A DNA stretch of 64,000 nt from Spirochaetota bacterium (lineage in GTDB: Bacteria > Spirochaetota > Spirochaetia > SPDA01 > JAJSAL01). The notes below the pieces were generated by a model. It was not told where the DNA came from. It ran no database searches and saw only the letters and a program-made list of their open reading frames with translations. A program made the translations under genes and the position numbers. Positions 1 to 64,000 of this stretch are shown piece by piece (positions within the stretch are counted from its first letter, which is position 1; each line of letters starts with the position of its first letter). The DNA lies in contig JAJSAL010000151.1 of NCBI GenBank assembly GCA_024274705.1, positions 19,857 to 83,856 of the forward strand, in the 5' to 3' direction.

Positions 1-2
1 AC

Positions 3-479
3 GACCTCGAACCGGTTACCGTGCTGGTGGTTGACGGCGGAACGACTATCCTCCAGGACGGTGAAATCCTGGCCAGTCCTGCGCTCTCACCCGGACAGTA
101 CAGGTTCGTCCTGATATGGGGAGAACAGCCGTATGACCTGGATTCCCACATGGTGACCCCTTCCGCCGAGCATATCTATTTTGGAAATCAAACCGGAACG
201 GGATTATACCTGGACGTAGACGATACATCGAGTTACGGTCCGGAAACCATTACCATAACAGACGTGGCAACCGGGACATACGGGTACTACGTACATAACT
301 ATTCAGGATCTCCTGAGATCACCACTTCAGAGGCAATCGTGAAAGTGTATGACGCAACCGGTCTTCTCCGGACGATTAATATTCCCACCAGCGGAACCGG
401 ATTGTACTGGAATGTCGCTACCTTAAGCGGTTTAACCCTGACCGTGTACAACACGATAGAGGCGAGTGAACCATACTAA
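3..479 (+). CDS. C-terminal part of a protein with a YfaP/DUF2135-like domain (5' end outside window)
   Basis: Frame is open to the left window edge; motif YDLDSHMVTPSAEHIYFGNQ typical of DUF2135; stop at 479. Confidence 0.55.
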   Translation, partial: DLEPVTVLVVDGGTTILQDGEILASPALSPGQYRFVLIWGEQPYDLDSHMVTPSAEHIYFGNQTGTGLYLDVDDTSSYGPETITITDVATGTYGYYVHNYSGSPEITTSEAIVKVYDATGLLRTINIPTSGTGLYWNVATLSGLTLTVYNTIEASEPY

Positions 480-524
480 CCTGGCCTTAAAATCGCCTAG
501 AACGCAGGGGCTGTCCTTTCGGGG

Positions 525-1730
525 TCAGCCCTTTCTTTCGTTAAAATTATCTATTATACAGTTCAGTTTTTCCCGGTAATAGGAAAAGTTCTCCCAGGTG
601 CAGTCCGGTGACGCGAAGTGATCCAGGTGGGGGATGTATCTTCCTTTCTGAAGAAGCTGTTTTACTATTTCCAGCTCCCCGTCGATTGCCTGTTTCCCGC
701 CGGAGCTGAACAGCACCCGTTTGTCAAAACCGCCCAGCACCTGGAACTCCGGAAAACCTTTACGTATGCGGAGGAGATCGTTTCCGGCGGCCCGTTCGAA
801 GGGATACATACCGGTAACCCCGGTTTCTGCGATAAGGGGAACCAGGTCCTCCACGTACCCGTCGCTGTCGGTAAGGATGATGTCCACTCCGGACTCCAGG
901 GCGAACCCGACCATCTGTTTGTACCTGGGCGTAAGAAATTCCCTGAAATGGTCCGGGGAGATCAGGGAGCCCTGTTTACCCGCCATATCTTCCCAGATGA
1001 GAATGCAGTCCACCTTCACGTCCCGGAGGATCCTGTCGTAATAGCGGAGGAGAAAGTGCAGGAACGTGTCGCACATGTCGTGGATCATGTCCGGCTGATC
1101 GTACAGGGCGATGAGATAACCGGTAACACCCATGATCTGCCTGGGAAATCCTAGAAACCCTCCCACAGTACCTCCTAAGCGGATGGGGAAATCCCTCTCT
1201 TCAAGCCTTTCGGCGATACCGTCCCAGCCCGGGGGAAGCCTCTTTTCGATGGTGGACGGGTGGTAGTACTCCTTGTACTCGTTCCAGGAGTTCCAGTCTT
1301 TTACCGGACTCTCGAGCTCCATGGGGAGGGAACCCATGGAGACGTCATTTTTACACAGCACCCCGTAGGCGTCCCGGTAGAGCACATGGGTATCCGTTTT
1401 CTCGATGATCTCCTCTTCGAACATGGGGCTGTAGTCCACGGGGAACTTGGTAAGGTACGGGTCCAGGCCGAACACGGGCTGGACGTTCCTGTCACCTGCT
1501 TTCTCCATATCCTTCCCGATATTCCTGTTCGCCATGACGGCGATGCCGTCGGAGTAATCTTCCGGTACCGGTTCCCGTACTTCAAGTCCCTGTTCAAACC
1601 AGGCGCGTACCGTACCTGCCCAGTATCCGAACTCAACTTTCGGGACCTGTACCTCCGGAGTATACTCTCCGGGGTTCATACGCATCACTGAGAGAAATTT
1701 TTCTCTTGCATCGAGTGCCATGATGCACAA
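525..1730 (-). CDS. URO-D superfamily protein (uroporphyrinogen decarboxylase-like), probable start 1721
   Basis: 401 aa; URO-D C-terminal pattern DIILTDSDGYVEDLVPLIAETGVTGMYPFERAAGNDLLRIRK...GGFDKR. Confidence 0.8.
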   Translation of the reverse strand: MCIMALDAREKFLSVMRMNPGEYTPEVQVPKVEFGYWAGTVRAWFEQGLEVREPVPEDYSDGIAVMANRNIGKDMEKAGDRNVQPVFGLDPYLTKFPVDYSPMFEEEIIEKTDTHVLYRDAYGVLCKNDVSMGSLPMELESPVKDWNSWNEYKEYYHPSTIEKRLPPGWDGIAERLEERDFPIRLGGTVGGFLGFPRQIMGVTGYLIALYDQPDMIHDMCDTFLHFLLRYYDRILRDVKVDCILIWEDMAGKQGSLISPDHFREFLTPRYKQMVGFALESGVDIILTDSDGYVEDLVPLIAETGVTGMYPFERAAGNDLLRIRKGFPEFQVLGGFDKRVLFSSGGKQAIDGELEIVKQLLQKGRYIPHLDHFASPDCTWENFSYYREKLNCIIDNFNERKG

Positions 1731-2843
1731 CTAGTACCGGCCGTATTTGTGTACCGCATTGATCATGGTGATGAAATTTTCATGGGGTATGTAGTTTACA
1801 ACACTGTGGCTGGACGCCGCTTCCCACCGGCCTCCTCCTTTCATCATCACTTCACAGTGGGCCTTCACATCATTCTCCACGTCTTCCGTGGTTCCCCGTA
1901 CCAGGGGATACTCGATGTCGATATTTCCGGAAAGGGTAACCCGGTTCCCGTACCGTTTCTTGTATTCACGGTAATCGCACCCGGATGGATCCATGGGGTT
2001 GATGCAGTTGATGCCCATATCGATAAGCATGTCCATCGCCTGGTCCAGTTTGCCGTCTGAATGAAACTTGACGGGGATCCCCGCATCGAGGGCAGGCTGA
2101 ATAATCCTCTCATACGAAGGGCGCCAGATCTTCCAAAAAATGTCCGGAGGTATAAACATACCGGTGTTGAAGGCAAAATCGTCTGCAACAAAGAGAATAT
2201 CCACGCCTTCCGCAATTGCACGGCGGTGAAGCTCTTCGTAGAAATCCGCCGATTTCGATATCAATTCTTCCAGGAACTCCTGGTCTTCTAAAGACATGAT
2301 CATACAGTCGTGCATACCGATGACGAACTCGTACAGAGTCTGAAAAAGACACCCGGAAAGCATAACCACCCCTATTTTCGTCCCCTCTACCGCTTTCCTG
2401 TATTCCCGGACATACCGGAGAACGTGTTCCAGTTCCGGTTCACCCGGCCATATCACCCTCTCCAAATCCTTCCTGGATTTCAGGCTCTTGTCATACATGA
2501 AATCAACGGTTCCGTCCTCTTTTTTCTGCTTGATCGGTGTCCAGAGGGCTTCCAGGGCGATGGCATCCTGACCTATGACGTTGCACAGATTGATATAATC
2601 TTCCGGGTACATGGGCCTTATGTCCGCACTCGTTTCTTCAGCACCTTTTGCGATGTCGCCGCCGACACTGAGAGTATTACCCGCAGGCTTACCCAGGATC
2701 TTTTCCACATGCTGATCTTCGATGAGCACCTCGAAATTCGGTACCCTGTCGGTCTTCTCCCCCCGGTAAGCGGCTTTAAGCCGTTCAATATCCGGACCGG
2801 CTGCCAGAGGTTCGAATTCCTGTGTATTAACAGTATTTGCCAT
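1731..2843 (-). CDS. URO-D superfamily protein
   Basis: KFHSDGKLDQAMDMLIDMGINCINPMDPSG; start at 2843 preferred because of upstream aaggagg; ORF extends to 2882. Confidence 0.8.
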   Translation of the reverse strand: MANTVNTQEFEPLAAGPDIERLKAAYRGEKTDRVPNFEVLIEDQHVEKILGKPAGNTLSVGGDIAKGAEETSADIRPMYPEDYINLCNVIGQDAIALEALWTPIKQKKEDGTVDFMYDKSLKSRKDLERVIWPGEPELEHVLRYVREYRKAVEGTKIGVVMLSGCLFQTLYEFVIGMHDCMIMSLEDQEFLEELISKSADFYEELHRRAIAEGVDILFVADDFAFNTGMFIPPDIFWKIWRPSYERIIQPALDAGIPVKFHSDGKLDQAMDMLIDMGINCINPMDPSGCDYREYKKRYGNRVTLSGNIDIEYPLVRGTTEDVENDVKAHCEVMMKGGGRWEAASSHSVVNYIPHENFITMINAVHKYGRY

Positions 2844-2904
2844 GAGCATCCTCCTTGCCTTCTGTTTTACGCGTATGTGCATTGTACCATGATAAATCTG
2901 TTAT

Positions 2905-2940
2905 AAAATGCACAAAAAAGTAAAAATGATACAGATTATG
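2905..2940 (+). promoter_or_regulatory. 36-bp conserved element (putative operator) upstream of the URO-D pair
   Basis: aaaatgcacaaaaaagtaaaaatgatacagattatg; 31/36 identical to 54766..54801. Confidence 0.6.
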
Positions 2941-2961
2941 AACTCTGTCTTTTCCCTGCAA

Positions 2962-3978
2962 TTAAAACTCCCCTACCAAATTCCGTATTTCACCGGCGAT
3001 CCGCTCCGGCTGCGGTATGTAGAACTTTTCCATCGGCGGGGAAAACGGAGCCGGCGTGTTAGGCGCTGCGATCCTCCGGATCGGGGCAAGGAGATAATCA
3101 GGGATCCTCTCTGCCACCTGCATGCCGATTTCCGCGCCCAGGCCGCTCTGTTTGGGTGATTCCTCCACCACCGCCAGCCTGCCGGTTTTTTTAACCGAAC
3201 CAATGATAAGATCGATATCCAGGGGCCAGAGGGTCCTGGGATCGATCACTTCCACGTTGATTCCTTCCTGGGAAAGGGTTTCCGCAGCCTGCAGAGAATA
3301 ATGCATCATCAGGAGGTTCGCCACGATGGTAACGTCCGAACCTTCCCTCCGGATAATTCCCTTCCCGATAGGCACGATGTAATCCTCATCGGGTATTTCG
3401 GAAGAGGCATCCAGGGTTCCTGCTTCCTGCCTGATGCCCTTGGAACCGTAGAGACGCTTGTGCTCGAATATCAGCACCGGGTCGTCGTCCCGGACAGCCG
3501 CCCGGAGGAGTCCCATGGCGTCGTAAGCAGTGGCAGGGGCAACGACCTTGATACCGGGACAGCCGATAAAATAAGGTTCCAGGTTCTGGGCGTGCTGCGA
3601 CCCCCTTCCGGTGACGCCCACAGGTGCCCGCATAACCACCGGCATGGTGAGCTTACCGCCGGACATGTAGCGCATCTTTGCTATCTGGTTTACCACCTGG
3701 TCCATGCAGCACAGGAGAAAGTCCCCGTACTGAACGTCTGCGATAGGGCGCATGCCCATGGCACCGGCACCGCAGGCCATACCCATGATAGCGATCTCAG
3801 AGATCGGGGTGTCGATAATCCGGTCCCGGAAATCCTTCTCCAGTCCCAGGGTTACCGTAAAGGCTCCCCCGTATCCCCCGGGAATACCGATATCCTCCCC
3901 TATGCAGAACACGGCCTCGTCCCGCTCCATCTCGCCGTGAATAGCAGTACGCAGTGCTTCGGTTATACTCATCCTCAT
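2962..3978 (-). CDS. TPP-dependent 2-oxoacid/acetoin dehydrogenase E1 beta subunit
   Basis: MSITEALRTAIHGEMERDEAVFCIGEDIG...GGAFTVTLGLEKDFRDRIIDTPISE. Confidence 0.9.
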   Translation of the reverse strand: MRMSITEALRTAIHGEMERDEAVFCIGEDIGIPGGYGGAFTVTLGLEKDFRDRIIDTPISEIAIMGMACGAGAMGMRPIADVQYGDFLLCCMDQVVNQIAKMRYMSGGKLTMPVVMRAPVGVTGRGSQHAQNLEPYFIGCPGIKVVAPATAYDAMGLLRAAVRDDDPVLIFEHKRLYGSKGIRQEAGTLDASSEIPDEDYIVPIGKGIIRREGSDVTIVANLLMMHYSLQAAETLSQEGINVEVIDPRTLWPLDIDLIIGSVKKTGRLAVVEESPKQSGLGAEIGMQVAERIPDYLLAPIRRIAAPNTPAPFSPPMEKFYIPQPERIAGEIRNLVGEF

Positions 3979-4979
3979 CTCGGCACCTCACAGGTTACGT
4001 ACAGGTCTTCGTAGGTATCTTCAGGTTTCGGCTCTTCGCTGGTCTGGCCGAACAGGATCGCATCATCCACAGCTCTTTCCACCTCGTCTTTTATCGATTG
4101 TATTTCTTTCTCATCAGCCACGCCGTACTCCAGCAGGATCTTTTCACATGCCGGAACAGAATCCTTTCCTTTCCAGTGCTCTTTTTCTTCTTTGGTCATG
4201 TAATTGTTCGGGTCCCGCCGGGAATGGCCGCAGAGACGAAAGGTCTTCAGTTCCAGAAGGGTCGGCCCTTCCCCTTTCCGGGCCAGGTCCACTGCTTCCC
4301 TGGCGTGTTGGTACACTGCAAATACATCCATACCATCGGCAATATCACTCCGCATTCCGTAGGCCGCACCCCGGTCCGCGATGTCCTTGATTTTCATCAC
4401 CCGTTTTACACTGGTGGAAGCACCGTAAAGGTTGTTTTCACACACGAACAGGGCGGGCAGATCGTAGACTGCCGCTGCGTTCAGCCCCTCGTGGAAGGCC
4501 CCTTCGTTGGATGCGCCGTCACCGAAAAAACTCACTGCAATGCGCTTTTCCTTCCGGATTTTGAAGGCCATGGCCATGCCCGCAATGATAGGGATGTTTC
4601 CTCCGACAATGGCTATAGCCGGAAGCATTCCTAAGCTTAAGTCTCCGACATGCATGGATCCGCCTTTCCCCTTACAGCACCCGGTAACTTTACCGTACAG
4701 CTCTGCAGCGACAGCATTAAGAGTGATTCCCCGGGCGATGGCGTGGCCGTGGGGTCTGTGGGTAGACGCAATAACGTCATCATCTTCGAGAGCGGCGGTT
4801 ACGCCCACGGCGCAGGCTTCCTGCCCGATATATTGATGCACCGTACCGGGCATCTTCCCTTCCAGGAAGAGGTACCGGATCTTCTCTTCGAATACCCGGA
4901 TTTCCAGCATCCGGCGGTACATGCCTTGAACCTTATCCTTCCCCAATACATCGATTATCTTTTTATAGTCTGTTTTCAC
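3975..4979 (-). CDS. TPP-dependent 2-oxoacid/acetoin dehydrogenase E1 alpha subunit
   Basis: GTVHQYIGQEACAVGV...GKGGSMHVGDL...FFGDGASNEGAFHEGLN. Confidence 0.9.
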   Translation of the reverse strand: MKTDYKKIIDVLGKDKVQGMYRRMLEIRVFEEKIRYLFLEGKMPGTVHQYIGQEACAVGVTAALEDDDVIASTHRPHGHAIARGITLNAVAAELYGKVTGCCKGKGGSMHVGDLSLGMLPAIAIVGGNIPIIAGMAMAFKIRKEKRIAVSFFGDGASNEGAFHEGLNAAAVYDLPALFVCENNLYGASTSVKRVMKIKDIADRGAAYGMRSDIADGMDVFAVYQHAREAVDLARKGEGPTLLELKTFRLCGHSRRDPNNYMTKEEKEHWKGKDSVPACEKILLEYGVADEKEIQSIKDEVERAVDDAILFGQTSEEPKPEDTYEDLYVTCEVPR

Positions 4980-6268
4980 GACATCTCCTCTTCAATAATG
5001 TTCTTCAGCTCCCCTAAGAATTCGGCTCCCTGTACCCCGTTCACTACGCGGTGGTCGAAACTTCCCGTTACAATTACAGCCGGACGGATCCTCATGGTAT
5101 CATCGTCGCCTATCACCATCTTCTTCTCCATCCTTCCGATGGCCAGGATACCCGCCTGTTTCGGGCTGATAATGGCGAAGAACTCATCCACCGGATACAT
5201 CCCCAGGTTGCTCACTGTAAAGGTTCCCCCTTTCATGTCTTCCTTCTGAAGTTTTCCGTTCCGTACCTTTCCCGCCAGCCGGGAGATCCCTTTACCTATC
5301 TCACGAATATCCTTCGTGAGTGGGTCCCGAACAACCGGCACATAGAGTTCATCCCCTGAAGCAACGGCCAGGGCAATCCCGATGTTCCCGTACAGGTGTA
5401 CCGTGTTGTCCTGGAAATATCCATTCAGCCTGGGATGCCTGGACAGGGCAATCGCAATTGCTTTCACCAGGAACGCCGTTACGGATACCCTTTTTCCGTC
5501 GGGATAGGGATGATCTGCCCTGTGCTGCAGCAGATGGTCCATGTAGACCGTTGTTTTAAGATAGTAATGAGGTATCTCGTTCTTACTCTTTGAAAGATTG
5601 AACGCGATGGCCTGCTGGTTCCCGGTAAGCCCTATCCCGGCTTCATGAACGCCGACAGGAGCAGGCGCACCCGATCGATACCCTTCAAGATCGTCCCTGG
5701 TGATCAGCCCCCCGGGTCCTGTACCTTTCACGCTGCTTAAGTCGATACCATGCTTTTGAGCCAGGTTCCGTACGATTGCAGTGACCTTTACTCCGGAAAC
5801 CGGTGACGTTACCCGGCCGAATAAGTCCTTACCGGTAACGGTACCGCCCAGTCCGGTCCCAACCACTTCCTCAAGGTTACATCCCCTTTTAGCCGCAATA
5901 TCCTGGGCTACAGGCGAGAGGGTTACCGGCGCGACTGATGCCGGTTGCCGCTGAAGGTGCAGCGGCTTAAGAGGTACCGGTTGTACTTCCGCCGGAACTG
6001 CCGTTCCCTCTCCTCTAGGCACCTCTTCCCCCTCAGCTCCGATAATTGCAATGGCCGTCCCAGCCTGGATGACCGTGTCCGGTTCCACCAGGATTTTCAG
6101 CACCCTGCCGGAAGCAAAACTTTCCACTTCCATGGAGACCTTGTCTGTTTCCACTTCGCAGACCGGGTCTCCTTTTTGTATTGTGTCCCCTTCTTTTACA
6201 AGCCAGCCGACGAGTTTTACCTCGTCGGTGGTCTGGCTCAACGGGGGCATAACGATTTCAGTTGCCAT
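4976..6268 (-). CDS. Dihydrolipoamide acyltransferase E2 (lipoyl domain, two tandem peripheral-subunit-binding domains, catalytic domain)
   Basis: Lipoyl ETDKVSME; two PSBD-like segments; catalytic SFDHRVVNG. Confidence 0.9.
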   Translation of the reverse strand: MATEIVMPPLSQTTDEVKLVGWLVKEGDTIQKGDPVCEVETDKVSMEVESFASGRVLKILVEPDTVIQAGTAIAIIGAEGEEVPRGEGTAVPAEVQPVPLKPLHLQRQPASVAPVTLSPVAQDIAAKRGCNLEEVVGTGLGGTVTGKDLFGRVTSPVSGVKVTAIVRNLAQKHGIDLSSVKGTGPGGLITRDDLEGYRSGAPAPVGVHEAGIGLTGNQQAIAFNLSKSKNEIPHYYLKTTVYMDHLLQHRADHPYPDGKRVSVTAFLVKAIAIALSRHPRLNGYFQDNTVHLYGNIGIALAVASGDELYVPVVRDPLTKDIREIGKGISRLAGKVRNGKLQKEDMKGGTFTVSNLGMYPVDEFFAIISPKQAGILAIGRMEKKMVIGDDDTMRIRPAVIVTGSFDHRVVNGVQGAEFLGELKNIIEEEMS

Positions 6269-6283
6269 GGTTAGTTACCGCCC

Positions 6284-7627
6284 TTATAGCTTGAACTCCT
6301 TGGGATGGAACTTCGGGTCCACCCGGAGCCAGGGAGTCGTAGGCCGTTCGAAGTAACCCCACTGTTCAAGGGCGCTTCGAAGTGCCTTGTTCTCCGGTTT
6401 CCGGGCATATTCGTCGATAGGTATATCGTTCATAACCGCGTATATCGCCTGCTGCCAGGCCTGGGCGCCGGCGGTGTAGCCGTCTTTGTGACCCAGCATG
6501 CCGCCGCCTGCGGGAATAATGGTATCCACACCGAATTCCGGGATGATGATGGGAGCCAGCCCCGGGTACATGCCTGCTGCAGGCATGGGCCACATCTTCC
6601 TGAGGTGAAAAAGGTGAGCCTGGCCTAGGTGCTGGCACCTTAAGCCCTCTTCCAGGCTCACCATTGGAATACTGGACCAGAAGGAGGGAGTCAGCGTATT
6701 GTCTGCTCCGCAGAGGCGGATGAGCTTGGTGAATACCGGCCAGGAGATGCTCTTCATTGCGGCTATCATGTGCGAATTGTGCACCATGACCGGAACGTTG
6801 ATTGCAGGATCCTCCGTTATTGCCCGTATTGCCGACAACCCCACGGAATAGGTGATGAGGAGTCCGTTCGCCCCTAGTTCCACCGCCCGCCTGGCTTTTT
6901 CGTGCATCTTTTCCACTTCGTCGGTGATGGAACAGTAATAGACCATCTTCTTCTTACCGGTCTTCGCGGAAGCCCGTTCTATGGCGTCCATCACATATTT
7001 CAGCCTGTCTTCATACTTGTTGTTGTAGCTGTCGGAGAGCATTTCGTCGTCTTTACACAGGTCGGCGCCTCCCATGGCTGTTTCGTACACCTGCGCTCCT
7101 GTCTGCTCCGGGGTCATCCCCATTTTCGGCTTGATGATGTGGAGAGAAAGGGGGCGGTCATAGACATCCAGCAGTTCCCGGATACCGGAAACACCGAATT
7201 TAGGACCCTTGAAGTTCTTCACCATATTTTCCGGAAGTGTGACGTCCAGAAGCCGTAAATCCTTCGAATATGCGAAGCAGTTGCCCGCTATGGATAGAAG
7301 CGCCATGGGAATGTTGTTGTGCCAGGCAGCGATAGGGAACGCCAGTTGCACGACACAGGCCTTTGTATAGGCCTCGTCCACGGGCAGTTCATAGTAACCA
7401 ACCACCTTTCCGGAAAGATTGAGCCTCACCTCTTCGGTGTCTTCCTTTACCTTCTGCCAGGACCCGGTGGATCCTTCGATTGCCATTGCCTCCACCAGCT
7501 TGAAGTGATCGATAAAATCCACCCCGGGAAGGGTGTCCTTCATGTAGTAGGTAGCAACGATGTTGTCTTTCAAGTCGATGCCGTCCAGGGCGTTCTCAAA
7601 GATAATGGGATCGTGAATGCGTGTCAT
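6284..7627 (-). CDS. RuBisCO-like protein (RLP / form IV-type)
   Basis: HIIKPKMGMTPEQTG, GGADLCKDDE (carbamylation-type K-x-D-E retained), IIPAGGGMLGHKDG; loop-6 GTVVGKLEG absent. Confidence 0.88.
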   Translation of the reverse strand: MTRIHDPIIFENALDGIDLKDNIVATYYMKDTLPGVDFIDHFKLVEAMAIEGSTGSWQKVKEDTEEVRLNLSGKVVGYYELPVDEAYTKACVVQLAFPIAAWHNNIPMALLSIAGNCFAYSKDLRLLDVTLPENMVKNFKGPKFGVSGIRELLDVYDRPLSLHIIKPKMGMTPEQTGAQVYETAMGGADLCKDDEMLSDSYNNKYEDRLKYVMDAIERASAKTGKKKMVYYCSITDEVEKMHEKARRAVELGANGLLITYSVGLSAIRAITEDPAINVPVMVHNSHMIAAMKSISWPVFTKLIRLCGADNTLTPSFWSSIPMVSLEEGLRCQHLGQAHLFHLRKMWPMPAAGMYPGLAPIIIPEFGVDTIIPAGGGMLGHKDGYTAGAQAWQQAIYAVMNDIPIDEYARKPENKALRSALEQWGYFERPTTPWLRVDPKFHPKEFKL

Positions 7628-7664
7628 ACTCTTTCTCCTTATTCTGTATTAAAATTTTGTTCGT

Positions 7665-8510
7665 TTATTTTACCCGTAGATTACGGTTAACGATCTTTTC
7701 TATGCCCCTGATCTCTTCGATCCCGGCGTTATCGGTTTTGGACGCCAGTATGATATAGAGAGCACGTACCAAGGTAAGCTGGGCCACCATGGAATTGGAC
7801 TGGGCGAAATGTACCTGCCGCTCATGGCACGCAGTAAGCAGGATACAGTCCGACAGCTTTGCCAGGGCTGAATCTCCGTAGTTGGTCAGTGCAACGATGT
7901 ATGCTCCGTTTTGCCGGGCAAGTCCCGCCGCCTCTACCACCTGTTTCTGTCTCCCGGAATGGGAAATACAGAAAAAGACGTCGTTTTTGTGCCCGTGGCC
8001 CGCGCATACGAGCATCTCGTAGGGGTCGATAAGGGTCTTCGCCTTGTACCTGAGATGGGAAAGCTGGATCGCACCAAGCTGCCCTATCCTCCCGGATCCG
8101 CCTAAACCGAGGAAATAGAGCATATCGCACCGGCAAATCCTTTCCGCCACACCGGATACTGCAGTGAAATCCACAACGCCTTCAGTCGCCTGCAGATTGG
8201 TAACAGCTTCGGAAAATACTTTCCTGATGCTTAAAGAAGGTTCATCATCCCGGTTAAAAATAGGAAGAATCTGTTCCGGCTCGTAATGTAAATCCCGGGA
8301 AAAGGTGATTTTAAACCGCTTGAAGCTGTCATACCCTAAACGCTTGCAGAACCGTGATATCGATGCGACTGACGTGCCGATGGCACCTGCGATTTCTTCT
8401 ATAGAATTATTAAGCCCTTCGAAATCGATATCCAGAAAGTAATCCGCAATCTTTTTCTGAACGGGTTTCAATTCATTGTAGATCACTTTGATCTCTGTCA
8501 TGATAGACAT
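7665..8510 (-). CDS. RpiR-family transcriptional regulator (HTH + SIS)
   Basis: GTSVASISRFCKRLGYDSFKRFKI HTH and SIS domain FLGLGGSGRIGQ. Confidence 0.88.
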   Translation of the reverse strand: MSIMTEIKVIYNELKPVQKKIADYFLDIDFEGLNNSIEEIAGAIGTSVASISRFCKRLGYDSFKRFKITFSRDLHYEPEQILPIFNRDDEPSLSIRKVFSEAVTNLQATEGVVDFTAVSGVAERICRCDMLYFLGLGGSGRIGQLGAIQLSHLRYKAKTLIDPYEMLVCAGHGHKNDVFFCISHSGRQKQVVEAAGLARQNGAYIVALTNYGDSALAKLSDCILLTACHERQVHFAQSNSMVAQLTLVRALYIILASKTDNAGIEEIRGIEKIVNRNLRVK

Positions 8511-8562
8511 GGGTGCATCTTATGTAAAAAATTATTTTTCGTCAAGCAGTCAGATCGTTTAA

Positions 8563-8577
8563 TGTAAATTATTTTCA
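8563..8577 (-). promoter_or_regulatory. Candidate RpiR operator TGTAA-N5-TTTCA
   Basis: tgtaaattattttca upstream of rpiR start 8510; matches sites at 40032 and 40065. Confidence 0.45.
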
Positions 8578-8745
8578 CTTACCTGCCTTTTCACAGGGTC
8601 TACTATTGCAGGTCTTTTCTCCGTGCACATTCACGGACAAGACAGGTCTTCACTGGTGGGAGTCATGCCGCCGAATAAATCAATGGAATTTACCTGAGTA
8701 AAGTGGTATACTACCATATAAAAATTCCCATAGAAGGATTCAAAT

Positions 8746-10839
8746 ATGAAAAGAGTGGTCATTGTCATCCTTCTCGTATTTATGCCTTTCATCGCAACGG
8801 CACAAACGTATTCCTCTCTCCGCCTGCAGCTTACACCTAGACTTGAAATTCCTCTTGGCGGATACGCAGGCCGGTTCAACCCGGGTGCTGCCGGACAATT
8901 CTCTCTGGCGTATAAACCGCCCACCCGGTTCCCTGTTTACGTCGGAATCGATGCAGGATACTCCTACATACCGGTAAATCTCGAATGGAGCGCCCCTATT
9001 CATACTGCCATGGCAGGAGGCGGACTGGGACTGGATTTCAGGTTGCTCGGCAGGCTCGGTGCGGATATCTACGTAAAAGGCGGCTATTACCAGGGATTTA
9101 TCCGGGATCTCCAGGGTTCTGTCGTCCACGGGGGGAATCCCTACCTGGATACCGGAGCAATGTTCCGGTTTTACCTTTCCCCTGGTTTCCGGATCGGTAT
9201 CGGTTCTGCATACAGGGAATATTTCGGAAAACCGGAATCCCTGTACAGAAGTATCAGCTTCTTTTTAAGCGGGTCCTACAGGATCCCCCTGAAAGGGAGT
9301 GCGGAATTCGAACCTCTAGAGGCGGTACCCTCACGGCTCCAGCTCCAGGATATCGAGATAGGGAATATTTTCCCTGTTTTTTACAAGTATTATGATGATC
9401 ACCCCATCGGCAGCGCGGTTATTGAGAACAAGGAAAAAGGGACCGTTGAAAACATCGAAATTTCTGTTTTTATGAAGCAGTATATGGATTACCCCAAGAC
9501 ATACGGGATACAGGAACCGGTCAGAAAGGGAGAGAAACGTGCAATAGACCTTTTCGCCCTGTTCAACGAGAATGTCCTGATGATTACCGAAGGGGCCAAA
9601 GTGTCCGCTGAAATCAGTATAGAATACGATTTCAAGGGCAACAGGAAGCACGTTTCCAGGGTGGAAACCGTATCGCTTCAGAACCGGAACGCTTCTATCT
9701 GGGACGATGACCGGCGTGCTGCGGCGTTTATTACGGCGAGGGACCCGATAGTTCTGAGACTGGGTAAGAATATCGCAGGGATGGTAAGGGGAACTCCCAA
9801 CGATGTCCTGGGGAAAAACTTTATGCTTCTCCTGGCGATTCATAACGCCCTCTCCATGTACGGCATTTCCTACGTAATCGACCCGAACACTCCATATGAA
9901 GAGTTCCATAAAAAGGAGGAAGCTATCGATTTCCTCCAGTTCCCCAGGCAGACCCTGGAGTACAGGGCCGGCGATTGTGATGACCTTTCGATTCTCTACT
10001 CAGCGCTCCTGGAAGCGCTGAGTGTTGAAACTGCGTTTATCACTGCGCCGGGGCATATCTACATCGCTGTGAACCTGGGAATGGACGAGGAAGAAGCACA
10101 GAAGATTTTTTACCACACTGGGGATCTCATCTTCAGAGAGGGCAAGACCTGGCTTCCCTTCGAAGTAACCCTCGTGCAGGAGTCCTTCCTAAGAGCATGG
10201 CAGGAAGGGGCCCGGGAATGGAACAGGTACGAGCCCTCCGGAAAGGCAGCCTTCTATCCCGTGGCGGAGGCCTGGAAGGTGTTCGAACCTGTGGGACTGC
10301 CTGGAGATGCGGAAGGTGTCGTTCTGCCGGATACGAAGGATGTACAAAAAGTTTTTACCGCTGACCTTGCGTCCCTGGTTCAGCGGGAGATCGAAAACAA
10401 GCTGCAGGACCTCCGGGACCGGATAGCGGCAAGCAATAACAACTCGAAGCTGATCAACGCCCTGGGAATTCTGTACGCTCAATACGGCCTGCTGGATGAA
10501 GCCGAAGAACAATTCAAGGCGATTCTTAAAAAAACGGTATACCCTATGGCAATGGTCAATTTGGGGAATATCCGGTTTATCAGGAAGGATTTCGAGAAAT
10601 CGATGGAATACTACTCCGAGGCTTTGAAGATTTACCCGGACAGTCCGAAGGTGATGCTCAACCTCGCCAGGACGTACTATGAGCTCAGACGTTACGAAGA
10701 TGCCAGGAACTGGTATGAACGGGTTAAACCTGTTTCCCCCGCTCTGGCGGACCGTTACGCTTACCTGGGATCCGAAAAAACGTCGGGTTCCAGGGCTTCG
10801 GATGCAATGGGAAAAGGAAAGGTGTTATGGGAAGAATAG
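8746..10839 (+). CDS. Secreted/outer-membrane protein with transglutaminase-like and TPR segments
   Basis: Signal peptide MKRVVIVILLVFMPFIATAQ; beta-rich N-terminus; AGDCDDLSILYSALLEALSVETAFI...HIYIAV; C-terminal TPRs. Confidence 0.7.
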   Translation: MKRVVIVILLVFMPFIATAQTYSSLRLQLTPRLEIPLGGYAGRFNPGAAGQFSLAYKPPTRFPVYVGIDAGYSYIPVNLEWSAPIHTAMAGGGLGLDFRLLGRLGADIYVKGGYYQGFIRDLQGSVVHGGNPYLDTGAMFRFYLSPGFRIGIGSAYREYFGKPESLYRSISFFLSGSYRIPLKGSAEFEPLEAVPSRLQLQDIEIGNIFPVFYKYYDDHPIGSAVIENKEKGTVENIEISVFMKQYMDYPKTYGIQEPVRKGEKRAIDLFALFNENVLMITEGAKVSAEISIEYDFKGNRKHVSRVETVSLQNRNASIWDDDRRAAAFITARDPIVLRLGKNIAGMVRGTPNDVLGKNFMLLLAIHNALSMYGISYVIDPNTPYEEFHKKEEAIDFLQFPRQTLEYRAGDCDDLSILYSALLEALSVETAFITAPGHIYIAVNLGMDEEEAQKIFYHTGDLIFREGKTWLPFEVTLVQESFLRAWQEGAREWNRYEPSGKAAFYPVAEAWKVFEPVGLPGDAEGVVLPDTKDVQKVFTADLASLVQREIENKLQDLRDRIAASNNNSKLINALGILYAQYGLLDEAEEQFKAILKKTVYPMAMVNLGNIRFIRKDFEKSMEYYSEALKIYPDSPKVMLNLARTYYELRRYEDARNWYERVKPVSPALADRYAYLGSEKTSGSRASDAMGKGKVLWEE

Positions 10840-12149
10840 GCAAACTGTCCGGCGTGCTGGTATTACTCCTATTGACTGCAGGGTGCCGGAATTCTCTCCA
10901 GGAATACATGGAAACAAACCTTTTCGGCCCCCCCTACTATCTGGAAGTTGCAAAGCTTTCCGCCGAAGGGGCCATCGATTTCGGTTTTTCCGTAGACATG
11001 GACGGGGATTATATCATCGTCGGAGCACCGGCTGAATCTGACAACACCACGAACCCCGAAGCCGTGTACATTTATCACAGAACCGCGATGGATGAATGGG
11101 ATTCCGGGTTTAAAATCGTTCCTTCCGATTGGCAGGAAGGTGACAGGTTCGGGTACTCCGTCGCGATAAACGGTGATTATGCGGTTATCGGGGCTTACCG
11201 CAAAGCTGTATACAACCCTTCCTTAGGAGCAGACCAGGAGGCTGCAGGGGCGGCCTATATCTACAAGCGGACGGAAACGAACACCTGGACGGAGCAGGTG
11301 AAACTGACCCAGCAGGACCCATGGGCGGCAGAGATCCAAATCGAGGCCCGGGATTATGCGCTCTTCGGCTGCACCGTTAAGATGTACGGCAACTGGATCT
11401 TCATCGCAGCCCGGCAGGACGATGGTACCGATGCCCCGGACAGTTCATACGGTTCCGTGTACGCTTTCAAAAACACGGGAACCTGGACGTTCAGCGAAAT
11501 GCTCACCGCCGGACCGGGCAAGGAGAGCGGAGCAGGTTTCGGATGGTCTTTGGATGTAAACGGAGATTACGTCGCCGTGGGAGCACCGGGGGAAGATATC
11601 GGCGGCATCAATAAGGTAGGGGCGGTGTATCTTTTCCAATTCCTCGTTGACGGGTGGGAGCTTGATACGAGGATCATCGCCCCGGACGGAGAGGTTCGTG
11701 ACAGCTTCGGCATGAGCGTCGCCGTCAACAACGAATACCTGACCGTTGCCGCGCCCCAGAAAACCGTCGGCGGCGCTGATTTTTCAGGAAAGGTATACAT
11801 TTTCGAAAGGGAGGATTCCGGTTCCTGGGGTTCCTCTCCGGTAGCTGAGCTGACACCTGATACCCCGGGAGAGAACGATTTCTACGGCTTCCCGGTTGCC
11901 ATGCACGGGGATACCCTCATGGCCGGCTGTTTGTTCAGGGACGACGCTGCAACGGACGGTGGTGCCGTATATATATACAACCCCGTTTCCGGGGGAGGCT
12001 GGGAACTGCAGAAAACACTGACCCCCTCGGACGCAACAGAAAGTACGTATTTCGGCAGGTCTATAGTAATCGGTGATACCTACGCCGTAATCGGGGCAAC
12101 CCACACGTACGAGTACCACGCAACCGGTGCTGTCTACCTGTTCAGGTAG
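10827..12149 (+). CDS. Lipoprotein with FG-GAP/beta-propeller repeats
   Basis: Lipobox LLLTAGC; repeated D(G/N)DY(I/V)(I/A)VGAP...GAVYI(Y/F) units. Confidence 0.75.
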   Translation: MGRIGKLSGVLVLLLLTAGCRNSLQEYMETNLFGPPYYLEVAKLSAEGAIDFGFSVDMDGDYIIVGAPAESDNTTNPEAVYIYHRTAMDEWDSGFKIVPSDWQEGDRFGYSVAINGDYAVIGAYRKAVYNPSLGADQEAAGAAYIYKRTETNTWTEQVKLTQQDPWAAEIQIEARDYALFGCTVKMYGNWIFIAARQDDGTDAPDSSYGSVYAFKNTGTWTFSEMLTAGPGKESGAGFGWSLDVNGDYVAVGAPGEDIGGINKVGAVYLFQFLVDGWELDTRIIAPDGEVRDSFGMSVAVNNEYLTVAAPQKTVGGADFSGKVYIFEREDSGSWGSSPVAELTPDTPGENDFYGFPVAMHGDTLMAGCLFRDDAATDGGAVYIYNPVSGGGWELQKTLTPSDATESTYFGRSIVIGDTYAVIGATHTYEYHATGAVYLFR

Positions 12150-12264
12150 TGCCGGGGATATCGTAATCATCATTACAGAACCACCTGACACCATCCCGTT
12201 CACTCTGTTGAAACATTGACTCCTCATCTAATTTCACCTACTATGAATCGTAACGGAACTCACT

Positions 12265-12657
12265 ATGGCTGAACGAAGCGGAGACTGGATAAGACAGGCT
12301 GAAAGAGATATGGAAAGCGCAAAGGCGCAAGCCCGGGATGAGTTCCACGAATGGGCTTGTTTCATCTCGCAGCAGGCAGCCGAAAAAGCGTGTAAAGCTG
12401 TCTTTCAGAACTGGGGTGCAGAAGCCTGGGGACATTCGGTTTCCAATCTGATAAAGGGAATGAAAACTAAGTGCGATATCTCAGAAGAAATCAGCGATGC
12501 CGCCCGAAACCTGGACAGGTATTATATACCGAGCAGATATCCAAACGGTTTTGATTCCGGGACACCGGCAGATTACTTCACAGGGGAAGATGCAGAACAT
12601 GCAATCCGTGATTCAGAAAGAATCCTTCTATTCTGTAAAGATCTTCTGGCTCGATAG
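12265..12657 (+). CDS. HEPN-domain protein
   Basis: WIRQAERDMESAKAQ...ISQQAAEKACKAVFQNWG...NLDRYYIPSRYPNG. Confidence 0.8.
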   Translation: MAERSGDWIRQAERDMESAKAQARDEFHEWACFISQQAAEKACKAVFQNWGAEAWGHSVSNLIKGMKTKCDISEEISDAARNLDRYYIPSRYPNGFDSGTPADYFTGEDAEHAIRDSERILLFCKDLLAR

Positions 12658-12997
12658 GATCGAATTAAGAAGTCGGCTCGAATACTCGGCATCCCGGATA
12701 CTTCACGGAAATCCTCTGGTACGAAAAATCATCCTTTTCGGTTCAGTTGCCATGAACAGGGCTACGCCTGCAAGTGATGTGGATATTGTGATCGTCACTG
12801 AAGAAAGCGATAAGCGTTTCATGGATCGATCGATGGATTTTCTCGATTGTTTCCCGGGTATTGATCTCAGCGTCGACATATTTGTGTATACAGGAAAAGA
12901 AATAGAAAATAATCCACCACCCATTTATCTGACTGCAGCAAAGACCGGTATCCTGCTTGCCGAAAGAACCGTATTGACGCAAAAGCGGAGCCATTGA
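12599..12997 (+). CDS. MNT-type nucleotidyltransferase (start approximate; ORF open from 12497)
   Basis: ILFGSVAMNRATPASDVDIVIV nucleotidyltransferase motif; overlaps HEPN gene. Confidence 0.75.
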   Translation: MQSVIQKESFYSVKIFWLDRIELRSRLEYSASRILHGNPLVRKIILFGSVAMNRATPASDVDIVIVTEESDKRFMDRSMDFLDCFPGIDLSVDIFVYTGKEIENNPPPIYLTAAKTGILLAERTVLTQKRSH

Positions 12998-13068
12998 TAA
13001 TAGAGCACGGGAAGCCTGCCGGAATCCGGCAAATCAGTTTGTTACTATTAAAATTCCCGTTTTGTTCG

Positions 13069-13725
13069 TTACGAGGCTTGTTTCCGGCAGAATTCTATAA
13101 AAGCCAGGATATTCTCCATCGGCACGTCTTCCTGGACCAGGATTCCCGGTGTCAAAATAAATCCACCATTTTTCCCAAGTTTTCTGACAAGGGTGCGGGC
13201 TTCTTCGACAACTTCTTCGGGTTTACCAAAAGGCATCGTATTTTGTGTGTTCATACCGCCGATAAAGGTTATATCCCCGCCAAACTGTTTCTTCAGTTCG
13301 AAGATATCCATAACCTCCGGCTGCATCGGATCAACAACTGTTATCCCCAATTCAATGATGTCGGGAAAAATTTCGGAAATATTGCCGTCGGAATGCAAAA
13401 ATATATCCACATTCCCGGTCTGCTTAATCCGCCGGCATAATTCACCGATCCTCGGTTTAATGAGTGACCGCCATCGATCCCGGCCAAGCATTATTCCACG
13501 CTGATCTCCCCAATCGTCATTGATCTTCAGTGCATCAATGTCATATTTCAGGAGCTGCCTTGCAATACCCCAGGCGTACTCTACAATCATATCGAGAAGC
13601 TCATTGACAAATTCCGGTGCGTCGTATATATCCATCATGAATTCAGTCATTCCCCGTAGATTACATGCGCGCTCAATGAGTGTATGGTTTCCCAAACTTG
13701 CAAGAGTATACTTGTTGCTGTTTTG
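13069..13725 (-). pseudogene. 5'-truncated URO-D superfamily gene
   Basis: Only the C-terminal ~2/3 of a URO-D (ERACNLRGMTEFMMDIYDAPEFV...HSDGNISEIFPDIIELGITVVDPMQPE); in-frame TAG at 13726-13728; no ATG start. Confidence 0.65.
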
Positions 13726-13804
13726 CTATAGGAATTTTATTTTTCATGTTTCCATCCTGCAAGTGGTTATGGCAATATCGCGAAGTAAAAGGAGGTTGGC
13801 TAAA

Positions 13805-14581
13805 CTACTTATTGTACATAGTCCTGCCGCCGTCTGCCAGGATCTCCTGTCCGCAGATGTAGTCTCCGAACCCGCTGGCGAGGAATACAACAAGCCCGGC
13901 GATATCCTCAGGTTTTCCAAAACGGCCTACCGGAATCTGGGCCTCCAGTGTACGCCGTTTTTCCGGGTCGTTGTACCGCTCCTTCAGGAGGTCCGTTTCG
14001 ATAACACAGGGATGGATGATGTTGGTTCGGATCCCTCTTCTGAGGTACGCCCTGCACAGGTAGGTCATCATACCGGTCATACCTGCCTTGGCAGCGGCAT
14101 AGTCCAGGCCCCCCCCTCCCCCGTCGAACACAGCGGAAGAGCCGATGAGGATGATCTTCCCATAGCCTGCGGCTGCCATGAGTCCTAAAACCGCCCGGAC
14201 ACCGTAAAATGCCGAAGTCAGGTTGATATCGATAAAACTCTTCCAGTCCTGGTCGGTAATTTCTTCAGGTAAACGTGCCAGATTACGGCCCACGTTGCAC
14301 ACCAGGATATCCAGGCCCCCCTTTTCACTTACGATCCGCCGTACCAGATCTTCCGTACTTTTCGAGTCCAAAGCATCCAGGGCGACACCCAGGGCTTCAC
14401 CTCCCTCCGAGGATACCCGGTCCACCAGGTCACTGATCCGTTCGGCATTGTCCGGGTTGCCGGTATGGGTAAAATAGACGGCTGCCCCCGCGCAGGCCAG
14501 CATCTCGGTTATGGAAGCGCCTATCCCCCGGCTTCCCCCCAAAACTAAAGCGACTTTATCCTGTAAATCTATTGTGAACAT
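13805..14581 (-). CDS. Short-chain dehydrogenase/reductase
   Basis: ALVLGGSRGIGASIT; LDYAAAKAGMTGMM. Confidence 0.88.
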   Translation of the reverse strand: MFTIDLQDKVALVLGGSRGIGASITEMLACAGAAVYFTHTGNPDNAERISDLVDRVSSEGGEALGVALDALDSKSTEDLVRRIVSEKGGLDILVCNVGRNLARLPEEITDQDWKSFIDINLTSAFYGVRAVLGLMAAAGYGKIILIGSSAVFDGGGGGLDYAAAKAGMTGMMTYLCRAYLRRGIRTNIIHPCVIETDLLKERYNDPEKRRTLEAQIPVGRFGKPEDIAGLVVFLASGFGDYICGQEILADGGRTMYNK

Positions 14582-14583
14582 TC

Positions 14584-15369
14584 CTACCCCTCCAGCTTAT
14601 AAACTTCCAACGCGTTATCACGCAGGATTTTCCTTTTAAACGATGTGCTTATATCCGCCAGAAATACACGGGTCAAATGGGAGCGGAGATCCATCCATGG
14701 ATAATCTGTTCCAAAGAGTATCTTATTTTCCGGAACCTGCCGTTCCATATTTTCGAAGTACTGATAACAATAGATATCGCCGCCGAAATCCATATATACA
14801 TTTTCATATTCGTTAACCATTCGAATTGCCTCGAACCTTCCGGTCCCCCGGCCGCCGGAGTGACCCAGCACAAACCGTACGCCCGGATATTTCTTTACAT
14901 ACTTCTCAAATTTCTCAGGTGTGGAGAGTACCTGGGAAGGATTGTAGCTGGACACACTCCAGGTATGGGCAACAATGGGAATATCAAAATCCGATGCAAT
15001 TTTCCACACAGGGTCATAACCCTCATCATCAGCCGGGGTGTTGTTAAATGAGGGATGAATCTTGATTCCCTTGAAACCTGCCTGAGACACGGCTTTTTTT
15101 AATATCTCAATATCTTCCTCCCATCGACGCGGATCATAAAACCCGCAATAAAAAATCCTGCCCCCGGATTCTTCGAATTCCTGTTGTGCTTTTTCAAGTT
15201 CTATGGACTGATAACCATGGAGAGTCCGCATTGAGCATAAATTGATTGAATAGTTAACCTGTAACTGGTCCATACGCCTGAGCATAGCCTGCGCGTCAAT
15301 TTCGGGAGAAAAAAAGATATTCGGGAATCCAGTGTGCGCATGAGCGTCGATAATGAAAAGGTCTTTCAT
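14584..15369 (-). CDS. Amidohydrolase-2 family protein
   Basis: FIIDAHAHTGFPN...GIKIHPSFNN...HSGG...FGTDYPW. Confidence 0.85.
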   Translation of the reverse strand: MKDLFIIDAHAHTGFPNIFFSPEIDAQAMLRRMDQLQVNYSINLCSMRTLHGYQSIELEKAQQEFEESGGRIFYCGFYDPRRWEEDIEILKKAVSQAGFKGIKIHPSFNNTPADDEGYDPVWKIASDFDIPIVAHTWSVSSYNPSQVLSTPEKFEKYVKKYPGVRFVLGHSGGRGTGRFEAIRMVNEYENVYMDFGGDIYCYQYFENMERQVPENKILFGTDYPWMDLRSHLTRVFLADISTSFKRKILRDNALEVYKLEG

Positions 15370-16175
15370 ACCCTTACCCCTTTGATGATCTGTCTTAAGT
15401 TTCCGCCTGATATCATTTTTTTCTCATTATCCGATATATCCGCATCCAGAATCATTCCCATGGACGCAAAGGGATCGTTAACAGGAAGAAATGATCCGAA
15501 TATCAGCCTTTCCGCTCCAAAGGTTTTCACAGCGTGGGTGATAAAATCCTGTCCGATGAAATTGGATGTTTCCAGCAGCACATTGTTACAGGACTCCATC
15601 AGGCTGTACAGGTTCCTGTTGTGGTAAAGGATCTTTTGCCACTGGGTTTCCACTATTATATTCAGCTTCGGGAATTTTTTTGCCAGTACATAGACATGGT
15701 TCCAGTCAACTTCAATATGCCAGAAAAAAAGAGGAACAGCATGCCGTATGCACCATTCACACAAAGTGCCGATAACCCAGGGTGACAAAAGATACTTATG
15801 GGTTTTCGGGAAGAGGCGGACACCCCGGAGCCCTGGAGGGGGAGCATTAAAACCTGGCAGAGGGTCCTGTTCATGTGGTGAGAGTGGCAGTCCTGTCCAG
15901 ATTGTATAGATTGCTTCAGGAAGATATTCCTGTAACTCCAGCAGTGCATGGTTACCGTCCTGCGCGGAAATTTTTGGCGAATCCCAGTGGGAGATAAGAC
16001 CGCCCTCGAGATGATATTTGCTGCAGACCTCTTCCAGATCATTTGGGTGAAGCTCTGATGCGATTGGAAAAAAATCCGGCTCCCCGAGCCATATATTAGC
16101 ATCAAAAAACTGCAGCTCTTTAACTTTATCACGTTTTTTACGGGACATATCTTCCATGACCTTCTCAATTTTCAT
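15366..16175 (-). CDS. Amidohydrolase-like TIM-barrel protein (divergent)
   Basis: FFDANIWLGEP...WHIEVDWNHVYVLAKKFPKLNIIVE...ERLIFGSFLP; 4-bp overlap with neighbours. Confidence 0.65.
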   Translation of the reverse strand: MKIEKVMEDMSRKKRDKVKELQFFDANIWLGEPDFFPIASELHPNDLEEVCSKYHLEGGLISHWDSPKISAQDGNHALLELQEYLPEAIYTIWTGLPLSPHEQDPLPGFNAPPPGLRGVRLFPKTHKYLLSPWVIGTLCEWCIRHAVPLFFWHIEVDWNHVYVLAKKFPKLNIIVETQWQKILYHNRNLYSLMESCNNVLLETSNFIGQDFITHAVKTFGAERLIFGSFLPVNDPFASMGMILDADISDNEKKMISGGNLRQIIKGVRV

Positions 16176-17617
16176 AATGTTCTCCTGTTTTGATTCCCTG
16201 GGTTATATATTTCCCCTGCAAAGCTGTTTTTAATAAGCTCATTCAGTTCGCTTACGGAACCAACAGCACCAGTTGCAATGAGCTGTATGCCGATATTCCC
16301 AACCGCTGTTGCTTCCGCGGGACCGGTAACCACAGCGATGTTGGCCGCGTCTGCTATCATCTGACAGAGAAAAGCGTTCTTCACTCCCCCTCCGAGAATG
16401 ATAAGCCGGTTTATTTTCCTGCCGGTAATTTCTTCCAGGTCCGAAACAGCAGCACCGCAGGAGGAAGCGAGATTTTCAAAGATACTCCGTACTATTTTCC
16501 CCCTTTCTACAGGTAATTCCTGTTCTGTTTTCCGAAAATATTCTTTAATCGTTGCGCTCATAGTTACCGAAGAGAAAAAAATCGGATCATTTACCTCTAA
16601 ATCCAGAGAGAACCGAGGCTGATCTATTGCCTGCTGTATGAGAGTATCATAAGAGCAATCACTTGATTCAAGCTTCCAGGTATTGATAAGACCTTCAAGA
16701 ATGTAAAAACCCATCATATTTTTTGCGAAAAGGATCGAGTGTACCGCGATTTCATTCACAAAGCCTCTGCGGAATCCGAGTGGGCCTGTCTCAGGCTCTT
16801 TCAGCAAGGCGCCGAAGACAAACCAGGTTCCCGTGGATAGAAAAGCTGTATCCTCCCGTGTATCAAACACAGAAACCGATGTGCTGATGGTATCATGACC
16901 TGCAACTGCGATAACCGGCGCCGATTCAATATCCGTGTAAGCTTTAACTTCCTGCAGAAGATCTCCTGTATACGTTCCGGGTGAGACAATAGACGGGAAA
17001 ATGCCCGCCGGCAGCCTGAACAGATCTATCAATTTTTTGTTCCATCCCCTGGTGCGTATATCCAGAAGTTGAGATCCCCAGAGGATGGTTTCCTCTCCCT
17101 GCGCAATACCGGTAAGAAAATACCTGATGAGATCCGCCAGGGGGAGGTATTTTGCAGCAATATCCAAAATCGGATCGGTTGATTTATTCTTCAAATGCAC
17201 CAGCCTTGATAATCCGGTAATAGTACTGAATCCGCATCCTGCTTTTTTAAAGAGAGATTCTTCATCAATAGTTTGTTTAATGAGCTTTTCAACCGCAGCG
17301 GGGCAAGGTTCTCTGTAGGATATCGGATTTCGCAGCAGAGTTCCGGATTTATCCAGAAGCCCAAAATCACAGTTAAAGGTATCTATTCCTATACCTGCAA
17401 GTTCTCTTACACCCGTAGCAGCACATTTTTTTAGGGATTCCAGGATATTGTCCCAAATACATAACAAATCCCAGTATAAAGTGCCGCCAAGCATGACCGG
17501 TTTAATATCAAATCTGTGTATTTCCTTAAGCCTTAAGAGACCGTCAGCTGCGTATCCAAGAATTGCCCTTCCGCTTGCAGCCCCGATATCGAATGCGAGA
17601 TAGGGTTTATCTGCCAT
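16172..17617 (-). CDS. FGGY-family carbohydrate kinase (rhamnulokinase-like)
   Basis: LAFDIGAASGRAILGY...LKEIHRFDIKPVMLGGTLYWDLLCIWDNI...VAGHDTISTSV. Confidence 0.87.
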   Translation of the reverse strand: MADKPYLAFDIGAASGRAILGYAADGLLRLKEIHRFDIKPVMLGGTLYWDLLCIWDNILESLKKCAATGVRELAGIGIDTFNCDFGLLDKSGTLLRNPISYREPCPAAVEKLIKQTIDEESLFKKAGCGFSTITGLSRLVHLKNKSTDPILDIAAKYLPLADLIRYFLTGIAQGEETILWGSQLLDIRTRGWNKKLIDLFRLPAGIFPSIVSPGTYTGDLLQEVKAYTDIESAPVIAVAGHDTISTSVSVFDTREDTAFLSTGTWFVFGALLKEPETGPLGFRRGFVNEIAVHSILFAKNMMGFYILEGLINTWKLESSDCSYDTLIQQAIDQPRFSLDLEVNDPIFFSSVTMSATIKEYFRKTEQELPVERGKIVRSIFENLASSCGAAVSDLEEITGRKINRLIILGGGVKNAFLCQMIADAANIAVVTGPAEATAVGNIGIQLIATGAVGSVSELNELIKNSFAGEIYNPGNQNRRTL

Positions 17618-18731
17618 TAATCATCATCCATTTCTGTTCCAGGTAGTATGTAAAATTATCCAGGGGGACATCCGGTGGTACCGAGTGATCTACAGTGGGA
17701 ATATACCCTCCCCTTTCCAGCATCGACGGGATGATAGTTTCAATTTCGGTATCGATCTCTTTCCTGCCTTTTGCCAGTTCCCTCTTGTCTATTCCCCCGA
17801 TCATGAAAAATGACTTCCCGTATTTTTTCCGCAGTTCAACCGGATTGAGTCCTGCAGCTCTCTCAATCGGACCGAACCCTTCGACACCTGCGTCGAGAAA
17901 ACCGGGAATGAGCACTTCAAAATTTCCGTCGGTATCAACAATGATGTTCTTAACACCGCACTTTTTAAGGAAATCCACATACTTCCGGTAATAGGGGCTA
18001 AAAAACTCTCTGAATAGTTCCGGGGAAACGAGAGGTCCGGACTTGCCCGCCATATCCTCGTGGATGTAATAGAGATCAAAACCGGCCTCCCTCAGCGGTT
18101 TTCCCATCCACCCTGTGATAAATTCGGTAAGAAATTCGAGGCACTCATGAACGAGACCGGGATCATCGTAGAACATGTACGAAAGACCTTCCGTTCCCAT
18201 CCAGTTTCTGAGCATGCTGTAATACCCGAAACTGGCAAAGTATCGATCCAGGAACGTGGAAGGACGTGCTGATTTCCTTAAGTGTTGAAGAACCTGATCC
18301 CAGTTTGGGGGAAGTCTCCCGGTATGGTTGGTTTCATATCCTTTTTTAATGCGAAGGAAATCTTCCCTATTTTTCACCGGAAAGTCTATATAATTATCCA
18401 TGCTTGCCCGCATGGTCTTCACTGTACCTTCTTTCAGTGCCACCCTGGTCCTCCCCAAACCGTCGATGAACCGTATATACCGGTGGTCCTCACTTAGTTT
18501 CTTTTCCTTTGGACACGGTTCCGGGAAGGTCATATTGAAGAGAACCAGGTCGTATCCTTCAAGACCGAAATATTCATTCCCGGTAAACAGGTCCGCGTCG
18601 GCGGCGGATTCGGGAAGTCCCTGGTTCTGCCACTGTTCCGCGGTCTGTTCCCATAAGGCGATCTCGAAAAAGGGAACACGGTCGGCGCTTTTGAATTGGA
18701 GTGTATTATTGAGGCGTTCTTTTTGAGTCAT
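17607..18731 (-). CDS. URO-D superfamily protein
   Basis: NTLQFKSADRVPFFEIALW...IIVDTDGNFEVLIPGFLDAGVEGFGPIERAAG; overlaps kinase gene by 11 bp. Confidence 0.82.
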   Translation of the reverse strand: MTQKERLNNTLQFKSADRVPFFEIALWEQTAEQWQNQGLPESAADADLFTGNEYFGLEGYDLVLFNMTFPEPCPKEKKLSEDHRYIRFIDGLGRTRVALKEGTVKTMRASMDNYIDFPVKNREDFLRIKKGYETNHTGRLPPNWDQVLQHLRKSARPSTFLDRYFASFGYYSMLRNWMGTEGLSYMFYDDPGLVHECLEFLTEFITGWMGKPLREAGFDLYYIHEDMAGKSGPLVSPELFREFFSPYYRKYVDFLKKCGVKNIIVDTDGNFEVLIPGFLDAGVEGFGPIERAAGLNPVELRKKYGKSFFMIGGIDKRELAKGRKEIDTEIETIIPSMLERGGYIPTVDHSVPPDVPLDNFTYYLEQKWMMINGR

Positions 18732-18799
18732 ATACTCTCACCCTTTGAAAGAACGAACCACCAGGGGCTCACGCCTATAGTATGGACCGATGACCGGAA

Positions 18800-19615
18800 T
18801 CAGCACAGGGTCATCTGTATCCCGGCTTCGGCGAAATGTTCAACCGTTACCCTATCCAGTTCTCTGCCGGTAATTATTTCGTTGAAGGCGGTTATATCCG
18901 AAACTTTCAGAAACGACGTTTTGTTGAATTTGGAAGACATAATCAATCCCACGGTTTTATCAGCACACCTTTCCAGAATAATTTTGGTAACCGCGCTTTC
19001 ATTCACATCATCGGCAGTGATGCCCGCCTCCATGTCTATGGCTGTTACAGAGAGAAACGCTATGTCCACTTTTATACTCTGAAAGGTACTCATGGCTGTC
19101 GGCCCGAGGAGGAAGGACTTATACACATTGAGCAGACCGCCGGAGAGAAGGATTTCAAAATCCTTGTTGTACTGTTCGGTAAGTTCCGCCATACGCATGG
19201 CAATCATGGGAGAAGCTGTCACAATTTTCAAATGATCTTTATCAATAAGATTCTCTACAAGGGCCAGGCATGTACTTCCGGACTCGATAATAATAAAATC
19301 GCCGTCGGAGATCAGTTCTGAAGCTTTGGATCCAATCCGGTTCTGCTCATCCGTTAACATTTTTGAAGCTTGAGAAGCACGGGGAGAAACTACAATGTGA
19401 GAAAGGGAGACTGCCCCGCCCCTTACCCTTTTGAGCAGACCCTCATCTTCCAGCTTTTCAAGGTCTCTGCTTATAGTCATTCTGGAAACCGGGAATGCTT
19501 CTGCCAAGGCATCCACAGTGATGGATTTACGGGTGTTTACAATGTCCAGTATTTTCTTCCTTCTATCAAAGGACAACATCTGACCATCTTTTTCATAATT
19601 TGTATCTTGTGCCAT
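18800..19615 (-). CDS. DeoR-family transcriptional regulator
   Basis: RRKKILDIVNTRKSITVDALAEAFPVSRMTISRDLEKLEDEGLLKRVRGGAV. Confidence 0.9.
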   Translation of the reverse strand: MAQDTNYEKDGQMLSFDRRKKILDIVNTRKSITVDALAEAFPVSRMTISRDLEKLEDEGLLKRVRGGAVSLSHIVVSPRASQASKMLTDEQNRIGSKASELISDGDFIIIESGSTCLALVENLIDKDHLKIVTASPMIAMRMAELTEQYNKDFEILLSGGLLNVYKSFLLGPTAMSTFQSIKVDIAFLSVTAIDMEAGITADDVNESAVTKIILERCADKTVGLIMSSKFNKTSFLKVSDITAFNEIITGRELDRVTVEHFAEAGIQMTLC

Positions 19616-19651
19616 AGATTTACTATATCTATACCTTTCCGATATTCTGAG

Positions 19652-20422
19652 TTACCCGGCTTCATCATCGTGTTCGTTATTGCCGGCTCCGACAAACATA
19701 AATTTCACAATTTCATCCTGATTCGTTTGGGAGGTTTCCTTCACAGCGACGATCTCTCCATGTTTCAGAACGAAAATACGGTCAGCCACGGTAAATATAT
19801 CGCTTAATCTGTGACTGATCAATATAACGGAAATTCCCTGATTCTTCAGCCTGATAACCAGGTCCAACACTTTCTGAATTTCTTTTAAGGCAAGACTCGC
19901 GGTCGGTTCATCCAAAATGAGAATTCTTGGATTAAAACTAACCGCTTTTCCAATTGCAACAGCCTGCTGCTGCCCTCCGGACAGTTTATCCACCTTCCTC
20001 CGTGGATTATCTATTTCTATCCTGAGATCGTGCAGTATTTCTACCGTTCTCGCATCCATTCTCTTTCTGTATAAAAATTTCAAAACCCTGTCTCGCATGA
20101 GTTCTTTACCCAGAAACAAGTTTTCTGTCACAGAGAGGTTTTTACACAATTCAAGATCCTGATAGACCATTTCGATGCCAAATCGTTTTGATACACGGGG
20201 GCTGTCAATTACAACCTCTTTCCCTTCGATTAAAATTGTGCCACGATCTGCCTGATGAAAACCGGTCAGGATTTTCATCAACGTTGATTTCCCCGCCGCA
20301 TTATCCCCCACAAGACCTAAGATTTCTCCATGCTTAAGGTCGATGCTGAGATCTTTCAGGGCCTGCACTCCTCCGAATGATTTATCGACATGTTTCATTT
20401 CCAGTAAAAAACCAGTTCCCAT
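19652..20422 (-). CDS. Sugar ABC transporter ATP-binding protein, single ATPase domain (FrcA-like)
   Basis: Walker A GDNAAGKSTLM, LSGGQQQAVAIGKA, LILDEPTASL; only one ABC domain in 256 aa. Confidence 0.88.
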   Translation of the reverse strand: MGTGFLLEMKHVDKSFGGVQALKDLSIDLKHGEILGLVGDNAAGKSTLMKILTGFHQADRGTILIEGKEVVIDSPRVSKRFGIEMVYQDLELCKNLSVTENLFLGKELMRDRVLKFLYRKRMDARTVEILHDLRIEIDNPRRKVDKLSGGQQQAVAIGKAVSFNPRILILDEPTASLALKEIQKVLDLVIRLKNQGISVILISHRLSDIFTVADRIFVLKHGEIVAVKETSQTNQDEIVKFMFVGAGNNEHDDEAG

Positions 20423-20435
20423 GGACCGCTCCCTG

Positions 20436-21407
20436 TTACCCTTTTATTTTAAATCCGCCGCCTTGGAGAGTATCGACGTATACCGCGAGCATTAACACTG
20501 CACCTCGTACTATCATCTGGTAGAAGGTCTGGACACTCAGGAGCACCATTCCGTTATTCAGCACTGCAAGGATCAGCACCCCTAACAAAGTACCGAGAAT
20601 ACTTCCCTTACCGCCTGCCAGGCTTATTCCTCCTAATACAACCGCGGTAATTACATTCATAAGAGCCGACGTTCCAGCCGACGGAACAGCTACCCCGACC
20701 TGGGATACATAGGTGATGGCAGCCACTCCTGCAGCCGCGGCACTCACAATCATCCCCCAGAACCTCACCATTCTTACATTTATTCCCGAAATGTAGCTTG
20801 CTTCTGCATTGCCTCCGACTGCATAGATCCTCTTTCCATACACGGTAAATTTTAGTATTACATACACTAAAGCGAACACAAAAACCATAATATAAATACT
20901 TATTGGTATTCCCAGCAATCTTCCAGACCCAATTACCGAAAAGAAATGACCCGATACCCCTAATACTTTAGTTTCGGTGATCATGTAGGCCAGACCCCTG
21001 AATATCAGCATTGTTCCCAGGGTAGTAATAATCGGATTAATTTTCAGAAAAGCAACGGAAAACCCGTTTACTGCACCACACGCCAATACGATGCTTAATG
21101 CAATTATGATTGACAGGAATACTGCCACTCCGCTTCTTACAAGTATAGCCAGCACCCCTGTTGAAAAAGCGAGGACAGCATACTGGGAAATATCTATCTG
21201 CCCCATCAACATGGTGACAAACAGCCCCGCTGCCATGATTCCTAATATGGCTGTAGCCGAAAGAAAGTTCAGTATATTCTTGATTGTTAAAAAATAGGGA
21301 GAAGTAATGGAAAAAAACAGACACAAACCAAATAAAGCTATCAGCAGGCTCAGTATTACTCCGGATTCCTCAATTATCAGTCTGATTCGCAATCTTGTGT
21401 TGGTCAT
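20436..21407 (-). CDS. Ribose-type ABC transporter permease
   Basis: RbsC-like, ITAVVLGGISLAGGKGSILGTLLG. Confidence 0.9.
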   Translation of the reverse strand: MTNTRLRIRLIIEESGVILSLLIALFGLCLFFSITSPYFLTIKNILNFLSATAILGIMAAGLFVTMLMGQIDISQYAVLAFSTGVLAILVRSGVAVFLSIIIALSIVLACGAVNGFSVAFLKINPIITTLGTMLIFRGLAYMITETKVLGVSGHFFSVIGSGRLLGIPISIYIMVFVFALVYVILKFTVYGKRIYAVGGNAEASYISGINVRMVRFWGMIVSAAAAGVAAITYVSQVGVAVPSAGTSALMNVITAVVLGGISLAGGKGSILGTLLGVLILAVLNNGMVLLSVQTFYQMIVRGAVLMLAVYVDTLQGGGFKIKG

Positions 21408-21462
21408 TTAATTCCTCAATTTGTATATAGATAGTCTCGTGTGTGCGGGAGCGGTTATTCTC

Positions 21463-22482
21463 TCATTCGCCGGGATAATACTCGTCAATATTATCCTTGG
21501 TTACAACGACATGTTCCATCAGAATCTCTTTAGGAGCATCTCTACCTTCAAGAATATCAACGAGAACCGGGATGAGGTAATCCCCATATTTTTCAGGTTG
21601 GTAGGCAACGGATCCAATCCAGAGGTCCCCTTTTCCAGCCCGTATTTTTTCCCGAAACGGGCTATCCGCTCCATGTGAGACAATGAGAACATCATTTTCT
21701 CTGCCTTGGGTCTCAACGGCTGAAAGCGCACCCACCCCCCCCTCATCATTATTGGAAGCAACAACGATATGGGTCATATCCGGATGTGCAGTAAGAAAAT
21801 CGGTAACGAATTGCCTGGTTACTGTTGTCGGGTCAGGCATAGTATCATAGGAAAAAACATTGTCTTCCGAAAATTCCGGATGGGTTTCACGGTAACCGTC
21901 TACCACTCCCTGCATTCGCAAAAAGATGGTTTCTCCGACAACCGGTGGGAAACCGAGAACGATTGCATCCACAACGCCTCCCCACCGCTTATCAACTTCC
22001 CCTGCTAAAAACCTGCCAAGTATCAGTCCGGCACCATAATTATCTGCACCGAAATAATATGCTCCGTCGACTTTATAATCTCCTGTGATCATCACAATGT
22101 CCGGATTTTCATCCATGAATTTCTTCGTTACATCGGGGGTCCAGTTAAACTCGAATATAGCATCAACTCCCTGAATCACGAATGTATCAAGATTGCTCTT
22201 AATCCTTTCCGGTTCCATCTGTGCTTCCGCATACAAAACTTTAATCCCATATTTTGCTGCGGCATCTTCGATCGACTGATGTACTTTGTAACAGAATTCA
22301 AATGAATCCATGTAGTTATTAATACCCAACACAAATGGTTCTTTTTCTGCCTCTGCTGGCGCGGCAACTGCCTCTGCTGGTTCTGCCTCCTGCTTTCCTC
22401 CAGCGAAGGCGAAACCAGTCACTATTAAAAAAACAATGAAGCTAAGCAGTAGGTGAAATACAATCTTCCCGTTTCGTTTCAT
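21463..22482 (-). CDS. Sugar ABC transporter periplasmic-binding protein (PBP1 fold)
   Basis: Signal peptide FAFAGGKQEAEP; PBP1-type sequence; ORF extends to 22566 but MKRNGK start preferred. Confidence 0.85.
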   Translation of the reverse strand: MKRNGKIVFHLLLSFIVFLIVTGFAFAGGKQEAEPAEAVAAPAEAEKEPFVLGINNYMDSFEFCYKVHQSIEDAAAKYGIKVLYAEAQMEPERIKSNLDTFVIQGVDAIFEFNWTPDVTKKFMDENPDIVMITGDYKVDGAYYFGADNYGAGLILGRFLAGEVDKRWGGVVDAIVLGFPPVVGETIFLRMQGVVDGYRETHPEFSEDNVFSYDTMPDPTTVTRQFVTDFLTAHPDMTHIVVASNNDEGGVGALSAVETQGRENDVLIVSHGADSPFREKIRAGKGDLWIGSVAYQPEKYGDYLIPVLVDILEGRDAPKEILMEHVVVTKDNIDEYYPGE

Positions 22483-22580
22483 AACTTCTTCTCCTTTTTT
22501 ATTCCCATATCCCCCACACACGAGATACACTCCGAATATATTGAAAGTAATTTCATTATAAACCACATCCTGTCGATGTC

Positions 22581-22620
22581 AAGCATTTTCTAACATATTT
22601 TAACATTATTTAACATTCTC
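22581..22620. promoter_or_regulatory. Phased 10-bp repeats (putative DeoR operator)
   Basis: aagcattttc taacatattt taacattatt taacattctc; TAACAT at 22591, 22601, 22611. Confidence 0.5.
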
Positions 22621-22647
22621 CTACAATTACACACATTATTGATATAT

Positions 22648-23841
22648 TTATCCTATCGGGCCGAATTCTTCCGATTTTTTCGCAATGAACTTCAACCTCT
22701 CCAGGTCCGCATCCGGAGGCGTGGTATCGCTTATACTCAATACTATTTTGCACCCGCTTCCTATGCTTTCGAATGTATCGCCAATCAGTTTTTCAAATGC
22801 GTTGTCATTCATGGAATTTTTCAGTACACAGATAGACGGAAGTCCACCGAAAATCGCAACATCTTCACCCAAAGATTCCCTGATTTTTTTCAGAGAGAGA
22901 TTAGTCATAGGATGGGGGCATATGGAGTCTGCTATATGCATACCGCTTTTTCTGTACATTTTCAGCAGGCCGGTGTTTTCCCCGTCAGGATGAGCCGCTA
23001 ACATTTTTCCCCTTTTCTCCAGATATTCTGCTCTACCTTTCATATCATCCAGGATAAACTCTTGAAAAAAATAGGGAGGGGTTATGATAGTATTAAAATT
23101 GGTACCGGACATGATTATTTCCGCGGGGCTGTCAACGGTAACCTCAAAAGCAGCGTCATAAAACACTGCTACTTTCCGGGCAAACTCCAGCATATCCTGC
23201 TTATAGTCGGTGAGAGTATAGTAAAAATTCTCCAGCCCCATTAACACCCTGAGGATGAAATGCATCGACGAGGCGCCAAAGGAATGAAATGCTGCAACCA
23301 CTCCCCTGTCACCCACGTATTCGACCATTTCGTTATACCCGTCGTAAAAAGGCACAACCTCCGCATGCTCGAATATATATCCAGCCGCCTTCAAATCATC
23401 GATGCCCTGAACAGGATACTTCCGTACAAAGGGAGCAGTAGCACCGCTTGTTTTAACTCCGTCATCGAGTACCGACTCAGTTGTGATGTCTCCAAACGGT
23501 GTTGAGTAACGGGTGCCCAGTGATCCCCTGCCGCGCTGCGTTTCAACGGCTATATTGTGCAGCTGCACCCTGTATGGACAGGTTTTAAAAGTGTAAAAAC
23601 CCAAAGGGTAATGCACGTCATGTCCTCCAGGCTCATCCAGGTCATTGAAATCAGGTATCATGTAGTGGTATCCCAGTTCCAGATCGTCCAGAATATCACG
23701 GAGACTTGCGTCTTTGTACATAGAAGGGAGTTTGTTTAAAAACTTGTTTGAATTATACCAGATATCCATCCGCGGCACGAAAGGAAGGTGCGGTAAAGGT
23801 TCACCTTTCGCGGCTTTAATCATAGATTTTTTTATACTCAT
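22648..23841 (-). CDS. URO-D superfamily protein
   Basis: URO-D-like; LAAHPDGENTGLLKMYRKSGMHIADSICPHPMTN. Confidence 0.72.
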   Translation of the reverse strand: MSIKKSMIKAAKGEPLPHLPFVPRMDIWYNSNKFLNKLPSMYKDASLRDILDDLELGYHYMIPDFNDLDEPGGHDVHYPLGFYTFKTCPYRVQLHNIAVETQRGRGSLGTRYSTPFGDITTESVLDDGVKTSGATAPFVRKYPVQGIDDLKAAGYIFEHAEVVPFYDGYNEMVEYVGDRGVVAAFHSFGASSMHFILRVLMGLENFYYTLTDYKQDMLEFARKVAVFYDAAFEVTVDSPAEIIMSGTNFNTIITPPYFFQEFILDDMKGRAEYLEKRGKMLAAHPDGENTGLLKMYRKSGMHIADSICPHPMTNLSLKKIRESLGEDVAIFGGLPSICVLKNSMNDNAFEKLIGDTFESIGSGCKIVLSISDTTPPDADLERLKFIAKKSEEFGPIG

Positions 23842-23854
23842 TCCGGCCTCCGTT

Positions 23855-24820
23855 TCAGGAAGTGATCAATTCCCTTAAATACTGGTGCACATGCATGGTC
23901 TTCCCATCTTTCCTTAAGCTCTCAAATTCACCGTTTCCTACAAGCCTGTCCGCCAGGTCGATAAACCACCTGATCCTCTTCACGCTCTCTTCCAGGGCCT
24001 TCCTTCCATCCACCCGGGAGGGCCAGATATCGATGTCGTACCATTCGTTGTATCCGATTTTCCGGAGGGCATAGAAGAATTCCAGGGTTTCAAAGAAATG
24101 GATGCTGCCTAAAAGCAGATCGTCATCCCAGGACCTGTAATTATCATTTACATGGATGTCGAACATCCTGCCGAACATGGCAGCGAATTCCACCGCTTCC
24201 GCGGGATTTTCACCCGCTGCCAGGGAGTGCCCCAAATCTACGGTGACACCCACATTCGGTTTATTGATTTTTTCACAGATCGCAACGGTTGTGCCTACCG
24301 TATTGAAATGCTGATGTGTCCTCGGTTCTTTCGCCTTGTACTCGATGGCGAGCTTTACATCACTTCTGTACTCCGCTGCTTCCGTTAGGGAATCCAGCAG
24401 CCAGTTCCACTTGATCGTGTAATCATCCTCAAAGGGATAATCGAACCCGTCGTGGGCCAGCCATATCAGGACATCATACGCGTTCAGTTCCGCAGCCAGG
24501 TCCATCGATTTTTTGATTTCTCCTAAGTATTTTCGTCTTATCTTCGGATCCCGGCTGGAGATGGTACCTGTCTTTTGTTCCGCCTTGAGGTATGTATCAG
24601 GACAGACACAACCCACCATCATATGATGTTCCTCTATTTTCTTTTTGATCAGGTCCAGTTCTTCACCGCCGGCGGCAATCATCCCGATACCGTTGATGCC
24701 GTCAATGTTCGCGAACTCATCGATCATCCCGGGGAAGGTCAGCCCCTTTCGATAGCCCTTTGTTACGAACCTGTCTTCACAGGGGGAAAACGCCGCTCCC
24801 GCAGCTTGGATTTTCAACAT
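23855..24820 (-). CDS. Sugar phosphate isomerase/epimerase (xylose isomerase-like TIM barrel)
   Basis: AIEYKAKEPRTHQHFNTVGTTVAICEKINKPNVGVTVDLGHSLAAGENPAEA. Confidence 0.85.
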   Translation of the reverse strand: MLKIQAAGAAFSPCEDRFVTKGYRKGLTFPGMIDEFANIDGINGIGMIAAGGEELDLIKKKIEEHHMMVGCVCPDTYLKAEQKTGTISSRDPKIRRKYLGEIKKSMDLAAELNAYDVLIWLAHDGFDYPFEDDYTIKWNWLLDSLTEAAEYRSDVKLAIEYKAKEPRTHQHFNTVGTTVAICEKINKPNVGVTVDLGHSLAAGENPAEAVEFAAMFGRMFDIHVNDNYRSWDDDLLLGSIHFFETLEFFYALRKIGYNEWYDIDIWPSRVDGRKALEESVKRIRWFIDLADRLVGNGEFESLRKDGKTMHVHQYLRELITS

Positions 24821-24840
24821 GTATCATACCTCCATACCCA

Positions 24841-26169
24841 TCACTTCACCGACACCAGGGCTTCCCGGAGTACTTCCAGAACTCTGTCTGCTTCTTCTTC
24901 GGTAATGACAAAAGGCGGTTTTATTTTGAGTACATTTCTTTTCATGCCCCCCACCCCGAAGATCACGCCATGGTCCATTGCGAAAGAACGTACCCCACTC
25001 AGCCGTTCCCCGTCGGCTTCTTTCGTAACAGGATCTTTGACGAACTCCACCCCGATGTGGAGCCCTGCCTGGCGAACATCACCAATCCCGGGGAACTCCT
25101 TCTGCAGCATCTTAAGCTGCTGCCTTAAGTAATTCCCCATGCGGTTACAGTTTTCCAGGATCCCGTTTTCCAGCATTTCAATCAACTTAAGAGCCGCAAC
25201 CTGGGAGACCGTGTTATTGGCAAAGGTGTGAAGTTCCTCGGAATCGGGAGAGAACCCTTCAAGGTCATCGCTTATCAACGTGGCGGCTATGGGATAGCCC
25301 GCGCCTAAGCCCTTACCCAGGCATATGATATCCGGCTCTACACCATAATAGCCACTGGCAAACCAGGTTCCGATCCGGCAGTATGTCTGGATTTCGTCCC
25401 AGATCAATGGTATGCCGTATTCATCACAGGTATCCCGCACTCCTTGCAGGTATTCCTTCGGGAAAATGATCTGTCCACCGCTAGCCTGCAGGGGTTCCAT
25501 CAGGATTCCGGCAACCGGTCCGTTTATTCCTTTTTCTATGGTTAACTTTAATATCCTGAGACACATCATGCCGCAGGAGCCCTTTTCCAGTTCAAGGGGA
25601 CACCGGTAACAATATGGGTTGGGTACCCGGATAAACTGCCTGGACAGCCTGGTAAAGCGGGAACCGCCGATAAATTTTCCCATCGAGCGGGTGGATATCC
25701 AGCTGGAACCCATGGTCCCCAAACTCGTGCCGTGGTATGCATCATAGAGGGAGATAAACTCCCGGGCTTCAGGACGGTTTTTAAGGGCGATCTTCAGCCC
25801 CCCCTCCACCGCTGCGGAGCCTCCTACGGTGAAGGATACGCGGTTGATTTTTTTCGGAGCCAGCCCGGTCAGCTTTTTTGCCAGGGCGAAACGGGAGGGG
25901 GTGTCGAACCCCTGGTGGACGTGTGTGATGTTCCTGGTGTGCTCGCATACGGTCCGGGTCAGTTCTTCATTGGCAAAGCCGAGATACATTGCCCAGCTCT
26001 GGGATGTACAGTCGATGTATTTTTTTCCATCTATATCTTCCAGCCACACACCTTTACCCCGGATAATCATCGGGGCCGGCCTTGTACCGCCGCCGATCAT
26101 CAAATGCCTGGAATACGCCCTGATATCCTCTTTTTTCATTCCATAGAGACTTTCAAGCATGGGGTCCAT
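24841..26169 (-). CDS. Class III PLP-dependent aminotransferase
   Basis: IWDEIQTYCRIGTWFAS...CLGKGLGAGYPIAATLIS; start MDPMLES preferred. Confidence 0.88.
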   Translation of the reverse strand: MDPMLESLYGMKKEDIRAYSRHLMIGGGTRPAPMIIRGKGVWLEDIDGKKYIDCTSQSWAMYLGFANEELTRTVCEHTRNITHVHQGFDTPSRFALAKKLTGLAPKKINRVSFTVGGSAAVEGGLKIALKNRPEAREFISLYDAYHGTSLGTMGSSWISTRSMGKFIGGSRFTRLSRQFIRVPNPYCYRCPLELEKGSCGMMCLRILKLTIEKGINGPVAGILMEPLQASGGQIIFPKEYLQGVRDTCDEYGIPLIWDEIQTYCRIGTWFASGYYGVEPDIICLGKGLGAGYPIAATLISDDLEGFSPDSEELHTFANNTVSQVAALKLIEMLENGILENCNRMGNYLRQQLKMLQKEFPGIGDVRQAGLHIGVEFVKDPVTKEADGERLSGVRSFAMDHGVIFGVGGMKRNVLKIKPPFVITEEEADRVLEVLREALVSVK

Positions 26170-26180
26170 TATCCACTCCT

Positions 26181-26220
26181 TAAACATATTATAACAAATT
26201 TAAACTTTTAATAACATTTA
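26181..26220. promoter_or_regulatory. Phased ~10-bp repeats (putative DeoR operator)
   Basis: taaacatatt ataacaaatt taaactttta ataacattta; same unit and phasing as 22581..22620. Confidence 0.4.
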
Positions 26221-26232
26221 TTCACATCGCTG

Positions 26233-26406
26233 TCAAGCTGTTTTTGCATAATTATCACAAAACGCGAACCCCCCGGGAATCCCCTCTGCAAGATGGATCA
26301 TGTTGAGAAAATTCTGTGCCGTGGCATCTCCAGCTGTTTTGGTTTCATGATCGTAGAAAAGGGGGCATCCGCAGCCGAAGGTACAGACAGGAATACACCC
26401 GTTGCT
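26233..26406 (-). pseudogene. Possible relic of an MttB-superfamily methyltransferase
   Basis: Startless frame SNGCIPVCTFGCGCPLFYDHETKTAGDATAQNFLNMIHLAEGIPGGFAFCDNYAKTA*; resembles the N-terminal region of MttB-like proteins from memory. Confidence 0.3.
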
Positions 26407-26451
26407 TTAAAGATGAGAGATGATGCGGCGCGGAAAGGCTCGCTTTAATAG

Positions 26452-27279
26452 TCAGGAGCTTACATACTTGAGGATGGTATCCACGATAACATTGATCTCC
26501 TGTTTACCCATGTGCAGCGACGGGGCTGCTTTCTCCACTGCATTGTGGACAGGAACGGATTCCAGGGCGGCAGAAACCGCCGGCTGTGACGTTTTCGGAG
26601 GATAATCACATGTAGTACATGCTGTCCGGCTCACCTTCGGCTTTCCCATCTTCTCCCGGATCGCGTAGAGTACCTGTTTCTGCTCCTCGGAGAGCACATT
26701 TTCGTTTCCCAGTGACCGGGCCACCAGGGTGATCTTGGCGACCGCTTCCAGGGTTTCCATCTTGTAATAGGCGTCCATCACGCTGTTTCCCACGGTAATA
26801 GCTCCATGATTTGCCAGGAGCATGGCGTCACAACAGGTAATCTCTTTTGCTACCACTCGCGGCACCTCTTCCGTAGTAGGTGTGGCATAGTCGGAAAGCT
26901 TTATCTGTCCAAGATTGTACACCACCTCAGGCAGAGAAATTTTATCCAGACCTTCTCCGGCAACGGCGAACCCTGTTGCCGTGGGTGGATGAGCATGAAC
27001 CACTGCCTGCACATCACTCCTGCAATAATACACCGCCAGGTGCATTTTCATCTCCGAGGTAGGCTTCATAAATCCGGCAAGCAGGTTTCCCTCGAAATCG
27101 ACCTTAAGGATCTGGTCCGGGGTCATGAATCCCTTGCTCACCCCGGTAGGGGTAATGAGCAGTTCACTCTCACTCAGCCGGACGCTTATATTGCCGTCAT
27201 TTGATGCGACAAAATCTTTTTCGAAGAGCCTTCTGCCAGCCTCGATAATGTCCTTGCGTAATTCTGCTTCTCTGGTCAT
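26452..27279 (-). CDS. Class II aldolase (fuculose-phosphate aldolase-like)
   Basis: VASNDGNISVRLSESELLITPTGVSKGFM...EMKMHLAVYYCRSDVQAVVHAHPPTATGFAVAG; start MTREAEL. Confidence 0.88.
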   Translation of the reverse strand: MTREAELRKDIIEAGRRLFEKDFVASNDGNISVRLSESELLITPTGVSKGFMTPDQILKVDFEGNLLAGFMKPTSEMKMHLAVYYCRSDVQAVVHAHPPTATGFAVAGEGLDKISLPEVVYNLGQIKLSDYATPTTEEVPRVVAKEITCCDAMLLANHGAITVGNSVMDAYYKMETLEAVAKITLVARSLGNENVLSEEQKQVLYAIREKMGKPKVSRTACTTCDYPPKTSQPAVSAALESVPVHNAVEKAAPSLHMGKQEINVIVDTILKYVSS

Positions 27280-27508
27280 AGCGTTATAATATCCCCAGCC
27301 GGCACGTTTTGTAAATATGCCGTCCGCCTCGGTTTTAAGTATATTCAACGGGAGGAGATATGGATGAAAACACGGAAGTTATTGTCCGGGCAGGGTGTAA
27401 TGTTCACGGGTTCGGAGGAAGAGAACTGGCCGTGGATTTATCCCCGGAAGGAGATAACGGCGAAGATGTAACGGTCATTTTCTAGCAGAAATTCCTTAAA
27501 AAGTTTGT

Positions 27509-27538
27509 TTGACGATTCAGGTCTTCTCCTGCTACAAT
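27509..27538 (+). promoter_or_regulatory. Sigma-70-like promoter TTGACG-18-TACAAT
   Basis: ttgacg at 27509, tacaat at 27533, upstream of the small lipoprotein gene. Confidence 0.45.
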
Positions 27539-27620
27539 AGAAGCAGTTATACATTGTAATGCATAAACAAAAGTCTTACAGCTGAACTATCCGGCTATGA
27601 GCGGATTAAAGGGGGGTTAC

Positions 27621-27944
27621 ATGAAGTATCTTTCCCGCATCGTTTCTCTTGCAGGATTATGTATCGGTGTTTCCCTGGTGATCCTCGCATGTATTACGGC
27701 TCCGGAAACAAGAGAAATCGATCTTGAAAAAGTGGCAGCTCCGGATTGGGATTACCCTATTGCTCCCGGAGTCTACTATCCGAATGACGATGATATCCCG
27801 GAGAATCCTGTGCGGTATTACCGGGCCAGGTGCTGGCCGGGATGCCACAGCGGCAGCTCCCATGGGAAATATCCCGACAGGCCGCTGAATTACTCGCCGG
27901 TATTCATGACTTCTACTATTGATAATGTTGTACTCGATGACTGA
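27621..27944 (+). CDS. Small putative lipoprotein of unknown function
   Basis: MKYLSRIVSLAGLCIGVSLVILAC lipobox; ggggggtt upstream. Confidence 0.6.
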   Translation: MKYLSRIVSLAGLCIGVSLVILACITAPETREIDLEKVAAPDWDYPIAPGVYYPNDDDIPENPVRYYRARCWPGCHSGSSHGKYPDRPLNYSPVFMTSTIDNVVLDD

Positions 27945-28024
27945 CCGGGAGCGGCAATTATTCCTGACCTGGCTGCACGTTCGTAAGACCGGCAGCCCGG
28001 CGGGATAAAAATAAAAAAAAGGAG

Positions 28025-29641
28025 ATGCGTATGAAAAAGATTCTAATCGTAATGCTTGTACTCGTACTATGTGCAGGCTTCGCTTTTGCCGGCGGGAAGA
28101 AGGAAGAACCGGCCCCGGCTGAGGAAAAGGCGCCGGTACAGGCAGAGAAGGTTGTAGAAAAGCCGTCGGTGCTGGTGTATGCCACCACCGATACGGTCAT
28201 CGACATGGATCCGGCCAATGCTTATGACTTCTTTACCTGGGAACTCTTCCAGAACGTGTACAAGGGATTACTTGCCTACGAACCTGGAACTACCGACATT
28301 GTTCCCGCCCTGGCGGAAAGCTACGAAATCAATGCTGCCGGGGATGAGTACACTTTCCATCTCAGGAGGGATGTGAAGTTCACCGACGGTACTCCTTTCA
28401 CAGCAGACGTGGTGAAATGGTCTATCGACCGGGTCATTTCCCTGGCAGGGGACCCATCATGGCTTGTCATCGACTACGTTAAATCTGTTGATGTCGTCGA
28501 TGATTACACGGTACGTTTCAATCTTAATTTCCCATGCGGGTTTTTTCCCAGTCTCGTAGCAACGGTGCCTTATTTCCCGGTTAACCCGAATATCTATCCT
28601 GTAGATACTATCGTAAGGGATCCGGGAGAGCTTAAAGGCGGCGCTATTGTGGGTCTTGGGGCTTACAAAATCGTTTCGTTTAAGAGGGATGAAGAAATCA
28701 TCCTCGACAAAAACGAGTTGTATTTCGGAAAAAAGGCGAACATCGACAGGATCGTGATCCGCCAGTTTGCCGACGCTACGACAATGAGGTTAGCCCTGGA
28801 GAGGGGAGAAGTCGACCTGGTGTATAAAACCCTTAACCCCTCGGACATAGCGGACCTTGAAAAAAATCCGGAATTCACAACCAACAAGATGAGCGGTCCC
28901 TATATCAGGTACATGTGTTTCGAGACCTCCGAGAGCGTATTCAAGGATAAACGCCTCCGCCAGGCATTCGGCGCCCTGATCAACAGGCAGGAGATTATCG
29001 ACAAGGTCTACCTCGGACAGGCTGAACCTCTCTACTCGATGATTCCCAACGGGATGATCTTCCACACCAATGATTTCAAAACGGCACTAGGTGACGGAAA
29101 CGTAGCCAAGGCAAACAGCCTCCTGGCTGAACTCGGGTACACTGCCGCAAATCCCTTCGAATTTGAGCTCTGGTACACTCCTTCCCACTACGGCGATGCG
29201 GAAGTCAACCTGGCAGAAGTTATGAAGGCTAACCTGGAAAAATCTCCTGCCATGAAGGTGACCATCAAATCCGCAGAGTGGGCAACCTACAGGGACCAGT
29301 GGAGCAACAAGCAGATGCCTGCGTATTTCCTCGGTTGGTATCCTGACTATATAGACCCGGACAACTATACCGCGGCTTTTGCCGGGACAGTCGGAAGTGC
29401 AGGACTGGGTATTTTCTTCTCTGATCCAAGATTTGACGAACTGTTTATCAAAGAGCAGAGCAGCCCCGATAATGCTGTACGGAAGGCGGTGTTCGAAGAA
29501 CTGCAGGCGCTGTGGACCGAAGAATGTCCGACAGTACCGATCCTCCAGGCTTACCTGTACGTTTTCACCAAGAAGAATATTAAAAATGTGAAAATCGGTC
29601 CCACATTGATTTTCAACTACAACGTTCTTACCATTGAATAA
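28025..29641 (+). CDS. Family 5 (oligopeptide/nickel/oligosaccharide) ABC substrate-binding protein
   Basis: Signal FAFAGGKKEEPAP; LAESYEINAAGDEYTFHLRRDVKFTDGTPFTADVVKWSIDR. Confidence 0.9.
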   Translation: MRMKKILIVMLVLVLCAGFAFAGGKKEEPAPAEEKAPVQAEKVVEKPSVLVYATTDTVIDMDPANAYDFFTWELFQNVYKGLLAYEPGTTDIVPALAESYEINAAGDEYTFHLRRDVKFTDGTPFTADVVKWSIDRVISLAGDPSWLVIDYVKSVDVVDDYTVRFNLNFPCGFFPSLVATVPYFPVNPNIYPVDTIVRDPGELKGGAIVGLGAYKIVSFKRDEEIILDKNELYFGKKANIDRIVIRQFADATTMRLALERGEVDLVYKTLNPSDIADLEKNPEFTTNKMSGPYIRYMCFETSESVFKDKRLRQAFGALINRQEIIDKVYLGQAEPLYSMIPNGMIFHTNDFKTALGDGNVAKANSLLAELGYTAANPFEFELWYTPSHYGDAEVNLAEVMKANLEKSPAMKVTIKSAEWATYRDQWSNKQMPAYFLGWYPDYIDPDNYTAAFAGTVGSAGLGIFFSDPRFDELFIKEQSSPDNAVRKAVFEELQALWTEECPTVPILQAYLYVFTKKNIKNVKIGPTLIFNYNVLTIE

Positions 29642-29659
29642 TACAGGACCTGCATGTAT

Positions 29660-29690
29660 GCCCGGGCTTGATGCCCGGGCTTTTCTTTTC
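29660..29690 (+). terminator. Rho-independent terminator/attenuator between binding protein and permease
   Basis: gcccgggc-ttgat-gcccgggc then ttttcttttc. Confidence 0.75.
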
Positions 29691-29719
29691 TACACTATCC
29701 GGGACCCGGTGCAGCACCT

Positions 29720-30736
29720 ATGAAAAATATACTGAAATACATCATCACACGAATACTTCTGACCATCCCGATGCTCTTTATCCTCCTCTCCATCGTTTTC
29801 GTGGTATTACGGGTCATGCCGGGAGACCCGGTCTCCGCAATGCTGGGAGGGCATGCGCCGGAACGGGTGATCGAGAAGAAGAGAGAAGAACTCGGCCTGA
29901 ACCGTCCCCTGGTTGTCCAATACTTCGATTACTTGGGAGATATCATCCGCCTGGACCTGGGGGAGAGTATGATCTTCAAACAGAAAGTTACCCAGCCTAT
30001 AAAGGAAAAATTTCCCGCAACCCTTGAACTTACCGTTTTCGGCATGCTTTTCGCCCTGTTCATCGGTATCCCCTTAGGATCCCTTGCCGCAAGGAACCGT
30101 CGAACACCCGGGGACTATGCTTTACGTCTTTACGGGAACATCGTGTATTGCATCCCGGTTTTCTGGATGGGACTGATGCTGCAGTTGATCTTCGGTGTGT
30201 GGCTTCGGTGGCTGCCCATCGCCGGCAGGACCAGCCCGCGGCTCTTTGTTTCCCTGTTCGAGAAGACCGGATTCTACATCGTGGATACACTGCTGGTGAA
30301 GAATTTCGTCGCCTTTGGAGACGTGATGCTCCATCTCCTCCTTCCGGCGGCAACCCTGGGAATAGTCCTCTCGGGAGTGTTTCTCCGCCTTACCCGTGCC
30401 AACATGCTGGATACATTGAAAAGCGATTATGTTCTGGCAGCCAGGGCCCGGGGGCTCCCTGAACGGAAGGTGATACGAAAGCACGCTCTGAAGAATGCCT
30501 TTATCCCCATTCTTACCATGCTTGGGTTGCAGTTTGCCGTTCTTCTGGCAAACGCTATTTTAACGGAGACTACCTTTTCCTGGCCGGGCATCGGCAGACT
30601 ATTAATAGAACGGATCTATTTACGGGATTATCCGACCATCCAGGGAGTGATTGTCGTGTACGCCCTCATTGTAAGCCTGATTTCCCTGGTGGTGGATATT
30701 ATTTACGCAATTATCGACCCCCGGGTGAAGTACTAG
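29720..30736 (+). CDS. Oligopeptide-type ABC permease (DppB-like)
   Basis: Permease topology; DYVLAARARGLPERKVIRKHALKNAFIPILT. Confidence 0.9.
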   Translation: MKNILKYIITRILLTIPMLFILLSIVFVVLRVMPGDPVSAMLGGHAPERVIEKKREELGLNRPLVVQYFDYLGDIIRLDLGESMIFKQKVTQPIKEKFPATLELTVFGMLFALFIGIPLGSLAARNRRTPGDYALRLYGNIVYCIPVFWMGLMLQLIFGVWLRWLPIAGRTSPRLFVSLFEKTGFYIVDTLLVKNFVAFGDVMLHLLLPAATLGIVLSGVFLRLTRANMLDTLKSDYVLAARARGLPERKVIRKHALKNAFIPILTMLGLQFAVLLANAILTETTFSWPGIGRLLIERIYLRDYPTIQGVIVVYALIVSLISLVVDIIYAIIDPRVKY

Positions 30737-30746
30737 GAGATGTTAT

Positions 30747-31643
30747 ATGATTGAAAGGGCGAAATTTTCACCGGCGACGGTCTTAAGCAGACCATTTTAC
30801 CTGTTTATCAGTGCAAAAAAGAAATACGGTGCCGAGTTGTGGATCATGGTTGCCGGGGCAGTCATCGTTCTGTTCATTATCTACATGGCCCTTTTTCCCG
30901 CTACCCTGGCCCCTTACGATCCGCTGGACCAGGAAGCCGGCCCCCAGTTGATGGCTCCCGGCCCGGGTCACCCGATGGGCACGGATAACTTAAACCGTGA
31001 CGTATATTCCAGGATCATCCACGGGGCGAAAACAATTTTAGGTGTTGCTTTCGCTGCCGCACTGCTCTCTTCCACAATCGGAATAAGCCTGGGGCTTATT
31101 TCCGGATTTGTAGGCGGTATCCTGGACCGGATTCTTTCACTGATCATGGACGCTGTGTATTCATTTCCCGGATTGATACTGGCCATCGCCTTTGCCGCCA
31201 TGCTGGGACCGGGGGTAATCAATATCACTCTCGCCATCGCCGTAATCTACATTCCTACCTATTTCAGGCTGGTTCGCAGCCAGACCCTTACCATAAAAGA
31301 GGAGGTGTATGTGGAAGCCGCCAGGGCTATCGGTGCCGGCCGGTTCGTCATCCTCTGGCAATATATTTTTCCCAATGTTATCTCGACGGTAGTGGTCATC
31401 TTTTCCCTTAACGTTGCAGATGCGATCATGACCGAAGCCGCACTTTCGTATATCGGACTGGGGCTTCCTGCAGGTATTCCCGACTGGGGTATGGACCTGG
31501 CGATGGGGAAAAAGTTCCTACCCTCCGGAAGCTGGTGGATGATCACCTACCCCGGGCTGATGATCATGATTCTGGCTCTGGGATTCACCATGCTGGGCGA
31601 AGGTCTGGCGGAAATACTTAATCCGAGACTCCTGGAGCGGTAA
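30747..31643 (+). CDS. Oligopeptide-type ABC permease (DppC-like)
   Basis: HPMGTDNLNRDVYSRIIHGAKTIL...EEVYVEAARAIGAGRFVILWQYIFPN. Confidence 0.9.
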   Translation: MIERAKFSPATVLSRPFYLFISAKKKYGAELWIMVAGAVIVLFIIYMALFPATLAPYDPLDQEAGPQLMAPGPGHPMGTDNLNRDVYSRIIHGAKTILGVAFAAALLSSTIGISLGLISGFVGGILDRILSLIMDAVYSFPGLILAIAFAAMLGPGVINITLAIAVIYIPTYFRLVRSQTLTIKEEVYVEAARAIGAGRFVILWQYIFPNVISTVVVIFSLNVADAIMTEAALSYIGLGLPAGIPDWGMDLAMGKKFLPSGSWWMITYPGLMIMILALGFTMLGEGLAEILNPRLLER

Positions 31644-32621
31644 GTGAACAATCCAATCCTTTCGATCAGGAATCTTTCCATTGATTATCCCATCACAATC
31701 GGTACGGTAAAAGCTGTAGAAGGGGTTAGTTTTAATCTCTACAAAGGCGAAGCTCTCGGCCTCGTAGGTGAGTCGGGATGCGGCAAATCCACCCTGGGGC
31801 TCTCTATCCTTCGGATTGTACGTCCGCCGGGAAAGATCGTCGCCGGTGAGTTGCTCTACAAATCGAAGGATATCCTGAAACTGAAAAAAAGGGAAATGCT
31901 TAAGCTCAGGGGTCAGAATATCGCCATGGTGTTCCAGAACCCCCTCACATCTCTTAACCCTCTTCTCAGACTGGACAAGCATTTTCTGGAAACCATAAAA
32001 CAGCATGATCCAAAGATAAAAAAAGATAAAGCCCTGGCAAGAGCGGAGAACATGCTGGACAGTCTGGGTATAGAAAAAAAACGCCTCTATGAGTACCCCC
32101 ACCAGTTTTCCGGAGGAATGCGCCAGAGGATCATGATCGGTCTCGGGCTTATTATGGACCCGGACATCATCATTGCCGATGAACCGACAACTTCCCTGGA
32201 TGTGATCGTAGAAGCAGGGTTCATAGATCTATTAAATAACCTGCGTAAAGAATACAATCTCTCTATCATCCTCATCACCCATAATCTCGGCCTGGTCGCG
32301 GAAATTGCAGACCGGGTAGCGGTGATGTACGGAGGAAAAATCGTAGAAGTGGGTACAGCGGACCAGGTCTATCATTTCCCGAAGCATCCCTACACCCGGG
32401 GTCTTATCTGCTGCGTACCGAACATCAAACTGGACCAGGAAACCCTTACTACTATGGAGGGAAATCCGCCGGACCTGGTAACACCTCCTACAGGCTGCAG
32501 GTTTGCCCCCAGGTGCCCGAAAGTGATGGCAGTGTGTACGTCGGAAACGCCGGTTCTCACATCCTACGGGAAGGGGCAGCAAGCCGCATGCTGGCTCTAT
32601 GAAAAGGGTAAAGCTGTATGA
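31644..32621 (+). CDS. Oligopeptide-type ABC ATPase (DppD-like)
   Basis: GESGCGKSTLGLSILR; FSGGMRQRIMIG; ADEPTTSLD. Confidence 0.92.
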   Translation: MNNPILSIRNLSIDYPITIGTVKAVEGVSFNLYKGEALGLVGESGCGKSTLGLSILRIVRPPGKIVAGELLYKSKDILKLKKREMLKLRGQNIAMVFQNPLTSLNPLLRLDKHFLETIKQHDPKIKKDKALARAENMLDSLGIEKKRLYEYPHQFSGGMRQRIMIGLGLIMDPDIIIADEPTTSLDVIVEAGFIDLLNNLRKEYNLSIILITHNLGLVAEIADRVAVMYGGKIVEVGTADQVYHFPKHPYTRGLICCVPNIKLDQETLTTMEGNPPDLVTPPTGCRFAPRCPKVMAVCTSETPVLTSYGKGQQAACWLYEKGKAV

Positions 32622-33601
32622 AGGACCTGATAACAGTCGAGTCTCTGGTAAAAGAGTTTCCCGTGTATACATCGTTTCTCGACAAGCTCTTCAGCGGGAA
32701 AGGGCATACCGTCGTACATGCCGTGGATGATATTTCTTTTTCCATCGGGCAGGGGGAAGTGCTGGGACTCGCGGGAGAAAGCGGTTCCGGGAAATCGACG
32801 ACAGGCAGACTGCTCCTGCGCCTCATCGAAGCCTCCAGGGGAACCATCAAGTATAAAGGGAGGAATATTGTATCCTTTGCAAATAAGGAGATGGAAAAGA
32901 TGCGGGAGAAAATGCAGATCGTTTTCCAGGACCCCAACTCCTCCCTCTCCCCCAGGATGAGTGTGGGGCAGGCAATAGGCCATCCCCTGAAAATCCACGG
33001 CCTCCGTTCTGCATCGGAACGGAAAGAGAAAGTGATCGATCTCATGGAAAAAATCGGCCTTACCCCTGCGGAGTTTCTCTATAAAAAATATCCCCACCAG
33101 CTTTCCGGCGGGCAGTGCCAAAGGGTGGTCCTTGCCAGGGCCCTGGTAACGAACCCGGAGTTCATCGTTGCAGACGAACCTATTGCCATGGCCGACGTTT
33201 CAGTCCGGGCCCTTATCCTGGAACTGATGAAAAAACTGAAAGAGGAGTTCAATCTTACCTACCTCTTCATCACCCACGACCTGGCCACGGCAAAATATCT
33301 GTGCGACCGGATAGCCATCATGTATCTCGGGAGAATCGTGGAAATCGGTACCCGGGACGACCTGTTCGCCCGGCCTCATCATCCCTACACCAGGGCACTT
33401 CTGGAGGCAGTTCCCGTACCGGACCCGAACCAGAGAAGAACCGAGGCTGTTGTGCGGGGGGAGATACCCAGCGCAATCGATCCCCCGCCGGGCTGCCATT
33501 TTCATCCCAGGTGTCCTTATATGGTGGACCCATGCAGAGAAGGACGGATACCTCTCAAGGAGATCGGCCCGGATCATTTTTCAGCGTGTCTTCTGGATTG
33601 A
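32618..33601 (+). CDS. Oligopeptide-type ABC ATPase (DppF-like)
   Basis: GESGSGKSTTGRLLLR; LSGGQCQRVVLARAL; VADEPIAMADVSV. Confidence 0.92.
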   Translation: MKDLITVESLVKEFPVYTSFLDKLFSGKGHTVVHAVDDISFSIGQGEVLGLAGESGSGKSTTGRLLLRLIEASRGTIKYKGRNIVSFANKEMEKMREKMQIVFQDPNSSLSPRMSVGQAIGHPLKIHGLRSASERKEKVIDLMEKIGLTPAEFLYKKYPHQLSGGQCQRVVLARALVTNPEFIVADEPIAMADVSVRALILELMKKLKEEFNLTYLFITHDLATAKYLCDRIAIMYLGRIVEIGTRDDLFARPHHPYTRALLEAVPVPDPNQRRTEAVVRGEIPSAIDPPPGCHFHPRCPYMVDPCREGRIPLKEIGPDHFSACLLD

Positions 33602-33609
33602 AAGAAACG

Positions 33610-33641
33610 GGCACACCTCCCCGGACCTCCCAGGGTGTGCC
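33610..33641. terminator. Hairpin between convergent genes
   Basis: ggcacacc...ggtgtgcc inverted repeat; weak T-tract. Confidence 0.4.
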
Positions 33642-33649
33642 GTGGTTAT

Positions 33650-34804
33650 TTATTCCTTCGGCAGGATCCCGTTTTCGATAAAATTCCAGAAAACCGGCGT
33701 TTTCACCTCTTTTCCGGAATATGAAAGAAACGTGATGTCTTCTTTTCCGAACTTTACCGATGTAACCCGGTCAAAGGTTGAGGGAATCTTTATAACACCT
33801 TCGATATAATTGATGATCAGTGGTTTCTTAGGGTTAAGCGTCACCGTCGTAGCGATCCCCTGTTCGGTAAGAGCATTCTTTTTAGCGGACATCTTAAGTC
33901 CGTCCGCAAGAAAGGCGCAGGTGTCTTCAAGACCGAGGCACCGGTTTCTTCCATTCCAGGGAGGGGCGTGACGCCCTTTATTCGACATCCACAGCACGGT
34001 TTGTGGGAGGACTTCCGCGTTTTTCAGGGAGTACCAGAGATACCCCATGGAAGGTACAGCCGCTGTTGTCCAGGACGGTTTTGTCCCTGGTTTCTGGTAG
34101 ACCCCGGCGACATCCTCAAATCCTTCCTTCGAGGGAAACAGGGTGAGATCAACGAAAGGTTCGTCTTTCCAGATCGTGGGAACCTTTGACAGGTTCTTAA
34201 ATACCGCACCAGGGGCAAGAAAAGAATACTCCCTGTCGGAATGACAGAGATAGTCCCTTCCGGCAGTCATACCAAAGCGGATAGGACATGTGGTAACCCG
34301 GAGTGAACCATCTTTTTCAGGAACAGCGAGGGTTGCGTGGTGGCCGAGGCACATCTTCCCGGAGTACCCTTCCAGAGAATGCTGTGTATACACGGCATTA
34401 TGTCCATCAACGATGGACAGGGTCTTTGTTACCGTCCCTGGTCTCACTTTTGTTTTCAGGCTGAGTACCAGCCGGGTAACCGGGCCCTGTCTGCTGGCTG
34501 ACTTGGTTTTCCATTCCGAAGATGCCGGTTCACCATGAACCGGGTGCTCTTCTTTCCGGTACGTGTTCACAGCGCCGAAGGGCATGCAGAAAAAATTTCC
34601 CCGTAAGGGTTCCAGGACCGGAAGGCCTGCTTTTTCCGGTTCGTTCTGCCAGGGACTTATGTAATACGGCTGTACCGGTTTCGTGTTTTTATAAAACGTA
34701 ACAGGAGCCATGTGTGCGCCCTGCTCTGTAACTGCGAGTTCTATCGAATCATTTTCCATGATCCAGCAGGGTTTGTTCTCTATGCTTTTCATTACAGGTT
34801 TCAT
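33650..34804 (-). CDS. Galactose-mutarotase-like/unknown carbohydrate-binding protein
   Basis: Beta-rich 384-aa protein; aldose-epimerase-like fold suggested only weakly by NAVYTQHSLEGYSGKMCLGHHATLAVPE. Confidence 0.45.
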   Translation of the reverse strand: MKPVMKSIENKPCWIMENDSIELAVTEQGAHMAPVTFYKNTKPVQPYYISPWQNEPEKAGLPVLEPLRGNFFCMPFGAVNTYRKEEHPVHGEPASSEWKTKSASRQGPVTRLVLSLKTKVRPGTVTKTLSIVDGHNAVYTQHSLEGYSGKMCLGHHATLAVPEKDGSLRVTTCPIRFGMTAGRDYLCHSDREYSFLAPGAVFKNLSKVPTIWKDEPFVDLTLFPSKEGFEDVAGVYQKPGTKPSWTTAAVPSMGYLWYSLKNAEVLPQTVLWMSNKGRHAPPWNGRNRCLGLEDTCAFLADGLKMSAKKNALTEQGIATTVTLNPKKPLIINYIEGVIKIPSTFDRVTSVKFGKEDITFLSYSGKEVKTPVFWNFIENGILPKE

Positions 34805-34850
34805 GTAGTTACTTCCTCCGGGAAAAAGCTTACCCCTTTAGAGGAATTTG

Positions 34851-35423
34851 TCAACGTGTTTCATGTTCTTGGGCGGAAAAAAACCGAAAACAGTGCATGC
34901 CTCCGGCCCGGGCCGCTTCGACACCGGCATCGGAATCTTCGATAACCACGCACCGGGAGGGAGACCGGTCCATCCTTTTTGCCGCTTCCAGAAAGAGGTC
35001 CGGGTGGGGTTTTCCTTTTTCAACATCCTCCGATGATACGATGATGTCCACAGGAATATCGAACCGCTCTACCACGGGCAGTATGGATGGTTTAGAACTT
35101 CCCGACGCGACAGCCACAGGATGCCCTGCATTTTTTAGCGACCTGAAAAGTTCGATATTACACGGTATGGACTCAACGAGATCGAAATGGTCCTTTGCGA
35201 TCTCGTTTTTTCTCCGGTATATGGCTTCCACATCCCTATCCACCCCGGTGTTACGGCAGAAGTACGCTATCTGTTCTCTCCCGGTCATGCCCGCCTGACG
35301 GTAGAACTGCCCCCTGTCTATGGGAACGCCCGCTTCTTCCAGGGCCCGGCTGTAAGCGGAAAAATGGAGGGGCATGGTATTCACCAGGACTCCGTCAAAG
35401 TCGAAGATATACCCTATTTCCAC
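34851..35423 (-). CDS. HAD-superfamily phosphatase (beta-phosphoglucomutase-like)
   Basis: YIFDFDGVLVNTMPLHFSAY...VASGSSKPSILPVVERF...VVIEDSDAGVEAARAGGM; GTG start. Confidence 0.85.
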   Translation of the reverse strand: MEIGYIFDFDGVLVNTMPLHFSAYSRALEEAGVPIDRGQFYRQAGMTGREQIAYFCRNTGVDRDVEAIYRRKNEIAKDHFDLVESIPCNIELFRSLKNAGHPVAVASGSSKPSILPVVERFDIPVDIIVSSEDVEKGKPHPDLFLEAAKRMDRSPSRCVVIEDSDAGVEAARAGGMHCFRFFSAQEHETR

Positions 35424-36445
35424 TCCATCACCTCCAGGACGGCCTTTTCGATATCCCCAAGTCCGGGTACTGCATCCGTTTCCATGGCAGGAGCGAAGGG
35501 AATCGGCGTGTCCACGGCACATACCCGTTTCACCGGGCTTTTAAGATAGAAAAGCCCCTGTTCCGCCATAAGCGCTCCGATCTCCGCGGCCGCCCCTGCG
35601 GTGACAACTTCTTCCATGGCAATGACCACACGTCCTGTTTTGGAGACAGAGACGAGAATAGTTTCTCTATCCAGGGGAACCAGGGTACGAAGGTCTAACA
35701 CTTCCACATCGATTCCTTCCCTCCCGAGATGTTGTGCCGCTTCAAGGGCCAGGTGTACCATAAGGCTCGTGGCAATAATGGTTACATCCTTCCCGGCACG
35801 TTTGACATCAGCTTTGCCGAAAGGGATAGTGTACTCTTCGTCCGGTGCCGGAGCATACACGTTGCTTAAAGAGTCCACAGCGCTTTTCGCCTTACCTCCC
35901 GGGGAAGCGCCGCCGTAGAGCATCTTGTGTTCCAGGAACACGACCGGGTTTTCGTCCCTAACGGCAGTCTTGAGCAGCCCTTTCGCATCGTAGGGAGTGG
36001 AAGGAAGGACAACTTTAAGACCGGGACAGTGCATAAACCACCCCTCCAGGCATTGGGAATGCTGGGCGGCCCTTCCGGTAGCACCCATGGGGGCCCGAAG
36101 CACCAAGGGAACAGAGACCTGCCCCCCCATCATGGAGCGTATTTTCGCGGCCTGGTTGCAGAGCTGGTCCATGCCGCAGGCGATAAAATCGTTGAACTGC
36201 ATTTCCGCAACAGGAATAAGACCGGTCATGGCAGCCCCCACGGCAGCGCCTATGATAGCTGCTTCGGAGATGGGGGTATCCCTGACCCGTTTCTCGCCGA
36301 ACCGCTGATAAAGCCCTTCGGTAACCCTGTATGCTCCGCCGAATACGCCGATATCTTCTCCTAAAAGAACGACCCGGCTGTCCCTTTCCATCTCTTCTAA
36401 AAGCCCCTGACGCAGGGCCTGTACGATGTTTTTTTTCATTGTCAC
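35414..36445 (-). CDS. 2-oxoacid/acetoin dehydrogenase E1 beta subunit (second copy)
   Basis: GEDIGVFGGAYRVTEGLYQRFGEKRVRDTPISEAAIIG. Confidence 0.9.
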   Translation of the reverse strand: MTMKKNIVQALRQGLLEEMERDSRVVLLGEDIGVFGGAYRVTEGLYQRFGEKRVRDTPISEAAIIGAAVGAAMTGLIPVAEMQFNDFIACGMDQLCNQAAKIRSMMGGQVSVPLVLRAPMGATGRAAQHSQCLEGWFMHCPGLKVVLPSTPYDAKGLLKTAVRDENPVVFLEHKMLYGGASPGGKAKSAVDSLSNVYAPAPDEEYTIPFGKADVKRAGKDVTIIATSLMVHLALEAAQHLGREGIDVEVLDLRTLVPLDRETILVSVSKTGRVVIAMEEVVTAGAAAEIGALMAEQGLFYLKSPVKRVCAVDTPIPFAPAMETDAVPGLGDIEKAVLEVMEWK

Positions 36446-36456
36446 AGCTCCATCTG

Positions 36457-37410
36457 TTATTTGAATACGTAGTCCCTGTACGCTGAAGGATCAGGGTCCG
36501 GGCCGGCTTCCGCAAAAGCGACGGATTCTTCTATCACCTTCTCCGCTTCCCCTTCGATACTGTCCAGCAGGTATTCCTGTATGTTCAGTTCCTCTATAAG
36601 AATGTTTCGATAGTACGATATGGGATCCCGCTCTTTCCACTCCTCCAGTTCCTCTTTGTCCCGGTACGTGGCGGGCTCGAAACGGGAGTGCCCCCTGAAC
36701 CGGTAGGTCTTGCATTCCAGGAGCGTCGGCCCCTTTCCAGCCCTGGCCCTTTCGATACTTTCACCGGCTTTGGCATAGACATCCCGGACATCCATCCCAT
36801 CGGCAATGATCCCGGGGATACCGTAAGACCCGGCTCTCTCCGCAATATGTTCGATATTGGTCACCCTCCGGTAGTGGGTGGAAAACCCGTAGAGATTATT
36901 TTCACACACGAATACGACCGGCAGCTGCCACACCGAAGCGAGATTGAGGGCTTCGTGAAAAGCCCCCTCGTTGGCCGCGCCGTCACCGAAAAAAGCAACA
37001 GCCACGTTGCCGTTTTCCATGTAACTACAGGTCCACCCGGCGCCGACAGCTATGGGGATGCCCCCGGCAACGATGGCGTTTGCCCCGAGCATGCCCACGC
37101 TGAAATCCGCTATATGCATGGAACCGCCCATTCCCCTGCAGCAGCCGGTGCTCTTCGCGAACATTTCCGCCATAACCGCGTTTATATCCGCCCCCTTGGC
37201 GATGCAGTGACCGTGCCCCCGGTGTGTACTGGTGATGTAATCTTCCTTCGAGAGATGGGCACACACACCGGCTGCCACTGCCTACTGCCCATTGTACTGG
37301 TGCATACTCCCGGGCATTGCCCTGGTGGAAAAGAGATAAAAGAGTTTTTCCTCGAATTTTCTCATCAATACCATGGTTTTATAGAGCCCTAAGGCAGTAT
37401 CTTCGTTCAT
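36457..37410 (-). pseudogene. E1 alpha subunit (second copy) interrupted by an in-frame TAG
   Basis: MNEDTALGLYKTMVLMRKFEEKLFYLFSTRAMPGSMHQYNGQ*AVAAGVCAHLSKEDYITSTHRGHGHCIAKG; TAG complement at 37282-37284. Confidence 0.8.
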
Positions 37411-38091
37411 CTATTCCTCCTCTAAAGCGACAAGCCGCACCGGACACGCGTCGAGACCTTGTATGCTTAAGGCCAGGATAAACAGGGTGAACCGCTCTTT
37501 TTTGAGTGTATCCAGGTGCGCAGCGAATTCGATAATCGGAATATCCCTGTCCATCAGGAACTGGTGGTTCGGCTGGTTCGGTACCCCTTTCAGCTCTATG
37601 CCGGATGCATCAGACCCGACAAGATTGATGTTCTTCTCGTTTACCAGCCACTTTACCGCGTCATGGTCAAGGATAGGCCGGTCGTGGGAACGCCCTGTCC
37701 GGTAGTACCGTGCACAGTTGAAATTGAACAGGACGGAATCCCCGGGAAGGATCATTTTCTCTATGTCCAGGAGTTCATCCGGTGTTACGAACTCTCCCGG
37801 CTGTTTATGAGAAAAATCGAGAAGCACACAATCGGAAATCAGCCTTTTCAGCGGGAAGCGGGAAGCGTCCATCCCTCTTCGGTTGTGATGGTAGGGAAAT
37901 TCGATATGGGTTCCACAATGGGAAAACATGCGTATCTCCTGTAATATGTACCAGGTGTCCTTGTCCTTTTTATACTGAGGGTACAGCTCGGTGGTGTCGT
38001 AAGTTTCCAGTTCCAGGTTATACTCTTCTTTTCCCGGAATAAGCTGGTGGCTTAAGTCTAGGAATCTTCCAGAAATCATCGTTCCGCCCAT
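37411..38091 (-). CDS. Cyclase-family (kynurenine formamidase-like) metal hydrolase
   Basis: RFLDLSHQLIPGKEEYNLE...FSHCGTHIEFPYHHN. Confidence 0.82.
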   Translation of the reverse strand: MGGTMISGRFLDLSHQLIPGKEEYNLELETYDTTELYPQYKKDKDTWYILQEIRMFSHCGTHIEFPYHHNRRGMDASRFPLKRLISDCVLLDFSHKQPGEFVTPDELLDIEKMILPGDSVLFNFNCARYYRTGRSHDRPILDHDAVKWLVNEKNINLVGSDASGIELKGVPNQPNHQFLMDRDIPIIEFAAHLDTLKKERFTLFILALSIQGLDACPVRLVALEEE

Positions 38092-39155
38092 TCCATGGTT
38101 CCCATTTCAAAGGTTTCCATCCTGGTTTTAAAATCCTTTAAAAACCTGGCGGCATACGCGCCGTTGATGATACGGTGGTCCACCGTCAGCGTAACGGTCA
38201 TAACCGGCCGGACAACCGGTTCATTTTCCAGAACCACCGTCGCTTCTCTTATCGATCCGAAGGTCAGGGCAGCTGCCGCACCCGGGGGAATGATGGCATC
38301 GAAGGCGGTAATGCCGTACATGCCGAGGTTGCTCAAAAGAAGGGTAAACCCTTTCAGTTCGTCAGCAGAAACACTCCCCCGGGACACCCCGGCAATACAA
38401 TCTCCCAGGTCGGCATCGATCTCTTTAAGGCTTTTACCCCGGGGATCGGGCAGGACAGGGGTATAGAGATCATCATGTACGGAAACAGCATAGCCGACCC
38501 CCGGGGATGCGGATTCCCTGATTCCTGATTCATCCATCACCCAGTGGAACTTAGGATAACCGGGAAGCACTTCCACGGATATCTTGATAAACAGGGCATC
38601 GAAGCGGATACCCCGCTCCTTTACCTTTTTCGCCCGGGTCATATCGATTTCAGCCGTAAGGTGGATCACCGGGGTCTCCCTGTGGCTCACCGACACCGCC
38701 CTGGCAACGGCGGACTGGTTTTTAGAAAGGAGGACGTCCGCAGGTTTTCTCTGGGGAGATATCCCGCCTCCATGAGCTTCAATGTCGGATACGGTAATGG
38801 TATGGTTAGGTCCCGACCCGTGTACCCGGGACAGGTCGATTCCCATCTCTGTCGCGCGTTTCCGGGCCCGGGGCATGATCCCGGGTGCAGCAGGTTTCCC
38901 TTTTTCGATCTCTTCCCCGGAAGCTCCGATGTACCCAAGGATATCTCCGGGTGTTATCACATCTCCTTCCTGTACAATTCGGGCGATCAGGTACCCCCCG
39001 GTGTGGGCTTCGATCTCCAATACTCCTTTTTGGGCCTCTATTTCCGCTACAAGCTCCCCGGCACGGACAGGTTCCCCTTCCTTCTTGTGCCAGTGTACAA
39101 GGGTAATCTCGTCCCCCAGTTCACCTGATCCGGGAACTATGATCTGTTCCGCCAT
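38076..39155 (-). CDS. Dihydrolipoamide acyltransferase E2 (second copy)
   Basis: Lipoyl domain with EIEAQKGVLEIEA; one PSBD; catalytic VDHRIINGAYAARFL. Confidence 0.87.
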   Translation of the reverse strand: MAEQIIVPGSGELGDEITLVHWHKKEGEPVRAGELVAEIEAQKGVLEIEAHTGGYLIARIVQEGDVITPGDILGYIGASGEEIEKGKPAAPGIMPRARKRATEMGIDLSRVHGSGPNHTITVSDIEAHGGGISPQRKPADVLLSKNQSAVARAVSVSHRETPVIHLTAEIDMTRAKKVKERGIRFDALFIKISVEVLPGYPKFHWVMDESGIRESASPGVGYAVSVHDDLYTPVLPDPRGKSLKEIDADLGDCIAGVSRGSVSADELKGFTLLLSNLGMYGITAFDAIIPPGAAAALTFGSIREATVVLENEPVVRPVMTVTLTVDHRIINGAYAARFLKDFKTRMETFEMGTMEWAER

Positions 39156-39159
39156 TGTT

Positions 39160-40032
39160 TCAATTTCTCCTTTTTGTCTGTTTCCGGCGCAGCAGATTGT
39201 CCGTAAGGATGCTGATGCCCTTAAGGTCGTATAACGGCGTCCGGTACCTGGCTGTTAAAAGGTACAGGGCATCGATAATACACAGCAGGGCCACCCTGCC
39301 GGACAGGGCAGCTACTCTCACCGCTGTTTCCGGAAAAGATGTATAGAAATTATACCTGCATACCCGGGACAGGGGTGCTCCGGGATAGTTGGAAATACCC
39401 ACCGTGAGGGCACCCTGCTCCCGGGCCATGCGCGCGGATTCAACGGTGAGGATGGTCTCACCGGAATGCGAAAGGGCTATGACCCCGGTATTTACATCAG
39501 CAGCGGCAGCGTTAAAGATCATCTCTGCAGGATCTGTGTATGCAGCCGCCTGGAACCCCAGGAACCTGAACCGCATCGCCGCATCTCCCGCGAGGAAGCC
39601 TGAACTGCCGACCCCGAAAAAAACGATCCTGCTCTTTTCCGTGAGCTTCCTGACGCATTCCACCACCTCATCGGGATCGAGAAGGGCCAGGGAGTCCTTA
39701 AGGCTCTGCCGGTTTCCCTGGAACGTTTTTCTAAGAACGTCCCGGTCCGTGTCGTCCGGGCCTATTCCCTGGAAAAGCGCATCCTCTTCCGCCGAACCGG
39801 TCCGGGCAAGATCCACCTTAAATGCCCTTAAACCAGGGTACCCCAGCTTTTTCACGAACCTGCTGACCGTTGCAACACTACTGCCGCTGTTTTCCGCAAT
39901 CTGTTCCACCGTCAGCAGGGGTACCTGGCCGGCATGAGCCGAGATATAACCGGCAACCCGTTTTTCCGCTTTCGGCATACGGTGATGCATACCTTCAATT
40001 CTCGCCAGTATGGTGTTCACAGAAATCTCCAT
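39160..40032 (-). CDS. RpiR-family transcriptional regulator
   Basis: HTH NSGSSVATVSRFVKKLGYPGLRAFKVDL and SIS domain. Confidence 0.9.
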   Translation of the reverse strand: MEISVNTILARIEGMHHRMPKAEKRVAGYISAHAGQVPLLTVEQIAENSGSSVATVSRFVKKLGYPGLRAFKVDLARTGSAEEDALFQGIGPDDTDRDVLRKTFQGNRQSLKDSLALLDPDEVVECVRKLTEKSRIVFFGVGSSGFLAGDAAMRFRFLGFQAAAYTDPAEMIFNAAAADVNTGVIALSHSGETILTVESARMAREQGALTVGISNYPGAPLSRVCRYNFYTSFPETAVRVAALSGRVALLCIIDALYLLTARYRTPLYDLKGISILTDNLLRRKQTKRRN

Positions 40033-40046
40033 GTAAATATATTACA
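40032..40046 (-). promoter_or_regulatory. Candidate RpiR operator 1 (palindrome)
   Basis: tgtaaatatattaca; ATGTAA/TTACAT exact inverted arms. Confidence 0.5.
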
Positions 40047-40064
40047 TTCTAAAACAGTATAATA

Positions 40065-40079
40065 TGTAACTATATTTCA
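40065..40079 (-). promoter_or_regulatory. Candidate RpiR operator 2
   Basis: tgtaactatatttca, 33 bp from operator 1. Confidence 0.45.
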
Positions 40080-40271
40080 TTTGTCAACAGGGAGGGGGGA
40101 AAACCAGGATCATTTGAAATTCCACCCCAAGTGCTACATTATGGGAACATCAAACATATTAAGGAGATAAGAAAGTATTATGGGAAAGTTGAAAACCCGG
40201 GGCGGGATCGCATAAAGGAACCGCTCCCGCAGTTATCGCGCCGGGAGGTGCAGGGCTTCGGCTCTGCACCT

Positions 40272-41260
40272 TTATGTACCCCCCAAAAGGGCTTCGCGGA
40301 TCATCCTCGATGCAGCCATGGTGTTCCCTTCGGTAATGATCCCTTTGATCCGTTCCCTGCCCATGGTTTCCAGCAGGTTGTGGAGGCCCTGGATCCAGCC
40401 GATGCTTTCGGAGGCTGCTTCCAGGCCGTCCTCGCGGTAAGGGAAAATATCCAGGGCGTACCATCCGTCATAACCGATCCGGTCCAGCCAGTACAGGGTT
40501 TCCAGTAGTTCGATGGTATGCACGGACCCGGCGGTCATATCATCGTCCCAGTGCCGCCAGTTGTCGTTGAAGTGCATGTATTTAAGCTTATCCCCGAAAT
40601 AATGGAGGAGAGCCAGTGATTCCGCAGGATGTTCGTAGGCTTCCAGGACGTGACCAATATCGACCATGGCACCTACATTCGGTTTATTCACTTTTTCGAT
40701 CAGGAGGAGGGTCTTTCCCACGGTACTGACGGTACAGTGGGTGCGGGGTTCTTTGGGTTTGTATTCGATAACAAGGTCTACCCCGGGAAGATGTTCCGCA
40801 CATTCGATGGTCCCGTCGATGATGCGGTCCCACTGAAGGGGATAATCAGCGGCAAAAGGGTAGTCGTATCCGTCCTGTCCGAACCATAAGTCCACAACGG
40901 TACAGTCCAGCTCTTTTGCCCAGTCCATCGAGTTTTTCACGGTCTCCACCGCATCTTTCCTGACCGCCGGATCATTCGAAGAAAAGGAACCTTCCCCCAC
41001 TTAGCGGATGCCCAGATATCCGGAGTAACACACGTCACCTTTAAGCCGGCATCCCGGACCTGTGAGCGGATCGCCGTTAGATTATCATCATTCACATGCC
41101 ATTTGCCCACCAGTTCCACGCCGGACAAACCGGGAATACCGGCTGCAGCCTGTATAAGCTCTTCCGTCGAACGACGGGGTCCGTATCCGTCCAGCACATA
41201 CCTGTCCGCACAGCCGTTAAAGGTGTTGATATTCGCAGAAAATTTCAGTTTATACTCCAT
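40272..41260 (-). pseudogene. Sugar phosphate isomerase/epimerase TIM barrel split by a frameshift
   Basis: ORFs 40937..41260 and 40272..41000 join as ...PDIWASAKWG|EGSFSSNDPAVRKDAVE... at the C5 run 40994-40998; paralogue of 23855..24820. Confidence 0.8.
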
Positions 41261-41354
41261 ACATTCCTCCTAAACGTTTCCAGTCTTCCAGACATACACA
41301 ATAGAGGGGAACATACTTTTCAGGAAGATCGATAATCCTGAAGCTGTTCACCGG

Positions 41355-41792
41355 TCAGTCCCGGGTCCTGATATCAGGGGAAAGGAATACCTTTGTCTTC
41401 ATGGAGTTCGTAATCAGGCACGCCTGTTCTGCTTTTTCGATGATCCTCCCCGCCCTTTCCGCGGCGTGGTCGTCAGGAACCACTATCTCCGGTTTCAGCT
41501 GGATCTCGGAAACCATAAATCTTTTCTCAACCCTTTCCAGTTTCCCTGTCCCCTCACAGGCGTAAGAGAGGAACTCCAGCTTCGAGTTCTCAGCGATTGC
41601 AAGAAATGTGGTCATGAGACATGCGTTGGCGGCCGCAACATACAGGTGCTCCGGGGACCAGATATTAGGTACGCCCCCGGGGAACTCCGGCGGTGTCGCG
41701 ACTTCGATCTTCGGAAGCGTGGGTTCCGAAAGGTCCCCGGTCTTCCCTTCGTTCCAGGTGACATTGGTCGAATAATAATGAACTTCTTCCAT
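41355..41792 (-). CDS. OsmC-family protein
   Basis: NIWSPEHLYVAAANACLMTTFLAIAENSKLEFLSY...AEQACLITNSMKTKV. Confidence 0.83.
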   Translation of the reverse strand: MEEVHYYSTNVTWNEGKTGDLSEPTLPKIEVATPPEFPGGVPNIWSPEHLYVAAANACLMTTFLAIAENSKLEFLSYACEGTGKLERVEKRFMVSEIQLKPEIVVPDDHAAERAGRIIEKAEQACLITNSMKTKVFLSPDIRTRD

Positions 41793-41893
41793 ACATTCTC
41801 CTTTAAAAAAATGATGGCACATTATAAGGCCTGTGTCAAAAGCAATACGTCCGTCTTGCTTTATCTGGTAAACCTTTGTATCTTCCTTCACAT

Positions 41894-42619
41894 ATGAAAT
41901 ATAAAATCGATCTCCATTGCCACTCAATCGCTTCCGGTCACGCATACAGTACCATTGCGGAGATTGCAAGGGCAGCTTCGAAAAAAGGCCTTCAGATGAT
42001 AGGCATTACCGATCACGGGCCGGCCCTGCCCGGCGGAACCCATGATTTCTTTTTTTCAAATCTGAAAGTACTGCCTGAGACCATGTACGCTATCCGGATA
42101 CTCAGGGGTGTGGAGGCAAACATCATGGATTTCAGCGGGTCCCTGGACTTAGGCGAGAACCGTCTTGAAGTTCTCGACATCGTTCTTGCGGGATTTCACA
42201 ATCCCTGTATCCAGGCAGGGTCGGAAAAGGAAAATACCAGGGGAATGGTCGGTGCTATTAAAAACCGGTTCGTAGACATCATCGTGCATCCCGGGAACCC
42301 TGCATTCCCTATCGACTTCCACCAGGTTTTAGATGCGGCAAAGGATTACGATAAACTGATAGAAATCAATAACAGCTCTTTCGGCGTAAGCAGGAAGGGG
42401 AGCGAAGAAAACTGTATGAGAATCGCCGAACTCTGCCTGGAGCACGGTGTTAACGTGGCCGTGGGAAGCGACAGCCATATAGCAAAGGATGTAGGAGAGT
42501 TCGGCAAGGTGCACGAAATCTTTAAAAAGATCGGTATGCCGGAAGAGATCATTATGAACCTTTCCGTTTCGCGGTTTACTGCATTTCTTAAAAGCCGGGG
42601 AAAATCCCGGTTCGTCTGA
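41894..42619 (+). CDS. PHP-domain metal-dependent phosphatase
   Basis: KIDLHCHSIASGHAYSTIAEIARAASKKGLQMIGITDHGP. Confidence 0.88.
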   Translation: MKYKIDLHCHSIASGHAYSTIAEIARAASKKGLQMIGITDHGPALPGGTHDFFFSNLKVLPETMYAIRILRGVEANIMDFSGSLDLGENRLEVLDIVLAGFHNPCIQAGSEKENTRGMVGAIKNRFVDIIVHPGNPAFPIDFHQVLDAAKDYDKLIEINNSSFGVSRKGSEENCMRIAELCLEHGVNVAVGSDSHIAKDVGEFGKVHEIFKKIGMPEEIIMNLSVSRFTAFLKSRGKSRFV

Positions 42620-42626
42620 GACCTCA

Positions 42627-42880
42627 TCAGGATAAAAACGCATCCTTCAGCCTTTGAATACGGGCATCATCCATCAAACTCAAAGGGCCGAGCCCTTTCG
42701 CCGAAATAATGGAATCAGCAATAAAATCGGTAATCTCCAGGCGGTCGAAACAGCTCAGGATGTCATTTCCGGATACGATAACACTATCATTTTCTATCAT
42801 TGCAACAGGTGAATTCCCGGAAATCACATCCGCTCCATGATGATGATATCTGTAGGATGGAGTAACACTTCGTTGATCAT
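42627..42880 (-). pseudogene. Class II aldolase remnant with internal deletion
   Basis: N-terminal MINEVLLHPTDIIIMER from ATG 42880 (ATGA overlap with upstream gene), then out-of-frame C-terminal GNSPVAMIENDSVIVSGNDILSCFDRLEITDFIADSII. Confidence 0.6.
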
Positions 42881-43806
42881 GAAAGGGTATACCCGCCGGA
42901 AAACACAGCCCTTAAGGCCTGTATCGACGTAGTCAGTTCTTTTTCAAGCAGGTAATCCGAATACTCCCTTCCCATCTTCGGTCCCCCGGTTTCGTAATAT
43001 CCCACCAGGTGGTCTACCGGAAACATCCGGCTGTTCTGCTCGATGAGTGACCTCACTGTTCCAAGGTCCACTATGCCAAGCTGCCGTTCCCCCTCTGAAA
43101 ATCCAAACGTGGAGCTGAACATCCTGTCGGTATTCTTGAAGTGAAACTCAGCCGTCCAGGGAATCTGATGCTCGAAGAGATCCATGTTGGTATGGATGAT
43201 GCGGCCCTTTTGATCTGCATATCCGTGGGAAATATCACCGCACACATATACAGGAACCGTGGTATCCGGGTGATCCTGGTGATACCCGGAGAGTGTACCC
43301 AGCATATAATCCAATTCTTCCGGCAGGGTGGGAGGCTCCGCCAGGGAAGACATGGGTTCCATGGTAAGCCCTTTTAATCCCTTCTCTTTGGCCAGTTCCA
43401 TGAGCTCTTTCATGTGTTTCAGGTAACAGGCGATACCCGTCCCTTTTGTTTCCATCCGGTCCCTGGGAACCGTACCGGGGTTGGAACCGATATAGTCGGC
43501 ACCGAGAAGTGATGCAGCATGGATGTACTGTTCGTAGTTTTTCCGGGCGGCCCGTTCCATGTAGGAATTCCCGGAAAAAAATCCTCCCAATTCCCTGTGT
43601 GTAGTAAAGCAACTTTTAATCCGGACCCCGCACTTCTCTGCATCGTCCTTAAGATCAAAAAAAAACCCGTCTTCCATAGAGTAAACCTCGAAAAAACTCC
43701 CGATTTGCACGTACCGCACATCGATACGATCCATCAACCGGAACAGCCACCTGTGGGAATACCTGTATTCGATGGGATCACTCTTGATGCCAAGACTGAA
43801 TTCCAC
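42877..43806 (-). CDS. Xylose isomerase-like TIM-barrel protein
   Basis: 309 aa; AASLLGADYIGSNPGTVPRD...KGLTMEPMSS...VCGDISHGYA. Confidence 0.7.
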   Translation of the reverse strand: MEFSLGIKSDPIEYRYSHRWLFRLMDRIDVRYVQIGSFFEVYSMEDGFFFDLKDDAEKCGVRIKSCFTTHRELGGFFSGNSYMERAARKNYEQYIHAASLLGADYIGSNPGTVPRDRMETKGTGIACYLKHMKELMELAKEKGLKGLTMEPMSSLAEPPTLPEELDYMLGTLSGYHQDHPDTTVPVYVCGDISHGYADQKGRIIHTNMDLFEHQIPWTAEFHFKNTDRMFSSTFGFSEGERQLGIVDLGTVRSLIEQNSRMFPVDHLVGYYETGGPKMGREYSDYLLEKELTTSIQALRAVFSGGYTLS

Positions 43807-43810
43807 CTGC

Positions 43811-44851
43811 TTAACCCACCCGGAACACTACACGGCTGATGGTTTCCGTTTTCTCCACCATTCTGCGAAACATGTCCACTCCTTCCGAAAGATAGGGCGT
43901 GTGGCTGATGAGGGAACCGACATCCATCCCCCGGTCCATATAATCCAGCACCGCTGTCCACTCATTATGTCCCGACGGCGCGAACCTGGAGTTCCAGGTA
44001 CCGAAAATCCGGATCTCCTTACGGAGAATATGGGAAAAATCCTTCTCGCCGATCCGGAACTCCCCTTCGATGTTTCCTAAAAAGACGACTTCCCCGAACC
44101 GGGCTGCCGACTGCACAGCCTGCAGAAAGGTCTTCGGCAGGCCTACTGCCTCGACTACGCAATCCGCACCGTTCCCCGACGTGAAACCGGAGATTGTCCC
44201 CACCGGATCCGCATCTCCTGCATCGATCGGTATAAATCCCATCTGCTCTGCCAGGTCCAGCTTTTCCCTGTCGATATCAACAATCATGATTTTCCCGGCT
44301 CCCCTGATGCGGAGCCACTGGGCAACCATATTGCCGATTGCACCGGCGCCGAACACCGCAGCAGACGCACCCGGCTTGAAGGAAAACTTGTTCGCTCCGT
44401 GGAGAGCAACAGCGCAGGGTTCTGTCAGAGCCGCGTGGAGAATATCCACATGATCCGGCAGGAGTACCAGGTTTTCCTCCGGGGCGTAGACATACTCCGC
44501 GAATGCACCGTCCCGGCGGGAACCGAGATAATCGTAGTCCAGGCACTGGGCATAGTCTCCGGTCTGGCAGGGTACACAGGTATGGCACGGGATGAGAGGG
44601 AAGACGGTAACCCGGTCACCTTTTTTAAAGGCACTCCCGGAACAGGGATCCTCCACTAATCCTGAAAATTCATGCCCCATAATAAGGGGATGATGATACG
44701 CTCCTCCACCGAACCCCCGGTGGATATCAGACCCGCATATGCCTGAAGCTGCGACTTTTACCAATATCCACCTGTCGCCCGGACATTCCGGCAGGGGTGT
44801 ATCCTTGTATGTCAACCTTCCATTTTCTTCGAGTACAAGAACGTTCATCAT
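43811..44851 (-). CDS. Zn-dependent alcohol/sorbitol dehydrogenase (MDR)
   Basis: ASGICGSDIHRGFGG..HPLIMGHEFSGLV; GAGAIGNMVAQWLRIRGAGKIMIVDID. Confidence 0.88.
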   Translation of the reverse strand: MMNVLVLEENGRLTYKDTPLPECPGDRWILVKVAASGICGSDIHRGFGGGAYHHPLIMGHEFSGLVEDPCSGSAFKKGDRVTVFPLIPCHTCVPCQTGDYAQCLDYDYLGSRRDGAFAEYVYAPEENLVLLPDHVDILHAALTEPCAVALHGANKFSFKPGASAAVFGAGAIGNMVAQWLRIRGAGKIMIVDIDREKLDLAEQMGFIPIDAGDADPVGTISGFTSGNGADCVVEAVGLPKTFLQAVQSAARFGEVVFLGNIEGEFRIGEKDFSHILRKEIRIFGTWNSRFAPSGHNEWTAVLDYMDRGMDVGSLISHTPYLSEGVDMFRRMVEKTETISRVVFRVG

Positions 44852-44891
44852 CACCTTCCCGGGAACCATAATAAGATTAATATATATCTTT

Positions 44892-44941
44892 TTCAAGCAT
44901 TATTTAGATTAGTTGACATGTTTTGACTATTTTTGCTTGAA
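44892..44941. promoter_or_regulatory. Inverted repeat TTCAAGCA-N34-TGCTTGAA in a divergent promoter
   Basis: Exact 8-bp arms at 44892-44899 and 44934-44941 between divergent dehydrogenase genes. Confidence 0.4.
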
Positions 44942-44995
44942 TGTTACGTTGATTAAGGATACTATGAGTACACTGAAGGTCGGAGGTCTTACCCC

Positions 44996-46039
44996 ATGAA
45001 AGCAGCTGTCTTAGAGCAATACGATAAACTTATCGTAAAAGACGTTCCCCTGCCGGGGTGCGGGGACAATGATGCTATAGTTAAAGTAAAAGCCTGCGCC
45101 GTGTGCGGATCGGACATACGGATCTATCACTACGGCAACGACCGGGTAAAACTCCCGGCGGTAATGGGGCATGAAATTGCCGGCGAGGTAGTGGAAGCCG
45201 GGAAAAACGTAACCAGGGTCAAAACAGGGGACCGTGTTGCCGTCGGGGCGGATGTACCCTGCGGCGTGTGCTACTGGTGTACTAACGGTATGGGTACCAA
45301 CTGCGCTATCAACTACGCCATCGGGTACCAGTTTCCGGGAGGATTCCAGGAATACATGGTGTTAAACGAAACCACTTTGAACTACGGCCCTGTCACCTAC
45401 ATACCTGATTCCATGAGTTATGACGAGGCTGCCATAGCAGAACCGTTAGCCTGCGCCGTCAATGGACTGGAACTGGCCCGGTTTTCCATCGGTAAGAGCA
45501 TGTGCATCATCGGCCTGGGTCCCATCGGGTGTATGATGCTGGAACTTTCCAGGGTATACGGCGCCTCCCTGGTGTTTGCGGCCCAGCGGTCGAAAAAAAG
45601 GCTGGAGATGGCCAAATCCTTTCTTCCGGATGCACGGTTCATCTCCACCGAAGAGGAAGACCTGGTACAGATCGTCATGGATGAGACCGGAGGAGAGGGG
45701 GTGGACCTGGCGATCACCACCGCCGGTTCGGTCAAAGCCCACGCAGACGCTATAGCCATGGTGCGCCACCGGGGATTTGTAAACCTTTTCGGCGGGCTTA
45801 AGAACCAGCCCGCACTTGAACTGGATTCGAATCTGATTCATTATAAAGAGTGCTTCGTCATGGGAAGTCACGGGTCGCTGCCGAGGCATCACAAAATCGC
45901 GGTAGACTCGATACACAAGGGATATATCCACGCAAAGAAATACATATCCAAAATCTTTCCCCTTTCAGACATACAGGCGGCCTTCGACTATCACGAATCC
46001 CGCCAGGGATTTAAAGTGATCGTCCGGCCGTCTACGTAA
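44996..46039 (+). CDS. Zn-dependent alcohol dehydrogenase (MDR)
   Basis: ACAVCGSDIRIYHYGNDRVKLPAVMGHEIAGEVVEAG. Confidence 0.9.
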   Translation: MKAAVLEQYDKLIVKDVPLPGCGDNDAIVKVKACAVCGSDIRIYHYGNDRVKLPAVMGHEIAGEVVEAGKNVTRVKTGDRVAVGADVPCGVCYWCTNGMGTNCAINYAIGYQFPGGFQEYMVLNETTLNYGPVTYIPDSMSYDEAAIAEPLACAVNGLELARFSIGKSMCIIGLGPIGCMMLELSRVYGASLVFAAQRSKKRLEMAKSFLPDARFISTEEEDLVQIVMDETGGEGVDLAITTAGSVKAHADAIAMVRHRGFVNLFGGLKNQPALELDSNLIHYKECFVMGSHGSLPRHHKIAVDSIHKGYIHAKKYISKIFPLSDIQAAFDYHESRQGFKVIVRPST

Positions 46040-46054
46040 AAGAGGAGGGGGGAA

Positions 46055-46744
46055 ATGACGAGAACCGGTAAGGGACAATCCATCCGCATATCCCCTTCCA
46101 TGATGTGTACAGATTTTCTCCACCTGGAGGATGAGCTTACACTCTTCGATGAAACCGGGATCGACTATCTCCACATCGATATCATGGACGGCCATTATGT
46201 GCCCAACTTCACCCTGGGTCCCGGGTTCTGCAAAGTGCTGGCGGAACACTCTTCCATACCTATGGACATCCACCTGATGATCGAGAACGTGGATGCCTAC
46301 GTGCCGGTGTTTGCCGGTTTTCCGGACTGCGTCGTTACTTTTCACCCGGAAGTGTGCTATCACCCGTTGAGGACCGTCTCTTTCATCAGGGACCAGGGAG
46401 CCCGCGCCGGCATTGCGGTGGATCCTGCAACACCCCTGGAGTCGGTTAAGCACCTTTTTCCCGATATCGAGTTCATCTGCATGATGACCGTTAATCCAGG
46501 TTATTCCGGCGGCAGGCTGGTTCCCCAAGCCATTGAAAAGATCCGGGAATTTGCAGAGTGCTTTAAAAAGAGCGGGTACGATATCGAAATCGAAGTGGAC
46601 GGCAACGTGAGCTGGGAGAACATCCCGAACATGATAGCAGCAGGCGCTGAGACCCTGGTGGTAGGAACCTCTTCGATGTTCGAGAAAGGGATAAATCGTA
46701 AGCAGAATATTCAGCGCCTTAAGGCCCTCATAGAGGAGTGCTGA
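46055..46744 (+). CDS. Ribulose-phosphate 3-epimerase family
   Basis: IRISPSMMCTDFLHLEDEL...YLHIDIMDGHYVPNFTLG...MTVNPGYSGG. Confidence 0.9.
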   Translation: MTRTGKGQSIRISPSMMCTDFLHLEDELTLFDETGIDYLHIDIMDGHYVPNFTLGPGFCKVLAEHSSIPMDIHLMIENVDAYVPVFAGFPDCVVTFHPEVCYHPLRTVSFIRDQGARAGIAVDPATPLESVKHLFPDIEFICMMTVNPGYSGGRLVPQAIEKIREFAECFKKSGYDIEIEVDGNVSWENIPNMIAAGAETLVVGTSSMFEKGINRKQNIQRLKALIEEC

Positions 46745-47543
46745 CGGTTACCTTACAAACGGAGTTTACCGTGCTTGACAGGGAACGACAGGAAACTATC
46801 CTGCGCCTGGTAAAACAAAACACCTTCGTATCTATCCACGACATCGTGGAGCTGGCAAACGTTTCCGAAGCTACCGTGAGAAGGGACCTGGCCCGGCTTG
46901 AAGCATCGGGATACATCCGGCGGGTACGGGGGGGGGCCGAAGCGACAGATGAGCTGAAAAGCCGGGACCCGGTATACCATGAACTTCCTTTTGAATACAG
47001 AAAAGGAATCATGCATGAAAAAAACGCCTTATCGCAAAGCAAGCCGCTTCGATGTGCTTAAGAGGGGAGACCATCATTATCGACGGCGGCTCCACCACCT
47101 ACCGGATGGTGGAATTTCTGACCCCCTTGAAACTCAAGATTATTACCAATTCCTTTGCCATTGCAGAGTACCTCGTAAAGCACAGCGAAAACTCGGTATA
47201 CCTCCCGGGGGGCATCATTTTTCCGGAATCCCAGCTCATCCTGGACCCCTTCGACGAAGACATGTACCGGAACTTCCGCGCTTCAAAAGTGTTCATGGGC
47301 GTGGGAGGTATCGGAACCCAGGGGGTGACCAACAAGGCGATCAACCTGATCCGGGTAGAACGCCTTATGATCGATCAGGCGGATAAGCTCATCATCCTGG
47401 CGGACAGCAGCAAGTTCGAGACTGCAGGAGACCTCCTCCTCTGCGGTTTCGATCGAATCGCCGTCATCATCACCGACAGCGGAATTCCCGAGGAAGCGAA
47501 GGGTTTGCTGAAAGCCCATGATGTGGAAGTCGTAATCGTATAA
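46738..47543 (+). pseudogene. DeoR-family regulator split by a 1-nt frameshift
   Basis: HTH half ends HEKNALSQSKPLRCA*; the sensor half resumes in another frame as (I)AKQAASMCLRGETIIIDGGSTTYRM; shift near 47028-47033. Confidence 0.75.
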
Positions 47544-47550
47544 AGTAAAA

Positions 47551-49344
47551 TCACACCTCGAAAAAACTGATTTTAGATGTAAGTGTGTTCATCGTTTCTT
47601 CGAGGTTATGATTGATTTCCATAACCTCGTTCATTGCCGATGAAATCTCCTGGGCTCCTTTGGAAATCTCATTCATCGCTCCTGACACCTGTTCGGATAT
47701 CTGATTGAATTCGTTCATGGATGAAGCAATTCCCTCCACCCCGGTATTGATTTCTGAAAAACCTTCCCTACCCTGTACGGTCACTTCCTGAAGCTGGGTT
47801 ACTGCGTCGAGGATCTGTTTACCCCCGGATTGGAGTTCCATCATTGCCGCAGCAATTTCCGAAAACGCCTCTGAAACCTCTACCACTTCCCCGTTGATGG
47901 CAGCAAATGCTTCCCCTGTATCCTGAGCCGAAAGAGAGGCTGTCTCGATCCTGCTGATCATTTCCTTTAAGATTTCGGAAATCTGTTTCGAGTTAGTGCT
48001 GGAGGTTTCCGCCAGTTTTCTCATCTCATCTGCAACAACGGCAAACCCTTTACCCACATCTCCTGCATGGGCAGCCTCTATTGCCGCATTCATGGAAAGA
48101 AGGTCCATCTGATTGGCTATCTGTGAAATGATTTCAGTAATTTCCCGGATATCGGAAACAAAACTGGCAATCTCTTCGACATTCCGGATAGTTACGGCGA
48201 GTTTATCCCCGCCCTGTTCAGCCGTTCTTACCAGTGTTTCGGTTGCGTCCTTTTTCTTTGCAGTGATGTCCGATACACTTTCAATAGACGCGATCATCTC
48301 TGTAATCGAAGCAGTCGATTCTTCCACCATTGCAGCCTGATTCTCGATCCGGGTATTCATATTCGATACTGTCCTGGCTATTTCTTCAGAGGAAACAGAT
48401 GAGTTCCCTATCCCTGTATTCAGCATTTCGATCTGGTCCTGGATAGACTTAAGATTGGCGGATATCTGCTCCAGGGACGCTGCAGTCTGCTCAGTTCCTG
48501 CACTTAGCTCCTGCTTCATCCGTATATTCTCAGCCGCCGTTTCTTTGATTCCTGTAACAATCCCCTTTAATTTATGTACAAACTCACTGAACACCCCGGC
48601 CAGATGGGAAAATTCATCCTTAGACCTGACATCCACGGATCCTGTGAGATCGCCCCGGGCTGTTGCCGAGGTATACGAAATGAGGGCATTTATCGATTTC
48701 ATGATGGACCTGGAAAGAAGAATTGAAAGGAAAAGCACCACGGCGAGGGCCACACCGGAAATGATAATCGATAACCGAATCGAAAACGCTAACTGTTCCT
48801 GAACATCACCGAAACGGCGGGACAGTTCTGTTTTATGGCGGGTAACAAGCTGTTCGAGTTCCCAGGTAATCTTTTCCGCAAAGGGATCGAACTGAACCAT
48901 CATCCTGTTCCCCGGGGCAGTGCCGGAGTCGATATACGCCTTGGCCATCTTTTTGCCCATAACAAAGAAATCATCCATATCCAATAAAATTTCCTTGAGA
49001 ATCTGAGCACTTTCCGCCTGACCCTGTTCAATTTTATGCTCTCCGATAAGATTTTTCAGCTTGTCTCTTGCATCGTTGTAGTAGGTCCCGGCAATTACTA
49101 ATCCATCGTCCAGTCCGTCGTTTCCCCTGGTTGCAGAAATATCGGTAAGCCACTGCTGGACCTGGACAACATCCTTCTGAATTTCCATGAGAGTGATGGT
49201 ATCTGCGAGTATTTCGACTTCGATTTCATTGATCCTGGTGGAGTTCCGAATATTCGCCAGGATTCCCATCATCGATATGGATAGGAGCAGGACCAGAACT
49301 AATACGAAACTGAGAGTTAACTTAAATTTCATCGAGAAAAACAT
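47551..49344 (-). CDS. Methyl-accepting chemotaxis protein
   Basis: TM + HAMP + signalling domain with [38 protein letters not shown]. Confidence 0.93.
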
Positions 49345-49461
49345 ATACCACCCCTATTAATATCTGCGTTTTCTTACAGTAGAGTATTATGTTTCCCCAG
49401 GTGAGAATCAACTAAATTTATTTTCAGCAGCGATATCAATAATAAGGGGGCAGACAGAATA

Positions 49462-50517
49462 CTACTGCCGGACCACCTGCCTCTTCTTGACAGCAAGGGT
49501 CCTGGCCGCGTCTATGGAGATAGCTAGAATGAGGATCCCTCCCTTAACGACTTCCCTCCAGTAGTAGGAAATGCCTGTTACCTGCTCCAGGTGGACCATC
49601 CCGTTCCGGATGATACCGATGATAAACACGGCGATAATCACGCCCAGAAGATTCCCCTTTCCGCCGGCAAGACTCACCCCGCCCAGGACAACGGCGGTAA
49701 TTACTTCCAGTTCGGCCCCGGTGCCTGCATCGTCCCTCCCCAGGGAAAGCTGGGCAAGGAGGATGACCCCCGCGAGGGACGCCATGATCCCGGAAAGCAT
49801 GTAGGCGGAAAACTTAATCCTGTTAACGTTGATACCTGCCAGGCGGGCGGCGTATTCGTTACTACCTGTAGCGAATACATTTCGTCCGTACCTGGTGTAA
49901 CGAAGTACCAGGGAAAACAGTACATACAGCACGATGATATAAATAAGGGTTATTGGTATGGCCTGGGTCCCGGGCGGTAAAAACTGCCGTGCTATAAGGA
50001 GAAACTGCTGATCGAAAATTCTTCCGACTTTAAGGGCGGGTATCTCCAGTGAGAACCAGGAAGCCAGTCCCCGGGCAAAAGCCATCATTCCCAGGGTCGT
50101 AATAACAGGATTGACACCTACCTTTGTAATGATAACTCCGTTTACAGACCCCAAAGCCGCGCCCACACATAAACTTAGAAGAACAACACCGATGGCCGGG
50201 ATGTGAGCATAGTGAAAAAGGACCGCTGTTACCGCCGTTACCCCGATAATCGATCCTACGGAGAGATCGAGCCCGGCGATAAGAATGACGAAGGTCATGC
50301 CTATCGCGGTTATGGCCTTAACCGGTATATTGCTTAAAATGGCTTTGAAATTCTGGTAGGAAAAAAACTTGGGAGTAGCCAGTCCGAAAAACATGATGAG
50401 TAAGACCATCAGGATGATCAGGGCAGGTACCATGGATTTTCCGTATACAAAAATATCGGAAAGCTTTTCCACCAGCACGTTCTTTTTTCCGTTTTTTGAT
50501 CCCGTTGAGTATGCCAT
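49462..50517 (-). CDS. Sugar ABC transporter permease (RbsC/RhaP-like)
   Basis: ITAVVLGGVSLAGGKGNLLGVIIA. Confidence 0.9.
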   Translation of the reverse strand: MAYSTGSKNGKKNVLVEKLSDIFVYGKSMVPALIILMVLLIMFFGLATPKFFSYQNFKAILSNIPVKAITAIGMTFVILIAGLDLSVGSIIGVTAVTAVLFHYAHIPAIGVVLLSLCVGAALGSVNGVIITKVGVNPVITTLGMMAFARGLASWFSLEIPALKVGRIFDQQFLLIARQFLPPGTQAIPITLIYIIVLYVLFSLVLRYTRYGRNVFATGSNEYAARLAGINVNRIKFSAYMLSGIMASLAGVILLAQLSLGRDDAGTGAELEVITAVVLGGVSLAGGKGNLLGVIIAVFIIGIIRNGMVHLEQVTGISYYWREVVKGGILILAISIDAARTLAVKKRQVVRQ

Positions 50518-50534
50518 GTTACTTCACCTGCCTT

Positions 50535-51512
50535 CTAATACTTCTTCCGGTCCCGCATCTCGTAGAGCGCCACTACGGCAACGAGAAGGATCCCCTGGAA
50601 CACCCGTATGTGTACCCATTTAAAACCGACCATGGTAAACCCATTGTATAGAACGCTTAAGATAAGCGCTCCTGCAAGGGTTCCTATGATGTTCCCCTTG
50701 CCGCCGGAGAGGACTGTGCCGCCTAAAAGCACGGCGGCAATCATGTCCAGTTCCGATCCAACCCCGTGCTGGGGCATGCCTACGGCGGTCTGCCCGACAA
50801 GAATGATACCGCTGAAGGATGCTGCCACACCGCTCATCAGGTAGAGAATATATTTTACTTTTTTCACCCTGATCCCGGAGATCCTTGCCGCCTCTTCATT
50901 CGCCCCGATACAGTACACTTTCCGTCCGAATTTCGACCGCGCCAGGACTAGTGCAAGGACGACATACACCGCTGTGAGCCAGATGATGGGTGTCGGGATC
51001 CCTGCCAGCTGGCCCCTTCCGATAAACCCGGTTACGTCCTCCATCATCAGGATAGACCGGCTTTTCGAAATAACATACGCCATTCCGGTGGCCATCGACA
51101 TGGTGCCTAAGGTTGTTATAATCGGATTCAGGTCGAGGGTGGTCACCAGTACCCCGTTGATCGAACCGATAACAGCACCGATGAGAAGACCGATTATAAG
51201 GATGATTCCCACGGGCAGATGATTCGGCAGGTTGTACAGCGCCGCCACTGCACAGGAGGTTACTGCAATGTTGCCCCCGATAGAGATGTCCAGCCCCCCG
51301 GTAATGAGAATAAATGTAAGGGCTGCAGAAACGATACCCGTGTATGCCAGGTTCGTGATCATGGAAGTGATATTGTAAGAAGAATAGAAATCCTTCGAAA
51401 ATATCGCGAATACCAGCACCATTACCCCGAGGAAAATGAAGAGTATAACAGTTGATGAAAGACGCTTCCGCTCTTTGACATCTGTAGAATTGACGCTGTC
51501 TATTGTGGACAT
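50535..51512 (-). CDS. Sugar ABC transporter permease (RbsC/RhaQ-like)
   Basis: IAAVLLGGTVLSGGKGNIIGTLAG. Confidence 0.9.
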   Translation of the reverse strand: MSTIDSVNSTDVKERKRLSSTVILFIFLGVMVLVFAIFSKDFYSSYNITSMITNLAYTGIVSAALTFILITGGLDISIGGNIAVTSCAVAALYNLPNHLPVGIILIIGLLIGAVIGSINGVLVTTLDLNPIITTLGTMSMATGMAYVISKSRSILMMEDVTGFIGRGQLAGIPTPIIWLTAVYVVLALVLARSKFGRKVYCIGANEEAARISGIRVKKVKYILYLMSGVAASFSGIILVGQTAVGMPQHGVGSELDMIAAVLLGGTVLSGGKGNIIGTLAGALILSVLYNGFTMVGFKWVHIRVFQGILLVAVVALYEMRDRKKY

Positions 51513-51529
51513 ACCTTCCCCCGCTATCC

Positions 51530-53017
51530 TTATATCGTTGCTGCGTGAAGCAATTTTTCCTGGCTCGCTTCAGCTTTGCCGTATTCTCCGGTTACCCTGC
51601 CCTCGGAAATCACGATGATGTGGTCAGACATTGACAGCATCTCCGGCATCTCCGAAGATATCATAACAATCCCCGCCCCGGTTTCGCACAGTTTTTCCAT
51701 AAGCATATAGATCTCTGCCTTAGCCCCTACATCGATACCCCGGGTGGGTTCGTTCATGATGAATATTTTCGACCCTGTTTCCAGCAGTTTCGAAAGGACG
51801 ATCTTCTGCTGATTTCCACCGGAAAGGGTGTTCACCTCTACATCTATGGAAGGGGCTTTAATATTGATGTCCTTTATCCACTTTTCAACTTTTTCCTTCT
51901 CAACGGTCCTGTCCATAAGAAATCCACTGCCGATATTGTCGATATTCGCCATGGTTATATTGGATTTAACATCCAGGGCCAGGGCAAGACCCTCCATTTT
52001 CCTGTCGATAGGGAGAAACCCGATCCGGGATTTAACCGCCTCCTTAGGAGAGGTAATGTTCCTTTTCTTTCCTTCTATGATAATCTCCCCGCTGTCAATC
52101 CCGTCCAACCCGTAGATGGCCCGGGCGACATTGAGCCTGCCCGATCCTAACAGGCCGAAAAGACCAACGATTTGTCCGCTTTTCAGTGAAAAACTGATGT
52201 CTTCCACGATTCCGTTGATAGTGAGGTTTTTCACCTCCATCAGCACGCTGCCTAAGGGATTTTCCTTCCTCGCATAAAAAGAATCGAGCTCCCGGCCTAC
52301 CATCATGGAGATGAGGTCACCCTTGCTTGTCTCTTTTGTAATAACCGTGTTTACTTTTTTACCGTCCCTGAGAACTGTTACACGGTCTGTAATTTCAAAT
52401 ACTTCATCGAGGCGGTGGGAAATATAGATAATGCCGACTCCCTGTTTTTTCAGTCCCCGGATGATTTCAAACAGTGATTTCGTGTCATCCTGGCCCAGGG
52501 CCGCTGTCGGTTCGTCCATGACAAGAATTTTCGCCTTCTTATTGATCGCTTTGGCAATCTCGACAATCTGTTTTTCATGGATAGAGAGGTCACCGATATT
52601 TTTTTTCGGATTGATATCGGTATTCATCTTTTTCAAGACTTCCCCGGAACGGTTATTCATGGTTTTCCAGTCCACCAGGGGTAATCCTTTTTTAACCGGT
52701 ACCATTCCCACGAAGATGTTTTCCGCAACGGTAAGCGTATCCAGAGTAACGAGTTCCTGGTAGATGACCCGGATACCCAACCCCTGGGAATCCGCAGGAG
52801 ACTTGAAAGACACTACATTTTCCTCTATCAATATCTCACCGGAATCCATGACATGGTCCCCGGACAGGATCTTGATAAGGGTGGATTTACCCGCTCCGTT
52901 TTCACCCACAAGCCCGAGGACTTCCCCTTCGTGAAGATCGATACTCACGTCTTTTAGCGCCTGTACGCCGGGAAAATGTTTCGAGATACCTGTCATCTCC
53001 AGCAGCTTTTTTGTCAT
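51530..53017 (-). CDS. Sugar ABC transporter ATP-binding protein, two ABC domains
   Basis: GENGAGKSTLIKILSG; LSGGNQQKIVLSKLLETGSKIFIMNEPTRGIDVGAK. Confidence 0.93.
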   Translation of the reverse strand: MTKKLLEMTGISKHFPGVQALKDVSIDLHEGEVLGLVGENGAGKSTLIKILSGDHVMDSGEILIEENVVSFKSPADSQGLGIRVIYQELVTLDTLTVAENIFVGMVPVKKGLPLVDWKTMNNRSGEVLKKMNTDINPKKNIGDLSIHEKQIVEIAKAINKKAKILVMDEPTAALGQDDTKSLFEIIRGLKKQGVGIIYISHRLDEVFEITDRVTVLRDGKKVNTVITKETSKGDLISMMVGRELDSFYARKENPLGSVLMEVKNLTINGIVEDISFSLKSGQIVGLFGLLGSGRLNVARAIYGLDGIDSGEIIIEGKKRNITSPKEAVKSRIGFLPIDRKMEGLALALDVKSNITMANIDNIGSGFLMDRTVEKEKVEKWIKDINIKAPSIDVEVNTLSGGNQQKIVLSKLLETGSKIFIMNEPTRGIDVGAKAEIYMLMEKLCETGAGIVMISSEMPEMLSMSDHIIVISEGRVTGEYGKAEASQEKLLHAATI

Positions 53018-53020
53018 AGA

Positions 53021-53335
53021 TTACTCCATGTAAAAGACTTCTTTCAGCGGTTTCACAACCGGGGAATTATCCGGATTCACATCCATGATATCCGCCATGT
53101 AATCCCACCATTTTCGTACGATCGGCAGATTGGGAAGTTCATCAGCGCTGTTGGTTTCACTCACTTTCTGTACTGCAAAAAGGGCGAGTGTTTCTTCATC
53201 CAGAAAGATCGAATAATCCGAAATACCTGCCTTGGAGATAGCTTTCTGAAGCTCCTCCCAAATCTCATCATGGCGCTTTTTATATTCCGCTTCAAAACCT
53301 TTTTTAAGCTTCATCTTGAAAGCATTCCGGATCAT
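53021..53335 (-). CDS. L-rhamnose mutarotase-like protein
   Basis: MIRNAFKMKLKKGFEAEYKKRHDEIWEELQKAI...IVRKWWDYMADIMD. Confidence 0.85.
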   Translation of the reverse strand: MIRNAFKMKLKKGFEAEYKKRHDEIWEELQKAISKAGISDYSIFLDEETLALFAVQKVSETNSADELPNLPIVRKWWDYMADIMDVNPDNSPVVKPLKEVFYME

Positions 53336-53428
53336 AACACTCTCTCCTTCATACAGATCAGTGCATTCGAATGATACCACATGCCTGCTGATATAAATAC
53401 GTTCTTTTTATATTATTATGATGTGAAT

Positions 53429-53466
53429 GAAAAACCGGGTACCCCTTTTTACAAGGAGGACCCGGT
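53429..53466 (-). terminator. Rho-independent terminator downstream of the binding-protein gene
   Basis: On minus strand ACCGGGT...ACCCGGT stem followed by TTTTT. Confidence 0.7.
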
Positions 53467-53475
53467 ATTTTTTGT

Positions 53476-54597
53476 TTATTGGGGATAGTACTGGTCTATA
53501 TTGTCAATGGTGATAATTTCGTTTTCCACATATATCCAGGGCGGAACGGCTTTACCGTCCAGGATCGCACAGACTGCGGGAACGATGAATTCGCCGTACT
53601 TTTCAGGAAAGAACGCGATACCCGCATCGCTTAAGCCCTCCCGGATCTGGGACTGGCCGAGTTCATCGACACCAAGAGTGATAACAATGATATCATCTGC
53701 ATTCCATCGGCCTGCGCCCTGGAGGGATGCGATGATTCCGGCCATGGTCTGTTCGTTGATCGAGGTAACCGCGATCTTCTTCGCATCCGGATATGCCGCA
53801 AGGACATCATCCATTGCAGCTTTAGCCTGTTCCGACTGACCCATACCGCCGTCGGTCCGTACAATTTTATCTTCTGCTTCCGGGCCGAACTCTTCCACCA
53901 GAGCCGCTGCAAACCCTTCAGACCTGAGCATTACTACATCACCGCCTGCAGGCATCTGAAGAAGCACGACCAGGTCAACCTGGTCCCATCCGCCGAAATC
54001 TTCACGGATCAGTTTCGCCATGTATTTACCGCCCATCAGGGCTACACCCCAGTTGTTTACTCCCATGAAAGGTGCACCTGGTACCGGAACATCGATAGCC
54101 AGAAGAGGAATACCCGCAGCACTGAATTTTGCGGAGACGATACTGTTCACCTTGGCATCCGCCTGGAATTCGATAAAGAAGTCAGGCCGTTTGGCCAGCA
54201 TAATATCTGCATTTTTTAAACCGATAACAGCGTCATACTGGTTGTCCATGATTATCATGTCGTTCTCTGCAAACCCTGCGAGCTTTGCCTGTTTAATAAT
54301 GTCCTGCTCTACAGAGATACAGAAAGGAAGTGTTCCGAAAATGTTGGCGAACCCGAGCTTTTTTCCCTGACCGGGAGAACCTGGATACGCTTTCCCCGCT
54401 ATGGCTGCTTCCCTGTACATCTCATACGTATCGTACAGACCGGGTTCCGCTACCGTACCGGCTTTTGACTCTTCCACCATTTCCTTTTCTTCTGCTGCCG
54501 GAGCAGCTTCCTGGTCGCCTCCAGCAAACAGTACACCTGCGCTTAAGGCGAACAGGGATGCAATAAGCAGGATTCCGAACCATTTAAACCTTTTCAT
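53476..54597 (-). CDS. Sugar ABC transporter periplasmic-binding protein (RhaS-like)
   Basis: Signal peptide GVLFAGGDQEAAP; PBP1-type domain. Confidence 0.88.
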   Translation of the reverse strand: MKRFKWFGILLIASLFALSAGVLFAGGDQEAAPAAEEKEMVEESKAGTVAEPGLYDTYEMYREAAIAGKAYPGSPGQGKKLGFANIFGTLPFCISVEQDIIKQAKLAGFAENDMIIMDNQYDAVIGLKNADIMLAKRPDFFIEFQADAKVNSIVSAKFSAAGIPLLAIDVPVPGAPFMGVNNWGVALMGGKYMAKLIREDFGGWDQVDLVVLLQMPAGGDVVMLRSEGFAAALVEEFGPEAEDKIVRTDGGMGQSEQAKAAMDDVLAAYPDAKKIAVTSINEQTMAGIIASLQGAGRWNADDIIVITLGVDELGQSQIREGLSDAGIAFFPEKYGEFIVPAVCAILDGKAVPPWIYVENEIITIDNIDQYYPQ

Positions 54598-54765
54598 ACC
54601 AAACCTCCGATTGAATATGTTTGTGATTATTGGTTTCTACAGCATACTCTGCAGGAAACCATGGGTCACCCAACTGTACCTATTATGATCGATATACCGG
54701 TATTGTCAAATATTAATAGTAAGCTTCTGCCGGATTATCTTTCTTACCACAGCCTCAACCTGTTG

Positions 54766-54801
54766 AAAATGCACAAAATGGTAAAATAGATACAGATTTT
54801 G
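54766..54801 (+). promoter_or_regulatory. 36-bp conserved element upstream of the binding-protein gene
   Basis: aaaatgcacaaaatggtaaaatagatacagattttg; 31/36 identical to 2905..2940. Confidence 0.6.
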
Positions 54802-54908
54802 TAAATCTTTATCCCGAACCTGCCGGGAACACAGAGACCTGTAACCCATAAAATCCCGGTTTTTGCATCTTTGCCATGCTGAGAGAGTGTGGTACACTCT
54901 GACCAGGT

Positions 54909-55814
54909 ATGGTTTCAAGTCTGGAATCGTTCTATTGTAAATATCTTACCGCCGGCAGATCAGATAAAAACTGGCAGATATACTGTACCAGCTCCGGTAT
55001 TGCCCGGACACCTCCCGGAGGCGAATATCCTCCCCACCCGGAAGCACATCCTGAAAGATACGGCGCCTTTACCTGGAAACAGGGCCGAACCCTGGATGAA
55101 TTCGCCCTCCTCTACATAACCCGGGGACGAGGGAAATTCAAATCCGGTGAAAAAGAGACCAGGATCGATTCAGGTACCATGTTTATGCTCTTTCCCGGGG
55201 TGAAACACTGGTACAGCCCCGATGATGACTCAGGCTGGGATGAGTACTGGGTGTGTTTTGACGGTGATTATCCTAGAATTCTCGTTGAAAAGGGGTTTTT
55301 CTCTCCCTCCCAGGCGGTGTTTCCCGTGGGTCACAACGATACGATCCTTCAGGACTATATCGATATCCTGGAACTGACGGAAAGGGGCACCGATGTATTC
55401 CAGCCGAAGCTGGGGGCCATTATCATCGATATCCTCGCCCTGCTCCTGGAAAAATCTCACGACCAGGAAACAGCTTCCGGAAGAGCGCAGATCGTTGATA
55501 AGGCTAAATTCCTGTTTGAAGAGCACCTCTTTCGTTCTATCGATATGAAGGATTTCGCCGCCGGTCTGGCTATAGAGTACGCCACCTTTCGCCGCATTTT
55601 CAAGGATCACACAGGACTGTCCCCCTATCAGTACTACCTGGGCCTTAAAATACAGAAAGCAAAAGAACTGCTGGAAGAAGGGGTATATTCAATCAAGGAG
55701 ATCGCCTACAAGCTCTCTTTTGAAAACCAGTACTATTTCTCCCGTATTTTCAAGAGTAAAACCGGTTACTCCCCTACGGGGTGGCAGGCGAAACGGCACA
55801 TATCCTTAAGTTAA
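54909..55814 (+). CDS. AraC-family transcriptional regulator
   Basis: C-terminal double HTH: FAAGLAIEYATFRRIFKDHTGLSPYQYYLGLKIQKAKELL...ENQYYFSRIFKSKTGYSPTGW. Confidence 0.93.
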   Translation: MVSSLESFYCKYLTAGRSDKNWQIYCTSSGIARTPPGGEYPPHPEAHPERYGAFTWKQGRTLDEFALLYITRGRGKFKSGEKETRIDSGTMFMLFPGVKHWYSPDDDSGWDEYWVCFDGDYPRILVEKGFFSPSQAVFPVGHNDTILQDYIDILELTERGTDVFQPKLGAIIIDILALLLEKSHDQETASGRAQIVDKAKFLFEEHLFRSIDMKDFAAGLAIEYATFRRIFKDHTGLSPYQYYLGLKIQKAKELLEEGVYSIKEIAYKLSFENQYYFSRIFKSKTGYSPTGWQAKRHISLS

Positions 55815-56941
55815 AACAACTTCGACATATTTATTTCAGTTCTTGTCACCCCTTCGATGTCATACACCCACCCGGGGATGTCCTCCATCAGGCTCCCGGC
55901 GGATCTGTAGAGAGCCACGGTGTTCCCGATGGGTGATTTCGCCTGGATCGCATGGGAAGGACCGAGGATGAGTCCCCCCTTGGGAAATAGATCCAACCGC
56001 CTCCGCACTTCCCGCTCCACGTCCTCAACTGTGCCGAAGGCGATCTCCTTCTGTACATCCATGCTTCCCTGGAATACGATCCGGTCTCCGAAGTTTTCTG
56101 CCAGGCCGGCAATGTCGTTTTCCCGGGTGGTAGGCTGGACCACATCGTACACATCGAGTCCCAATTGTATCATTCTGGGCAGAAACATCCACACGGTACC
56201 GCACATGTGCATCATGGTCCGGGCGCCCCGGGAATGAACCATATCGAAATACTTACCGTACTTAGGAGCAAAGTGTTTATCGAATATATCGAAACTGATC
56301 ATCTGGGAAATCTGATTTCCAAGATCATCCCCGACGTGCATGAAATCGATAAGACCCTCCGCCTCCTTAAGCATCCTTTCATGCTGGTGATAGTAGAAAT
56401 CAAACCTGGCCTGCATGATCGCGAGAAACACCTCGTTGTCGTCAATAAGGTCCATGAGTACCTGTTCCATACCCCGGGCACGGGAGATGCCGTTGATGAA
56501 ATCCAGATCTCCTGCCGTACCGGCACACACGGCGCACCCGGCCTCCCGTATATGCTTCGCCTGGGCTCTGATGGTGGAATAGTCGAACCATTCAGCCTTC
56601 GGAAAATGGGACCGGTCCAGGTCTTTCAGCTCCAGTACCCCTTTATAAGGCTGGTATACCGATTCCAGGTATTTACCCCCTTCGAATTCCTTGTAAATGT
56701 ACCGTTCCCCGAAGTATCCCTCCACACTCCCGTCGGGATACGTTTTCAGCTCAGGACCGATATATTCAGGTTCCACATACCGAAAATCATCTCCAAGGAC
56801 CACCAGCATCTGTTCATCGTTTTTCAGTCCGAAGTATTCTTTAATCTGCCGGTTCACTTCCGGAGTCCCCTCGTGTTTTACGGGTATCCTGTCGAACCCT
56901 TTCCGTTCACAGCAGCGTATTACCCGTTCCCTGGATGTCAT
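55811..56941 (-). CDS. URO-D superfamily protein retaining an H-x-C-G motif
   Basis: RVIRCCERKGFDRIPVKHEG...TMMHMCGTVWMFLPRMIQLGLDVYDVVQPTTREND...GPSHAIQAKSP. Confidence 0.87.
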   Translation of the reverse strand: MTSRERVIRCCERKGFDRIPVKHEGTPEVNRQIKEYFGLKNDEQMLVVLGDDFRYVEPEYIGPELKTYPDGSVEGYFGERYIYKEFEGGKYLESVYQPYKGVLELKDLDRSHFPKAEWFDYSTIRAQAKHIREAGCAVCAGTAGDLDFINGISRARGMEQVLMDLIDDNEVFLAIMQARFDFYYHQHERMLKEAEGLIDFMHVGDDLGNQISQMISFDIFDKHFAPKYGKYFDMVHSRGARTMMHMCGTVWMFLPRMIQLGLDVYDVVQPTTRENDIAGLAENFGDRIVFQGSMDVQKEIAFGTVEDVEREVRRRLDLFPKGGLILGPSHAIQAKSPIGNTVALYRSAGSLMEDIPGWVYDIEGVTRTEINMSKLF

Positions 56942-56990
56942 TATCGCCTCCCATATAGTACTGCCCCGGGCTGCGGCTTACTCCCAGCCG

Positions 56991-58265
56991 TTACATCCCG
57001 AAGATCGATTTCGTCATGTCCACCCACCTTTTCAAGCGGTTTATATCACCGTTTACCGTATACAGGTCCCGGAACAGCAGCTCCACGTTACAGTTTTTCG
57101 CGGCATCGTAGGTCTCCTGCATATCCTCCTTTACCAGGTCCCAGTCCGGATGATCTGCGCTTAAGAATGCCGGAGTGGGCTTCCGGGAGTACACATAATT
57201 CTTTCCCAGTTTTTCCGCCATACCTTTGAAGTCCGCCCAACCGGATATGGAAACAGACCGCAGATTGGGCATGCCTTCAGCTATCATCTCGAACCTGTCA
57301 TCCACGGCTTCACAGCAGCCGTAGTAGACCAGGCCGAACATACCGCTCAGCTCCGCCAGGTATGGAAGGATGAACTCCCTGTACATCTCCGGAGAGATAA
57401 TGGTTGATTCCTGGGACTCCGGCCAGCCCCACAGGTCTTTCAATGTGACCCCTTCTTCCTTGTCCGGACCGGGCAGCTCCGATACATACCCGTAGTCCCT
57501 GGGACCCGCCATCTGGTTGTCCGTGTTGGGAACCAGGAGCTGCTCCCGTTCCATGTAGGTAAAAAGCCGTTTCCTGTCTTCCACCATGTAACGCATCAGC
57601 TTGTGCATGGTCTCCGTCTCATCATAAAGCCAGTACAGGAGGTGATCGTTCCCGATAAACCGGAATATCTGCCAGGTAAGGCCGAAAAAGAACATCCCTG
57701 CCCATTCATCGTCCCCATGGTTCACCAGGAAAGGATCGAAGTTACCCACTTTCACAGGAAGAATATCTCCCATCATATCTTCCAGAAAATTTTTCCGCTT
57801 TCCCGTGGCCTCCCGGTTCACACGGATGTCCCGCTCTTTCAGTTTATTGACATCTTCAGGAGTCCTGACGGGAAAACTGAAAGAATAACCTAACGAGGTT
57901 TCCCCTGTGCTGGTGGTGGCGGGTTTGGTATCCACGTCCACGCCAAAACCGCCGATTTCGATATCCCAGGCAATCCGGTAATACGGCTCAACTACGATAT
58001 CGTCTCCCAGTTCTTCCGCCTGGCGTATGGTTCTCCGCATGTTCCGCTCCACCGCCCTAAGATAAGGATCTTCGCAGAGCATCATATCTTCGGTGATAAA
58101 TCCTTCAATCGGAGATGTTTCGATCATGATGACCGGCCTCTCGGCTTTAAGGTCGTGTACCGCGGTCCAGAGCCGTTTCCGCTCTTCCATTACGGGCAGG
58201 GACGCAAGCTCCATCCATTTTTTCGCACACTCCCGGATGATCTTCCTATCCTTATCGGATGCCAT
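56991..58265 (-). CDS. URO-D superfamily protein (divergent)
   Basis: GLVYYGCCEAVDDRFEMIAEGMPNLRSVSISGWAD; start MASDKDRK. Confidence 0.75.
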   Translation of the reverse strand: MASDKDRKIIRECAKKWMELASLPVMEERKRLWTAVHDLKAERPVIMIETSPIEGFITEDMMLCEDPYLRAVERNMRRTIRQAEELGDDIVVEPYYRIAWDIEIGGFGVDVDTKPATTSTGETSLGYSFSFPVRTPEDVNKLKERDIRVNREATGKRKNFLEDMMGDILPVKVGNFDPFLVNHGDDEWAGMFFFGLTWQIFRFIGNDHLLYWLYDETETMHKLMRYMVEDRKRLFTYMEREQLLVPNTDNQMAGPRDYGYVSELPGPDKEEGVTLKDLWGWPESQESTIISPEMYREFILPYLAELSGMFGLVYYGCCEAVDDRFEMIAEGMPNLRSVSISGWADFKGMAEKLGKNYVYSRKPTPAFLSADHPDWDLVKEDMQETYDAAKNCNVELLFRDLYTVNGDINRLKRWVDMTKSIFGM

Positions 58266-58333
58266 ATTATCCTCCAGATACCCTATTATAGAGAGAACTG
58301 TTCCCGGGCAACATCCCTTTTTTGGGGAATATG

Positions 58334-58357
58334 ATGCACTTTTTGTAATTATCGTAT
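58334..58357 (+). promoter_or_regulatory. Possible third, weaker copy of the 36-bp element
   Basis: atgcactttttgtaattatcgtat; ATGCAC-N5-GTAA core with spacing one shorter. Confidence 0.3.
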
Positions 58358-58368
58358 ACTCTTTCCCC

Positions 58369-59274
58369 ATGAACACCGGCAGGTCCTACTCACACAGCAG
58401 GTACCTCACGTACAGTGAGCGGGACAGGCGGTGGGAGATCTACGCCACCTGTGCCGGGGAATCTCACATCATGCCCGGATCTCCTCACCCTCTTGTACCG
58501 GGAGATCACCCCAAACAATACCTTAAGAACTGGGCTCAAAAAGGAAGGTCCCTCCACGAATTCCAGGTGCTCTATATAAGTTCCGGTAAGGGGGTGTTCA
58601 CTTCCCGGATAACCGGTGAAATTCCAATAAAAAAAGGAACCGTGTTTTTTCTCTACCCCGGGATATCTCACTGGTATGCTCCGGATAAGGAAACAGGGTG
58701 GCACGAATACTGGATAGGATTTACCGGCAGTTATCCGGAACGTCTCCTTACCGCAGGATTCCTCGATCCTGAAGACCCGGTATTTCATGTCGGCCTTCAT
58801 GCCACCCTTATAGAAGATTTCCAGGAAGCGCTGGAAACTGCAGACCGTCAGCTCCCGGGGTTCCAGGTCAGGCTTGGCGCCCTTGTTATGAACATTATAG
58901 CCCGGACGTTGAGTTACTCCTGGCAGAAGCACCAGGAGTCGGAAACTGAAATAATCATCGAAAAAGCACGGGCCATCCTGGAAGACAACATAAAACGTAA
59001 TATCGATATTCACGACGTATCTGCAGAATTAGGCATCGACTACTACAAGTTTCGCCACGTGTTCAAGGAATACACCGGTCTTTCACCGTACCAGTATTTC
59101 CTGCAGCTGAAGATCAACAAGGCGAAACTTCTCCTGGAGGACGACGGCAGGTCGATCAAGGAGATCGCTTTTGAACTCAACTTCGAAAACCCCTACTATT
59201 TTTCCAGGATGTTCAAGAAGAAGACCGACCTGTCCCCCCAGGCCTGGCGGGAAGGACGGAATTGTTCGAACTGA
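58369..59274 (+). CDS. AraC-family transcriptional regulator (paralogue of 54909..55814)
   Basis: MNTGRSYSHSRYLTYSERDRRWEIYATCAG...; double HTH ENPYYFSRMFKKKTDLSPQAWREG. Confidence 0.9.
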   Translation: MNTGRSYSHSRYLTYSERDRRWEIYATCAGESHIMPGSPHPLVPGDHPKQYLKNWAQKGRSLHEFQVLYISSGKGVFTSRITGEIPIKKGTVFFLYPGISHWYAPDKETGWHEYWIGFTGSYPERLLTAGFLDPEDPVFHVGLHATLIEDFQEALETADRQLPGFQVRLGALVMNIIARTLSYSWQKHQESETEIIIEKARAILEDNIKRNIDIHDVSAELGIDYYKFRHVFKEYTGLSPYQYFLQLKINKAKLLLEDDGRSIKEIAFELNFENPYYFSRMFKKKTDLSPQAWREGRNCSN

Positions 59275-59456
59275 ATTGAGCCCTGATAACGGTGTGAATG
59301 TGAAGCGATACAAATGGCGGATTTTTGCATTGCCAAAATCTTCTACATCCTCCCACTTGTCCTCATTACAGATAACCACACAAATTGTGCCGCCTGTTTT
59401 CATCGCGAGGATCGGTAATGTCCGAAAAATGATCTTTGATTGGTGATTGTAACATA

Positions 59457-59488
59457 ATACCCGCCCTCCCGGGTATTTCTGAGAAGAT
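59457..59488 (+). terminator. Probable rho-independent terminator
   Basis: atacccg-ccctcc-cgggtat followed by ttctgagaagatttttt. Confidence 0.5.
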
Positions 59489-59818
59489 TTTTTCATAAAA
59501 CCTTAATAAAACCTGGTGGTTCATTATGGCACGCTTTTACCTGAATGCGTTTGCCTCGGCAGCGGGCTGTACTTCGAAAAGCAGCAGTGTGGCATCAATG
59601 TGTCATGGTCCTGCATAAGTATTGCAAGGATGCTTGAAGAGGAATAATACTGAAGTATTAATGAAAAAGGTTAGAGAATTCAGAAAGTGTGATAAGAATA
59701 ATACTTATAAGAGTTGAAAAAAGGGGTAGTACTGGAAATCCCGTTTTACGCGGTAGCTTTTTATCAAAGTTAGTACGGGACAATGTAAACAAACCATTAA
59801 AAAAAGGATGTGTAAAAA

Positions 59819-62800
59819 ATGAATACAAAACGGTTTCTCTTCATTTCCTGCATGTTTATTCTTGTTGTGTCATCACTTCTCCATGCTGCCGACTTCACAT
59901 TGGATGTACTTATTAAACGAGGATCGACGACGGTCCGGGACGCCTACAGTGAAGGTCCGTATGGAAGTGATCAATGGAAAATAGGGGGATATTGGAGGAG
60001 GACATACCCTGGAAAAAACACCTCCGGAACTCCCATATCCGAACATTATACAGAACCGGTAATCAGAGATAGAACAGACTCCGACAGATCAGAGTCGCAT
60101 CCGGAGAAGGTAACGTATCGTCCTCCGGAATATTATATGGCACGTGTGGAAACCTCGGACGAAGCGGGACCTGAAGTAGTCGATGGAGCGCTGGCGGAAG
60201 CCGCATCATACACACACAGTGCTCTTAGCGGGACTGCGGAAACCGAAGGAACACTTGTAGACCTGGGTCTGGAAGGTCAAAGCGCGGTTGATGACAGCGA
60301 AACACGTGTAACTGATAATGAATCTGATCGGGAAGGTAATCGTGACCGTAGTAATGAAGAAACCGATACGAGTTACGCATTAACACCGGGAGACCCGGTC
60401 AATGTATCGAATGGCGCATTCGTAACTGCCGAAACCGATGTTTCCTATCCTTTCATAAATACAAAAGCAGCAGTTAACCGAAACTATAATGATGCATCCC
60501 TTGTTACCGGGTCTGTTGGCAAGAAGTGGTTCTTTAACCATGATATGAGTATCATACGCTCGAAAAAGCCGTTTGCCTGGGAAGAGGTGGAGTACCTTAA
60601 GGCCCGCAAAACTGAGATTGAAGGCTACCGGAGCACGGCGGAACGTGAATACGCATCCGCTATTGATAGCATTGATACAGCTATTTCGTCGTCGGGTGAG
60701 GTCTTAACAGTTATCAACAGTACTATATACGCTTTAGAACGGTTTGATGTAGAGAGTGTTCCGGACAGTGTACGGGACAAAGTGGCCGCACGAATTGCGA
60801 GTGAAATCCGAAGCGCCCAATCGAAAAGACAGACCGTCTACGGATACCTGTCGGAGTTGAATGCCCGAAAAGATGCGATAGACGATACGTACCTGGAAGA
60901 GGTAAAGCCTGCGATTGAAACCTCTCTCGAAGAGATAACCGCTATGATCGAACAGTCGAAGAAGGAAGCTGAGTTGTCCGATCACATGGGTGAGCTGAAC
61001 AGGTACAGCGCTTTCGACGAGGTATCCGGGTCCCTCCTCCATATGGGGAACGAATATGTAGTGTTTGTAGATGAAAGGGGAACAGCCTATGTGTACCGGT
61101 TTGATGAAGAACCTGACTATGCGTCCGGGGTGTATTACAGCAATGGATTACAAAACTATTTTCCAGGCGGTTCCACGTTAACAAGCGAACGGCCGAACGA
61201 TGATACGTTGGTTCTTACAGCAGAAGGGACGTTTGTGTTGGTGAAGAAAGACAAAACGGAAGCGTACTTTTCAGTGTATGGCAGGCCTCAGAGCATCACT
61301 GATCCTAACGGGAACACGATATCGTATCTCTATGACGATGATTACTCGCTTCAGGCGATACGAGATGATTTTTTAAGGGAAGTGCGTTTCACCTGGGATG
61401 GAGGAAGAATCAGTACTATTGAAGATCCGAAGAACCATGTTGTGTCGTACGGATATTCCCCTGGGGGGTTACTTTCTTCCGTTACCGACGCGGAAGGTGA
61501 TACGATCGAGTATACCTATTCCGGGAATCTGCTCACCGAAATTATCAAACCGGACGGCAGTAAACGGGAATATACCTATGAGTATAATGATGATTACGGA
61601 TGGGTCACGAGTGAGACGACAGACGAGGAGGGGAATACCGAACGGTTTGAGTTCTTCCCTGAAGAGCGGAAGACGAAGTATATCAATGCATCGGGGGTGG
61701 AAGAGGTATATCAATTCAATGAAAAAGCGTTAACGACCCGTATAGACTACCCGGACGGCTCGTTTATCGAAATGGAGTACGACGAAAACAACAACCTGAT
61801 CATGAAGAAGGACGAGCTCGGGAACGTGTGGGAGTATGCGTATGATGACCTGAGAAACATGACCGAACGGGTAGACCCGGAAGGAAACACGGAAGCATGG
61901 ACCTACAATGAAGGTAGTAAGGTGACATCCTACACAGACACGCTGGGGAATACCACCTGGTATGACTATGATGTGAAAGGAAACCTTCTTGCCATTGATT
62001 ACCCTGACGGGACCAGGGACAGGTATGAGTACAACCGGCGCGGACTTATCACATCCCTTACCGACAGGAATGGGAACACCACGAACTATTCGTATGATGA
62101 GTATGGAAACGTAGCCTCAATTCTTGACGCGGAAGGGAACCGAAGCACGATAACATCTGATGTTTTAGGGAACATGCTAACCTTCACCGGCCCTGAAGGA
62201 AACACTACCGCTTATGAATACAACAACGACAACACGGTAACATCTGTAACCGATGCCCTGGGGAATGCCGAAGAATACGAGTACAGCAACAGGAAAGACG
62301 TAGTCGCAGTCACGGACGGAAACGGCAACCGGACCCTATTCGAATACGATAAACGCCATCTGCTTGTTACCGTAACGAATCCCCTTGGAGAAACGGTGGA
62401 ATACACCTACCGTGGAGACGGGAAGATGACGGGGAAAAGCATAGGAGGGGATAATCACGCAGAATATGAATACGACCTGCGGGGACGGCTCAGAAAGAAG
62501 ACCCAGGTGGAAACCGGGACGTCAACGGGCTACGAGTACGATGCGGCCGGGCAGTTGACTGCCGTCATCGATCCGAACGGCAACCGCACCGTGTACGGCT
62601 ATACCGCACTGGGGCAGGTTGCGTGGGTCAAAGACCCTGAGGGGAATACCCGGTTTATCGGGTATAACGGAAACGGTAAGATCACTTCTGTCACCGACCG
62701 GCTGGGAAACACCACCGGCTATGAGTATGATGAACTCAATCGGCTGGTACGTGTTACCGATCCCCTGTACAATGAAACAGGGTACACCTATGATGCAGCG

Positions 62801-64000
62801 GGCAACCTGGTAGCTGTGACCGACAGAAACGGAAATGTGACCGGGTATGAGTATGATGCTCTTAACCGGCTGGAAAAGGTCATCGATCCGGCAGGTTTCG
62901 CTGAGAGGTGGGAGTATGATCCCCGGGGGCTGCTGCGTAAGAGAACCGACAAGAAAGGGAACGCCACGGGCTATGAGTACGACAGCCTGGGAAAGCTGGT
63001 TCGCTCGGTCGATCCGCTTCATGGAGTGAAGGAATACTCATACGATCCCGTGGGAAATCTTTTGACACGACGCGATGAGAACGGGAACACCACCGTTTAC
63101 CGGTACGACGCTCTTAACAGGGTCGTCAGGAGGCTTGACGCCTACGGAGCCGAAACCAGCTATGAGTACAACTACTTAGGCCGGGTAGCCGGGATCACCG
63201 ATGCCATGGGAAATGAGAGGTCATTTGAATACGATGCGCTTGGCAGGATCATCAAAGAGACCGACCCCCTGGATGCGGTCAAAACGTATGAGTATGACTT
63301 AAACGGTAACCTCCTGGTCCTTCGGGATGAGCTTTCCCGGCCTCAAGCCTACTCCTACGATTCTCTGAACAGGCTGGTGAAAGAGACCAACGCCTTAGGT
63401 GAAGAGATTCACTATTCCTATGATGCGGTAGGGAACCTGGTAGAAGAGATCGATGCAGCCGGTAATCCTTACACCTACGAGTATGACAAACTCAACCGGA
63501 TGGTGAGAGAAATAAACCGGCTGGGAAGTGATCAGACGTACTCATACGGTCCTTCCGGCAACCTGTTGGGCAAAACCGACTTCAACGGCGAGTCGTCCGT
63601 GTATGAGTACGATGCTCTTGACCGGCTGACCCGGGTGCTGTATTCAGACGGTACGGAGAAGAGCTTTGCCTATGATCCTGCCGGCAACATCGTGGGAGCT
63701 GAGAATGACACAATAGCCCTGGAATACGAATATGATGCGCTTAACCGGTTGATCGAGGCCCACGATCTGGGCATGGAAAAGAGCATCGGCTACGGCTACG
63801 ATCCGGCCGGCAATCGCACCCGGATGGCCTGGCTGGAGGATGAAAGGGTCACCACCTATACCTATGGCAAGATAAATGAGCTGCTTTCATTAGCAGATCC
63901 TGAAGGTATGACCACTAACTTTGAATACGATCCCCTGGGGCGGGAGGTAAAAAAGAGCCTGCCCAACGGAGTGGTGACAGAGACCGCCTACGATCCGGCA
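59819..64000 (+). CDS. Large secreted RHS/YD-repeat protein (3' end outside window)
   Basis: Signal peptide MNTKRFLFISCMFILVVSSLLHA; LTPGDPVNVSNGAFVTAETD (DUF6531-like); dozens of YEYDxxGRL/TDxxGNxTxYEYD repeats; no stop before 64000, so not in the ORF track. Confidence 0.9.
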   Translation, partial: MNTKRFLFISCMFILVVSSLLHAADFTLDVLIKRGSTTVRDAYSEGPYGSDQWKIGGYWRRTYPGKNTSGTPISEHYTEPVIRDRTDSDRSESHPEKVTYRPPEYYMARVETSDEAGPEVVDGALAEAASYTHSALSGTAETEGTLVDLGLEGQSAVDDSETRVTDNESDREGNRDRSNEETDTSYALTPGDPVNVSNGAFVTAETDVSYPFINTKAAVNRNYNDASLVTGSVGKKWFFNHDMSIIRSKKPFAWEEVEYLKARKTEIEGYRSTAEREYASAIDSIDTAISSSGEVLTVINSTIYALERFDVESVPDSVRDKVAARIASEIRSAQSKRQTVYGYLSELNARKDAIDDTYLEEVKPAIETSLEEITAMIEQSKKEAELSDHMGELNRYSAFDEVSGSLLHMGNEYVVFVDERGTAYVYRFDEEPDYASGVYYSNGLQNYFPGGSTLTSERPNDDTLVLTAEGTFVLVKKDKTEAYFSVYGRPQSITDPNGNTISYLYDDDYSLQAIRDDFLREVRFTWDGGRISTIEDPKNHVVSYGYSPGGLLSSVTDAEGDTIEYTYSGNLLTEIIKPDGSKREYTYEYNDDYGWVTSETTDEEGNTERFEFFPEERKTKYINASGVEEVYQFNEKALTTRIDYPDGSFIEMEYDENNNLIMKKDELGNVWEYAYDDLRNMTERVDPEGNTEAWTYNEGSKVTSYTDTLGNTTWYDYDVKGNLLAIDYPDGTRDRYEYNRRGLITSLTDRNGNTTNYSYDEYGNVASILDAEGNRSTITSDVLGNMLTFTGPEGNTTAYEYNNDNTVTSVTDALGNAEEYEYSNRKDVVAVTDGNGNRTLFEYDKRHLLVTVTNPLGETVEYTYRGDGKMTGKSIGGDNHAEYEYDLRGRLRKKTQVETGTSTGYEYDAAGQLTAVIDPNGNRTVYGYTALGQVAWVKDPEGNTRFIGYNGNGKITSVTDRLGNTTGYEYDELNRLVRVTDPLYNETGYTYDAAGNLVAVTDRNGNVTGYEYDALNRLEKVIDPAGFAERWEYDPRGLLRKRTDKKGNATGYEYDSLGKLVRSVDPLHGVKEYSYDPVGNLLTRRDENGNTTVYRYDALNRVVRRLDAYGAETSYEYNYLGRVAGITDAMGNERSFEYDALGRIIKETDPLDAVKTYEYDLNGNLLVLRDELSRPQAYSYDSLNRLVKETNALGEEIHYSYDAVGNLVEEIDAAGNPYTYEYDKLNRMVREINRLGSDQTYSYGPSGNLLGKTDFNGESSVYEYDALDRLTRVLYSDGTEKSFAYDPAGNIVGAENDTIALEYEYDALNRLIEAHDLGMEKSIGYGYDPAGNRTRMAWLEDERVTTYTYGKINELLSLADPEGMTTNFEYDPLGREVKKSLPNGVVTETAYDPA

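Follow-up and report, generated by a model that had tools for sequence, protein, structure and literature searches.

We conclude that URODa, a UroD-superfamily protein encoded on the minus strand at positions 17607–18731 of the window (the whole stretch of 64,000 nucleotides that was analysed), is a catabolic enzyme of a sugar operon and not a heme enzyme, an assignment that is well supported. A more specific reading, to which we give a probability of roughly 40%, is that URODa carries out corrinoid-dependent O-demethylation of a methylated sugar ahead of a kinase and an aldolase. This reading is based on the linkage to sugar genes, an MtaA-like fold, metal sites in which Cys is substituted, the corrinoid machinery encoded on contig C27 of the same genome, and the co-occurrence of URO-D genes with the activator RACo.

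The array and its transcription unit

Open reading frames and Pfam searches confirmed a minus-strand array (18731–13805) in which URODa is followed by an FGGY kinase (16172–17617), the Amidohydro_2-fold protein AH1 (15366–16175), the Amidohydro_2 protein AH2 (14584–15369) and an SDR oxidoreductase (13805–14581). The order and the overlaps of 11 bp (URO-D/kinase), 4 bp (kinase/AH1) and 4 bp (AH1/AH2) given in the preliminary description were recovered at the same coordinates, and a 2-bp gap with no overlap separates the AH2 stop codon from the SDR start codon. The Pfam domains of all five proteins exceed the curated cut-offs (URODa, 66.7 bits, matching the C-terminal half of the profile; kinase, 82.4 bits for FGGY_N and 76.2 bits for FGGY_C; AH1, 34.5 bits; AH2, 108.9 bits; SDR, 167.5 bits for adh_short_C2). 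Ribosome-binding sites are good for AH1, AH2 and the SDR; that of the kinase is weak, consistent with translational coupling to URO-D. The kinase is rhamnulokinase/fuculokinase-like, with L-fuculose kinase 4c23 as its closest PDB match (5e-76), and its score of 317.5 bits with the RhaB model TIGR02627 is below the cut-off of 528.

The same-strand run extends past these five genes. Upstream of URO-D, with gaps of 13–68 bp, are minus-strand genes for a sugar-binding protein (SBP, Peripla_BP_4, 91 bits; 21463–22482), an RbsC-type ABC permease (BPD_transp_2, 130.7 bits; 20436–21407), a single-domain ABC ATPase (Pfam 113 bits; 19652–20422) and a DeoR-type sugar-phosphate regulator (DeoRC 118 bits, HTH_DeoR 58 bits; 18800–19615), and the five-gene array is the 3′ end of this longer unit. 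We reassigned the SBP start to an ATG that is behind AAGGAG and 3′ of a predicted sigma-70 promoter. This promoter, TTGACA-N16-TATAAT on the minus strand (22555–22582), is directly before the SBP start and matches the consensus at 12 of 12 positions; among 300 dinucleotide-shuffled versions of the region, one contained such a motif. The promoter is probably the start of the transcription unit. Upstream of the promoter on the same strand are URODb, a second and divergent UroD-superfamily protein (28.0 bits; 22648–23841), XI, a xylose-isomerase-like TIM barrel that would be an isomerase or epimerase (Pfam 94 bits; PDB 3ktc, 2.5e-42; 23855–24820), and AT3, a class III PLP aminotransferase-fold enzyme that heads this preceding unit (24841–26187). 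A minus-strand class II aldolase gene of the FucA/OtnC-like type (Pfam 164.4 bits, also recognized by NCBIfam; 26452–27348) lies 264 bp upstream of AT3 and, given this gap, may or may not share the transcript. At the opposite end, a third URO-D gene (13069–13695, minus strand) is a remnant that covers positions 153–345 of the 346-position Pfam profile; its alignment to the closest intact paralog begins at about residue 150, the N-terminal half being missing.

Alignment showed that AH2 retains the metal ligands HxH, His, His and Asp. AH1 has DANIW in place of HxH, ETQ in place of the later His and GSF in place of GTD, and the HxH, later His and Asp ligands are missing from AH1 in every relative examined. 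The AlphaFold model of AH1 nevertheless has an amidohydrolase fold (pLDDT 88.8) that matches COG3618 protein 4dlf and the Bifidobacterium amidohydrolase 6uvz. AH1 and AH2 form a conserved pair and are fused, with AH1 in front of AH2, in six other loci. Since the AH1 ligands are absent from all relatives examined and the two proteins can be fused, the pair has one active site, and AH1 is probably a metal-free pseudoenzyme partner of AH2. This conserved pseudoenzyme/enzyme pair is a second, small finding. We rejected the possibility that both amidohydrolases are catalytic, and with it the two amidohydrolase steps of the preliminary description. The route proposed there, in which the SDR oxidises the substrate, both amidohydrolases cut a lactone or C–C bond, the kinase phosphorylates the product and URO-D performs an unspecified step, is in our judgement quite unlikely. 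SDR and Amidohydro_2 lactonase pairs are known from L-fucose and L-rhamnose oxidation, and the structural matches of AH1 also speak for such a route; however, the pair has one active site, and an oxidised sugar acid has no obvious fit to a ketose kinase. The SDR itself has the glycine-rich NAD site (GGSRGIG) and the YxxxK motif (YAAAK) of a classical SDR. Its GC content of 0.56 exceeds that of the other array genes and of the transporter genes (0.43–0.48), and the SDR may therefore have joined the array later.

Identity of URODa and its paralogs

URODa is not HemE. Its score with the hemE model TIGR01464 was 25.4 bits against a cut-off of 303, and a regular-expression search of 68 paralogs showed that the N-terminal MRQxGR-type signature is absent from URODa. 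(The same search found FERQAG in one other paralog, on contig C111.) The genome does encode porphobilinogen deaminase, which speaks for URODa as a heme-pathway URO-D. This explanation, or one in which URODa merely travels with the sugar genes without taking part in their pathway, is very improbable given the hemE score, the lack of the signature, the approximately 70 URO-D genes in the genome and the repeated occurrence of FGGY and URO-D genes as neighbours. Most of the paralogs adjoin Rbs- or Mal-type sugar transporters, FGGY kinases, SDRs, isomerases or aldolases, and a URO-D gene neighbours the kinase at 6 of the 30 FGGY loci, compared with about 1 expected. One of these six URO-Ds, on contig C95, is a broken copy. 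Such proteins are labelled URO-D even though they cannot be heme enzymes.

The FGGY linkage, together with conserved gene modules, gives good support to the earlier suggestion that URO-D is a pathway enzyme. Searches with AH1, URODa and the kinase did not find the exact five-gene array elsewhere, and the kinase had no relative at E ≤ 1e-90 in 296 other genomes of the class, indicating that only modules are conserved. Neighbourhood conservation, which the preliminary description had named as a test, thus held for the sub-modules and failed for the complete array. The recurring modules are AH1-AH2, AT3-XI-AH1-AH2, URO-D-FGGY-FucI-aldolase and URO-D-AT3-AH-SDR. For example, a genome from a different family of the class (G171) encodes together a FucI-like isomerase, an FGGY kinase (64%), an aldolase and a URO-D (63%); contig C111 of the present genome has the same isomerase/kinase/aldolase/URO-D grouping as G171:C54, with URO-Ds of the URODa clade. 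A URO-D block on contig C120 is syntenic in two other genomes, and AT3 copies that are 76–77% identical adjoin AH1-AH2 in genome G036. A distant Actinomycetota locus contains AT3, aldolase II, DeoR, AH1, AH2, sugar ABC and SDR genes, with no URO-D within the 16.8 kb examined.

The AlphaFold model of URODa is a UroD barrel (pLDDT 90.6) whose best TM-score was with MtaA (4ay7; 0.66/0.72). With the MtaA/CmuA model TIGR01463, URODa scored 36.9 bits against a cut-off of 235. The His-Cys-Cys zinc site is absent, and Asp-Asp-His (Asp-x-Asp-Gly...His) occupies the MtaA ligand columns. The putative ligands are Asp266, Asp268 and His349, with Asp268 at the Cys column and Asp also at the His column. URODa belongs to a D-x-D-G...DH clade (SH-aLRT 99) that keeps the acidic set WEDMAxKxGP...DxDG...DH. 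Only 4 of 60 paralogs have His-Cys-Cys at the MtaA ligand columns, most swapping a Cys for Asp, Asn or His. The first ligand is His in 50 of the 60 and Asp in the URODa clade; thus, zinc binding by URODa is itself uncertain. Within the superfamily, O-methyltransferases have carboxylates in place of Cys, while S-methyltransferases retain Cys (PMC10418091).

Corrinoid machinery and the demethylation reading

A corrinoid protein gene adjacent to URO-D was expected, and none was found in the array or beside most of the paralogs. The exception is contig C27, where a single run encodes an ROK protein, a sugar ABC transporter, a URO-D, a corrinoid protein, a methyl-THF:corrinoid methyltransferase and RACo. 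Genome-wide there were seven matches to corrinoid proteins and four to RACo. Seven corrinoid proteins for 70 URO-Ds would require heavy sharing in trans, which counts against the demethylation reading. At least 10 URO-D candidates are present in 37 of 118 genomes of the class; RACo was found in 35 of these 37, in 12 of the 31 with 1–9 candidates and in 0 of the 50 with none. A URO-D of its own accompanies one conserved RACo locus, so the correlation is to some extent built in, and it is uncorrected for shared ancestry. RACo was also present in 9 of 10 sampled genomes that hold a URODa relative. This built-in component of the correlation, the Asp at the first ligand column and the position of URODa far under the MtaA/CmuA cut-off all speak against demethylation.

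A realistic possibility is that URODa is a metal-dependent lyase, decarboxylase or epimerase acting on a sugar or sugar acid, with neither a methyl group nor a corrinoid involved. The Asp-for-His replacement and acidic set of the clade resemble a Mg/Mn-type site more than that of a zinc methyltransferase, no corrinoid gene adjoins URODa, HemE of the same fold is a decarboxylase, and decarboxylases are found among the relatives of AH2. Such an activity would, however, leave the strong RACo co-occurrence and the C27 operon unexplained, and the nearest fold to URODa is that of a methyltransferase. It is unlikely that URODa instead transfers a sugar methyl group to tetrahydrofolate or a thiol without a corrinoid, as cobalamin-independent methionine synthase does with methyl-THF. 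Although those synthases were among the structural matches (ranks 26, 29 and 30) and an adjacent corrinoid partner is lacking, the likeness to MetE is much weaker (E ~1e-4, TM ≤0.41), cleaving an ether is chemically demanding in the absence of Co(I) and corrinoid machinery co-occurs.

In the corrinoid-dependent pathway that we infer, from demethylation and its substrate to the supply of partners in trans and the order of steps, the DeoR-regulated ABC importer would take up a sugar derivative that URO-D, the kinase, the amidohydrolase pair and the SDR process; genes for an isomerase, an aldolase and an aminotransferase adjoin this set. URODa would be the substrate-specific methyltransferase of an O-demethylation system, in which a divalent metal on the oxygen-rich ligands Asp266, Asp268 and His349 activates the methoxyl group of the sugar. 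The methyl group would pass to a corrinoid protein and then to tetrahydrofolate, the corrinoid partners and RACo being supplied from contigs C27, C138, C51 and C75. The demethylated sugar would be isomerised and handed to the FGGY kinase for phosphorylation, after which the class II aldolase would cleave it, and AH1-AH2 and the SDR probably form an oxidation/lactone-hydrolysis branch. The preliminary description had hinted at O-demethylation only through O-methyl substrates; that idea is retained, with the role now fitting URO-D best.

More tentatively, the members of the URO-D expansion may be O-demethylases that depend on corrinoids and act on methylated sugars or cyclitols, each with its own transporter and kinase/aldolase operon and all sharing a few corrinoid proteins. 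We found no description of URO-D expansions or of sugar O-demethylation by URO-Ds in the literature searched. If correct, this proposal would mean an anaerobic route for O-methyl sugars. The combined link to sugar operons and corrinoid machinery points to anaerobic use of methylated plant or algal sugars, and it suggests a function that can be put to the test for a large part of the UroD superfamily that has no assigned role.

Comparison with known systems

AH2 keeps the HxH, His, His and Asp of Amidohydro_2 enzymes such as gamma-resorcylate and 5-carboxyvanillate decarboxylases and COG3618 lactonase but, unlike them, is paired with a ligand-less paralog. The kinase match to 4c23 and the nearby class II aldolase and isomerase resemble the rhamnulokinase/L-fuculokinase pathway with its FucA-type aldolase. 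In contrast to that pathway, the kinase is under both equivalog cut-offs, the isomerase is xylose-isomerase-like, and a URO-D, an aminotransferase and an amidohydrolase pair are added.

MtaA/MtbA methylcobamide:CoM methyltransferases include the best structural match of URODa, and their three ligand columns can be aligned with it. URODa differs from them in its identity of about 17%, in Asp-Asp-His for His-Cys-Cys, in lacking an adjacent corrinoid protein and in its sugar rather than C1 context. Type 1 mlp clusters also combine bacterial UroD-superfamily proteins with a corrinoid protein and an activator, but have His-Cys-Cys sites of their own and sulfur/selenium genes (PMC10418091); their motif is resembled only by four HICG...C paralogs of this genome. 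The OdmB/VdmB phenolic O-demethylases of acetogens, which we compared by description, act on aromatic ethers, whereas URODa is encoded beside sugar transport, kinase and aldolase genes. Like URODa, they belong to the UroD superfamily, whose O-methyltransferases have carboxylate-substituted metal sites, and the corrinoid protein, methyl-THF transfer and RACo-type activator that OdmB/VdmB need (PMC10418091) are all encoded in this genome.

Layout of the five-gene array and its flanks

The five minus-strand open reading frames, beginning with the UroD-superfamily gene URODa (17607-18731), were confirmed in position, and Pfam searches bore out their assignment as URODa, an FGGY kinase, two Amidohydro_2 proteins (AH1 and AH2) and an SDR. 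The preliminary description had the genes tightly coupled. Three overlaps of 11, 4 and 4 bp are indeed present, and the SDR is separated from AH2 by a 2-bp gap.

The array forms the 3′ part of a larger same-strand unit in which genes for a binding protein, a permease, an ATPase and a DeoR regulator lie 5′ of URODa with short gaps. We identified a consensus-perfect promoter at 22582-22555, such as occurred in shuffled sequence once in 300 trials. Given the promoter's position, the binding protein probably starts at 22482 and not at the GTG codon listed for that ORF. On the 5′ side of this promoter are a second URO-D gene, the xylose-isomerase-like gene XI (23855-24820, minus strand) and the class III aminotransferase-fold gene AT3 (24841-26187, minus strand), followed 264 bp further on by a class II aldolase gene. 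At the other end, the SDR differs in GC content, and 3′ of it lies a URO-D remnant (13069-13695, minus strand) that comprises the C-terminal half of such a gene; the N-terminal half was not found in any of the three frames upstream. Downstream of the operon, the plus strand carries a toxin-antitoxin-like HEPN and nucleotidyltransferase gene pair (12265-12997) and a protein with six FG-GAP_2 repeats (10827-12149).

URO-D genes among sugar genes

The source genome, a 198-contig assembly that is 96.6% complete and 7.7% contaminated, yielded 70 URO-D matches. Most of these genes have a sugar ABC transporter, an FGGY kinase, an SDR or an isomerase as a neighbour. Of the 30 FGGY genes, six adjoin a URO-D gene, where about one contact would be expected if the genome holds some 4,000-4,300 genes, as we assume; one of these six URO-D genes (on contig C95) is broken. 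The clearest case is contig C111, which has a counterpart (C54) in G171, a genome from another family of the class. Both encode a URO-D of URODa's clade (63% identical), an FGGY kinase (64%), a FucI-like isomerase, assigned by eye in C111, and an aldolase. In addition, both G171 and G195 show synteny with a block on contig C120 that comprises E1, URO-D, sugar ABC transporter, class III aminotransferase, SDR, double amidohydrolase, SDR, URO-D and E1. These linkages support the earlier proposal that URO-D is a pathway enzyme, and we consider it very likely (probability about 0.9) that URODa functions in a sugar pathway. Conservation of the neighbourhood did not extend to the exact array, which was not found in other loci, and the array kinase had no relative at E ≤ 1e-90 among 296 other class genomes.

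Further URO-D genes were observed in the window. Two lie at 525-8510 (minus strand) beside 2-oxoacid dehydrogenase E1b/E1a/E2 genes, together with an RpiR regulator and a RuBisCO-like protein (MtnW-like, below cut-off). A second E1a/E1b/E2 block with RpiR (33650-40032, minus strand) includes an aldose-epimerase-looking protein without a Pfam match (33650-34804), relatives of which (38-42%) occur in a URO-D/FGGY region of G171. A 461-residue protein (56991-58376, minus strand) adjoining the URO-D gene at 55811-56941 appears UroD-like by eye and had no Pfam or NCBIfam match; its relatives are also near URO-D genes in G231, G280 (58%) and G120.

The amidohydrolase pair

Adjacent AH1-AH2 pairs were found in G036 (twice), G082, G171 and an Actinomycetota contig, and a single protein of 526-564 residues combines both in G115, G177, G002, G195, G171 and C120 of the source genome. 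In every case HxH is absent from the first half or gene and retained in the second. The GTD aspartate is also missing from the first wherever the end is readable (in G171:C63 only HxH could be checked, the remainder being frame-shifted or N). Thus, instead of the two amidohydrolase steps proposed previously, the motifs indicate that AH1 and AH2 provide one active site. Both G036 pairs adjoin an AT3 that is 76-77% identical to that of the window; the AH1-AH2-AT3-XI cluster occurs twice in that genome in the same order (loci L043 and L044).

Possible corrinoid partners of URODa, and its relatives

In the route that we propose, a sugar would be imported, O-demethylated by URODa together with partners (corrinoid and THF) presumably acting in trans, isomerised, phosphorylated by the array kinase and then subjected to aldol cleavage. 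SDR and AH2 would constitute a branch of this route. The kinase is nearest to L-fuculose and L-rhamnulose kinases in NCBIfam and PDB comparisons. O-demethylation by URODa is a tentative assignment, somewhat short of an even chance.

The source genome contains seven corrinoid-protein matches and four matches to RACo, the activator of corrinoid proteins; most of the corrinoid proteins adjoin MttB-like or unassigned methyltransferases. Contig C27 (L091:490-12682) carries a complete corrinoid methyltransferase set inside a sugar operon: a single same-strand run of ROK regulator, sugar ABC transporter, URO-D (without the usual HxCG motif), corrinoid protein, methyl-THF:corrinoid methyltransferase and RACo. 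Among 118 class genomes, RACo was present in 35 of the 37 with at least 10 URO-D candidates, 12 of the 31 with one to nine and none of the 50 with none; these are counts of first-look candidates, uncorrected for shared ancestry. A URO-D gene that belongs to one widespread RACo locus builds in part of this co-occurrence.

The genome's top URO-D match scored 218.6 bits, compared with 391-416 bits for the top matches in the class, which look like true HemE. With cut-offs of 303 for the hemE model and 235 for the MtaA/CmuA model, URODa itself scored 25 and 37 bits, respectively. A paralog tree placed it in a six-member clade that carries the motif D-[TS]-D-G...D-H and has an SH-aLRT support of 99. 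In alignments, from which the ligand positions of URODa are predicted, the HIC...C columns of four MtaA-like paralogs appear as DxD...H in this clade and read Hx[CD]...[HN] in most paralogs. Although Foldseek E-values for the AlphaFold model of URODa (pLDDT 90.6) place several HemE entries first, by TM-score the model is nearest to MtaA (4ay7, 0.66/0.72), with HemE structures reaching at most 0.62/0.65.
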